A DNA stretch of 64,000 bases from NCBI RefSeq assembly GCF_020740795.1, contig NC_067312.1, positions 65,368,905-65,432,904 on the forward strand, given 5' to 3'. The translations under genes and the position numbers were made by a program. The DNA is from Apus apus. Taxonomy: Eukaryota; Chordata; Aves; Apodiformes; Apodidae. The notes under the pieces are model-generated. The model did no database searches, had not been told where the DNA came from, and worked only from the letters and a program-made list of their open reading frames with translations. Below, piece by piece: positions 1 through 64,000 of the stretch (position 1 is the first letter of the stretch; each line of letters begins with the position of its first letter).

Positions 1-699
1 CCGTTGTTCAAGCAGCTTCAGTTGCTTCTGTTTCTCTCTCATGTTCTCGCTGCCTGTTTGGGTCTGTGCAAGCAATAAGCTATTTGAAGCAGAGGTCACC
101 TCAATACATCCTGTGCAGCCGCAAAGCACTGCCCTCACAATTAAAAGTGCTTGTGCTTGTCTACATTAAAGATGCTTCCTTGCAAATGTATCCTGGTGGC
201 TACAGAAGAAGGACACCCTGCAGCATCATGTTTTTGTTAATCATGTACTTAGCTAAAAACAGCAGCCCAGGATATGGATCCCAAGAGCTGTGATTTTTAT
301 CTTCTAGCTATCTCTGAAATCTTGTGTAGAGAAAAATAGTGGACATTAGGTAGACTTTTCTCCACAGACAAAATATCATCTTCTGAAAACTGCTTCCATC
401 ACACGAGCATCTGATGAAGGTTCCATGTCACAAACAAGGAGCTGTTTTTCCTCGTGCCTGGGCAGTGATGTCTCAGGATACACCTCTGTGTTCACTTGAG
501 ACCCAGAGAATTCTCCCTGGATAAGGCTTTTTGGGAGATTCTTTCCATCCTCCTTGCAGACTTGACCATGGCAGAACTGTGATAGCAGCATACTCCTTGT
601 CAGGTTTGCCAAAAGACTTGTAGCTGGAACAACACAAAAGTTACTGTGCAAGCTCTGGGTGATGTCTGGCTTGGCATTCGGTACACTTCAATCTCATTA
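1..699. other. Intergenic, nothing recognised
   Basis: AT-rich sequence without a recognisable gene or repeat. Short open frames are not supported by any family resemblance. Confidence 0.6.
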
Positions 700-992
700 G
701 ACCCGGGGAGGGACTTTTTACAAGACTGTGTAGTGATAGGACAAGGAGGAATGGATTTAAACAGGAAGAGGGTAGATTTAGATCAGATATTAGGAAGAAA
801 TTTTTCACTGTGAGGGCAATGAGACACTGGAAGTGGTTGCCCAAGGAAGTTGTGGCTGCCCCATCCCTGGAAGTGTGCAAGGCCAGGTTGGATGGGGCTT
901 TTAGCAGCCTGGTCTAGTGGGAGGTACGCCTACCCATGCAGGGCAGTTGGAACCTGATGATCTTCAAGGTCCCTTATTCTATTGATTCTATG
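700..992 (+). mobile_element. CR1 LINE 3' fragment
   Basis: Shows the CR1 3' region in forward orientation: GTGATAGGACAAGGAGGAAT, the block ending in TCACTGTGAGGG, TGGAAGTGTGCAAGGCCAGG and the terminal ATTCTATTGATTCTATGA. 5'-truncated, as usual for CR1. No coding capacity. Confidence 0.88.
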
Positions 993-3900
993 AAGTGTGC
1001 AGCTCTCCTCATTAACTTGTCACCTACACAGAGACCTGAGCACCAGCTGATGTCTTCATTATTTCAATACCACTGTTGCTTTATCAAGCCTCTACCCTAT
1101 CATCTGCAAAAAGTTTTCCATTCTCATTTGGGTGTTGTTAGGAGAAATACTTCTAAAATATCACGTTTTTCCACCACAATGAGATTAACGGCAAGCACAA
1201 AATGGGTAACAGCAGACATAAACTCTTTGGTCAAAGCATTGTCCTTTTGCTAAGCTGGAAAGTACTATGTCCTTTGATTTAGGCATTTTATTTTACACAT
1301 TTTACTACATTTTGTTAGTCATCCTGTGAGATCATCTAAAATACTAGGCCTAAACTTTTTTATTACTGCTTTAGCTTCATTCCAAGTATTTTACACTAGT
1401 TACTGAAGTAAATCCTTTTTTAAGTTGTCACCTTCTTAGCTCAAGCTTCCTTTATTATTTCAGAAGATAGAAATGTAAAGAAGACACATTAAACTTTTTT
1501 CTAGGTAACATATGTGGACCTAGTTTTTAACTGCTATTTAAAACTGGAGTATGAGCTGGAAGATGACTTATACATCCAGGCTTAACCAGTGTTGCCACAC
1601 AGGCTACATTAGCAAAGAAGGTGCTCACTCAAAGAAAAGGAGCTATTCTGCTGCTAGAGTTAGATCATGTTGCTGTAGGACATAAGCTGTATCTTCAGTG
1701 GAATCACATGAAGGAGTTATGTGGATATCATTTGGCAGAGTGTAGCCAGATGTTAGCTAGAAGCATCAGCCAACCTAAGAACAAAGCATTAAAGGCCCAC
1801 CTACATATTCACCTCTGCAGAGGACCTGCTGGACCTGGGGTCTAATTGTAGAGAAATGGGGCGTCGAGCCCACTTAATGGGAGCAGGCAGAAGCAGGAAG
1901 GAGGTGCAGATCTGGCCCCAGTCCCGCTCCGTGGGCAAGTAACAACTGCACAGGGCCAGTGGTGAGTACGGGAGGAAGCGGGAGGCAACCTGCGTCAGAG
2001 GGCTCTGAGTCACCGTGCCTCCAGGCCAGGCCCCGGGGTGCTGCTTGCAATCACCGGGACCTACCTTTTAGTCATCAAAGTCATCCAGAAGCCATGCCTG
2101 AGCAGAGCCAAGGAAGGCACCTGAAGTAAAAACGCAGTCCAAGTGGAGTTGCAGGTAAGCAAAACCCAGCCAGGGTTTGAATAACTACATCTCAGCACAA
2201 ACCAATGGAAAGTTGCACCAAACTTTTTCACTGTTTCCCTTTCAATATTTGTGTGATGGATGCAGAGCTAAGCTGATGCACATGTTGAAAAAAAAAATAA
2301 ATGCTGGAATTAGAAGCATGTGGTAGATGACCAAGTTCCAGCAGAGGCAGCTCATAATATAAATTTATAGGCACTTCTATACACTTCTGTATGGATGCAC
2401 TCATGCACTTCAAGCACAAAACCCAATGAACTGGTATGGGAGCAGGATTAGGGAGAAGCACACACCACCAATTCTAGCAGACCAGTGCAGCTATTACTTG
2501 AAATGGAGCCCATTTCTGTAACCATTTCCTACATGATCTTGAGTTCCCCTTTCTCTGTGTCATTGTTGATGATTATGGGGGAGCTAAAGCTGTACATTAC
2601 AATCAGGAAGAAAAGTATGACATCTTAATTGCAGTATGGATTTTATTTTCTGAAGTAGCTTGTGTCAACTAGCATCACATAGCAAGGTTCTGGACCTGAT
2701 TATCTCATCTTGCAGTAGATTTTACACACCTGATCTTGTACAATGCAAGTTTCTTTGTGTGGAACCTTCCCCAAATACTACATCAGTAAATTACATGTAA
2801 GCTGAAAAATTCCCTCTCCACCTGCAACTGGCAGAGTTGCTCTTTCTGTGGACTGTGCAATATTCACTTCATTAAGGTCATTTAGAGCTCAAGGAGAACA
2901 TCATAGATTTGGAGCTGGTAAGTCCATGTTCTTGATGGTTTCTCCTTAAGAAAAAAATTAATGTTTGGGAAGGGATTTTCTGGGGCTTCTGTGTTGCTAA
3001 AATGTTGCCCTTGAAGATACTTCCACTTGTTGCAAACAAGGGAAAAGCCAACTGTTTATTTTGCAAATAGGTGGACCTATGTCAACAGCCCCACAGCAGA
3101 GTCAATGAAAAGACAGCCATCTTCACTTCGGTGGAACATAACAAAGTTGGAAACTTAAGTTTACAAATATTCCTGAACATGATGCTTGGATGCTTCCATG
3201 CAGTAGCCTTGAAGTTTATTTAAACTTTAAACTTGTTTGTCCTAATGCCAAACACCAACATTAATTTTTCTCTGAAGTAAGTTAAATATTAAATTATTGC
3301 TTTGGTATTAGTTACAGGGTGCATAAATTGTTTCCACTATACAAGAGAAAACATAAAATTTACATGGAACCTGCAAGAGAAAGGTAGTTTCATAAGAAGA
3401 GCATATAGTAAATATGGACACAGGACACAGACGATGCTCTTCTTTTAACAAGTGTGCAATACTCCATCAACACTATTGAAATAATTTTGAGTTTGTAGGG
3501 CAGAAACAAGAAAATCTGCAAGCAGTACAGCATAATGGGAACTTTTGACACTGAGATCTGTGTGAATGGAAGCAGAAGGTAAACTTGACAGAGCTGTTCT
3601 TTTCCCTTTTCTCCAATGTGAATGTTGTTTCTTTGAAGTAACATTAGCAAAAGCAACTCAAAGCTCAGCTATGTGTACATAGCACTGTTACTTCTGTACA
3701 GCAACTTTTGTTGTAATAAAAAACAGCAAGACCTTTTACCTTCATACAGTGCTTTCATCTTCAAAGCATTTTCACAAATATACTCTAGCTAATCTGAAGA
3801 CCCTTTTAACATAGTTAAGGTTGATTATCATTGTGATTATGACTTTACAGGAGGGACAGAGTTTAAATTATTTAAATACACAAAAGTATTTGATGTCCGA

Positions 3901-6544
3901 ATAGGAATTAAAATCAAGGGTCACTATATCCTAATTATCTGCCCACAACATTAAACTGTCTTCTCCTGAGCTTGGTTTGCACTGTGAAGAATTATCTTCG
4001 TATACATATACTGTTTTCTATATTTAACTAAATAATAAACTACTTATCTAATTAAAGTGCTTCTTACACAAACAAGAATGCTTCAGCTCACTTGGCCAAG
4101 ATTGCACAAACTCTCTCAGGCATACAGACAAAACTGGTAGATAGTTGCAGGGACTCTAAATTGTCAGACTTTCCCATGAGTACTTCTGAGAACACTGTTT
4201 TTGGTATTGACTGTAGGTATTGACTACACATAGACTTCCACCACTATTCTCTTGAGGCATTAAAAACTTTGAACTGCCTTAATCTGGCATATAAGTTACT
4301 TAGTTTCATCTAAAGGTTCTTCTTTTTTTTTTCTGGTGCAAGGTGTGAGATTTTGTTCTTAGGCATTATTTTAGCTTAAGCCCAGGAAATAATACCCATG
4401 AGAACAGCCACCTGAAATATCAAAAAATCAAAGCAAAGAGACTCCAAGTCATTGTGCATTTATTTTATTTGTGAAAAACTAAAATGAAACTCCACTAAAT
4501 GACTCATTTTTAGTCAGATAAATGGATTTACATTCCATACAAAGTGCACTCTCTGGAAAAACAAAAAACTATAGTTTTATTTCAAGGTTTTCTATACTGT
4601 CATAAAAGCAATTGTGAACTGTAATTGAAATGTCTCTAATGATCCTGTAATGGGTGTCTTTTTAAGTGTATGTTCATCCTGAGAATCCATGTTTATGTTT
4701 CCTGAATATTATGGTATTGTTTTTGGTGAGGTGGTTTTTGATGACTTGTTTCCAGTTTTCAATGTCTGCTCTAGAAAGCTGACTACTAACAATGATAAAC
4801 ACTGCACTAAGAATTTCTAGATGGTAGTTTACTGATGAATAGCCACTGAGCTGGATTCCATCTTTCAGTCCTCTAACAGCATTTTAATTTTAAGCTATTA
4901 AAAACTGAGTTACAAAAAGCACATTATCTACAGAAACAAAAGCATTTAAAAATGCTTATTTCACAGAACTCTATTCCTTATCCATTTTGAACACTTCAGT
5001 AACTTTGAATGCCTAAATGCAAGTATGGCTCTACCTAGGTTATAAACTGGTGTAAGCAATGGAATTCACCAGCTTCTGAAACACAGTGAGCTCACTTGAC
5101 GAAGCTCAAGATTTCATATTGATACAGGGCTTCCTGTCCAGTTAAATCCTAACTGAAATTTTTGTGGCACTATATTTGAAAAGGTGCTTGGGTTGTCTGC
5201 AAGAACACAGATTTTCAGGTCCTTTTTCTGAGTATGAGCTGCCTGGAATGTGCCAAAATAGTGGTTCAGAAACACCATGTAATGAAGTTGCTTCTGAGCT
5301 TCCAGCTCAACATTTCTTTAATTCACCACGAGCAGGCTTTTCTGCTTGCTCTTCTGTGTTCAGATTTACCCTGGATATATATAGGACTTTATACAGGGTA
5401 ATATTCCAACAAGATACATAGAGGACACACAGTCCACAAGCATGAGGTTCGAAAGCTGGTACCTCTCCGGACAGCTACAGTATCAAACTCCCACAGAACA
5501 GCCTGTGCTGAAGCACCTAGAACAAGTTTTAAACGAGTGCTTTAAAAGAAAGGACTCTTCTAACTTATGGTCCCTGAGAGTTCAAATAGTGAATATTTTC
5601 ATACTGTATAAACCAGTTGAGCTCTCATATTAAAAAAGAAGTGAAAAATAGAGCCAGAAAAGCAAAGGGATTGCACATAGCTGTGGTAAGAGATGAGTAC
5701 TGCAACCCAACCAATAGCTTTATAAAAGCACTTAAAGGGAGGAAAATTGTATTAAACAGAGGAATTGCCAACTTTTTTTTCACTAAAAGATTATGTGCAC
5801 TGAAAGTAGAATGCATATACCTTCAATATAAAGGCCAAGGAGAAAAATACGGTAAATTTCAGTCTTAATACGGTACTGTGACTATGCTGGAGAAGTTAAC
5901 ACGTAACTTCACCTATGACCTTCCTTCTCCTTTTATTAAAAAACGATTTTCCAAAGTCCTCATCAGTTTACTCTCACAGTTTGAACTGCAGTAAGAAGTA
6001 TTCAGCCTCTGTGACAAACGTCCCAGCTGTGTATGAAGATCTCTAACACACACTGAAGTCAAGAGTCTACAAAGCTGCACAGAGAACAAATTCCAGCTGA
6101 AACACAAGTTCAGCACCAGCTGCTACTGCCCTAAGTTATCGGGAATATCATGTTTGTGGTACAAAATGAACTGACCTTGGCAGATTTCTCAGCTGCAATA
6201 AAATGTAGAATAAAGTTCAACGATGAGTGCGAGTCTGCATTTGCCAGCAAGTATGTGACATTTTTTAACAGACAGGTAGAACTGGGTGGCACAGAATGGC
6301 ATGTCTGGGTGGCTGAGGTCTCTCTGACAAAGTTGCTTTAAAGAAAATCTATGACAAAGACCAGATGCTGGCTACCTTTAAAGCTCTACCACTGATGTAT
6401 ATATCTATCTATAGTAATAAAAAACATTTAAATATCAAAACCATCAATGCTTTTCAAAATGTTAAATGATGTTATGGTAAAAGAAGTGTTCTTAAGTGTA
6501 TGTATTTGTGGCAACAAGAACAACACAGCTAGAAAAACTAACTA
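993..6544. other. Intergenic, no gene recognised
   Basis: AT-rich DNA with only short open frames. 1855-2150 is GC-richer than its surroundings but matches nothing I know. No RNA gene seen. Confidence 0.6.
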
Positions 6545-6797
6545 TTTATGGCCTGAAGCTGCAACAGGGGAGGTTTAGGTTGGATATTAGGAAGCACTTC
6601 CTCATGGAGAGGGTGATCAGACATTGGAATGGACTTCCCAGGGAAGTGGTGGAGGCACCATCCCTGGATGTGTTCAGGGAAATGCTGGGTGTGGCACTTA
6701 CTGCCATGGTCTAGCCAATGTGGTGGTGTTAGATCATAGGCTGGACTTGATGATTGTAAAGGTCTTTTTCAGCCTTGGTGATTCGGTCATTCTGTAA
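6545..6797 (+). mobile_element. CR1 LINE 3' fragment
   Basis: Forward CR1 tail with TTAGGTTGGATATTAGGAAG, GAAGTGGTGGAGGCACCATC, TCATAGGCTGGACTTGATGA and a degenerate terminal ATTC repeat (GATTCGGTCATTCTGTA). Belongs to a different subfamily variant from the 700-992 copy. Confidence 0.85.
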
Positions 6798-7886
6798 TAC
6801 ATAAAGATACAGTGTGTACCTTTTCATGTCACTTAAAGCCATATTAAGCTTGAAGAGCTAAATATATCTACTTTCTATACATGTGTACTTCGGAAAGAAA
6901 ATAAAACTCTTTTTTGCCAAAGAACGGTCCAGTTTGTTCTCAGAATAAGCTTTGGATATTTGAAAGACCACGCTTAATTGAAACCATATTAAACCAATAA
7001 ATGAACTGGGTTTTAATTGAAAACAAGCCTCTTCCACTTAGTTACAAACACTATAAATTATGAAATTTCACATATGTTAGAGCTGGAATTTCAGTCTTGT
7101 TTTGCCATTTCTGGCAATCCAGGACTAATCAGGACTTCTTGTTTCATGTCACTGCTTTATAGAGTGTCCCAGGGATTGTGTGGTGTTGTTTAGTTCTACC
7201 TTCTGTTGACAAACAGGAATTTGGTGGTGCAGCAAAGCAAGCCACAGTGTCTTCAGGAATATGGTAGCTAGTCTGGCTGAAAGTCTTCAGAGAGACTGAG
7301 CCAATGCTTGGCACTTTTAGCACATGCTTAGAAATGTAAGTAAATAACTTTATTTCTATTTTACCACAAGATTTATGGAATCCTGTTTTCTAGAACTGCA
7401 GCATAACTTGGAAAAGTATTTACGTACCACCAGGTGCAGTACTGCTCCCCTTACACAGTCAGTGAAGACTCCCAAGAGCTGCATGACAACACGCAGGCCA
7501 GAAGGATTAATGAGAACATAGGACAGGTACTCTGGCTGCCATTTCAAGATGCATTGAAAAATAGCACCATCACTGACTTAAAAAACGTGCTTCCAAGATT
7601 GAAAGCTTTTAAGAAAGTATTAAAACTCCACTAAGGACACATGTCAAGGATGTAGTAACATGTCAGGGCTTATGGACCAGATGTTTCCAAAGCACACTGG
7701 AGACATTCTGAGGAAGCCACTGGTGACATGTAGGAACAGCATATTTATAGCCCTGCTCAGAAATCATGGGATGGCAACGTTCACTTGCAGAGAGGAGCTA
7801 CCCTGGGGGAAACCGGGGGAGCTGGGGGGTGGCGGAAGCAATGTCGTGGTTGCTGTGGCACAAAGCCATGACAAACTAGCCTTTCC

Positions 7887-8165
7887 ACAGCACGGTTTGG
7901 GTTGGAAGGGACCTTAAAGATCACCTAGTTACAACCCCCCGCGCATGGGGACACCTCCCACTAGAGCACGCTGCTCGAAGCCGCCTCCGACCTGCCCCTG
8001 AGCCCCGAGGAGCGAGGGGGCACCCACCGCTCCCCTGGGCCACCTGCGCCCGGGCCCCGCCGCCCGCACCGCGAAGGATTTCCTCCTCGTGTCTAACCCG
8101 AATCTACCCTCTTCCAGCTCAAAACCGTTCTCCCCCTCTTGTCACCACGTAAACAGCCCCTCCCC
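7887..8165 (-). mobile_element. CR1 LINE 3' fragment
   Basis: Reverse-oriented CR1 end beginning GGTTTGGGTTGGAAGGGACC, then AAAGATCACCTAGTTACAAC and CACCTCCCACTAGAGCA. Its inner part is GC-enriched and merges into the MTAP CpG island. Confidence 0.8.
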
Positions 8166-9010
8166 AGCTTCCCCGCAGCCCCCCCAGGCCTGGAAGGCCG
8201 CTCTGAGGTCTCCCCCCGGGCTGAGCAGCCCCAGCCCTCTCACCCCGCATCCCCCGCCGCTCCCAGAGCTCTTCCCCGTGCCTCGAGGGGCCGCGAACTG
8301 GACGCGGCCCGCCGCCCGGCCTCGGATGTTCCTCGCCCTTCCCGGAATTCCCGCCGCCGGGACAACCCCGGGGCCGCCCCTCCCCCCCCACCCCGGCTCC
8401 CGCTCCCGGCGCCCCCTGCGCGCGGGCGGCGCTGCCCCCTAGCGAGGCGCGCGCGGCCCTGGCGAGCTGCCAGCGGCCCCGCCCCCCGGCACGCGCCGCC
8501 CCCCCCCCCCCCCCCCCCCAAGATGGCCGCCGCCGCCGCGGCCGTCAAGGTAAGCGCGGGGCAGCGGGAGCCGCTCGGCCCTTCCCCGCCTCTCGCTCCC
8601 GGCCCCGCTGCCGGGAGGGCGCGGGACACGCCGCTTCCTTCCCCCGCCGGGCCCTTTCCCGCCCGCCCGCCCCGCGGCGGCAGAGGGGAGCCCGGGCCCA
8701 CGCAGCCGGTAGCGGCCTGTCCGCCGCGGGGCCCCCGCGCGGTGCCCCCGCCTCAGGCCGTGCCCGCCTCTTCTGGCCCCGACCCGGCGGGGTGGGTTGT
8801 TTTTTTGTTTTTTTTTATGTCGAGAGGAAAGCCGGGAGCCTCTGCCCGTCGGGGCTCGGGTGCGGGGCTCGCTGCGGGAGGGGCCGGGCGGCCTGTGGCG
8901 GGGACACGCGGACGGGTCGCCTGAGGCCTGCCCGGCCCGGGGGTTTAGGAAACGGCAACCGAAGGGTGACCGGGAGGAGCGGGACAGTCAGCCTGGAACC
9001 CCGGTTTTGT
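8020..9010. promoter_or_regulatory. MTAP: GC-rich promoter region of MTAP
   Basis: About 1 kb of very GC- and CpG-rich DNA surrounded by AT-rich DNA, centred on the first MTAP exon. There is no obvious TATA box, as usual for a CpG-island housekeeping promoter. Long open frames on both strands here are by-products of base composition. The upstream edge overlaps an old CR1 tail. Confidence 0.75.
8523..8549 (+). CDS. MTAP: MTAP coding exon 1
   Basis: Nine codons, MAAAAAAVK, followed directly by the donor GTAAGC. The ATG context is strong (A at -3, G at +4) and the region AAGATGGCCGCC resembles a YY1-type initiator motif overlapping the start, a common arrangement in housekeeping genes. A run of 21 C lies just before it at 8499-8519. 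Confidence 0.93.
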
Positions 9011-12000
9011 GGTTTGACCAAAATGTGACTCGGTTTTCTCAGGTGAAGTAACTATTCTAGCGGTGGCAGCGTGCAGGAATGGGCTGTAAGCCACCTTTGC
9101 GTGACAGAGACGGCAAGTTTATTGGCTTAACTGTGAATTGGATGCAGCTTGCTGTTTATGGCCCTTTAATTGAAAGTCTTTTTAGTGTCATCGTCTTCCT
9201 CTGCTCATTATCCTCAAAACAGAAGAGAGGAACACGTGTATTCACGGGTTGTTAGTTGTCTCAAAGACTCATTAACTGATGGTGACAGCACTTAACAGGT
9301 ACCAGTGGTGAAGACCCTCAGATAGACAAACATAGAACGTTACTGCACTGGTGCTTCAGTGCTTGAATCTGGGAAAATTCACCAAGGGGCAGGTGAAGAA
9401 AGGCACAGGTGTCAGTGAGATCATCATTTGGACTCCCACTGAGAAATGCCTTCGATTTTGTAGCTGCAGGTGCAGTAAGTTTTTGTTAGATTTCAGTTTT
9501 GTTGCTCTGCCTCAGAGTGTTTGAGATGGACTATGCTGTAGTAAAATACTGTGTTTCATTCCACTGCAATGCCATTTTAGTTTAGATTTAATTCCAGATA
9601 ACCTTAGCTACAGCCTCCGTAAATTTTTACAGCTTATGTCTGTCGTGTCCCTTCACAGGATGCAAAGTCTGAAATGGAGCATGCAGTCTTGAATCTTTCC
9701 ATTCTTGAGGTCACTTTGGGTTGTTACTGTCTTGCATTTTGAGGGAAAGTCTGAGTTTTCTCCCTAAGTCAACTCCTCTCTGCCATTCCATTGCCTTCAG
9801 TGCCAGGGCTTCTAGGTGGAAATAGGTGTCAGCTCCCTTGGGTTGATATCTCCGTATGGAGCCTAGACCAGCTGCATTCCTTTTGATAGTTCACTAGAAT
9901 ATCTGTAAAGCAGAATTTAATACAGAATCAAATTTTTGGGTCTCCAGCCCCAAGATGCAGCTGATATTCCTTGAGATTACGTAAACTGGAGGAAAAAATA
10001 AATGTGTATAATAATAAAAAATAATAATAAAAATTTTAATAGGAAGGATTCTCTCATAGAAGGTAAAATTTATGCTAGAGTTGGAGCTGCCAGCTCCAAG
10101 TTGGCATTATGTGGTTGGAGAATCAGCTGCTTCAACGACTCTCTGCTGGCCTAGCTTTCCTTCTAGTGAAATACCTCTCCTGTGAATTACAGTGAGCCCA
10201 ACATTCCCGACAAGGGAAAGTTAGATATCCTCCTGCATCAAAGGGGAAAGAGGTTCTAGCTGACACAGGAAGTTAATAGAAGATCCAGATCTCAGATACT
10301 GTGTATTGTCGTTGGACCAGGGGAGTCTGGGTGCTTTTTAATTGCTATCAGTCTGAGGCAGTGTTGCCTCAGACTGCTGCTGAGGTGTTTTGCAAGGAGG
10401 AAGAAGGCAAAAGCAAATTCAGGGTTGTTCAGCTCTCCTGTGTGCTGTGGGTTCTCTGCCAGGGAGCTGTGTATATTTTTCCAGCTCATGTTGCTGCTGC
10501 CATTTCTGGCAGCGTGGCCTTTGGTGTGAGCACCTGCTCTGCAGCAGAACTGTGCAGAAGAAGCACATATTGATGCTGCTGCAGCAGCAGGCCTAGGGAA
10601 CCCAAGAGCAAATTTGAACGGAACCTGATCAGGCTGATGCCCACGAGCAGACTGAGCTGCCACATATCATCAGGCCTGCTGCTTTCTGGTAGGGGAATGG
10701 TTTGTTACAATGCTTGATCTGTGTACACATAGGGACCTTAAAGCTCAAGTCATAAGGCACTAATAAAACAAGCATTATACAGATTTAAACTAGTTAGGTT
10801 ACTGAAAGAACAATTTTTTTTCCTAGACTAAAGAAAAAAACCCACTCAATTTTGATGCAGGCTTCTGTTAGTGTACTAATAATCTTCTGTGTTTACTGAA
10901 TGCATACGTGAACAATGCTAAAGGTGATCTGATTTTGAGTTTTGTAATTGCTTCTGTTGTGCACTTACATGCTTCATTAGGCAAAAAATTACTCATCCTA
11001 ACATTTATGTAGTTTTTAAGATTTTCATGAACAATCTAATGATCTGAATGTTTGAGATAAATATGCAACATGAGTAGCATGGGATCGTCAATACCACTTC
11101 AAACAGTGATCTGTGTGTTCTCTAGTGCTAGAATGTGTTCAAGTTTGGAGATGGTGGCTTTTTACACTTGTTTTCGCTTGCACTACTTCTCATGCTCCAC
11201 AAGGGGGTAGCAAAAGGAAATAAGAGATCGGAAGCCGCTTAAGCCTATCAGCATTTACACCGTCGGGTGTGGAAAGCTTTCACAGAGAAGATCAGAGCCT
11301 CTGCTTGATGAAACAAAGTGCTCGATGAGCCAACTAATATAGTGTTTGAACGAAAGAGGTCTCTATAAATGTGAAAATTAAGAAAAAGCCAGAGTAAGAG
11401 ACTGTATGTTGTGGAATGGGGTGTTGTATGTTGAAGTCTGGCGGGTTTGCTTGAGAATTTTTATGTCTTTAAAAATAAAAAATGGTGGAGCCATGCAGCA
11501 GTAAATTATACTAGAATGTGTCCATTTTTTTTGTTCCATGATAAGCAACTCAGCCAAGATATGAATTTTTCAACTTAAAAGTGAGATGAACTTTGCAACA
11601 ACTGGTTGCATTGGAGGGGAAAAAAAAACCAGTAACATTTTCTCTGTGTTTGATAAATAGTGACATTACTTTCAATATCATTACTAAGCTTGAGTTTCTG
11701 AAGGGCCTGACAGTACCCATTCCATCTAAAGAGCTAGAAGTGTTCTGAACTCAAAGGAAATCTTTACTTGTTTGAAAATAGAATTATCCCTAGAAAGACA
11801 AAACCAAAATAATTTTAAATTATGAGCTAGAATTAAGAAATTCAGATGCATTCTTCTTTAGCTGGAGTGTGAAATCACAGCTAAGTTTAGTCTCAGTGAG
11901 AATATATGTTTCAAAATTACTTTTTTCTTTCCCCTTTTCTTTTACAAAAGAGCTAGGACAGATGAGCAATGTCAAGAACAAGAAATTGATGATTACTAAA

Positions 12001-15000
12001 GCATGACAGATAGGTGGTCATTATGACTCACTTTATACTACTTTGTTACAAGTTGTATCAAACACACCACAGGGCTTCCAGCCTGATTTCCTAAGGAAAT
12101 AAAATATATATTATTTAAGTGACCCTTTGCCCTCTCTTTTCCCTTTCCATTATGCTTTTAAACTGTAAGTCAATCTCATAACAATTTGGGGAAAAAGTAT
12201 GTGGGAAGATTGCATTAAAAAGTAGGAGGAGCAGGAGTCTATTAAGTTTTTACTGAGGGAAAGATTGTGAGTTGAATAAAACCTGACAGCAGTGTGCCTA
12301 CACAAAAGCCAATAAGTGGCCCAGTTGCAGTGCTCACAGTAGGTGAAATTGTCACCAGGTTATTTTTATTTCTCTTGTGAGGATGCTGTTGTGCTGTCCC
12401 CCTTTACAGATGGTATACAGAGACTACTTACAGAAACATGGAAGCTCTTGAATCTTGGCAAGTCAACATAAAAGCCTTCAAAAATTTTAAAAAAAGGTTT
12501 TCATTATTTAGTGTGTATAGTACTTGTGGGAAGCTGGTATATGTATATTCCTGGTAGCCATTTACATTTACATCTTCCCTAAACATCATCCCTCAGTTTG
12601 TGTTAACCCTTAATAAACCAAATAATTTGTTTAGTAAGCATTGGTCTTAGAGGCAATTTCTGAGCATGGTGGGGATTCATTCTAACTGCCACTCTAAAAT
12701 ACGGTCCTGCAGTGGCCATTCCTCTGGGAGAGGCAAACGCCATGTGTGAGCCCTTGGTCTTATTCAAAAACCCCTCCATATTGGGGGGGAATTTGCAAAA
12801 GCACCTGACAGGCAGTAGCTCCCCCAATATCGGCTCATGACAATACTATATAGTAATGTCTGGTGTTCAGTATAGTGGTTGTGTATAGGACTGCTTTTCC
12901 CATGCAAACAAGAACCCTTTATTACAATAAGCTTCATACAGGTGTCTCTCACTTATTAGAAGCATTCCCAAATAACATCCTTCTTTTTTTAATTGGGAAT
13001 AAGTGACGGGTTGGCACATCTTCGTTTGTTTTCCACAGCCTTTTGAATTCAGTGTCTTTAAGAGGAGAATCATAGTGTAAGGAATCAGCAAATTGAATAG
13101 AGTTGTTTGAACTTAGTAATTTGAAATTTCTGGGTAACTGTGCTCAGGGTATTATGCTTTGCTGAGCTGTAGTCTAGTCCCATCTCAAGAAGAAAATGTA
13201 TTTTGTAGCTACTTAGGCATGCTGTTAAATGGAGTATAATCTCAGGAAGACTAATGTGTACTTTTCTGTGTAAGATTGGAATTATTGGTGGAACTGGCCT
13301 GGATGATCCGGATATCTTAGAAGGAAGAACAGAAAAATACGTTGATACTCCTTATGGCAAGGTCTGTACAACCTGATTTTTTGTTACTGAGACTTTTGGC
13401 TGGTTTTAAATATGTTTTTATGCTTTAAGAATTTTCAGACTGCTAAATGAAGGCATAAAGAAGGTACTGTCACAAGACTCTTTCCTTTTAGTTGCTATGT
13501 ATTGTTTGATTTGTAGCTTGTAGAAACAGGGTGTTATAAAGATGATGTACAAAGGAGACTATGCCTCTTCTCTTTTGTAGATTTGGATGAATTTACAAAC
13601 TCGGTTCTGAATTTGCAGTCAAGAGGGATAAACCCTCTCTCTCATATTTGTGACCCTGTAACCGCTGAATTATGCTTTTACATAGCAATGCTGTCCTTAC
13701 AGTCATGCTTATAACCATGTAATTTGAAACTGATATGAAAGTGAAGCTCAAACTGCTTTTGTGGCATACGTAAGTATTCGTCACCAACTGTCCTTCGCGT
13801 TGCTTCAGCTCTTTTCCCCAGCAAAAGGGAGTCAAAGCTGGAGGTGTTGCTCTCTACACAGTGTCCCATATGTTGTGAAGGACTATTCCTGTCCTAAAGC
13901 ATTTGTAGTAGGAACAAGCAGGACAAAGGACAAGAGAAAGTTAAATATCCTCCTGCATCAAAGGGGAAAGAGGTTCTAGCTGACACAGGAAGTTAATAGA
14001 AGAACCAGATCTCAGATACTGTGTATTGTCGTTGGACCAGGGGAGTCTGGGTGCTTTTTAATTGCTATCAGAATGATACCTTATGAAATCTACCAGTGTA
14101 AGCTATTATACATACAGTAAAACAACTTAGGTGCAGTAGCAAGAGCCATTTTATGGGTAGAAGCTTGCCAGAAAGCTCAGCACTGTGGTGTGTGAAAAGC
14201 TGAATCCATGCCTCCATTCAAAATGGTTTAAGAGGAAAGTAAGAGTGTAAAGAGCAAGTGGAGTTTGTATGCACCATCCAAGAAGGGGAAAGAAGTAAAG
14301 ATTTGACTTTTCCACTATCCTTCCAAGTCTGTTAACAAACTGCAAGAGAATGAAGGGAACTTTTCACCTCCATTTTCTGTACCCTGCTCTCCAAACAGTA
14401 GCCAGTGTTGATCTGAAGTAGAATTCACTGGCTAAAACAAACCAGTTGCCATTGTGTTCCCTATTTTATGAGAGTCATGGGATGGTTTAGGTTGGAAGGG
14501 AACTTAAAGATCATCAAGTTCCAGCCCTTCTGCATGGGCAGGGACACCTCCCACTAGACCAGGTTGCTCAAAGCCCCATCCAGCCTGGCTTGGACACTTC
14601 CAGGGATGGGAAATCCACAGCTTGGCTGGACTACCTGTGCCAGTGTCTCACCACCCCCATGGTGAAGAATTTCTTCTTAATGTCTAACCTAAATATAACC
14701 TCTTCCAGTTTCAATCCATTCCCCCACATCCTATCACTACACACCCCTATAAAAAGTCCCTCCCCATATCAAATGAGATCAAAGTATCCCAAATGCCAAG
14801 TGTTCCTTCTCCAGGACATTATCCCATCACTATGATGCTGGAGGAAGAACACCTCTTTGGGTTGTTCTGTCCATTGTCTCCTTCTGAGGTTGCACACTTG
14901 ACAGCATCTGGATGATAAGGAATGACTGTGTCTGGAAGCTACTCACAAAGCAAAAATAGCACTATGCTTGTACCAGATACTTATTGAAGCCTTCATACCC

Positions 15001-18000
15001 AGGAAGGATGAAACCCAGGGCACTTCTCCTCCCTCAAAGGGGTCTGTTCAGCTTGGCACTGAGGGTACAGTGGCAGTACAGCATTTGGAGGGATGTTCTG
15101 TCACAGCAGTGGGATGCAACCGGTCACTCAAATTCTGTAGTGCAGTAGGTGGCCTACAGCAGGGCTTAGTGTTAATGAGAAGAGTAGGAGTAACTGCAGG
15201 ATGGCTTCTGAACAGGGGAGTGGAAAAAGCTTCCTTGATCCTACACCTTTAGTCAGTATGGGAGATGGTTTTAATTTCATTTAGGAAACAGCTTAGATAC
15301 TGTCTTTTTTCTGTTTTCCTCACAGAATGCAATATGAACAGGGAAAATAAATCTTGGTTGCCTGCTATGTTTTGTGAGAAACCACTATCAATAGACTGCC
15401 TATCTTTGAGCTTGTTTGAGCTCTCTGCTGAGTCCTCACCATTCTGTCCTGTGGGTCAGGTAGGATGAGCACCCTTGACCCATGCAGATGAGCTCAGAGC
15501 GATGGCCTTTGAAGGAGCACTCTCCCTGCATGCTCTTCCACGCCAGCTACCACACAAACTGCTGTGCCATGCCCTGTCCTTTGCCAAAGGTGCTCTCTTC
15601 CTTCTTTGAGAGATGGACCCACTGACCGCTAGGACACCAGATTTCTTAAAGCAGGTCCCATGGTCTATGTAGTGGAAGCTCTGGCTGTGGCACCACTCCC
15701 ATAGCCAATTACTGATTTCCCTAATTCAACTGGCCCTTTCAAGTGCCTTTGACAAGGAGATGGTGGAGTCATTGTCCCTGAAAGTATTTAAGAGAAATAT
15801 AGATACAGTGCTTAGCAGCATGATTTAAGCACTGATTGGGTTGATTACATTATGGTAGGGGGATTTAGGTTATGGTTGGACTAGATGATCTTCTGGGATG
15901 ATTATGTCCAGGGTTAGGACTCTAGCATTAAGGGTCAAGGTTTAAGGGTCTAGGCGTAAGCATCTAGATTAAATGGTCTAGGGTTAAGGGTCTAGGGCAA
16001 GGGTCTGCTTTTATAGGTCTATGGTCAAGCATTGAGGGTAAATGATCTAGCTGATGTGGTGGTGTTAGGTCATAGGCTGGACTTGATCTCAAAGGCCTTG
16101 GTGATTCTGTGTTTCTGTGATTGACAAGAAGAGGCTCCTGAGTCCTTCACTGCTGCTCCCACAGCTGTGTAATCCTTCTTGATAATCTTCCAATTGCTCC
16201 TGGCTATTGCCACTGGTGCTCCCATGAAACAGCAGCAGCTGGTAATAGTCAGTGAGATGTATAACATTTGGTTTGGCGGTCTTTCAGTGACATCCTTGAT
16301 ATGAGCCCCTGGTAAGCAGCAGAGATGGACTGGTTTGGCAGATGGGTGCTTCTGTACCTTTTGGAGGAGAGTCTCCCACTACTATCACCTGTTGCCTTTT
16401 CTTGCCTGCACTAGTTGTTATGCAGTGAGCTGATTGGGCTGACCTACTCGGTTCCAGTATCTTAACCTGTTGCAACACGTTTTTCTTCTTCACCTTAGGC
16501 TCTGAGGCAGGTCTCTTCCTGCAAAGAGCTTCCTTTTCTCTCTTTTTTTTTTGGCTTCTCTCCTTTCTGTGTGTGCCAGTGCAGGAGTCATTGGCTGTTT
16601 GGCTGTAGTGTGTGACTTTGCTGCAGTCAGCGCTTGGATCCAGCTGTCTTACCTCCTTACCTCCTTTTCTGCCTTTTCACTGTTTCCTGCAGCTCAGCCA
16701 CCTGCTGCAGGAGGCCTCCATGTGGACATAAAGGCTTTGACCAACCTGGTCTAGTGGGAGGTATCCCTGCCTATGCAGAGGGGGTTAGAACTAAATCATG
16801 TTTAAGGTCTCTTCCAACCCAAACTATTCAATGATTCTGTGAAGCTGAATGCCAAGAGGAAAACACAAGGTGTAGTTAAATAATTGTGTGCCCGTTTAAT
16901 TCTACCCTGCAAAAATGCAAAGTGGACAATTCTACTTCCCTTAAATTTTGGTTTTTAATTCTTAAGGTTCATGGTAAAAACAGAGCCAAAAGACTTTTAG
17001 CTGAAAGTCTTTCTGGTGGTGACATTCTGTGGCACCTTCAATATTTGAGAACAGCAAAACAGATGTTTCTTTAATGCTGTTTCTTTACTTTTAAAAGCAG
17101 AATAATGGCTTACATTTTGTTCATGTAGAGTCCTTGAATTGTCTTCTGCTTTGGCCTTCTCAAATTGTAAGAATTGCCTAATAACTAAACTTAAGTTATT
17201 AGGGAATGTGGGGATATTTTTTTTAGGTGACATATGTGAAAGTTTAAGGGAAACTAGTATGAGAATTTTTGCAAGTCTCTGTATTGGCAGTGATCCTCTC
17301 ATGATCTTTCAAGTTCCATCACTAATACTGGTAAAAATGCAATACATTAGTTTTTAAAGAAATAAGTATGCTTACAGCAGCTAGTATTCCAGCCTTTTTT
17401 TTTTCACCCTTGTTCTCTTCCACCATTTTTGTTGTGTCAAAATTTTGATATTCTATGGCAAATACATTAAAACCTTTTGGCATTCTATCTCCAGATATGG
17501 AAAATATTGTTCTCTTACAGAGTAAGATAATTCCTTGCAACAGTACTTATCTTCATCACTGAATTTTGAAGCTAGTTATAAAACTTCGTTCAGCATATAC
17601 TTTCAGTTAGATTATTTACTTTTCTGGATGACAGAACTTGGTTCTGAATCATCTTGCTCCAGATTGGCAAAGTACCTTCTGGTTCTATAAAATTATTTTA
17701 GGTGACCCCCTGTATTTTTGGTCATAGGTATATCTGGGAAAAAAAAAAGTGAAGAGGGTTTCCACCTTGCAAATGAGCTTGGAATGTTTGCATCAGAAAA
17801 ATCAGACCACGTGATACAACACTTAAGCTCCTTTTCTGTTTCCTCAAATCGATGTACATTTTTTGGTTCCTAAACTAAATCACAGGTGAAATGAAGGCTT
17901 GGGGAACTTTTTACTTTTACATCTCAAGTTTTCCTTAGACTTTTGTTTTGCTTGTTCATCCTATTTTCTGTTCTAACTTGCTTCTGAAGCAAGAAGAGGA

Positions 18001-21000
18001 AAAAATGAATTCTGTAAGCAGCGCATAATACTTTACACATATTTATGTTGCAGACAAAGGGAATTTATTTCAATTGCTTGCTGCTGTCATAATTTTAACC
18101 CTGGGTTAACTGCCCAGGGTTCTTTGCTTCCGTTTCTATTTTGCAACACTAAGTAACATATAAATGACTTGGATTTTTTTGAAAGAGGGAAGTAGTTAAA
18201 TATATTAATTATTAATGTTTGAGAACTCTTCATTGGGGCTTTTATTAAATCCTATTAGAGCTTTAAGCTCTTTGTTCCACTGAAATTTTTTGTTATTTTA
18301 CCAGCATTTCAAAGCTCCTGACTCCAACTGAGATAATAGTAGAGAGGTACGACACTGGAAAGAACTTGTGGGAGAGAGAAGCATAGCAAATGGAAGCATA
18401 CACTAGCTTTCTTACATGGTTAACACAGTTTGAAATTGCTGTATCTTTCACTTCCTTGTACCTTTACACGTGCTAATTTATCCTTATTTCCTCTCTTTTA
18501 ATGACCCATGATGCAGTATCTGCAAATTCTTTTCTTAAACTGTCAGTTTGTCATTTAGCAGGGTGTTCTTTGTTCAAAATATTTGTTTTTCTCTGCCGTG
18601 TTTCTAGCCTGCAAGAAAGCTGTTCAGGCAGTCACCTGGAAGATGCCATTAATGTGGTCTGTGGAAATCTGTGTTAAGATGACAACTTGTGCTATTACAT
18701 GGCCACCCTGAAGCCTTTTGCAGTGACTAGCATGGCAGCAGATAGGGAAGGAAATCCAGTCTGCTTCAACTAGAGGTTGAAACCTGTCGAATTTCAATGC
18801 TGTTGAGTTCTTGCTGCATTAGCAGTGTATGCCAGAAGTCAGTGGAGTTCTGTGGTGAGGATGAATATAAAATAGCAGTTAAATTACACCTGTCTACCCC
18901 CAATCTCTTGGAAATTGGTATAAACTTGAATCTATAAAGTCTGTCACTTGTAAAGCAAAGGGTTCAGTCTTAAACTTACTGATCTTTACTTCGCGTTTTC
19001 ATAGGAGGCAAGGAATTTTGGCTGAAGTCCTCCTTAGTGTTTTAAGAATACTTTTTTAAGAGTACTTTAAGAATCCTAGTGTTTGCTAAGTTCCGTGCCT
19101 ATTATGTCACACAGTGAAATTGCTCTCAAAACAAACCGCTAAATGCTAGTGACTGAAGCTTAATTTAATTGAATATTCCAACATCTTCATGCCTTGGCAA
19201 CTAGACAGCAAGGCTTTTGCCCTGTCAGAAATTCCACTCCTAAAACCATGTCTGGTTCAGAAGAGTAGGGTAAGTACATTAAATGTTTAAACGTCAATAG
19301 GTTAATGTTAAGATGAGACTTGTAAGTCAGAATACAGTACAGTTCTAAAAACATTTTCTGGAACATTCCCTGTATATTAAAATAAAGTGGTAAATCTGTG
19401 ACTGGCAGAATTTAAATGCAGGTGATTGAGTAAATTACAGTGCTTTAAAGTTATGTCACATTAAAAATTACCAAAAAAGAGCTGTGCAACAGGGAGTAGA
19501 AAGTGGTGTTTTCATTGGAAATTATCTCTAAAATGCAGCTATGAATTCTAGAGATAATGTATGTAGCTATGTAATAATGTACTACTTTATTCTAGTTCTC
19601 TGCAGGTTGTAATAGTGTGTAATAGAATTAGCAGCTGTAAAACTAAAGGCTAGTTGAAATCTAACAGCAAACATTAACATACAAGTAAAAATATGTCACA
19701 TAGCAGGCAATCAAACATTTCTAAATGCAAATATGAGTCCTTCCAGGCACTTGCAAAGTTGTGATCTGTAAAAAAAAATTGTAATTCTGCTAATAGTTAT
19801 TTCAGCTTTAAATCCAAAGGCATGGAAGGAGAGATTGGCTCATAGTGGCTTCCAGCTTGCTCACAGTTTCTTTTACACTGAAATAAAAGAGTGAAATACT
19901 TGCAGTTCTGAATTGGGCAGGAGAAGCAGCACATCCAGCTCCACTGCTGTTCAGCAGCACAAATGTGGTTTAGCATCTAATTAAACAGAGGCCTTACATT
20001 TTGTAACAAAAAGGGACGCTAGAGGTATCATGTATTTCAGATCCCTGATGCATACAGCCCACAGAGCAGTTAATTTGTTGTAGTGGTGGTTGCTGCCCTG
20101 TGTGGGCAATATGACCATCTCCAAGGCAGGGCATGTGTCCCTGGTGGGCAGCTAAAGCTTTCTGTCCAATTGGTTAGTCGGGAGTAATGCACATTCTCAT
20201 TGTGTAACTGTGAGAGGAGGCTCCCTGTTCTACCTCCTGGTTCCTGGGCTGACCACATACAGCACTGCTTCTGCTGCCTGAAGTTCTCTGTCATATCATA
20301 GTTCACTTATCCAAAGTGGGACTCCCAGCAGCAGGGAGTTTATCAGGAAACTGAAGGCAGTGGAGGGTGGGTTGGAGGAGTCTAGAACTCCTCCCCACAC
20401 CCCTGCGTGAGCTAGGAGGCCGAGCTCGAAAAGGGACAGAGAAGAGAATAGGGAGTGTTACAGAAAGGGATAGACAAAATGTAACTTCTGTTGGGAGAGG
20501 ACTTTTCGTAAGGAATGTACTGGTTAATAAAAATGTAACCAAAGTTTAAAGAATAGAGTGAAACATGCTAACCAGCAGCATGTACGGTGTTTTTTTTCCC
20601 CTCATAGTGTAGCACTCTTTGAAATACTGTTTCAAAGTGTTAGAAAGTATTACTGTTTCAAGCCGTGAAGAAAGGAATTGCAATACTAGTGTTAGTACAA
20701 GCACGGAGGAATTGTGCTAATCCTTTGGGTGTCAAGTTTGATCTTCCTGTTCCAGACTGTTTTAGTAACCTGCCATATCAAATTACAAACCCAAGCTGAA
20801 GAAAATGTGAGACTACAAGTTGTAACCTGTATTTCCTTTCATAACTAATTGTTTATTTATAAGTAGCAGTGAAGGTTTTCAGTGTGCTTGTCAGGCTGTA
20901 ACTCATTCTTTGTTTGTTTTCCAGCCATCAGATGCTTTGATATTGGGAAAGATTAAAAATGTGGACTGTGTGCTGTTGGCAAGGTAAATGAGGATTTAAT

Positions 21001-24000
21001 GACTTTTATATTGTGTGACTCGAAGTTATCCCAAAAGTACTTCTCTTTTTACATCTGGTGAACTGAGTTTTAACTTTGACTTCATCTTGCTCTGTGTAGT
21101 TGCTAGCCTAGGTAAGTGGTGCCTAATAGCCTCAGTAATCAGTGTGCTCCCTGGATTTGCACATTTCCTTTGTGAAACTGGGATATTGCCTGTTTCCAGA
21201 TGAGCTATATGTCTAGTACCAATGTAGACTCTTCAAAATAATTATCTTTGATGGTTTAGTCTTCTGGCTGTTACCTTTACTGCTTAAGAGGCTGCATCCA
21301 CTGTAGGTCTCCCTCCCAGGATCATTTTTATTAATAGAGCCAGTGTCCAGACAAGTGAGGGTGATGAATCAAGTCCAAGATCCATTCAGTCCAAGCAGTC
21401 AGAGATGGGACCAGCGACAGGGCTGGGGACAAGTCTGCAGCATGTGACCAAAGTCCATCCAGAAGAGAGGTTTTGAGAGAAACTACAGCACAGGTCTGAA
21501 GGCTGTCTAGGAGACAGGACTGGGGACAGGCACACCTGTGACATAGCTCAGGCCAGGAGTGAAGGCTGGGGCCAGAGCTTAGAGGTGAGAGAGCAGCAAG
21601 GCTCACAGACAGCTGGTATTGGGGTGGAAGCCTAGGGTGAGACTGGCCAGAGCAATTAGCACCCAGTGGTGCACTCAGTGCCCTGGTTCTTTTCATGCCA
21701 GTGTTTTTCCATTAAGCTGCTGACTTGCCATTTCTGCAGCTGCACTTCTGGCTGTTTTCACTTTTCATGTCTTGCATGGATTTTGCATGTGTTTTATTAC
21801 ACCTGAACAACACTTTTCTCATTTTCTCAAATTAAATATTAAGCCACCCTCTCATAGCTGTGCTGTATCAAAGTAGGTCTCGAGCTACAGATGGCTGAAC
21901 TACTCTGCTGTGCTTTAGATCCCCACTGGGTTTTATGACCATTCACATAGGACTCTTGTGAGTTTACTTTTTGGGGCTGAAGTATCTGCAGCTTCACTTT
22001 GTGTTTTGGGAAATACAACGAGCTGCTCATGAATACTGGATTTAAAAATGAAGGCTGGAAGATGATTATTTCAGTGACTGCAATATGAAACAATGAATCT
22101 ACATGCCTAGCAGCTTCTCAGAAGTGCTAATGACAACGTGGGAATCCTGCCTGTCAGTACTTGTTCATGTTGTGTGCCACTTCCAGTTCCCAGTTGATCG
22201 AGTTCTTAAAACCTTTTGGTCTCTGTGAAAGAATAAATCAGGAAATTAAGCCCTTTCTTTCCTCTTACGTGGCTGAAAATAATTTTCATATGCATTCAGT
22301 CATTATGTGAGAGATACACCTTTGCAGTGATGACAGAGATATCACAAAAGCTTGTGCTTATAAGACTAAGTATTTGTGGTGTTGGAGAAGAAAAATGTAC
22401 TGCAACGGTGTGAAGTGATTCTTCTAATTTTTGAAAGCTGTCAAATAATTTTAACAGCAAAGAGAAAAATGTGATGATTCTACTGTTTTCTTTGTGAAGG
22501 CAACAGATTAAAACAGTGTGCTATTTCTGTTTTTGATTTCCTGTAACATGCCACTCTTTTCTGGATGTGAGAATAAAAGCAGCACTTCTAAGAACAAAAT
22601 TTGTAGACGTGTATATACATTTTATGCATTTGTTGTAGTTTATGAAAGATTTAATTTGCTACACCTCTGTGGAATCTTTGGATTCTATTGAACTGACTTT
22701 AAAAATTCAGAGAAAAATGCTTTTTCTACTTTTGAACCTGCTGAAGTATATTTGGATTGAATTTTCCATGTTCTTTTCACTGCAGTCTCAATTGAACTTA
22801 GAAGTTTTGTGCTTAAAAAGAAAAATACACCACTACTTAAACACTGAGAATCTTAACACAGTTAGGAAAACAAGCTACTTTGGAAGTAGCTGAAAGGTTC
22901 ACTTTAACTTCCAATACTGTTAAGGAAACTACATTTCCTGGAATTCTCTTTGTCTGGGAGAAAGAAGGACATTTCAATCTGATTTATTTTCCTCTCTTGC
23001 AACATGTATTTTGGCAGACATGGAAGGCATCATACAATTATGCCATCAAACGTCAATTACCGTGCCAATATCTGGGCATTAAAAGAAGAAAATTGTTCAC
23101 ATGTGTTAGTGACTACTGCCTGTGGTTCATTACAAGAAGAAATACAACCTGGTGATCTTGTCATAATTGACCAGTTCATTGACAGGTGAGTAACATTTCT
23201 TTACCTTGGTTCTTATGGCAAATGGTGTGATTCATACAAGAAGACAAGATAGGAAACAGGTATGAGATTACAAGAAGTTCAGCTCTAATGGACACAGAAG
23301 AAATACCAGGCTTTGCAAAACAGCCTCAAATTAACTGAAGTATAGCTCCTTGGGAAGAGCCTTCCTTTGAGAGGAGATCTCCTGTTCTCAGATGCGGGGA
23401 GGAACATGGATAAGAGCACTGACTGTTCTAAGTTTTAAGACGAATCTGAAATGAGATGGAGAGGCATAAGAAAGCCTAGTAGGAACCAGGTAGGAAAATA
23501 TATTCAGTAATGATGAGGCTCTACAGAAGAGAGATCAAATGCAACACAGTGGGGAAAGAGAGGAGGTTGTCTTAAAACAAGGATAGATGCTAACATTATT
23601 TATTTGCTAGGAATGGCTCAATGGTTCAAATCTGCCTTTATTCTCACCCTAAGCCTAGGAACTTACAGACATGTCACCTGGCCCCATGTTGAATAGCACT
23701 GGCCTTTGCAGGGTTGCAGCCTTCTCTTCAGTAGAGAAATTGTTTCATTCTGACTGCAAACACACATTGTCCGTTCCTCAGAGCAGTTACAGGTCTTATT
23801 GTTACTTATTCTCGTGCAGTTTGTGTGTATGGTGCTGAATATAGTGGCGTTTCTTTTTTAGGTCATGAGTGATGTGGCCATTCTCTCCAAAGGACATAGG
23901 ATACCTCCAAGTCAGAGATTAATACTGGTGCATATTTGATCTTTCTTCAGGCCTTTTCTGAGTGAAAGGGCCTGAGTAACAACATCTAAGGAAATGGACT

Positions 24001-27000
24001 ATGGCTTTTCCCATTTCCTCCAATTCTAAATAATTATTAGGAGACACTGAAAAAAAGTGTAAAATCAGATATATTCTATTTGCAGATCTTCAGTATCCCC
24101 TAAAGGAAAAATTAATATTAGTGTTTCAACACATTTTAACAGCTGTAGCCCATTTTGCATATGCGTTTAGTTTTGTATTAAGTTTTGTATTTTAACCATG
24201 GATTGAATTTGGCCATTACCTGCCTTTTCCCCTGTAAAGTATGATACGTGACACACTGGGAGGAAGAAGGGAGTGTCTCAAAGAATTTTGTTCTAGAGGG
24301 TTTTTGTCATCCAGTTGTCTGAGTTAGCTTCAGGCAGTGCATTTGAAGGTATAATGATAGCAGGTAACAGTTTCAGTAGTGGTCAAAATGGCATACTGGA
24401 TGGTAAATTCTGCAGCATGTTTGACTGTTTCCATGAGAGAAAACAGTTTCTCAGTTGAAAGAAGGGAGAAAAAGGATTCTTCTATTTTGCAGGCTGCCAA
24501 TGCATATGTGTAGTCTTTCTGAGAATTTGAAGACATCCTGTTGCAGCTTTTTCTGGTTCAGAAAAACCTCACACCTCTCTTGTTCAGGAAGCTGTTCATA
24601 TGAATTCCCATCCTCTCAATGTAGTAACGCAATGATAGGAACAAGCTCTAGCTTTGTGGCAATTCAAACTTGATCCCTTCCCCTCCTGAAAGCTTGCTGT
24701 GCTCTTTGTTTTTTCAGAGATTACTTGCCTAACTATTAAATGTAGCTAATTTATTTTGGGGAGAATTACAGCATAAGGAGGCTGTTTGTGTAATTTAGAA
24801 GCAAATCAGCATTACAGTGTCTTGTGACCAATAGATTTTCTCTAATTAATTGAGAATGCCCTCCTTTAATAACACTGTTATACTCTTGAGCTAAATTCTG
24901 AAAGGTTTGTACCAAAGAGAAACAGTATTGCAAGTGGCCATTAATGTAATTCTGATATTTTTGTTCCCTCCTAGGAAAGCAGTTGTTATGGATTTGTGTA
25001 ATTAATCTTGCTTTCTCTTCCATTTTCTCCCCATTCTTCCCTCTGAGCATGTTTTCTGCTTTTCTAGGACAACGAAAAGACATTGTACTTTATACGATGG
25101 ACAGCATTCCAGTCTTTCAGGAGTATGTCACATTCCAATGGCAGAGCCATTCTGCACCAAAACCAGAGAGGTTAGTGAATTCTGTAACAGTATTTAGAAA
25201 TTATACTATTACAGTGCTTATTCATGATACAGTGGTCTGATTATGCATTCTTAGAATGCAGAGGCAATCTGCACCTCTTTAATCCTGTTTCTGAGAATGT
25301 GTCATGGTATTAAGGAAAAATGGAAGGCATGGGAAGTAAAATATCTTGTGTCTATAGGAGCTGTGTTCCTAAGGGAGGTTTGCAGAAGATGTCAGTTGGC
25401 AATCTAGATTTTTCTGAGATTTTAATAACAGAACAGAACATCTTTAATTATCAGGTAAAGAACCAAGAGAGCAACAAAGTGACAGAGCAGGTAGACAGAA
25501 TAGGAATTAGTTCCCTTTATGTTCTGAATAAAACTGCACCTATGGTAGAGGCACTTTACATACTTAATACAAATAATTAAGTAAATAGCACTTCAGCATT
25601 CACAGAAATTACAATATTACAATTAAGTAAATAGCACTTCAACGTTCACAGAAATTACAGTATTACATTTGTGCTTTTGTGCGTTGTAGCAGTGGGTGGT
25701 GGCAGAGAGTCAAAGTTTAGTTTAAAGGGTGCTAAATGTAGAAACAAAGTAAATTACAATAGTCTTCTTATCTGTTACTCTTAGTTTTGGCACTTCAGGC
25801 TTTTTCAGGTTTCAGAAAGACTTAGTCTAAGCAGTATCAAACACTGCTCTGTTTTTCAACACATTGATAAGCTTCTGGGAGAAGTATATATGGGATTAAT
25901 TATACCACCACAGCATATTCTTAGACCTGAGGAAAAGGGAAGGTGAAGACAGACCTGGCATTTTATTATGAAATGCTGTTATGGAATGATCAGAAGGTTC
26001 AGGGAGGTATGTGCTCCAGGGCCCAGAGATGCTTAAAGAATCAGTCATATCCGCCTAAGAGACTCTCTTTGTCCAGTCAGTTACTACACTGAGCAGGACA
26101 ACGACAAATTGTGAAGCAGGTGGCCCAATCTGCACCTAAAGCACGTACAAAAACTTGTGCTGCTAAGCTGTTCTGCTCTCATCACCAGTTTGCTTCAGTG
26201 TCATTATAGGCTATTTTTGTAAATTGACCAGACACAGTGTGGTTTTGAGCTACCCATCAGCAGGTGCAGAGCCCTGTTAGAACAGTGCTTCAGTACACTG
26301 GGAATCAAGGTGTTGTGCAATGAAGTAAAGATATTTTAAGTCTCATGGGGAAGCAAACCACTACATATTATGTATGTGCAGGCTTTTCTCTTCTTCCATT
26401 GAACATTATGAAAATACTTTGTGCTTTTCATGCAACAAGTGCACAGCCCCATGGTCTTACCAAAGATTGGCTGGCATATAGTTGCTTACTGACTTCAAAC
26501 ATCGTGTCACATAATGATAGAAGCAAAAGGAGTTTGCTGAGAGCTAACTGTGCACTTTCTGAAACTGATTAAAAACAGTGTTATTACTGAAGTGATTGGC
26601 AGTACTTCACGCTATGTCTCTTTCTCATTTTGTAAAAAAGGCAAGTGGAAATTGCATAGGCCATTTCATGAGGTTGCAGGAAACTTACACCAGGGCTAGT
26701 TTTCATTCAGTGAAGTAGATAGAGACAATGTTCTTTGTGCGTTACATTTTTCGAAAAACCGACAAGAGAAATGGTCTTTTTCAAATAGAGAAAAAACATT
26801 TAGGTACTTCCCAGTCTCACATGTGATCATTATCTCATTAGCCCATGCATTCTAATCAGCATAACAGATGTTTCAAAGAACATGTGGGTTTGAGCTGTTA
26901 GCGAGGCTGAAAAGAGATGCTTTTGCTTCATTTGAAAATACCAGATAAAAGTGCCTTAAACTTTTTTTCTGGAACTATCCCTAAATATGATCGGAATAAT

Positions 27001-30000
27001 TTCATCCCATTTTGCCTTAATTCAGGGGAATTTCATAGATAAATGTAATAATGATAAAACCAAAACTATTAATGTAACAGACTAATTAAGGAATTTTGCG
27101 TGAAAAATCTGAAAACTTAAATTACATTAAAAAACTTAAATTACTTAAATTACATTAGTGCAAGTACATGAAAACATTCCATTTTATTTGGTTTACACAC
27201 TGTGTATTAGATGGTAATCTGAAAGGTGTTTATCTTTTCTCCAACTGCAAACTTCTTAATAATGTAGTGTGCCTTGGATACTACTGCTTTTAGATAATGA
27301 AGCTCAGTGTAACATCTTATAGGGACTAAAAGTTGGAACTTTGTAAAGAGTTTTGGGGAAATACTGCTTACCTGTGGTTTAAGTCAAACCACAATTGAAG
27401 TTGTCTGTTGATTTATTAACACTGTGATTAACTGTGATTAACTGGCAATCGGTGAATCATACATTTGGAATGAATTTCAGCAATAAACCACAATATTAGG
27501 TGTGATTAACATCTGATTAATGTACAGCATGTTAATAAACACCTACAAAGTTCTAAGTGTTCTGCTGTGGCTAATCCCTGGCAGCTTTGCTTTGACCTTA
27601 CACACATGTTAATCCACTTACATGCACAAATACCCTTCCCCAGCACAGGTGGGTTACATGCACACCTACCCTCTTCCCACTTCCCTCTTCCCACCCACCA
27701 CTCATGGGAGTGCATGTTTACCTGTTTACATGCATCTGTGGTGGGAGATGCGAGTACTCCAGCTTTACATGTAGTTAGGCTGCTGCACACAACCCACTGA
27801 TCTATATGCCAGCAAGGAGGCACCCCACAATGTCACGCACCACGCTCAAGGTAGCACATATGGATGCTCCAACCAGCTGGAGTGTCGGTTTCCCAAAGCA
27901 CTGGCAGGGAGGCTGCTCCACATGTCCTGTGTGAAGGTCATGGTGCTGACAAGACAGCTTCCTGTGGTGTCACACTAGGTTTTTATGGCTGCTGTTTTGT
28001 GGAGATCTCTCCTCTCCTGTCAGATTTTTTTCATGCTGCTTTTATACTTATTTTCAAGCTTTTATTTTCTTATGATGACCATTTTAAATGCATGTCATCA
28101 GAGTTACTTTCCCCTTCCTACTCAGGACAGTTGTCCTTGTCAGGGTGTCCTAGTCCCATTTACATGTGCTGGTAAACTCTTATTCCAACTGTATCAACTG
28201 GTGTTAGCTAGGCCATTTACCAAGGAAGAAAGTCACGATGATTCTGCCATATAAAAGTTCCTAGTTGGAACTGTAAAGACTGTGAAGTATATGGTATATG
28301 TAGAGTCATGGTATATGCCCAGTGACTGGCATAGGAAAATGTGGTTATAATTTCTCTGCAGATTCCCAGGGTACTCTTTGAAGTATAGGCTTGTAAGTTT
28401 GGCTTTCAAAAGTACTGTTCTCACCAGCTCAACTCCACCATGCTGTAATGTAGTGTTTAGTGGATGTTTCCCCATACTGTTCTCAGTGTAAGCACAGCCT
28501 AAATAACATGCAAAAATTTTCTGTTTTCCAGTCTCACTGTTCTGCATAGAAAACAGTAATCCAGCTGATACTGACAAAACTACATGAGTTCAAGATCATT
28601 CCTGTTAGTAGGATTACTAATTTCTCTTGCCGGATAAGGAAACTGAAACTGGTCCATGGTTTTGGACAGCTGTGACCATAAGAAGCTGGACTGCTTTGTA
28701 CAAAGCTAATTTCTTTTGTATGTATGGGATGCAAAAGCAGTGCACCAGGGAAATTATTTCCCAATATTGGCATGTTTTGCAGATTCTTATTGAGACTGCC
28801 AAAAAGCTTGGGCTCCAGTGTCATTCCAAGGGGACAATGATCACAATTGAAGGTCCTCGTTTCAGTTCTCGAGCAGAAAGCTTGATGTTTCGCAGCTGGG
28901 GAGCTGATGTTATCAACATGACCACAGTGCCTGAAGTGATTCTTGCAAAAGAAGCTGGAATGAGTTATGCTAGTATTGCCATGGCAACAGATTATGACTG
29001 CTGGAAGGAACACGAAGAAGCAGTAAGTGAAACTTTTTTCCTCTGGTTCTTGTCCCGAGGGATCTGGATGAGAACCTGTCAGTTTTGATAAGAGATCACA
29101 TACTGAACTAAGTTATTTTCTTACCTGCATCAGTATCACTGAGTTATTCTGTATTAACGATTGTGAAAGAACAGAATGAATTGTTGCTGTCTTGTTCATT
29201 TTCATAAATATGCTTTGCTACTAGTAAATCTTTTGTCTCCTCTTGTCTGACTCAGGGGGCCTGTATGTATGATGTTCGTGAGCTCTGTGTATGAACTTGT
29301 CTTCCTGTAATTAGTCTGGTGATTTTTCTTTTGCAGCTCTGTGCAAAATGGTGTATATGCTTTAGTTCTCTTTGTGTGAAATATAATGAGATGCATACCC
29401 ACAGCATAAAAGTTTTTACTGGCTAAAAACGATTGTGGTGTTTCAAGGTTTCGCCTTTGAACATAGAGTTGTATGAGTTAAATTAATTTATTTGAGTATT
29501 TAAGATGTGTGCCATCAAAATTGAGATACACAACTCAGTTTTATTGTATTTCTAGGTTTCAGTGGATAAAGTTTTAAAGATACTGAAAGGGAATGCAAAT
29601 AAGGCTACTAGCATACTCCTAACTGCTATACCTCAGATAGGTTCCATGGAATGGACAGACACCCTGCACACCCTGAAAGTAAGTACACATTTGAGGCTGA
29701 TGAGTATTTGGGACAGTAAATGTATATATACACATAATATATGTATATTTTCCAAGATATTTCTGCTTAAATTGTAACTTCTTGGAGTAGATGCCTCAAC
29801 AGACCAAATCTGTTCAAGATGGGTAAACAAATTCAATTAAGACTCACAAGCTTTATTGTAAAGGTCTAGCTTCAATTTTACAAGAAGTGTTACAAAAGGT
29901 AAAAAAATCAAGGACTTCTATAAATGGTTGATGAAGTGTTCATAGCACCAGTAAGGCGGTGTCAGGGAAATTTCTGGATAGGATGGGTCAGCCATGGGTG

Positions 30001-33000
30001 ATGTGCAGCTCTATCTTCTGTTCACTGAAGGGAGTTGTGTAGTGACGAGCAAATCCTTAGCAGTTGTTGCTGTAGTGCTCATGAAGTAGTGACATTCAGC
30101 ATCCTGTAGAAAGCAAGGAAGGCAAGTACAGATGCTGGAGTTCAGGTGAGCGTACTTGGGTTTACAGAATCAGAGAATGTTAGGAGTTGGAAGGGACCTA
30201 TGAAGATCATCGAGGCCACCCCCCCTGCCAGACCAGGACCAAAAAAACTAGGGCAGATCACTCAGAAAGGCATCCAGACAAGTCTTGAAAGTCTCCAGAA
30301 AAGGAAGACTCCACAGCCTCTCTGAGGAACCTGTTCGGGTGCTCTGTAACCCTCAGAGTGAAGAAGTTCTTCCTCATGCTGAGGTGGAACTTCCTGTGCT
30401 CAAGTTTGAATCTGTTGCCCTCATCCTACCACAGGGCATAAGAGCTTGTCCCTGCCTTCTTGATGCCTTCATGTATTTATAAACATTACTTACATCCCCC
30501 TCAGCCTTCTCTCTAGACTGAAAAGCCCCAGCTCTCTTAGCCTTGCCTTGTAAGGTAGGTGTTCCAGTCACTTGACTATCCTCATAGCCCTCCGTTGAGC
30601 TCTCAAGTAGATCCCTGTCCCTCTTGAACTGGAGAGCCCAGAACTGGACACAATACCGTCTCCCACAGCATCCTTGTAGATACGTTGATCAAGTATGGGT
30701 TTGGTGATCAGGCAGTGAGGTGGATCAAGAACTGGTTGAAAGGAAGAAGTCAGAGAGTTGTAGTCAATGGGGCAGAATCCAGTTGGAGGCCTGTGACTAG
30801 TGGAGTCCCTCAGGGGTCAGTACTGGGACCGGAGTTGTTCAACATCTTCATCAACAACCTGGATGAGGGTACAGAATGTACCCTCAGCAAGTTTGCTGAT
30901 GACACCAAGCTGGGAGGAGTGGCTGACACACCAGAAGGCTGTGCTGCCATTCAGAGAGACCTGGACAGGCTGGAGACTTGGGCGGGGAGAAACCTGATGA
31001 AGTTCAGCAAGGGCAAGTGTAGAGTTTTGCATTTGGGGAAGAAAAACACCATGTACCAGTACAGGTTGGGGGCTGACCTGCTGGAGAGCAGTGTAGGTGA
31101 AAGGGACCTGGGGGTCCTGGTAGGCAGGAGGATAACCATGAGCCAGCAATGTGCCCTTGTGGCTAAGAAGGCCAATGGCATCCTGGGGTGTATTAGAAAG
31201 GGTGTGGTTAGTAGGTCAAGGGAGGTTCTCCTCTCCCTCTATTCTGCATTGGTGAGGCCGCATCTGGAGTATTGTGTCCAGTTCTGGGCCCCTCAGTTCA
31301 AGAAGGACAGGGAACTGCTTGAAAGAGTCCAGCACAGAGCCACAGAGATGATTGAGGGAGTGGAACATCTCCCTTATGAGGAAAGGTTGGAGGAGCTGGG
31401 TCTCTTTAGTTTAGAGAAAAGGAGACTGAGAGGTGACCTCATCAATGTTTACAAATACGTAAAGGGTGAGTGTCAGGAAGATGGAGTTAAACTTTTTTCA
31501 GTGTTGACCAGTGATAGGACAAGGAGTAGTGGATGCAAATTGGAACATAGGAGGTTCAAGGTGAATATCAGAATTTTTTTTTTTTTACTGTGAGAGTGAC
31601 AGAGCACTGGAACAGGCTTCCCAGAGAGGTTGTGGAGTCTCCTTCACTGGAGACATTCAAAACCCGCCTGGACGCATTCCTCTGTGATGTGCTCTGGGTG
31701 ATCCTGCTCTGGCAGGGGGGTTGGACTGGATGATCTTTCAAGATCCCTTCCAACCCCTAGGATTCTATGATTCTATGAATATTCCCAAGTGAGGTCTCAC
31801 CAGGGCCGAGTAGAGGAGGAGGAGAACCTCCCTTGATCTGCTGGACACACTCCTCCTAATGCACCCCAGGATATCATTGGCCTTCTTGGCCACAAGGACA
31901 CATTGTTGTCCCATGGATAACTTGTTGTCTACCAGGACTCCAGGGTCCTTCTCCACAGAGCTGCTCTGTAGCAGATCGCCTCCTAGCCTGTACTGGTGCA
32001 TTTTGTTGTTCCTTCCCAGGTGCAGGACTCTGCACTTGCTCTTGTTGAATCTCAATAAGTTACTCTTTGCCCAGCTCTCCAGCCTGTCCAAATCTCACTG
32101 AATAGCTGCTCAGCCTTCTCCTGGGTCAGCCCATCCTTCCAGCTTCATGTCATCAGCAAACCTGCTGAGAAGACACTCTGTCCCATCATCAAGGTCATTG
32201 ATAAAGAAGTTGAACAGGGCTGGACCCAGCACTGATCCCTGGGGGACTCCACTAGTTACAAGTCTCCAGCTGGACTCTGCACCATTGACCCCCACTCTTT
32301 GGGCTCTATTGTGTAGCCAGTTCTTAATTCATCTCACTGTCCATTATTTTATCCCACATATTCTGAGCTTGCTCACGAGGATGCTATGGAAGACTGTGTC
32401 AAAAGCCTTGCTAAGGTCAAGGGTGCCCTGCATCTACCCATTTAGTCACAACATCATGGAAGACTATCGGATTAGTCAAGCATGACTTCCCCTTGGTAAA
32501 TCCATGCTGACTACTCCTGATAAACCTTCTCTTGCATGTTTTTCGAGATGACCTCCAAAATGACCAGCTGCATCATTTTTCCAGGAATGAAGGTGAGGCT
32601 GACTGGTCTCTAGTTTCCTGTATCATCCTTCTTGCCCATTTTGAAGACTGGAGTGATGCTGGCATTGCTCCAGTCCTTAAGGACCTCTCATGTTTGCCAT
32701 GATCTTTCAAAAATGATGGAGAGTGGCAGGGCAGTAATATCAGCCAGCTCTCTCAGCACTCTTGAGTGCATCTCATCAGGGACTTGTGTACATTCAATTA
32801 CATAACTGGTCTCTGACCCACTCTTCACTGACTAGTGCAGAGTTTTCCCTCCTCCAGGCTTCCTCTCCTATATCCAGGGTCTGAAGCTTATAAGGGCTGG
32901 TCTTAGTAAAGACTGAAGCAAAGAAGTTATTCGGCAACTCTGCTTTCTCTGCATCCTTTGTTACCAGGGCTTCCACATTGTCCATATTCTTCCTTTTACT

Positions 33001-35272
33001 ACTGATATATTTGAAGAAGCTCTTTTTGTTCGCCTTTACTTCCTTTGCCACTTCAAGTTCTAAGAAGGCTTTGGCCTTTTTTGTTGCCCTCCTACATACC
33101 CTAACAACATCCCTATAGTTCTCCCAAGTGACAAGTCCCTTCTTCCACGAACTGTACTTTTCTTTCTTCCACAAGACTTTTTTCAGAACATCCTTGCTTA
33201 TCCATGCATGTTATTTACCACCTCTGCCTGATTTCCTGCTCAAAGGAATGCACCTGTCTTGGCTTGGAGGAAGTGTTATTTAAAAATTAACCAGGTTTCC
33301 TGGTCTCCCTTTCCTTTCCGTCTTAGCCCATGGGATTTCTGCAAGTAGATCTTTGAAGAGTCCAAAGTGAGCCCTACGGAAGTCCAGGGTTATAATCCTG
33401 CTTACTGCCCTGCTTCTTCCTTGTAAAATACTAAACTCCACCATGTCATGGTCTCTGTCACCAAGGCTATTCCCAACCTTAATGTCCCCAGCCAGACCTT
33501 CTTTATTCATTAATACATGGTCTAGCAGTGCACCTCTCCTTGTTGGTTTTTCCATTAGAAGACCCGGCCCCATCTCAAACTCTCTCAGTAATTAAAAGAA
33601 ACAGCTCTCACAGCTGCTGGTGCCGCTGTCGCTCCCCACTCCATGCTGACGTGTGGTGTAAGAGATCTGCCAATATTAACTGGTTAACTAGTTAACAAGT
33701 AGGTGTCATCTCATGGGAAGCAGCTCTGAAGGGCCAAGGAGCTCCAGAAAGCTGGCAGGTCTTTAAGGGCAGCATTCCCCTAGCACTAGAGTGATCCACA
33801 GAAAGACCGATCAGGAGGCTGACTTCGCTAAACAAGAAATAAAGCTCCACTATGAAGATGCAGCCTTCCAAGGGCTGGAAGCAGGCACAAGCTACCAAGA
33901 AGGAATCCAGTGACAGCAGACAGTTTCTAAAGGGAACCAATATAGTAGATTCTTTCTTATTTTTATTAGGAAATGTATTGGTGAGACAGGAAAAACTGTC
34001 TTGTCAAGAAGAATTTTAACTCATAACAGCTGAGAATTGAGCTCTGCACCTTTGTTACAGTAAGGCTCAACCCCACAAGGATCGAGAGGGAATCCATACT
34101 GGGATGGTAAAAGGAATGTCATGTTAGAACTGATTTTTCTTCCTGATTCCAACTTAACTACCAGTTCTCTACCTCCTCACCCCAAGTGGTACAGGAGGAT
34201 TGGGGAATGGGGGTTGAGTTCAGTTCATCACACGTTTCTGCCGCTCCTTCCTCATCAGGGGAAGGACTCCTCATACTCTGCCGCTGCTCCAGTGTCGGGT
34301 CCCTCTCACAGGACATGGTCCTCCGTGAACTCCTCTGGCATGAGTCCCTCCCACGAGGTGCAGTTCTTCCTGAACTGCTCCAGCATCATTCCCTTCCATG
34401 GGCCCAGAGCTTCAGGAACAGACTGTTCCAGCACAAGTCCCCCACAAGTCCTGCCAGAAAACCTGCTTCCCCATGGGCTCTTCTCTCCATGGGTCCACTC
34501 ATCCTTCCAGGAGCCTGCTCCCGTGCTCCCCATGGGTTCACAGCCTCCTTCAGACATTCACCTGCACCCCCAAGACTTCCTCCATGATCTGCAGGTGAAT
34601 ATCTGTTCAACCATTAACCTCCATGGTCTGCAGGGGGACAACCTCCCTCACCGTGGTTTTCACCAGAGGTTGAGCGTAATCTCCACTCCAGCACCTGGAG
34701 CACCTTCTCACCTTCCTTCACTGAACTCGATGTCTGCAGAGTTGTTTCTCTCACATGTTGCCATTCCTCTCTCTGTCTGCCTTTGGGCATCAGTTTTTTC
34801 CCCTTCTTTATTTTCATTATCTCAGAGGTGCTGCGACCATTGCTGATGGGCTTGGCCTTGGCCAGCGGCACATCCATCTTGGGACTGGCTGGCATTGGCT
34901 TTGTCGGACATGGAGGAAGCTTCTAGCAGCTTCTCACAGCTACCAAAACCTTGCTATGCAAACCCAGTACAGATTGCTGTTCTCAGTACCAGTAAGCCTG
35001 TTACATAGGTTCAAAGAGTTGCAGTGGTGAGTCATTTTTTGTAGAGTCTGCCCTGCCTGTCATTCTCTAAACTTTTGTCGTGGTGGAGTAAGTTGGAGAC
35101 ACAATGCACATCAAAAGAGTTGAATCTGTTTGTAATCCAAATGGAAGCTATGTAGTCTCTGTAGCATTTTTAAATGTAATTCTGCTCTTCATTGGCAGAG
35201 GAAGCATTCATCTACTGTGACTTTGTATTTCAGACAACAGTGCAGTGTTCTGTCATCCTGCCAAAACAGTAA
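8523..35272 (+). CDS. MTAP: S-methyl-5'-thioadenosine phosphorylase, 8 coding exons
   Basis: Coding exons are 8523-8549, 13275-13361, 20925-20983, 23018-23185, 25068-25170, 28783-29022, 29556-29678 and 35234-35272 (stop TAA). All introns are GT-AG and phases agree, giving 281 aa against 283 in human. The enzyme splits 5'-methylthioadenosine with phosphate into adenine and 5-methylthioribose-1-phosphate in the cytosol, feeding adenine and methionine salvage; the family enzyme is a homotrimer. Visible family motifs: GGTGLDD with phosphate-site T16, ARHGR with R58-H59 (spanning the exon 3/4 junction), TTACGSL with T91-A92, INMTTVPE with M194-T195, and ATDYDCW with D218 and D220. The start ATG has A at -3 and G at +4, and the short Ala-rich N-terminus (MAAAAAAVK) replaces the Ser/Thr-rich human one. 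No frameshift or missing catalytic residue was seen. Its neighbour downstream is CDKN2A, as in other amniotes. The identification is by recognition of the family, not by a search. Confidence 0.97.
8550..13274 (+). other. MTAP: MTAP intron 1
   Basis: The first 450 bases continue the CpG island, then the sequence is AT-rich. It contains one copy (10209-10351) of a 143-bp segment that recurs in intron 2, a perfect 11-bp-arm hairpin at 10350-10375 and a short AATA-rich tract near 10007-10040. No other gene was seen. Confidence 0.85.
10209..10351 (+). repeat. 143-bp direct repeat, copy 1
   Basis: Matches 13929-14071 with three mismatches (10215, 10224, 10284) at a constant offset of 3720. The two copies flank MTAP exon 2. 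Origin unknown: either a young interspersed repeat or a local duplication. Confidence 0.9.
13275..13361 (+). CDS. MTAP: MTAP coding exon 2
   Basis: 29 codons, phase 0 on both sides; residues 10-38 with the glycine-rich phosphate-binding loop [11 protein letters not shown] and the stretch [14 protein letters not shown]. The acceptor ends TGTAAG and the donor is AAG/GTCTGT. Confidence 0.96.
13929..14071 (+). repeat. 143-bp direct repeat, copy 2
   Basis: Second copy of the segment at 10209-10351, in MTAP intron 2. Flanking sequence on both sides is unrelated between copies. 140 of 143 bases identical. Confidence 0.9.
14468..14770 (-). mobile_element. CR1 LINE 3' fragment
   Basis: Reverse CR1 tail: GGTTTAGGTTGGAAGGGAAC, CACCTCCCACTAGACCAGGT, GCTCAAAGCCCCATCCAGCC, then CCTATCACTACACACC at its inner end. 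Lies in MTAP intron 2. Confidence 0.88.
15740..16121 (+). mobile_element. CR1 LINE 3' fragment interrupted by an expanded array
   Basis: 15740-15905 shows the CR1 block with GGAGATGGTGGAGTCATTGT and TTGGACTAGATGATCTTCTG; 16049-16121 shows a second CR1 end (GGTCATAGGCTGGACTTGAT, GATTCTGTGTTTCTGTGA). Between them lies the degenerate array at 15905-16048. Confidence 0.75.
15905..16048 (+). repeat. Degenerate TTAGGG-like minisatellite
   Basis: Repeated words such as GGGTTAGG, TTAAGGGTC, GGGTCTAGG and GGTCTAGGGTTAAGGGTCTA, spaced about 7 or 14 bases. It resembles an eroded telomere-type or minisatellite array lying between two CR1 ends. Confidence 0.65.
16728..16842 (+). mobile_element. CR1 LINE 3' end
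   Basis: Short forward CR1 end with CCTGGTCTAGTGGGAGGTAT, GGTCTCTTCCAACCCAAACT and terminal ATGATTCTGTGA. Confidence 0.85.
18097..18121. repeat. Inverted repeat, 9-bp arms
   Basis: AACCCTGGG, a 7-base spacer and CCCAGGGTT form a perfect stem. It is in MTAP intron 2; no function is assigned. Confidence 0.7.
20925..20983 (+). CDS. MTAP: MTAP coding exon 3
   Basis: 59 bases after the acceptor TTTTCCAG; residues 39-57 ([19 protein letters not shown]) plus two bases of the Arg58 codon. The donor is AG/GTAAAT, so the intron splits the catalytically important arginine codon of ARHGR. Confidence 0.95.
21340..21660. repeat. Degenerate unclassified repeat
   Basis: Recurrent GTCCAAG, AGTCCAT, GGACAGG and CTGGGGACA words suggest an old tandem or interspersed repeat in MTAP intron 3. 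I cannot name the family. Confidence 0.4.
23018..23185 (+). CDS. MTAP: MTAP coding exon 4
   Basis: 168 bases, entered in phase 2 after TTGGCAG and left in phase 2 at AG/GTGAGT. It encodes the end of Arg58, then [20 protein letters not shown], the TTACGSL motif and [12 protein letters not shown]. Confidence 0.96.
25068..25170 (+). CDS. MTAP: MTAP coding exon 5
   Basis: 103 bases after the acceptor TTTTCTAG; completes an Arg codon, then [15 protein letters not shown] and [12 protein letters not shown], ending KTRE. The donor is GAG/GTTAGT, phase 0. Confidence 0.95.
25575..25666 (+). repeat. Tandem duplication of a 46-bp unit
   Basis: Two adjacent 46-bp units (25575-25620 and 25621-25666) starting AATTAAGTAAATAGCACTTC differ at three positions. 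Located in MTAP intron 5. Confidence 0.9.
28783..29022 (+). CDS. MTAP: MTAP coding exon 6
   Basis: 240 bases, 80 codons, phase 0 on both sides, acceptor TTTTGCAG and donor GCA/GTAAGT. It carries [13 protein letters not shown], the substrate residue Met194 in INMTTVPEV and the purine-site aspartates in MATDYDCW. Confidence 0.97.
29023..29555 (+). other. MTAP: MTAP intron 6
   Basis: A short 533-bp intron, AT-rich, with no repeat or other feature seen. Confidence 0.9.
29556..29678 (+). CDS. MTAP: MTAP coding exon 7
   Basis: 123 bases, 41 codons, phase 0, acceptor TTTCTAG and donor AAA/GTAAGT. It encodes the C-terminal helix region starting [13 protein letters not shown] and ending DTLHTLK. Confidence 0.95.
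30170..30656 (-). mobile_element. CR1 LINE, 3' part of the interrupted minus-strand copy
   Basis: Reverse CR1 beginning AGAATCAGAGAATGTTAGGA and GTTGGAAGGGACC, running through AGAAGTTCTTCCTCATGCTG to GAACTGGACACAATAC, where the plus-strand copy interrupts it. It resumes at 31778. Confidence 0.88.
30657..31778 (+). mobile_element. CR1 LINE with reverse-transcriptase fragment, inserted in another CR1
   Basis: Open from 30685 to 31593 (302 codons), encoding the later part of CR1 ORF2: [37 protein letters not shown], the RT active-site FADDTKLGG, then [32 protein letters not shown] and [18 protein letters not shown]. The 5' end (endonuclease and early RT) is missing. The frame is lost at a T12-type homopolymer near 31574, and the copy ends in ATTCTATGATTCTATGA. 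It is a 5'-truncated, relatively young insertion. Confidence 0.93.
31778..33600 (-). mobile_element. CR1 LINE, 5' part of the interrupted minus-strand copy
   Basis: Continues the reverse CR1 with the RT region ([23 protein letters not shown] at 32110-32295, [12 protein letters not shown]), the EN-RT linker ([20 protein letters not shown] near 33000) and the end of the endonuclease domain (ILDFRRA-like stretch and [13 protein letters not shown] near 33300). Several stops and frameshifts break it, and the 5' end is missing beyond about 33600. Confidence 0.9.
34160..34971 (+). mobile_element. LTR-like endogenous retrovirus-derived repeat (putative)
   Basis: Resembles a repeat I know from many bird genomes, with GGGTTGAGTTCAGTTCATCA, internal copies of a CTCCAGCRT...CCCTYCCAYGGG unit, GTCTGCAGAGTTGTTTCTCT, CTGATGGGCTTGGCCTTGGC and the end TACCAAAACCTTGC...AACCCAGTACA. 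It ends in CA as LTRs do, but I could not fix the 5' end or a target duplication. An open frame of 241 codons across it is not a gene. No viral protein is encoded. Confidence 0.6.
35234..35272 (+). CDS. MTAP: MTAP coding exon 8 with stop
   Basis: Twelve codons [12 protein letters not shown] then TAA, after the acceptor GTATTTCAG. It matches the length and hydrophobic pattern of the last human residues (QFSVLLP). It lies 5.6 kb from exon 7 because intron 7 holds several mobile elements. Confidence 0.93.
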   Translation, partial: TTVQCSVILPKQ

Positions 35273-36190
35273 CAACCTGGATGGACCTCGAAGTTTGGGT
35301 GCTCACAAGAAAGACTGGATCACTTCGGAACTTCCAGAGGTTACAATATCTTCAAAAAATGTTACAAGCCTGAAAAGAATGGAGTAAATGTAGACTGATG
35401 ATAATGCATAAGACAGCTCTTATAATCTTCATCATGATTGAAAGTGTGTAAGATGGTTAAAGTTAGATTTTGAGTATGTTTTTAACTTGGAAGAGCTTTA
35501 CTGTCAAGCTAGATCAGACAGTGACTAAAGGAAAAAGTCAGTAGCGGTTTGTGATCCCCTTTTCAGTGATACCTTTTAGCTGGTGGAAGAAGGGAAAGGC
35601 TAGGTAATACTCTTGTTGCAGTTCTTAAAATAAGATCTAAGGAAGCAGATACACTACTTGATTTACTATTTCTGCCTCCCATCTTTTCCTTCAACAAGGC
35701 AATGTTTGCAGTTCACTTCAGAAACATATCAGAAAAACTAAACAATTTCAAAATAAAATTATACTATTTTTATACATGATCCTTATTTTTTATTTAGTGT
35801 TTCTTTTTTCTTAAAGCAGTGGGTTTTGTTTGTGTGCTAAAAGACATGGTTTAATAATTGTGGTTCTTTCACAGCAGAACTTGTGAATTACTGTTCTCAT
35901 TTTTAAAAATATAAGGTAATGCCTAAACCAAATTTGTGCCTGAAGAAGTACTTATGTGTCTTGCAGAATTGTACAAAAGATTACTTTGCTGCCTGGGTCC
36001 TGAACGCTGTGCTGGCCTTTTGCTGCTTCAGTGACATGAACAACTCCAGTTTTAGTTTCTCTTTTAAGTGATAAATATGCTTGAGTGCTCTGAATGTATG
36101 CATTTCATTTTTTTATACAATTCAACTTCAACATAATAATGTGCTGCTTCTTGTCTAGTAAATAAAACAAATGAAAACTATGCTTCTCCA
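35273..36190 (+). other. MTAP: MTAP 3' untranslated region with two poly(A) signals
   Basis: AT-rich sequence without repeats follows the stop. AATAAA hexamers occur at 35752-35757 (about 480 bases after the stop) and 36161-36166 (about 890 bases after it). Either could end the transcript; the choice cannot be made from sequence alone. Confidence 0.6.
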
Positions 36191-39100
36191 AACTGTGTGG
36201 AAATTGTTTTTTTAATTTACTTCTAGTCATTAGTGAGTGCCATTGTTGAAAGAGGTTGGTGGGGGGTACTCTGTAAACACCACTTCTGGAAAGACCACTT
36301 TTAGAAAATACTACACTGCTTGGAACTTCAGGTTCTTAAGGTTAGGTCCTTGAAACAATTCTGAGACAGAAGTGGATCAGAGTGCGATTCAATCCAAGCA
36401 AGGGAAAGATGAAACATGAAAGGTATGGATTCTCAGAACAATGTAATAAAAAAAATCCAAAGGAAAATTTTACAAAGCACATAAAAAGTACATAAGCTTT
36501 TTAGCTTGCTAGTCTTGTTCTGTTAGACACTTTCCTGCTGTAAAAACCTTTAGATTTGGGCATATTGTCCCTAGCAAAACCAATATAAGTGCTTTTCAGA
36601 TACTGGGGAAAATAGCTTCACCAACTTGATGTATTTCCTAGTGTTTTTTTAAAATAACTTTGGTTGCAGGATCCAGATCTTAGAGCTTGACAGGAAGAAG
36701 GCTACGTATCTAACATACATTTACTAACTTTAACATCAGGTGACCGCCCTTAAAATTTGTTTTTGCTTTTTCTTTGGCCCCTAGATGGTTTTAGTGAAAT
36801 GAATTGGAGCTGTAAAGTTCATATTTGGATGTTTCTGGGTTTCCATTTTGAATGCCCCATGTGTGTTTTTTTCTGTTCTGCAGAGAATAATGGTCGTACC
36901 CTGACTCAGAATGTCTCTAGTTTGACAAGAGTAAGACAATGACATGCAGGGGACTTCATTGATGGAAGTTACCTCTCTTCTGCTTGACTGTCTCTCTATA
37001 AGAATTTAATTTTTTCTAACCTTTATTCAGTCCCATTGGCTGTGATGGGTTTGTAGTGCTGCCTTCTGGTGCATAGTGTTGACACTGCTCCAATGGTGTA
37101 ACATCAGAATTGGTGTTAACAAATTCTAGCTTGAGGTTCCTGAGCAACCAAGTCTTGGCCTGGTAAAGGGCTTGCCAGGGTACTAAATTGTTGGTGCTAC
37201 CTACTTTTCAGACAAAATGAATGCTTCTCTAGGCTAACTGATGTCATTGCTCCACTAAGAGAAACTTTGTGTCCTCTGTGTGTTAAACATAACCTGTTAA
37301 ACATCACTACAGTTCTACACTGAGATCTTTTACACCAAATGTTGTCTTTTAGAAAAACAACCCGAAGTTTCAGCAAGACCTTTCAGAACCTGACTGGTTT
37401 CAATGTGTGTTTCCCAAACTCTTGTATTTTAAAGTCTCATTTAAACCATGAGTACTGCAACAGAGGTACCTAAACAGTGAGCACTGAGGTAAACCAAACA
37501 GCTTTGAGTAAATTGTCTCATGCAACATGGATTAGAACCATGGAAAGCCTAGTAAAGTATTAGCTAACAAAATTTGACATGCTTTTCAAGCATACTTGTC
37601 ATTCTCCAGTTGAATTGTCCTAAACTAACTCATTGATAGGTACGGTGTGGATGCTTTCAAGGCTTTTGGGGGAAAGAGATCATCCTTAGACCTGCTGAAG
37701 AACAGGTTAGTCTCATGGTCCTGAGCAGGATTTGCCCTGGGGTAAATTTGCAGCTGGTCAACAGTGGGTATATGAGAAATAATTGCTGAAAGCCTAATAT
37801 TCTTCCCCAGTAGTACAGAGGGGAGACTGAATTAAGTCAGTGACTAAGTAGCAGAGGTGCACAAAGCAGGAGGCATGCCAGTATTAGCCAAGGACTGGGA
37901 ACTGCAGAATCAGTGGCTAACTGATTAATCGTAAATTTTTCCCTGGGCTCTAAAGGAAATGCCAGAACTTGGAACTGCGTGAAATACCCAGATCCACAGA
38001 GACCACAAGCAGAAGTGTCACTGCAGAGTAAGTTCAACATGCAAATAACAAATGCAGGAGGAAGACATACACCCACTCACAGGAGCTTTTGTCCGGCTGT
38101 CCCCCCAGTGGTATTCTGTAGGAGTTCTGCTTCATCTTCACTCGTGTCACACACAGCAGATCTCCTTCCGCTTTGACTTAAGAGACTTCTGGATCTGGAC
38201 TCCGTGGTACTTGGGCCCAAACAGCCCTGCCTATATTCCAAGCCAGCACCCCACACTTCAAAAGCATGTGCTCCCTCTGACTGTTGAGTCACTACTGTGT
38301 CCTACCCTGCTTCTCACTGATTCTTTAGATACTTTATTTTGATTACCCCATATATCCAAGACTTTTAAAGTCCTCTCCTGGGGGAGATACCAGTTTATTT
38401 TGCGTGGAGCATTCTCCAGTGTGTATGTTAACCGTGTAATGTACTGATGCCAATTGCAATATTGCAGGTTCAAATATGGCACATACTAGACAGCGAGGCA
38501 GGTCATTAGATTTGCTCCTTCTCTCCCTTTTCTATTTCCTCTAAATCATTGATGTGTCTTGCTGATGTGAAATTGCCCACTCATATCTCACTTTGACTTA
38601 GCCAACCCTTCACACTTTTTCATACCAACAACATCCAAAGCATCTCTCAGCATTAGCACAGGTGGCGTGTGACATCAGAATTTAGTTTTTATATTAGTAT
38701 TCAAAACAGACCCAAGAGTAGTTGAGGTTCCCAGAACAGTAACCAGTAAGAGAGTGTTTTGTTTATTGAAACCAGCTGAATATCAGTAAAGAGAGAAATC
38801 AATTCAAGAGGTGCTCAGCACTGGGCGGGTTCAGCCCTCTAAGACGGAAACTCTGACTTAACTGATTTAACATCTGCTTCCTCTCCCTGCTGTCACTGCA
38901 GTACTGTCTGAAGCAGGACAGTGCAGGAGAATTGAAATTAACATTTAATCACTCTTTTGCAAAAATTTGGAACTGTTTGTTTAGGTTATTGTCAAGTTTC
39001 CTACCTTTGCTATGAATTGGCTCAGGCAATTTGTGGTACAATGCCATGCTTGAGTAGGCAGACTTGGAAATACAGTTTTCTATCTGAACATCAAGGTGTC

Positions 39101-41703
39101 ACAGAGGAGGCCCAGTTGCATGGATTTAGGAGATTTATACAGATATTCCCATCTAGAAATATTCACGGGTGTCAGTGAGGGTTTTCAGCTCCCTACAGTG
39201 CATCTTGTGTACTGTTGCAGCTGCTGCTCCCCACCTCTCCTACCCTCTCTGCTGCTTATTTTTGTTATGGCTTGGGTGTACACCAATCTCCTCTGTAAGT
39301 TTCATCAGCTCATGGAACTGGGGAGGGGGGGAAAGTTGTCCTTTCCTCAAAATGGAACAGCTTCCATTATATTAGCAAGTTAAAACCAGTCATGGAATGA
39401 TGCAACGTGACATCAGCACAGTAGGGCTGTGTGGCTTAGTGGCAGGAGAGAAGGGCTTTTTTTCCTTGCAGCACCTGCGGAATATGAATTCTGCCAGCTG
39501 CCCTGGGACTGTGCTTCAAAAAGAAAGCAATCTAGTTTTCAGCAGTCTTGAACTGATTCTGGAATTTACCTTATTTATATGGGAAAAGGTTTAGGCTGAA
39601 AAAAATCAGACTTTGGCTTGTCTATTTTTGTCTGATTCTTGTAAATTAACAATAAAGTAATTGTTCAATAACCCAGTTCCTGTCATACAACTGGCTGTCT
39701 GGATCTCTTGGTCTTTGTTAGATTATATGGGAGAAAATAACACCAGCTTGGTGTTTTTACTGAAAGGGAGTTTTGTGTAGGTAAGAAAGCCCAGTCTTAA
39801 CTCCGTATTTTCTATTGCCTTTCAATTTTACTCCCATGAAACCAAGGACTAAGGAATAAAGTTATTGCTCTTGCGATTAACACTGAGTACATAATCTGTT
39901 TCCAGGAACCTTAGGCAGATATGGATGATGCTACAAATCTTCTGACTCAGGCTTCTACTTAGGGCAGAGCAAAATAAATGCTTTATGGTGTCAGGAGTGA
40001 TACCAGGAAACAGAACATTTTGAATTCATGTGAAGTAAATCTGAGTGGAATCCAGGAGTTTCTCCATGTTTTAATTAACATTATCTATTTTTACATGGCC
40101 TGGGGTTTTCTAGAAATTGGTGTTGACTGACACAAAATGTAAAAGTAACTTCTGCACATAATTTTTGTGAGCCGGCTTTTTGGATTAGTCTGTTTGCAGT
40201 ATGTTCTGTTCAAATGGATACACTTCTATGTTTTCAAATGTCCTGCCCTGGGGCAAACATTCTTCATGGAATTATATTTCTTCTGAACATTATTTAGCAT
40301 TAGATTATTCAACTTGACATTTGTTGAAACAGTTTGCCTTCCCACCACTGAACAGAATTGCATCAATATTTACTGAAAATAACAACAGAAGGAGCATATA
40401 TGCAAATGAAGTACATCCATAAATTTTAATACCTTGTGTGTTTCTATGTAGCTGTAGAAAATAAATGGATTATGCAAATCTGCACAATATCTTCATGTCC
40501 ACAGGGTTGAATAGCATTGCTCAAGGGAAAAAAAGAGTTAAAAAAATAATAATAAAAAAATCAAACAACAGTGGTTTCTATGTACACCTTGAAAAAGGAA
40601 CAGAAAGATGAAGTTCAGGCACAATGTTCAATCCCCAGATTCAGCTGCATGCGGAACCAAGAATAATGCCTGTAGTAAGTGAAACAGATCTTTGAGGACA
40701 CATGAAGTCTGTCCAGTTGCACAGTTTCCTACAGTGTAGTTCCTCTAGCACAAGGAGGAAGACATCTGATCTCAGAGAAATCCTTTAGTTTGACCTAAGA
40801 ATCTGTTTCATTAATTACTCCTTTGTAGGAAGCAGCTTTTATATGGGCTTTTATTCACTATGTAAGAAGGTTCTGAAATATGTTTTGTTTGTTTTCATAC
40901 CGTCATCAAACATGTACATTTATTGCTTCGCATCTACCTGAAGATGAGCCTGCAAGATGAACCAGTAGGATGTAGGTGATGGTAGGAGTTACTTCCCCCT
41001 TAAATTCACCTGAGGAGATCAGTGGAACCAGCTCAGTCCTTGGGCCTGATCCCTATTTGATACAAGTTCTCTGCTCCATTATATTATTAGTACCTTGGCT
41101 TGACTCAGTTTCTTTCTCTGGCCCTTAGGCTGGTCATGACCTAAGGTGAAAACAGATGTGGAAAAATTATAAACCTAAAAATGTTCAAATTCTTGATCTC
41201 CAGAGGCAAGGAATGCCCCATCTTCCAGTATTTCCACCAAACAGGGTCTGCTGGTTAGTTTTAAGTGACACTGTTCATCAGCCGTATGCATTGGATGTCT
41301 GTGGGGATGAACTTTGCTTTAGAAGCCAAACAAACTGTTGATCCAGGGTGGCATGGGGTGTGGCAGAGGCAAGTGTCCATCATGCACGCTGGCAGGCTTA
41401 GGCTGACTCTGTGTGTTTTCCTCCCCTTGCTCCAGGCATCTCTGGAGCACAAACATCTGTGTGCCTTCCTATGAGGCAACCTGAAGCCCCTAGTTACAAA
41501 GCTCTTGGTTTTCAACTCCCAAGGACCACCTCTCATTTCACTCCCTCTTCTTGGTCTTTCTCTTTGTTAGCAAATTATTCTACCCAAAGCAGGCAGTACT
41601 TATGAGTGCCTGCTAACAAAGAGGGAGAAATGTGGAGAAATTTGTTCTCTGGTCTCTTTTCTGCAGAGAAAAAGAGTGCTCTGTCATAACCTCAGTTCAC
41701 ACA

Positions 41704-41830
41704 GTATACAAATATATATATATATGATACATTATGTATTGTATATTGTATGCTATATATATTTATATTAAATATTATTTAAATGTTATATATTAATTAT
41801 ACTCTGTCTACTAATTATATTTTATATGTC
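41704..41830. repeat. AT-rich microsatellite region
   Basis: Runs of TATATA and ATTATATTTATATT words; pure A/T for most of its length. Confidence 0.8.
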
Positions 41831-44607
41831 TCTATTTTTTTAAGGTGAATTAATTCAGTGAGTGTCAGATTAGGATTGATTGAGACCTGGTGAAAAAAAA
41901 ATCTGGAACCATTACATGTATCATCCCTCATCTACTGCTGGGACTGGTTGTCCCACAAGAGCTCTTGTAGGATCTGAGTGTCTTCAGAGGTCTTCTCTCT
42001 AGCCCTGGGTCCTGTGACTTGTCCTCATTTTCTGTGATGAGGGTCTGAGGACTTCCATTTTCCTCCTGAGATGTGAAGATTTCTACATAAGCAAGCAGCG
42101 AGGTTAATGATTTTCCACAGCTTTGGCCCAGACAAGGTCAGGTAATTACTTCCTTTATTAGAATGCTTTTAGTTTTTCCCTTCTGTGAAACTGTCAGACT
42201 GTTAACATGATATGCAAAGCCTACGGACCCTCAGACACAATAAACTTAGGTGAATTTAAAGGGGGTGGTGCCTGTTATAAATCTTGGGGGTAATGTTCTC
42301 CAAGAGTCAATTTTCAGAATGTATAATAGAAAATACTTTACTTTTATAAGTGCTATTACACCTGGAAGTATCTTTATTAAATACAAAAGCTTGACAGGGG
42401 GCACCAGTGGAGAATGTCTTGTTAAACAATTTAGATGCTGTCATTCACACACAATTGAAGCCTCCTTTGTAACATGTAGTGCTGCTGGATGCATGTCCAA
42501 AAAGTGAACTGAACATTCATGACAGAAAGGAAAGCATCATAAATTGATACTTCAATACGACAAGCTGATCTTTTAAGAGACATCTTATAGAGTGAAGAAA
42601 AAGCTTGCGAATATTTTTTTCGCAGAGGTTGGGCTGGACATTTGGAGGGAAAACCTTTTTCTATGTTATCCTAAACAGTGCGAGTTCACTTTCCTTCCCT
42701 GCTCCTGGTGGCAGGAAATAGATGGTCAGCTGAGTGAACACCTTGTCCCGTACCGCGCTCACTCCACCTCCAAAACCAGCTCTGTCCCAAAACCTCTTCA
42801 TCCTCTTATCTCCAGGTGACTTCCCGAGGAAGTTTAGGGCTTCGACAGCTCCTAAGGCCAAAGCTCTCAGGAAAGCCACGCTCTTTGGGCTTTCCCTGAC
42901 GGGGAGACCCTGCGGGCTTCCCGGAGGCAATTCCGCTCCCCTGCCTTGTTCCTGAAGAAACCCCCAGGGCTTTCCCGGGAAGGTAGCTCCTTTGGGCAGC
43001 CTGGGGCAGGGCGGCGGGCAGCGGGGACCGAGGTGCAGGGGCGGGATGCAGGGCAGGGATGCAGGGCAGGAATGCTCCGCGCTTTGCCGCGCCAGCAGCT
43101 CTGACGGGAGAGACCGTCACCTGCCCTCAAGCCCAAGCACCTCCAGGCTGAGCTGAGCTCCTGCCTGCACGCAGGGAGAAAAACACATTCCTCCTACTCG
43201 TCCTGACCCCTCCAGCCGATTCGCTGGCACCGCTGCCACCGGCCACCGAGCGCCCTCCGAGGTGGGGATCGGTCTCTCTTTGACCGAACTAGGAAATAGC
43301 AACTTTCGAGGGAAGAGTGAGTTCCACACACACCACCCTACCCCCCCATCCACCCACCCCTCTGTTTTAAAGAGCTGAACGGCAGAAACCGTTCCTTGGC
43401 AAGCTAGAGGAGAAAAGACGGGACCTTGGAGAGCTTCTCCTTGGCCTCGTCTTCTGCGCCTCGAACAAAGTGTGGGCAGCAGGAACACCAGCGGGGGAAG
43501 AAAACGGGAGAAAAAATCGCCTTCAGGCGCAGTATGCACCCTTGGCACCTTAATCAAATTCCAGCTTGCCGTCTGCTTTTTAGCAGGAAAAGTGAGAAAA
43601 ACAAATATTTTAAGAAGATCGCAAAGCCATGCACGAGTACTAAGTGGAGATGAACTTCCCCGTGGCTCTGCAAGTGTTCCAAATAAGGAAATTAACGACT
43701 CTCATCGATGCTGTTGACTCAGTTTTGTATGTGCGTGAACAATACACATTTGCTTAGAAGCTCCCTGTATCAGCCCTGCGTGAGCGTGTTGTGTGGATGA
43801 ACACGTGCTTGTGCACCAACCAACAAAATCTAAACCAAAAATGCCAGCCGACACTGAGTAGTGCTGCTTACAGGACCGTTTAATAGTCGAACAGAAGGAC
43901 TGGGTTTTAAAAGCCAAGGTCTTTAACAGTTTGCTGTTGAATAGGAATAGGCATTTCATCCCCAGGACAAAACCGGATAAATGATGGAAATTGCGTAGGG
44001 AGACGGGAGCAACGGATATGAGGAGATTCAGACATATAACCAAGCTCGGTCTTTTTTTGTTTTGTTTTGTTTTGATTTTTTCCAAATGTCTGGTTTAGAG
44101 ACCGGGAAATCTGTCTTAAAAATAGCGAGCTCGTTGCCCAGATCTTCTAAATGAACGAGGTATCTCCAAATGTCAAAACCACGCAGTGTCGAAATTATTA
44201 CCAATGGGTTTTTCAGATTAATAGCCTTGCCTGAATACATCTATACAAAATGTTTGTAGTCGTTCTCAAATTGTAATCTCTAACAGTGTTGAATATTTCA
44301 AGACTTTCTAAGTTGGGTGAGCTGATGCAGGTAGAAAATCAGATGAACAATTCAATTTGTAAATGGGATGGCTGAAGCGTTCATTATTTAACAGAGCTAT
44401 AAAAAGAATCTCAAGACATCACTAAAGGCAAAGCTCTGCAGGATTTTGCTATAATCAATAAAATCAATAAAATGTTATCGTGAGTAAATATCTGATGGAG
44501 ACCAAGGAGGGGCTTGCAGGACAGTGAGCAAGTCGCTCAGGGAAACGGAGTTGCTCGTTTCTCTAAACCGCATCAACTTAATAAATGGAGGCGCAGAGCG
44601 CCGAGTG

Positions 44608-44735
44608 GGTTTCGTTTTTTTTGTTGTTTTTGTTTGTTTGTTTGTGTTTTTGTTGGTTTTGTTTGTTTGTTTGTTTTGTTTTGTTTGTTTGTTTTGGTGG
44701 GTTGTTTTTTGTTTGTTTGTTTGTTTTTCCTCTGC
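44608..44735 (+). repeat. T/G-only simple repeat (TTTG)n
   Basis: About 125 bases composed almost only of T and G, mostly GTTT units. On the CDKN2A transcript strand it reads as (CAAA)n, 350-470 bases after the p16 stop. Confidence 0.85.
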
Positions 44736-45080
44736 AGCACCGGCCTTTGCTGCCTGTCTTCCTGGGAGCCTGCCCGGCGGGAGGACCAGGAACACTCCCT
44801 CGGCCGTGTTTTTGTCCTTTACACTCTTTCTCAGAAAACGCAACAGCACGAGTCGCCTGGCAGTAGCGGGACACCGAGCGCCCGGGAGAAGCTGTGGGGC
44901 AGAGGAAGACCACTCTCTGCAGCCCGCAGCACCACCGGCTGGATGGCGGGGGTCCTGGCCGGTACCCGCTGCGGAGGCGGGGAGAGGGTCTCTGCGAGCG
45001 GGGGTGGCTGCGGCCGGGGGTCCTGGCGCTGCGGAGCGGGGGGCGGCGGGCAGGGCGGGGCGAGGGGCGGCAGGGGCGGG

Positions 45081-45371
45081 TCAGGGCTCAGCACTTTCCG
45101 CCGGTGCGGCGGGGGGGAGCTGCAGCTGCCGCAGGTACCGGCCCACGGGCCCGTGCGGACCCCCCTCCGCCACGTCGATGGGGAGGCGGCCGCGGCCGTC
45201 GGGCAGGTCGAGGCGCGCCCCGGCCCGGTGCAGGGCCACCAGCGTCTGCAGGAAGCCGGAGCGGGCAGCATCGTGAGCCGGGAGGCAGCCGGTGCGGGGG
45301 TCGGGGCGGTTGGGGTCTGCCCCGTGCTGCAGCAGCAGCTCGGCCACCCGCGGGCTGCCCAGCATCATCAC
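45081..45371 (-). CDS. CDKN2A: CDKN2A exon 2 (shared by p16 and ARF transcripts)
   Basis: Begins GTG ATG ATG CTG (V M M L) after the acceptor CCCCGCAG and reads 96 codons to TGA at 45083-45081. It contains ankyrin repeats 2 to 4. The tail after RYLRQ ([14 protein letters not shown]) is Pro/Ala-rich and differs from the CDKN2B tail. The first 247 coding bases and 26 bases of intron match CDKN2B exon 2 with one difference. In the ARF transcript it supplies only one base of the last codon and the stop. Confidence 0.93.
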
Positions 45372-47305
45372 CTGCGGGGAGAGACAGCGTCAGGAGCACC
45401 GCGGAGAGCCGGGGGACTGCGGGGATGGGGGGTCTTTGGGGCACGGTTTGCCTGCGTCGGCTGTTTGTACCGGTGACCTGCGCGAGGGCACAAGGCTCGG
45501 CTCCCTACGGCTCCTTTCCACCCTGATGTAGACTATGACTCACTGGTAAACTAACATATTCCCGAGGTTGCCTGTGATTTCCAAACTAGGTACTGCATAT
45601 CGGTATGTTGTCATACATTTTATACCATTTGCATATACCATGGTATATATAGTAACTGTGTGTGCATATATATGCACACATGCACACACACATCAATGTA
45701 CACGCATATACATATACACAGGCTCTGGATGGGGTCCTTTCTCCCTCTCTCAGCCCTGGCTAAGCCTGCTCTGCTTCTCACAGAAGCCAGGAGAGCTGCT
45801 GCACACCTGTGGGTACCTCACAAAACTTCCCTGCTGAGCCCTGGTGTCTCTCTGCAGCTGAACCAAAAAGCACAAACTTCTGGGAGGTTTAAGCATGCAC
45901 GATGGAACAAAAAGAAAACAAAAACAGACAAGCAAAAAGAACAACATGCAAACAAACAAAAGAAAATTACGCTTGAAGTTCCACTTTCTGCATTCCCCGG
46001 TCATTTTCAACAGAGTTTTAACCTTCATTAGTTGTATCTTAACACTGTAGAAAATACCTCGAGACAATTTGCTTTCTTGTTAATTTCTTTATCGGTAGAA
46101 TTTTGTTATGGACTACAGATAATTTATAAATTCCTACAGATTAAGCTTTTCAGAAAAATAAATAGAGCACACATGTCACAGTGGCAGCCATTTTGCAAAG
46201 TTCTGGTGAGGGAAACAGAACTTAGTTTCTCTCTGAAATGAAGGAAAGAAAGAGAAAATTTATAACAATTTGTAGAACCTTTTCATCTGGAATTTGAACC
46301 TACAACAGGAACAAAACGAACAGCATAGGCAGTGCCTTTCTCAGAAGTTTACTTCAGAAAAAATAGTTTCTTTTCCATCTGAAGTGTAAGGACTAAAACG
46401 GTTGTTCACCTTAGCTGGTGAATTATTAAATATATCCCTTCAAATGACACCTCGAGAAAAGATGTTCATGAAACATACAGCTCCAGCTGAAGTCAGAGTA
46501 CATTAACCGTTCAATGGACATTTAAAACCCCGCAGCCTAAGAATATCCATGAATATAACACACTTCCAGTTCTCAGAATGCCTGGAATGCAGCTTCACTA
46601 AGCACTGGTACTTGTAGTATCTATTGATAAATGCTACCACTGCTGATGAAGAGTGGTTACTAGAATTACTGCTAACTATAGTTTCAAGCTACAACTTATA
46701 CCCAGTGACAATTTCTACTTCTTCTGAGCCGTTCGTTCACATGAAAACACTTAGTAAGGGGCCCCAGTTTGACTTCCTTGGGGGAAAAGAACCATTAAGG
46801 ATGTATTGAAAACAAACAAATGAAAAAACAATCAAGAAAAGTTAATCGAAGTGCAGCCAACTCCGAGAACCCATCTGGAAGCGGATTTTGCAGTCCCACT
46901 TCTGCTTTTGGGTACCATCTTGCATAATTCGTTTGCTGCCGTCGGTGCCCCTCTGAACTCCACCTAGTATTTGCAGGAGGGCGAGGGTTCAGAAAAGCGC
47001 CCGCTGGTAATTCTGGCAGCTGCGGCTGGACTCCGGCTCCGATCATCGCCATGAAAACGTAATTCAGAGCCAGTCCTCCTCCCCCGTCAGCGTGACAGAG
47101 GACAGCCCGCCCCCCCCCCCTCTGCCCCCCTCACCCCCCCCACCCTACCGCTGTTCTGTACCTGGAGCGGAGTCCTCCCGAAACAATTAGTCCCGTTGGG
47201 ATCCGCTCCCGCCTCCAGCAGCTTCCGCACCTCCTCGCGGTCCCCGCGGGCAGCCGCGCTGCACAGCAGGTCGCCAGGACCCCCACCCCGGAAAAACCCC
47301 TCCAT
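45081..47305 (-). CDS. CDKN2A: p16INK4a-like cyclin-dependent kinase inhibitor (exons 1-alpha + 2)
   Basis: Exon 1-alpha is 47305-47162 (48 codons, from MEGFFRGGG to GRTPLQ) and exon 2 is 45371-45081 (96 codons and TGA), joined in phase 0 exactly as in human p16 (CAG/GTG; donor CAG/GTACAG, acceptor CCCCGCAG). The product is 144 aa (human 156). Ankyrin-repeat hallmarks are seen: [70 protein letters not shown]. Asp82 corresponds to human Asp84, a CDK4/6-contact residue. INK4 proteins bind CDK4/6 and block cyclin D-driven Rb phosphorylation. The ATG has G at -3 and +4. The exon sits between exon 2 and the ARF exon, the amniote position of exon 1-alpha. No third coding exon is needed because exon 2 contains the stop. 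Chicken was reported to lack p16INK4a, so expression needs proof. Confidence 0.82.
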
Positions 47306-50300
47306 CGCTCCCCGACAGCAAGGCCCACTCTGCACGGCCGCTCCTGATTCTCCTCCCCTCGTCGGGATATGGCAGCTCCGCCCATCCTGGGCCTGGCAGA
47401 GCCCCCCAGCCCACACCTCCGTGGAGGGGAGCGCGGTGCCGACGGCTGCGGCAGCACCGCGCAACCTCCCGAGGCGGCATAGGCGGGGCGGCGAGGGGCC
47501 TCGAGGTGCCGGGGACTGCCCCGCAAGCTGGGAGGCGGGAGCAGCTGCGCACACCCGATGTCACACACCCCGCCCCCCCGGCACCGAGTGGGGAGGCTGC
47601 CGGGGAGCTGCCCCCCCCCCCCCCCGGGGATGCAGTCAGTGCGGGAGAGAGCAGAGGATGGGGGTTGCGGTCCTGAGCCCCCCGCCCTTTCCCAGACCGG
47701 GGGGCGGTGGGCAGGAATGGGGAGCTCAGCCAGACCGGCGAGCAGCCTCTCCGGGCTGCCCTGGCCCGGGCAGGTGGAACGTGCCCCGCGTTCATGGTGC
47801 GTGGGGAGCTGCGGGGAGACCAGAGCCTTTCTGGGGCACAGAAAGACTCTTGTGCCAGGAATGGATTTGCCTTCTGCTTCCGGAGCGGGGGGGGGCTGCC
47901 TTGTCCCGAGCGCCTGTGCACCGTGGGTCTGGGGTCAGTCCCTCCGCCCGCCGGGAGCCGGAGCGGGCGGCCCGGATGAGGAAGAGAGCCGTGCCCGCAG
48001 GAAGTCTGAGATCCACCTCATGGCACCCGGCAGAGGACCGCTCCACCGCGGCCCGGCAGGAGCCTCTCGCCGGCAGGAAAGGCACGGAGGAACCCAGCTG
48101 GGATGAGGTGTGGCTACACCTCGGCAGAGGGGTCTGTCAGTTGTCTTAAAATTCCCAATCAATCAGATTCCCAATCAAGGGCTGACGATGACCGCTGGCT
48201 TTCTGTGAAACTGAGCTGATAGTGGGGTTTATGCATCTATGCATTTAAATGTATGCATACATCTCTTTTTCTGAATACACAAGTACAAAACATTTTATAC
48301 ACCCACACGTCATCATATAGGTAAGTGAAGAACTTATTAGAAGAGCCAGGGGTCTTGTCTGCATCTTCATCTCTAATAATATCTGTTAAAAGCTGCGAAG
48401 TTGCAGAAGAGTGTAAAATAACTAACACGGCCCCGTGCTAATGGTTAGTGATCCTCCAAATCACTAATCAAGCTTCTGGACCATTGCAAGGACACAATTT
48501 TAAGATACATTATTGAAGTCACTGTTTTCCTCCACTTCAAAAGCAAATCCAATTTTGCACAGTTCTGTTATCGACAAAAAACCTCGGTTAATCGAAACAC
48601 AACAACACACGGTCATATCTGAAGTCAGGGAAATAGTAGCCGAGCTTGTACTAATGTGTCTTGGATTACACTTGTTTACTGGCATCCACCTTTTCTCTCC
48701 AGCAAACTTCACTGCAAAGTTATTCCTCCACCACCCCTTGCCAAAAAACCCAACAAACAAACACCGCCCCCCCCAAAAAGCCCCAACAGCACAACAACCA
48801 ACAAACAAAAAAAACCAAGGCAAAAAAACCCACCCAACAAATACAAACACAAAAAACGCCACCAGAACAAAACAACTCCCCCAACCCAACCAAAAAACCC
48901 CCACAACAAACAAACAAATCGTTTCATGTTAAGCAGTCTCCACATATTACGTTTCTGCTCCTTTCTAAAGGCACTGTTCAACGATACAGAACTTCAACAC
49001 TAAAAACCGGTTCATTTTAATACTACGGTACTGCACTCCTGCGCATTGTTCTAAGATATGTTGACAATAGCACGCACGACAGAAAAGCGATTATTCAGTT
49101 ACCAAACCCAGCCATTTTATACCCTGTTGAAGGCTTAGCGAGTACTATACCCTTTTAGCTAGGGTGGGGGGAGGAGAAAAAAAAGAAAAAATAAAGTATT
49201 GAAATACATTTACGTGAGTTATTTTACTAATCTACAAGTATTTCGGGAATAAGGAGTTAATCAAACGCTACAAAGAGGCAGATTAAAGAGAACGTAGTGT
49301 TCAGATTTGCTTGCCTGTGAATAAGCAAAAAGGGAGCAGGAGGGGCAGGGGGTGGGGGCTGCACTGGAGAGGCTGCATCGAAGTAATCTGATTTTTACAG
49401 TGAAGGGAAAAAAAAAACAGAGTTGTTTTCAGTTATGCAAAAAATGAGGCAAAAATGATGAGCAGAAATAGTTAATCTGTCGCCTTATAATCTTCAATTG
49501 AAAATGTCAGTGTATTTGCAAAAATAATTATAGTCATTACACATATTGGGTGAGAACAGGAAAATCTAGCACCTTAATTTTAGCCCTTTAGAAACAGTGC
49601 CATATAGGTTTCTTCTGAACAAGAAAATGACCAAAAAGAGAAAAATCAAACAAAGCCACCCTCAACAAAAAGCCCAATCTAAAATAAAACAAAGTTAAAC
49701 CAAAAAGATAAAAAAACAAGCCCCAAAGCTAAACCCACCAAGACCAACCTATCATGCTACAGCCTGCAATAATAAAGAATAAATGTTTTGGTTTCTGTTT
49801 TCTGAGTTGTGTGATATAAAATCGAGCAGAGTGCACTTTTGGATGCAACATGTAATATTATGATATGTAATATACTGCGCTACATAGCAGTGAAATATCC
49901 TGGAGGATGTTGTCTGGAGGGTTTGTCAGAAAAATGTGATTTTTTTTTTCCTAGAAATTCTCCAGAAAATGTTACAACTAGTACTACTTCTGTCCCTCGT
50001 TTCGGGAGATCGAGTCGGAAGAAAAGCAAAAGGACCCGCGTGGCTCTGGATAATCACCTAACAGTTCACAAAAAGTAATAAAGCATTGGCCAGGCAAAAG
50101 AATCCCTTCCTTAATAAACAAGCAGCAAAGTGAAGACAAAAAAAAACCCCCACCAAAACCGAAAAAAACACACACAAGAGGCAAAACAAACGAAATCGCT
50201 CACACCGTCCTAAGAAAAAAGCAGGTTTAAACCCTGCTTGCCTCTATCAGTCTGTTTTGGAGCGCCGGACCCGGCCCAGCCCCACAAGAGGCTCAGAAGA

Positions 50301-52591
50301 AGCTTTGTGGGCACCTTTTCAGCGAAAAATTCTCCTACACTGGTCGAGGAGTCTGACAATGTTATTTGTTTCATCTATTTAACTAAGCAATTTAATTTTG
50401 AACACAGTTTGGGAATAGGATTCGTGTGCCTAAATAGGAAACGAGGTAAAAAGGAGCAGGTTTCTCTTTATTTCCAAACTTATTTTTGCCCTCAAAACGT
50501 TTCCATCTAATCTGAACATGAAGCCACTTTCCTCCTTCAGACTACTGCCGAAATACTACGGATTCGAGGTTCACTGCCTCCGAGTTGCCAAAATATGTGT
50601 ACATTACTCTTCTGACTGTGATGTTTTTAGACCTTAGTATAGAAGTAGCAGAGTTGGTAAAAGGGAAAAATCTCACTTTTTAAAAAACTACACACACACA
50701 CCCTTGTTTTTTTCCTCCCCAGCCCCTTTAGAGTCTGGTTTTCAGCCCATTTCAGTGACTAGTTCAGACCTAACCGGTGTTTTAGAATTCGGCCTCTCCG
50801 AATAAAAGCTCGGGGAGAAAAAAAACAAAACAACAAAAAAGGAAAAAAAAACCCACACAAAAAAGGAAAAAACCCCACAAAAAAGAGAAAAAAGGAAAGA
50901 ACAGGAAAAAAAGGGGGGAAAGGGGGAAAAGGGGAAAAAGGGAAAAAAAGGGAAAAAAGGAAAGAAAAAACGGGGGAAAAAATAAAAAAGAAGGGGAAAA
51001 AAAGGCACAGCAGCAGCATTTACAGCAAGTGTGGAAAGAAAGAAAGAAAAAAAAACCCCTGCCATCCTTCTTGCTTCCTGAGAGGTTATTGTTCTTGCTA
51101 CAGCGAATTTACTTCGAGATAATCAGCATCTTCATATCTGTGTTTTATATGAGAGATTCATGTGTTTCACTTCAGCCAGAGTTTATTGTTTCTTCCCCTC
51201 CCCATTTAGTGTTAAATGAAGAAATTAGGCCTATTACAAATGCAAGACATAAGGTATTTGAAAGTGAAAAGGAAAATTTCGTATTATTTCTTATTTTCAT
51301 ATATATATTCTAATATACACATGTGTGTTTATTTCCCCACAGTTGATTTTAAAAAAGCTCCAAAAGTGATCTAACCAGAGACTGAAGCAGGCAAAGTGTA
51401 CATTGCTTTTTCTCCACATCTCACATCCTAGAGTTTGAAGATTATTTTTTTTTACTTATAATTAGATATATATGTATATAAAATATATAATATCTTTTTT
51501 TGGTAGATATTTTCAGGCAAATATTTTTACTTTCCTTTTTTTCTACCTCTGCTCTTCTCCAGCCTATGCTCTGGATTAGAGCAGGTTGTGTACTCCTCTA
51601 ATAATCCCCCACGAGGATTTTTCAGAAAAAAAAACCCTCTCAGATACTCACAAAAACTAATATTAGCTTCATTTTTCATGTTATAACTAATTATGTGTGA
51701 TAATCGGGCCTAAGCTGCCCTGTGCAGACCCATAGCAGTCCAGTTTTGCATTCCGCAGTCAGGAAAAAGTCTCCAAAACTGCTGGAACCTCGGGTGTCTC
51801 CCAAGGTCAATTATATGACTGTATTTTAATTACTCTTTCTGCGGCAACTCGGCTTATTGCGCATATTTCTGTAACAGCACGAGCAGGCAAAGCAGGCCGC
51901 TGTGTTTCACAGTCTTTTACAGCAGTGGAAAGTAGCACACTCTGGGAAAACAGTGGCCATTTTCTGTCTTCAGAGCAATAGTTATGTTCCTTTTTAGCCA
52001 GGGAGCCTCCTGCCAATGTTGGTGAAGGGTGGTGGGTTTATTTTTGTTCTAAATTAGCTGTAGAGAAAACGCGAAGGAAAACTTCTAGGGGTGGGGGGGG
52101 GGGGGGGGGGGGGGGGGAAGAAGAAAGGCAGAAATAAGTTACAGTAACTTTTCCAGGACCTATTGTTTCCTAATGCGTCTTTAAAAGGGGGGGAGGAAAG
52201 AAAGCAAGACCTAGCAAACTGTTTCCCTTCCCTCCCCTCGTGCCCGTGAGGACCTGACGTGCTGCCGGTGCCATCGGGGCATGCGGGGCGGGGGGCTCCG
52301 GAGCTGCGGGGAGAGGACACCCCGCAGCCGCCTCCTGCTCCCGCCCCCCCGGACCGCCCCCCCCCCCCCCCCCGCCCCCCCCTCGGCCCGCACCCCGGGG
52401 CCCTACCTGGGCCGGGGGCTCCCGCGGCGGCCCCTCCGCAGCAGCAGCAGCAGCAGGGCCCGGCGCAGCGGCCGCTGCTGGCCCAGCGCCCCGAGGAAGC
52501 GGCGGAGGATGCGCCAGCCCAGCGCCCGGGCCCGGCGGCGGCTGCGGGGCCCGCGCCGAAAGCGCAGCGTGCACCTTATCCAGGGGGACAT
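45368..52591 (-). CDS. CDKN2A: ARF, truncated avian form (exon 1-beta plus first bases of exon 2)
   Basis: Exon 1-beta reads from ATG 52591 to the donor CCCAG/GTAGGG, last exon base 52407; it ends two bases into a codon, which exon 2 completes (AG+G, Arg), followed at once by TGA TGA (45370-45365). The product is 62 aa, comparable to chicken p7ARF. Residues 1-13 ([13 protein letters not shown]) align without gaps to the human ARF start, the MDM2-binding region; then follow Arg-rich [29 protein letters not shown] and a run of six Leu. ARF stabilises p53 by binding MDM2, mainly in the nucleolus. Chicken sex-linked barring maps to ARF residues 9 and 10; here these are Leu9 and Arg10. The ATG context is weak (C at -3, T at +4); an in-frame GTG lies six codons upstream. 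Confidence 0.87.
45372..47161 (-). other. CDKN2A: p16 intron (exon 1-alpha to exon 2)
   Basis: 1.8 kb intron with GT (GTACAG) and AG (CCCCGCAG) ends. GC-rich at both ends, AT-rich in the middle. Contains the dinucleotide tract at 45640-45722; no other gene seen. Confidence 0.8.
45640..45722. repeat. Dinucleotide-rich alternating purine-pyrimidine tract
   Basis: TATATA, CACACA and GTGTGCATATATATGCACAC form an alternating, partly palindromic stretch in the sequence upstream of CDKN2A exon 2, inside the intron. Confidence 0.7.
47162..47305 (-). CDS. CDKN2A: CDKN2A exon 1-alpha (p16-specific first coding exon)
   Basis: 48 codons from ATG at 47305 to the donor CAG/GTACAG. The first ankyrin repeat is intact ([32 protein letters not shown]). 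About 21 of the last 38 residues equal those of the CDKN2B exon 1 product, so the two first exons are clearly diverged paralogues, unlike the near-identical second exons. The frame is open for a further 80 codons upstream, but this ATG gives the family-length N-terminus and a good context. Confidence 0.82.
47306..48120 (-). promoter_or_regulatory. CDKN2A: CpG-rich region upstream of exon 1-alpha, likely p16 promoter
   Basis: GC- and CpG-rich DNA ends abruptly near 48130, where AT-rich sequence begins. It includes a C-run at about 47611-47626. Long open frames on both strands are composition artefacts. A CpG island directly upstream of exon 1-alpha is what a functional p16 promoter would show. 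Confidence 0.6.
48725..48922 (+). repeat. A/C-only low-complexity tract
   Basis: Nearly 200 bases almost without G or T, with CAACAAACAAAC-like words and C-runs. Open frames rich in Lys, Pro, Asn and Gln across it are artefacts. Confidence 0.85.
50903..50970 (+). repeat. Homopurine G/A tract
   Basis: 68 consecutive purines with six or more G3-G6 runs separated by A-runs, inside a wider A/G-rich block (50807-51060). Confidence 0.9.
52093..52117 (+). repeat. G25 homopolymer
   Basis: Twenty-five consecutive G within the ARF intron. Length may be inaccurate because homopolymers are error-prone. Confidence 0.85.
52357..52382 (-). repeat. C17-G-C8 tract next to the exon 1-beta donor
   Basis: On the transcript (minus) strand this is G8-C-G17, beginning about 24 bases inside the ARF intron. 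Confidence 0.85.
52407..52591 (-). CDS. CDKN2A: CDKN2A exon 1-beta (ARF first coding exon)
   Basis: 185 coding bases from ATG 52591 to the donor at 52406-52405. The frame would hit TAG within the donor itself (AG GTAG) if unspliced, so spliced and unspliced RNAs encode the same 62 residues ending PRPR. On this strand a very G-rich tract (G8-C-G17) follows the donor after about 24 bases. Confidence 0.88.
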
Positions 52592-53340
52592 GGGTGCGGG
52601 GAGACCCACCGTGCCGCCCTAGAAATACCTCCCCGGTGGGGCCCAGCGGTGAACCAACCCTCTCACCCTCCATTCATTGGAGAGCAGTATCTTTTTTTTT
52701 TTTTTAACTTTCTTCTTTTTTTATTTTTTTTTTCTTCTTCTTTTTTTTTTTTTCTTTTCCGTTTGACTAATTTCGACTCCCCACTTGGCCCTTCGCCTCA
52801 CCTCCCTCCCTCCTCCCCCCTCCCCCTCTACCCTGAAACGCCTCCCATGGTGATGGCTCCCGCCTCGAAAGAAGGCGAAGGAGGACCGGTGGCGGGGGAT
52901 GGGGCCGGGGGCGGCCACCGTCTCCTCTCCCCTCCCACCGGTTCGTCCCGAGGAGAAACCACCACCGAACGGGCGGGGAGGCCGGCCAATCGCAGGGCGC
53001 TCCCCGCCTTTCAAAAAAAGCTTTGACGACAAGTCCTTGCCCTTCCCTCTCCCCCCACCCCCCCTTCTGTCCCCTCCAAATACGCCGCCTCCCGCTCCGT
53101 TTGGGGGTGTGGGGTATTTTGGTTATTTTTCTTGTTGTTTGTATGGTTTTGGACCCTCTCCTTTCTGCAGCCCCTTGGAGGGTCAAGGGCTGCTATGGCC
53201 CTGAACACCACTACCCCTCCCGACCCCCGGGGGCGGCCTTGGTGGCCTTTGGAAGCGGCTAGCGGATTCCCTGCCGCTTTAAAAGTTAAGGCCAGTATTC
53301 GCCCGGGCGAGCAGCTATTTCCTTGTCACATGGTCATTTG
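52592..53340 (-). promoter_or_regulatory. CDKN2A: CpG-rich region upstream of ARF exon 1-beta
   Basis: Contains a minus-strand CCAAT about 85-90 bases upstream of the ARF ATG (52676-52680), a plus-strand CCAATCG box at 52984-52990, and a 70-base polypyrimidine tract (52690-52760). GC-rich sequence extends to about 54100, so a divergent promoter is possible. Confidence 0.55.
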
Positions 53341-54787
53341 AAAGCGACGCGGGGACGTTGCGTAGCGGAGCGAGGAAAAAAAAAAAAACAACAAACAACA
53401 ACAAACAGCAAACCAAAGGAAAAAAAAAAAACCAGCACAAAAAAGCGGATCTCCTCTCCCCCCCCGCCGGTAACTGACACGGGTAAGTAACTCTTTCCTT
53501 CCCCCGGCCCGCTCCCCAGCCGCGATTCGCGGTGCCGGACTCCCGTGGTTTTGGTTTGCAGGTTTTGGAGATTTTGGAGCGGCGGGGTGGGTGGGAAGTC
53601 GAGGGGGAGAACGGGAAATAGCCCAGCAACCTGCCGGCGCTCTGCCCCCGGCCCTGCTGCGGGCAGCGTGGAGGGATGGCCGGAGCGGTGCTGAGCCCCC
53701 CGGCAGCCGGGGCTGAGCCAGGCCCGCCGAGGATCGAGGAGGGTTCCGCCATCCCACCCCCTCCCGGTGCGGGGTACCTTTGTGCGAGGCGCGGGGAAGG
53801 GTGCGGGGCAGGGATGGTGTCTGTCCTGAGGGCACATCCATCTTCGGCCACCCCGGCGGCTGCGGAGCCCGGCGCGGCCCGGGCGGGCGGGGGGTTGCAG
53901 GGATTGCTGGCAGGCGGCTGCGGGGGAGGGAGGGCTGCTGGATACTGGCGGGGACAACACCCCCCCCCCCCCGTGACAAACACCTCGTTCCCCCTGCTGG
54001 ACAAACAGTAACAGAGAGGTCCACGGAAGTTTTCTTCCCTTGCCTGCCCACGGCGTCCACAGAAAGCAGCGCCAGAGGCGAAGCGCCCGTCATGGCTCCT
54101 CCGTGAGCTGTCCGATCGCAAGCCTGGGAAATGGGGGAGTGAAAGCAGACATTTCGAAACGAAGGCAGCTCTTGCAGGGATGCTTGTTTGTTTCTTTTTC
54201 TTTCCCCCTCCCGTGGCAAATCAGAGAGAAATGAGTGCCTGGGTGAGGGTGCAGGTGCGGCTGGGCGGTGGGAGGCTGAGCCGGCAGTTTTGGCAATAGA
54301 AACCAAATACCCACCGACGCTGAACGCTTGGCCGGGCCGGGGAGCAGCCCTTCATGCATTGGGCAAAGCCCTCCTGCAGAGCTGGTGGGTGTGTGTGTGC
54401 ACATGTACTCAATTACAGCTACGATATTAACAATAGAAAGTGGGGGTTTTCTGTTGTCTGCCTCTCTAAGCGCCGTGTTTTTCGGGCTCTCTCCAAAAGC
54501 CCGTCTCTGCTGCTGTTTGCTGTTAAAAAATTCTTCTCTTCAGACGCGGCTCCAAGCCCTGGAACCGAGGCTGCTGCAAGGTGAGGGTGGAAACTGCGGC
54601 GGCTGAACTAGGCTGTAACGGGGAACCCTGAAATCCTCCTCGGGGTGAGCAGCCACCGGGAAGGGTCTTCGGACCCACGGCTGGGGACAGATTCAGGGCA
54701 GATAGACATTTGAGGGCTTTTCCTGCTCCTTTGGTGTGGTCAGCCTGGGGAAGTCTGTTATTTTTCTGACGACTACAATTACTACTG

Positions 54788-54789
<2 letters not shown>

Positions 54790-54861
<72 letters not shown>
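54790..54861 (+). repeat. (TTA)n microsatellite, about 24 units
   Basis: A perfect run of TTA trinucleotides, followed by imperfect ATT/GTT units to about 54950. Confidence 0.95.
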
Positions 54862-56735
54862 GAAATTATTGTTGTTGTTGTCCTCCTAATCATTGTCATT
54901 ATGTTTATCATCATCCTAATCATTATCACTACTGTTGTGGTTGTTTCATGACCCGTAATGGAAATACTAACAAAAATAAAATTAAATCTAGCTCTCCAAG
55001 AGAATGATCTTTTAAAATAGGAATACTGGTCTAACTGAGGTTGGAAGTGCCGTTTATTGCACCCTTACTTTTCTGTAAACAGGGTGGTCAGGCTCTAACC
55101 TTTCCCTATTTCCGGGTCTGGTCCAGACTGCATCTCCGTTCACACGGGCACGGGATGAATCCAGGCTTTTAATTGTTGTGTGCCCAGGATTGTCTTTGGC
55201 TCGCTAATGACTGCGCTGCCTACGGGTACAGAACGCGGTACAATTTCACAAGGTGTTATAGTAGAAAATTGTAGTTTTATATATTTTCTATTCAAATGTA
55301 TGTATAAAATACATACAGGCATTCCTGTACTAAATAAGCATGATTACAGACTAAATACAATGTGATTTTTTTTGGTACATATTTTATATGCATCTAATGT
55401 ATTTATAATTAAGCTGCAGGACATTTCATTTTAAAACCAAATTATAAGCAAATAGGCTTGATAACTAATTATATTTTTTAAGTAAATACGCATATTAAGA
55501 TACGTTTTTATATCGGTGTGCATTGCACACATGGCATGACTTCGTACTTACAGTGTGCCAATTTACACGAAGTGGTTATGAAGCAGGCATGAGAAAAAGC
55601 ATAAGAAACTATCTTGTAATAAATGACACATTCCAATAAATTATATAAAAGTATATATATTATTTTTAGTGTTTATGTGTGAAATACCTAGAAGTTGGGC
55701 ACTCGGTAGGAATGCAAAACGGAGATAATTTTTTTCCTCTGCAGTTCTTTACAGGTAGCTCTGCAAATCGCCCAAGACTGGGGCTGGGAAAGGAGCCCGC
55801 AGCTCTGCCGCTGCCCCGCCGTGTTTCCCCCTCTCTGTCCCTAAGGCATGGACGGGTAGGCACAGCCCCGAAGGGTCGCGGGAGCAGTGTGTGTGTCGGG
55901 GTCTGCACCCATGCGTGCCGCCCCCTGTTCTCTGCCCGAGGAGGCTGGGGTCTCACCGCCGACCCCTCGGCGGAGGGACGGCTGCCGCTGCACTGCGGGA
56001 TGCTCACACCCAGCTTCCAGGCGCTGATATAATGATCAGCTCTCGGGTAATTAATCTACTCCCGCCCCCGTTCCCCCTCCAGCAGCACAATGACTTGTTG
56101 TTACAACGGCTTGTTTGTTTCTTTACCGAACGGGCTGCCTTCGCACAGCTCGGGAAATCCCGGGAGAGAGCTCGGACGCAAGATTTTCGGTTTTTAATTC
56201 CAAGCCCCCTGCGTTTTGCGACCGTCATGATTTCTTCAAAATGCTGCTCAATTTACAGTCACCCAGGGAAAGTGACCTGCAAGTTGATAAACACCTACTG
56301 CTTCAAGGGAGGGCGGTATCGGGCTTGCAGAGACACAAATAGCTCTTTATTTTCTCCTCCTAGGTCCCGTGTTTATAGCCTCCCTGAGAAAGAGCCACGG
56401 ATGCGCCGAGGGCCCATGCACAGACATGCACAGCATCTGAAGTTGTTCAAGAAGGTATTTGCCAATTGGCAGCAGCCTCGCCAGGAAGCTTTGATTTGTC
56501 GCTGTCCCGCCCGGTTTTGCCAAGGAGAGGCAGGGATCGGTTCCAATGCTCCTTAAGTCCGCTTTAATTGGAAAGTGAAACCAGATGGGGAGCCTCTCCC
56601 TCCCCCTTCAATTGGGGGGCTGGGAAGCACGAGCGGGGAGCCCCGGGGAGAAGGGTGAACAGGGGGCCCAGAAACGGTTCTGCCAAGACGCCGAGGGTTT
56701 GCTGTGCCATCTTTGTGCAGAACTTTTCCTTCATA

Positions 56736-56741
56736 TTTATT
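56736..56741 (-). terminator. CDKN2B: Candidate poly(A) signal of CDKN2B
   Basis: AATAAA on the minus strand about 310 bases after the CDKN2B stop. The intervening 3' region holds a T/G-only stretch on the transcript strand (the A/C tract at 56766-56835). It is the first canonical hexamer noticed after the stop; not proven. Confidence 0.45.
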
Positions 56742-56765
56742 TCTTTTCACAGTGTTGGACCCTCG

Positions 56766-56835
56766 CTTTAAAAAAAACACGACAACAAAACAAATAAACA
56801 AACAAACAAAACAAACCCACAACCCCCCAAAATAA
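56766..56835 (+). repeat. A/C-rich (CAAA)n tract
   Basis: AACAAACAAACAAAACAAAC-type sequence with a short C-run; T/G-only on the CDKN2B transcript strand. Confidence 0.8.
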
Positions 56836-57052
56836 CAGAGGGGCATGGAGGGGTTTCAGGTGCAAGACAACATGCAGACACGTGCAAAATACCGCGCACA
56901 AATCAATACGTGTCCCGTCGGTCTTAAGCCCACCTGAGCAGAGGGATGCTACTCGGGGATAATTTACAACGAGTGAGTGCTACTCAGATGCTTCTCTCCC
57001 GAGGTGGGCGCGGGCAATAAATTAGGAGGGGGGAAGGTATCCCAGGCGGTGG

Positions 57053-57316
57053 CTACGCGCGGGGGGGCGGCTGCCGCAGGTACCGGCCCACGGGCCCGTG
57101 CGGACCCCCCTCCGCCACGTCGAGGGGGAGGCGGCCGCGGCCGTCGGGCAGGTCGAGGCGCGCCCCGGCCCGGTGCAGGGCCACCAGCGTCTGCAGGAAG
57201 CCGGAGCGGGCAGCATCGTGAGCCGGGAGGCAGCCGGTGCGGGGGTCGGGGCGGTTGGGGTCTGCCCCGTGCTGCAGCAGCAGCTCGGCCACCCGCGGGC
57301 TGCCCAGCATCATCAC
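57053..57316 (-). CDS. CDKN2B: CDKN2B exon 2
   Basis: Begins V M M L after CCCCGCAG and ends with TAG at 57055-57053. It differs from CDKN2A exon 2 within the shared block by one base (57124), which makes residue 113 Leu instead of Ile. Similarity stops just after the RYLRQ codons. Confidence 0.93.
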
Positions 57317-58723
57317 CTGCGGGGAGAGACAGCGTCAGGAGCCGGAGGAAACAAACCTTCATTTTCCGCGCCTCGGAGGACGGCGGGGCAGGTGGGGAAA
57401 ACCGGCGGCGGGAGATCCGTAGGGGTCGGGAGTGTGCGGGGCTGCACCGGGGCTGCTCTGAGATGGGGGGCGGCGTGACCGTGGGAAGGGGGACGCCCTT
57501 CTCCAGGTGCGTCCCCGCAGGAACAGAGGGAAAGTCCTGAGCCGCTTTGCAGCGGCCCCCGCGGAACCAAACCCGGCGGCTCCCGGGTGCCCACGCCCTC
57601 TTGATCTCCCCCAGAACGCTTTTCTGAGAGGTCTTTGGCAAGGTGACTAGCGTGTGCAGGGAACCAGCCCTCCCTCGCCCCCAGGAAAGACTCAAAACGC
57701 ACCTCCAGACCGAGCCCCTGTCCCGTGCAGCTCCGAAACGCCCGGTAACCCTCCCCCACCCCGGGCTCGCCGTTTTCTAAGCCGCGTTTCCCCCAGCAAA
57801 CCCGGCAGGGCTTTCAGCGCGCGAGTTGATTCCCTGCGGCGTAAAGATGCAGAAAAGAAAAACACTTGTTGGAGGACGGCAACAGATGCGTATTTCCACT
57901 GAAATGCTGCACCGACATTTTGTAGGGGAGAGTTCCGTCAGCACTGCCCATAAAATTTAAACATAACTTCTCAAATTATCCCAGTTTCGTTTAAGTTTGG
58001 AAATTCAAGAAGCTGGTAAGAATTATCTCGGTAATTAACTCAGCTTTAGAAATCTGGTATCTGTTGCTGCTCTGGGCACTACATATATCATCAACACGTT
58101 CACGCTGGCAGACCCAGCCCTTTAGGGACTGCTTAGCCTCTACCTGCAGGGTCTGCTGGGCAAGGCTGCCGCGTCCGGGTGTTCCTGCTCACAAGGGTCA
58201 GTGACACATTGTGAGAGTCAGCATTTTTTCTCAGGAGAGGAAAAACGCTAATAGAAGTGTAAAGCAGAAGACGAAGTGTCATTCTTTTTGAAAAGGTTAC
58301 TCGTGACTTTTTGTTGCGCGTTTATTTGCGAGATGAGCATGAAAGTTCTCGGTTTTGAGTCATTCTACCTCAGCTGGTTAAAATGAAGTCAAGAATTGCT
58401 AAGACTAAAAACTCTCTCTTGCGGAGGTCACAGACTTTCGCCTCTCGCAGCTCCGCTCACGCAGCCCCCGAGCGCAGCCCTTGGGGGGTGGCCGGCCCGG
58501 GGCGGGGGGGTTGCCCCGACGCCGTAGCTTCTGGGCCCCTCCCGGCCTCCACCCCCACGCCCTCCCCCGGCCTCCCTACCTGGATGGGAGTCCGGCCGTA
58601 GGTGTTGACGGCGTTGGGGTCTGCCGCGCCGTCCAGCAGCTCCCTCAGGCGCTGCAGGTCCCCGCGGGCGGCGGCGTTGGCCAGGTCGTCCGCAACCGAC
58701 CCGCCGCCGTCCCGCAGCGCCAT
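57053..58723 (-). CDS. CDKN2B: p15INK4b cyclin-dependent kinase inhibitor (2 exons)
   Basis: Exon 1 is 58723-58580 (48 codons, MALRDGGGS to GRTPIQ, donor CAG/GTAGGG); exon 2 is 57316-57053 (87 codons and TAG, acceptor CCCCGCAG). The product is 135 aa (human p15 138). Four ankyrin repeats are intact: [68 protein letters not shown]. It binds CDK4/6 and arrests cells in G1, typically under TGF-beta control in mammals. The start has a near-perfect Kozak context (GCCATGG). It lies beyond ARF exon 1-beta in the order and orientation of human CDKN2B. The C-terminus after RYLRQ is only PPPRA. Confidence 0.93.
57317..58579 (-). other. CDKN2B: CDKN2B intron
   Basis: 1.26 kb, GTAGGG donor and CCCCGCAG acceptor. 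The 26 bases next to exon 2 are identical to the CDKN2A intron. The middle is AT-rich; no other feature seen. Confidence 0.85.
58580..58723 (-). CDS. CDKN2B: CDKN2B exon 1
   Basis: 48 codons, phase 0 donor CAG/GTAGGG. First ankyrin repeat with [12 protein letters not shown] and [15 protein letters not shown]. It is embedded in a long CpG-rich block, and a GGGACC hexamer array lies about 140-170 bases upstream of the ATG. Confidence 0.92.
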
Positions 58724-58860
58724 GGCCCGGCCCGCAGAGCCCGCCGCCCCGCCGGCCGCCCGGTGCAGCGGAGCGCTGCGGCCGCCGCTCGGGGCTGGCG
58801 GCGGTGGCGGCCGGAGCCTGGGACCCTGCCCATGGGAGCCCCCGAACCCCGCGCTGCCGT

Positions 58861-58890
58861 CCCGGTCCCGGTCCCGGTCCCGGTCCCGGC
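58861..58890 (-). repeat. CDKN2B: GGGACC hexamer array upstream of CDKN2B
   Basis: Four to five perfect CCCGGT/ACCGGG units in phase, about 140-170 bases upstream of the CDKN2B ATG, probably in the 5' untranslated region or core promoter. Confidence 0.85.
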
Positions 58891-59558
58891 TCGGAGGTGC
58901 CTGCCCGCTGCCTCCGCCGGGACCGCCTCCACCTGCCGGGAGACGGCGGAACCTCCGCAGCTCTTTTTCTCCGCGCAGCTGGTGCCGCCCCGGCCCGGCC
59001 CGCCTCTCCCTGTCACCGTCACCGGCGCTGCCCCCGGCCTGGCCACGACGGGGCGGAGCTCTCCGCTCTGTCCTCCGAGGGCTGGGCTCCCTGGCGAGAG
59101 TCCGGTCTCTCCTGTTTTGTTTGGTTGTTCTTATTTTTATTCGATTGTTCTTTTTTTTGTTCTTATGGGCAGCAGCTTCTTGCCTACGCCAGAGCGCCCT
59201 CGGGAGAGGGGAGCCCGAGATGAAGGGCAGGCACAAAGGGAGCTGGAGGGTTTTAACGGGAGAGGGATTTAAGGAGGGGAGAGGGCCCAGGGCGGCTGGC
59301 CTGCTGTCACCGGGGCCCTGTACACACCCCGGCGCTGCCTCCCCGCCCGGGCACCCGCCGGTACCAAAGGTGCAGGGGGCGGCGGTGTCCGCTCTTGTCC
59401 TCCTTCTCCTAGGGAGAAATGCGGGTTTCTCGGAGTATTTTTTTAGCTGGCACAGGCATTTTAGAGATGGAGAGTAGGCGGGACAGCCAGGGCCGGGATA
59501 CCAGCCGCGTCCGCCACGTCGCGCCACCCTCCACCTGGACTGGCTGGTTTCTCTGTCT

Positions 59559-59588
59559 GTCTACCTACCTACCTGCTTACCTACCTAG
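59559..59588 (+). repeat. (CTAC)n tetranucleotide array
   Basis: Seven or so CTAC units with one interruption (CTGCTTAC) in the outer part of the CDKN2B CpG island. Confidence 0.8.
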
Positions 59589-61494
59589 TTACTTCTCAGT
59601 TACAAAAGTGCTGCAGGTCGAGATTTTGCCCCAGGCCCAGGGCAGGGGCCGGGCCCGCGCTCCGTCGGTCGGCGGGACGGGGCGGCAGCACCACGGACAG
59701 CGCCCGGCCCGCCCGGAGAGACCCGCCCGGCTCAGCCACCGCCGGCCCCGCCGGCCCCGCGGGTCCCCCGGCCAGCAGGGAGGAAACACCCGGCAAAGGG
59801 GCGCCTTTCCCAGCCATATCCTGTGGGAAAGCACAGCTACACTACTACGAAAGGTTTCTGTTCTCGGTACCTGGCGGTGCAGGCAATTTCCGACAGCAGC
59901 AAAGAGGAGACCGCTCACTGGAGCGGCCAGTCGCTGCTTTTGTAGAGGTTAAGGCTGTGGTTTTATGTCGCACCCTTGACACGTCCCTCTAATCCAATCC
60001 GCCTGGTGCCCCGTTCTTCTTCACTCACGCTGGCTGTTATTTCTACATGTTGATAACTAGAAATGGAATTCCATTCATGATAAAGAGCTTCTTGATGCAA
60101 ATAGTTGTTTCTGCTTAAATAGCTGAGCATTTATACACATCTGTTCCGAGGCTCGGGTTTTTTGTTTGGTTCCCCCCTCCCCTTTTCTTAATTAATTTAC
60201 TATTCAAGTACTGGGTGCAGTAAACTTAAGAAAATAAATATACTTTACTATAATATATTATAAAAAAAAAAGAAACATGAGTAAGAGTTAAATCTAAAAA
60301 TACTACACCAAGTAGTGAAAAGCATACTTAGGTATTAAAAAGACTGTAAGCTGGAGTAAATAATAATTTTGCAGAACCAGCTCAGTAGAGACAGCATCCT
60401 GGTTCTTATTCTTAGCTACAGGACTGCCATACTGAAGTGAGAGAAGAAGGGTTCTGACACAGCTTTGGTGCCAGTGATGTATCCATAAGGTAAACAAAAC
60501 CAGTACAGGTCCGTGGGAGTTGTGTGAAAGTTTTAGGCAGGGCATGTTATTTTAACAAAAAAAAATGAACTAATGTATAAGAAAAAACAGGCTTTCTCCT
60601 AATTTGTTTAAACTCCTTACTCCAAGGCTATGTGGTAAAAATATAACCAAACCTCCAAATAATCCATCACACTATTTTCGGGCATTTCTTACAAACCTGA
60701 AGAAGTAACACCATCAAACATACAGTCATGACAAAGTAAGGAGTTTGGTTTAATTTTTCCTCACAGTGACTAGGGAAAAGAAGGCTGCTCTCAAAAATGC
60801 TGCCTTTGCAAATTCATACATGATTATTCTCCTGACAAAAAGCTGAAAACCTATGCATGAGAGAAAATAAGATATTTCAGTTGAAAACCACCTGCTTTGG
60901 AGCAGGAATCTCAGGCAGTGTTTTCCTTTTGTTTTCAATATCCAGTTGCTGGCTGAAGGGCAGCTTCACTCTCCAGTAGATGGTAGCTTAAAAGAAGCTG
61001 TTACACAGGTGCAAGTGAATTCTTCTGGTTTCAAAGTTAATTGTGCAAGAATTAGTTGTGCAATCATGACCTCAGAACAATCACTTAGGGAGAGGCACCA
61101 TGCCTTTCGTAACTGTGCTGCAGGCATACTAAGTATGCATATAGACACTGATAAAATATAAAATAAACACTAATTGCTCAGCAAGCAGGTAGACTTTACA
61201 AGCACTGCAATGATACCAGTTTCTACAGTCAAAAGGAAAAAGGAAAAATGTTGAGAGATTCAGAAACAAAATTGTTAGTATGCATTATGTGTAATCAGCT
61301 GAATGTTACTCAAAAGCAGCCGACCACAAAGGAAAACGTTACAGCAGATTTGGTTAGTGTTTACTGATTTGACTCCAGAGAAACTGAAGTTTTTCCAAAA
61401 CTTTGCCTTACAGTTAGGGCAAACAACTCAATGCCACAGTGAAATCTAATTTAGTATAGGTGAAAGAGCTTTGGATTTTGCAAAATCTGTCAGG

Positions 61495-61570
61495 AAAAAA
61501 AAAATAATAATTACATATATATATTTATATTTTTATATATATAAAAATTATTTTTAATTATTATTATTTC
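61495..61570. repeat. AT-rich palindromic microsatellite
   Basis: A/T-only run with AATAATAATTA, TATATATAT and the reverse pattern TTTAATTATTATTATT, so the strand can fold on itself. Confidence 0.8.
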
Positions 61571-62677
61571 CCTCCCCCCCACCCCCGAATAATCTCCATG
61601 TATCGTGCTCTGTTAAAGTAGGTGCACGTGTCAGTAAAAATCTCCACCACCAGTTGTGTTACTGCTTTCAGTGGGGGGAAGAGACATCACTGATTCCTGT
61701 GGGAAATCACCAGGATGTCTGCCAAGAAGGACAGAGTACCATAGGATAACAGGAATATTTGGGGATACAGTGGTGAGGATTTGAAGACAAACCAAACCAT
61801 ACAAATCGACAAAACCGGCAGAAAGGTTTTAAAATCCCCAAGCTGGGTGACAAGGTGACTGCAAGAGCAGCAAGATTCCAGCCTGCAAAACCTTTGGAAG
61901 TTCACAGGCCCACTGTCCCACGGAGAACAACACAGCAGTTGTGTGCGGGCTTGGCCCTCTGCTGACTGCCAGACAAAAAGCACTCATCGTATATACCACA
62001 GAGACTTAACCATAGCAGGGGGGAATCTGACTTGGTGAAAAAGCTTGTTTATTTCTCGATGACTTCTGACAATAAATTAGGCTAGTTATCACTGGGCAGG
62101 AAAAAAAAAAAAAAAATTGGCGTGTTTGTTACAGACATGTTTTCTTCCAGTTAACACCATTTAGGGAGTTATGTTTGGAAAAGGAGGTCCTCTTCTTCCC
62201 TCAGTTGTGTCTCTTTCTTTGGGAAGGAAGAAGACAGACAGCACTGGTGACCTAAAATTCCTTCTCTGGCTCAAAGTATATAGGGAAATAAATCAGAACA
62301 GGTAACATGTTGGTTTGGTATTTCTTTGAAGTGGAAGCATAAGCACTAACTCAAATTTAGCTGTGTCTCTTCTAATAGTATTGATACAGTTTTGGAAGTG
62401 GATTCTCTCTTTTTTTTTAACCCAGTTTTTTAAAAAATATTTTTTCAAACAGCGTGGACATGAGCACTTCAAAACACTGCATAGACACACTTGTGGTAAT
62501 TCTATGGCCATTTATGCTGCTGTGGTTGCAATGAGCTCTTTGTGTGCACTGCTGCTCTTCCTGAAGGTGTAATCACTACAGATCAGGTGAGAGAGACCTT
62601 GAAACTCACTTCCATTTTTGGTTACCACGTTGGTTATGCCATTTGTTTCCTTGGGTCTCTTCAACAAAACATGAATA

Positions 62678-62816
62678 AAATCATAGAACCGTAAAATGGT
62701 TTGGGTTGGAAGAGACCTCTAGTTCCAGGTCTGCGTGGGCAGGGTCACTTCCCACCAGACCAGGTTATTCAAAACCCTGTCCAACCTGGCCTTGAACCCT
62801 TGTCCCAGAATAGCTG
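62678..62816 (-). mobile_element. CR1 LINE 3' end
   Basis: Reverse CR1 end: AAATCATAGAACCGTAAAAT, GGTTTGGGTTGGAAGAGACC, CACTTCCCACCAGACCAGGT and CCTGTCCAACCTGGCCTTGA. Confidence 0.87.
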
Positions 62817-63084
62817 AATCAGTGGTAGAGGAAGCATTCCAATTAGAAAACAAATCAATACCTCTCTTATGACAGAGAGCTGTAGGCTACCAAAAGACAA
62901 GCAGATGTTAGAAGACTGTCTCCTCTGTAAGCTAACCTTGATTTTGTTACTTGGGATTTAGTTTTGTTCCACAAGAAGGAGTTTTCTGACCCTTAGATGG
63001 CCAAATGATTTGGTCTTATGATTTGTAGTATGAAAATGCTGATAAACCACAGCATCCAAAAACGTACTGTCTAGATCTAGGGTT

Positions 63085-63225
63085 TATATATATGTGTATA
63101 TATATAAATATTAATAAATAAATACATTTATAAATATATAAAATATATGTATATTTATATAAATAAATAAATTTATAAATATAAAAAATATAAAAAATAT
63201 TTTAATTTATTTTTTAATTTAGATG
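63085..63225. repeat. AT-rich microsatellite region
   Basis: About 140 bases of almost only A and T with TATATA, AATAAATAAAT and TATAAAAAATA words. Confidence 0.85.
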
Positions 63226-64000
63226 ACTCCGTGTACAAATGTTTCACTAACCACAGAGAAAGATGTGAATACAGAATCTAGGACACATTCTCCAGTTAAA
63301 CAAAGTCCAGCACAGCACCAACTTGCTTCTGTGGTATCTATGTAGAAAAATGACTTGGAGTCCAGGTAATAATTTTGACGGCCCCATCACTTCACTGTAC
63401 AGGGCTGAGTAACTCACATGTGAGGGTTGTGCTCGTGGGCCTGTGGGACAGCAGGTGAAAGGCTGGTGAATTTGAAACATATTTTCAGTGCACAAAATCA
63501 AATGGTAAAAGCTACTGTGCACCCTGTTCATGGGCTTTGTGATTCTGCAAATGCAGGTAACTGCCATCTTCAGGGTGTTTGGAGAAGGGGCTGAGTTGGG
63601 TAATGTGCTGTCTGGGAGGTAAGCAGTGCTTCATGTGTTGGGCAGATGTCAGGAATCTTCCACAGTCAATCGCTACTTTACTGAGTTGCATAACGTTCTC
63701 AGTGAGCAAGTCTTCAGCTAAACATTGAATGCAGCTCTGAAGTGTAGGTACATAGATTTATATTGTTCATGACAACTCTTCTGCTTAAGATAGTGCATCT
63801 TTCAGACTGAGAGGAGAATTAGTCACATTGTGCTAGTTTTTCCTACTAAGATCAAGAGTGCAGTAATCAAGTTTAGCTGCTAAAAGATACCGACTTTCTC
63901 ACTGCAATTTTGCTGCATATGAAGTTATGCTGAGAATTTGTAGGTTAGTTTTCACCTTGTGGTAAACTATCCTTAGAGATTTCTCTGTCTCTATAGCTAT

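Follow-up and report, generated by a model that had tools for sequence, protein, structure and literature searches.

An open p16INK4a-type exon 1-alpha at the CDKN2A locus of a bird, Apus apus

Was p16INK4a lost in birds as a whole, or only on the side of the tree that leads to chicken? The excerpted text of PMC2732616 describes a chicken locus that has lost exon 1-alpha, and in which exon 1-beta is spliced to the exon 2 that survives, encoding a protein that terminates at the junction. The absence of p16 from chicken has been repeated in later papers, PMC2732616 (as excerpted) being one of them. The first-pass annotation of the DNA studied here had noted that the chicken INK4b-ARF locus was reported without p16INK4a, and this premise stands at second hand, through the same excerpt. 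Among the literature matches listed are papers that quote or restate the chicken finding, and p16 in a bird is not reported in any of the titles or abstract openings listed.

The DNA is a stretch of 64,000 nucleotides from Apus apus contig NC_067312.1 (forward-strand positions 65,368,905 to 65,432,904), called the window below; coordinates count from its first letter. Along it, MTAP on the plus strand is followed, on the minus strand, by CDKN2A exon 2, exon 1-alpha, ARF exon 1-beta and CDKN2B, an order that we take to be the mammalian one. The coordinates bear out the earlier placement of exon 1-alpha between exon 2 and exon 1-beta. MTAP was matched in six exon stretches within 13260..29678 (starting at 13260, 20922, 23016, 25066, 28780 and 29556); its last exon was unmatched in the window by the MTAP query used. 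Upstream of the first matched exon, positions 8001-9000 reach a GC content of 0.77, perhaps as the MTAP promoter. CDKN2B (p15INK4b) could be translated from a 48-codon exon 1 (58580..58723, minus strand) and the coding part of exon 2 with its stop (57053..57316, minus strand), giving a p15 of 135 aa. The locus is comparatively compact in the window. It also holds an open frame of 321 codons (30628-31593) that we take to resemble a CR1 reverse transcriptase, with what is presumably a CR1-like tail motif at 31762, and a long TTA microsatellite (~54790-54861) between ARF exon 1-beta and CDKN2B. A table in PMC1876622, as excerpted, assigns chicken MTAP and CDKN2A to Z and CDKN2B to chromosome 8, which conflicts with the linkage of CDKN2A and CDKN2B in the window.

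CDKN2A exon 1-alpha (p16 codons 1-48) occupies 47162..47305 on the minus strand, as delimited by translation and tblastn. Its 48 codons, read from 47305 to 47162, are free of stops and encode an INK4-like first ankyrin repeat, as the first-pass annotation had proposed. In the start context (GGAGCGATGG) positions -3 and +4 are both G, the good Kozak surroundings claimed for it, and the 3' end, CAG/GTACAG (the slash marks the exon boundary), is indeed a GT donor in phase 0, though one that scores weakly. With phase 0 and a place of its own between exon 1-beta of ARF and the common exon 2, close to MTAP and CDKN2B, this first exon is by position that of p16INK4a.

When the window was searched by tblastn with residues 12-50 of human p16, exon 1-alpha was the top match (47.8 bits, E 1.9e-11), followed by the window's p15 exon 1 (46.2 bits). 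The best score from 100 block-shuffled windows was 26.6 bits, so that the match to p16 exceeds chance. Compared with solved structures, the 48 residues of exon 1-alpha alone retrieved no INK4 chain among the best 60 of 361 matches, nor did p15 exon 1 alone among the best 60 of 299. Designed ankyrin proteins dominate in both cases, and the 48 residues by themselves are not enough to tell INK4 from the other ankyrin proteins of solved structure.

A CpG-rich region covers exon 1-alpha and the bases upstream of it (47000..47900), with GC contents of 0.65-0.76 and CpG observed/expected ratios (o/e) of 0.59-0.75 in five 400-base windows starting from 47000 to 47800. The CpG island described upstream of the exon is thus present, albeit borderline in one of these windows. 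GC boxes occur upstream of exon 1-alpha, and the motif TATA[AT]A is absent from 47306-47700. Over the 500 bases upstream, CpG o/e is 0.63 and TpG/CpA 1.31, indicative of some CpG loss. At the other end of CDKN2A, the downstream interval 43500-45080 is devoid of AATAAA and contains only one ATTAAA (43884).

Exon 2 (45081..45371, minus strand; p16 codons 49-144 and the stop) was assigned by translation in the joined frame and is preceded at 45371 by an acceptor of the standard type, TCTCTCCCCGCAG. Joining it to exon 1-alpha gives a product of 144 aa ending at 45081. Residues 11-130 of this product align, gap-free, with residues 13-132 of p16 (1bi7; E 2.4e-44), and the match to p15 (1d9s) is of similar strength (E 2.7e-44). 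These two were the best naturally occurring matches, with four designed or fused ankyrin constructs ranking higher. All four ankyrin repeats align with p16/p15, in agreement with the first-pass annotation, and five ankyrin families exceeded the Pfam cut-off. Of the residues that we assume to contact CDK4/6 in human p16 (E26, D74, D84, R87 and D92), 4/5 are kept in the 1bi7 alignment; human D92 corresponds to Q90, and a Q stands in place of D92 in both CDKN2A and CDKN2B of the window. Further differences from mammalian p16INK4a, besides this Q and the weak donor, are that the window protein ends inside exon 2 and that exon 1 has 48 codons, against 50 in human.

Scans with the 144 aa also returned at least 64 loci in prokaryote genome contigs, all with bacterial or archaeal titles and none an avian contaminant, at 30-59% identity over the best segments (lowest E 3e-15, at a locus of 40% identity), and a single locus (33%) from 225 viral stretches. 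These are ordinary ankyrin genes. Rfam gave 0 matches at the gathering score.

The second exons of CDKN2A and CDKN2B lie 11945 bases apart and are nearly the same. From 45125 to 45397 on the CDKN2A side and from 57070 to 57342 at CDKN2B (both minus strand), 272/273 bases are identical, the one mismatch being at 45179, and the tract includes 26 intron bases. On the intron side its edge is sharp, identity falling to 4/20 directly outside, and on the other side it fades gradually over ~45 bases (17, 11 and 8 of 20). Judged from this pattern, the near-identity is best read as recent gene conversion. The two genes also share the length of exon 1, but only 24/48 of the residues that it encodes are alike, and CDKN2B has the stronger donor. 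Conversion with CDKN2B would keep exon 2 intact whether p16 is used or not. The integrity of exon 2 therefore does not testify independently to p16, and exon 1-alpha alone is informative.

Exon 1-beta of ARF contributes 185 coding bases (52407..52591, minus strand; 61 codons and 2 bases). The last two of these combine with the first base of exon 2 into an AGG codon, directly after which TGA ends ARF at 62 aa; in the ARF phase exon 2 starts with TGATGA. Reading on into the intron meets TAG immediately, so that the length is 62 aa in both cases. The 62-aa protein had no match in Pfam. Unlike in the mammalian locus, exon 2 does not serve ARF of the window as coding sequence; the product is a truncated ARF of the chicken type, a short protein that terminates at the junction of exons 1-beta and 2. 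Chicken ARF, according to the excerpts of PMC5384658 and PMC2732616, has 60 aa and ends at the same junction; its residues 9-10 are V9 and R10 (PMC5384658, as excerpted), where the window has L and R, so that the window sequence is distinct from that chicken one. The two loci likewise both retain exon 2. The ARF truncation is therefore common to the window and chicken, whereas the loss of exon 1-alpha, as reported for chicken in the PMC2732616 excerpt, is not, the exon being intact in the window.

How well has exon 1-alpha been kept? It has 24/38 identities to human p16 and 24/38 to mouse p15; the corresponding counts in p15 exon 1 of the window are 23/38 and 21/38. Exon 1-alpha also keeps 22/28 of the residues common to the two mammalian proteins (p15 exon 1, 20/28). 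Lineage-unique changes number 5 in exon 1-alpha vs 6 in p15 exon 1 with human as the outgroup, and 3 vs 6 with mouse. On these small counts, exon 1-alpha appears to have kept as much of the mammalian sequence as p15 exon 1 of the window has. Between the two exons, the NG86 estimate of dN/dS was 0.45/0.91 = 0.49 (from codon 12, 0.34/0.95 = 0.35) and the LWL85 estimate 0.52/0.76 = 0.68 (from codon 12, 0.38/0.76 = 0.50), pairwise values that span both branches and have a high dS. Within exon 1-alpha, CpG o/e is 0.89 and TpG/CpA o/e 0.88, from which we conclude that CpGs have not been eroded; GC3 is 37/48, as compared with 45/48 in p15 exon 1. We simulated neutral decay roughly, with assumed rates and an assumed share of indels. 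At 0.05, 0.1 and 0.2 substitutions per site the exon stayed intact with probabilities of 0.42, 0.19 and 0.03, rising to 0.77, 0.59 and 0.32 when indels were left out. An extra neutral spell of 0.1 would lose ~4 of the 24 identities. The conservation counts, small as they are (38-48 residues), argue against prolonged neutral evolution and are compatible with a recent loss.

Such a recent loss would make exon 1-alpha a newly silenced relic, still open but with a decayed donor, in a locus that no longer makes p16 and whose exon 2 is kept by conversion with CDKN2B. The weak donor (47160..47161, minus strand) would fit this reading: with a position weight matrix, it scores 5.0 against 8.9 for the donors of CDKN2B and ARF, and 6.6% of 3200 GT sites on the minus strand score as high. 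The conversion tract, the LWL85 ratios of 0.5-0.68 and the simulated chance of 0.42 of remaining intact at 0.05 substitutions per site point the same way. Nevertheless, exon 1-alpha shows no greater erosion than p15 exon 1, its CpGs have been kept, and the identities that a neutral spell of 0.1 would cost it also count against silencing, which we consider unlikely.

The weak donor might also mean that splicing takes place elsewhere. Three GTs lie further downstream, at +13 nt (score 5.7), +18 nt (5.9) and +27 nt (7.55); all exceed the exon's own 5.02, two of them slightly and the last clearly. The GT at +13 would lead into another frame of exon 2, and those at +18 and +27 are in frame. Use of the +27 site, GGG/GTGAGG, would extend the exon by 27 stop-free nt (47135..47161, minus strand) and add VQNSGRVGG, yielding a p16 variant of 153 aa, lengthened by these nine residues where repeat 1 meets repeat 2 and perhaps altered in its CDK binding. 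Such a protein strikes us as very improbable, in spite of the better donor, since the insertion would come to lie where two repeats join, p15 exon 1 of the window has its boundary at the place that corresponds to 47162, and GGG/GTGAGG borders a run of eight C (47134-47141 on the plus strand) whose length was possibly misread. The equal length of the two first exons, together with their ungapped alignment and the fact that the locus does undergo conversion, could instead be taken to mean that exon 1-alpha arose later as a copy of exon 1 of CDKN2B and is not the orthologue of the mammalian exon. We find this scarcely credible, because exon 1-alpha has 21/38 identities to the window's p15 exon 1 against 24/38 to human p16 and to mouse p15 (small numbers, admittedly), and because it sits where mammals have exon 1-alpha.

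We therefore prefer, with a probability of about 0.7, the reading in which the window carries a functional p16INK4a orthologue, its exon 1-alpha orthologous to that of mammals and still used, p16 having disappeared, or been overlooked, on the chicken side alone. In the mechanism that we envisage, the CpG-island promoter upstream of 47305 would drive an exon 1-alpha transcript, splicing of this transcript at 47162 to exon 2 would yield the four-ankyrin INK4 protein of 144 aa, and that protein would bind CDK4/6 and keep RB active during senescence or under stress; the truncated ARF of 62 aa would be made separately, from exon 1-beta at the same locus. We favour this reading because frame, start, donor and acceptor are intact, because the similarity to p16/p15 is strong, and because exon 1-alpha is conserved and retains its CpGs, in line with the NG86 ratios and the neutral simulation. 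It is weakened by the low-scoring donor, Q90, the conversion of exon 2 and the LWL85 ratios, as well as by the CpG loss upstream, the lower GC3 and the lack of AATAAA at 43500-45080.

Since exon 1-alpha is still present in the window, its loss probably does not date back to the ancestor shared by all birds. The first-pass annotation had argued that p16 was lost in a lineage leading to chicken or missed there; its core, that p16 was not lost in the bird ancestor, follows from the presence of the exon, and the chicken loss itself remains second-hand, from the excerpted literature. Chicken and the window have the ARF truncation in common but not the reported loss of the exon, and the simplest succession of events would therefore place the truncation first and the loss of p16 later. 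A fuller scenario, which we regard as an even bet, is a bird ancestor with a complete p16INK4a and an ARF that was truncated by then. The truncation would have released exon 2 from dual coding, conversion with CDKN2B would afterwards have held it close to p15, and exon 1-alpha would have been lost later, on the chicken side.

An intact exon 1-alpha in a bird other than chicken would restrict the absence of p16 to part of the bird tree, and would provide that same succession of ARF truncation and p16 loss. Such genes may already figure in automated genome annotation. Senescence dependent on p16 would become testable in birds. If the loss was indeed a later event on the chicken side, birds outside the chicken lineage would keep the p16-RB arm, and chicken would be a poor model of bird senescence.
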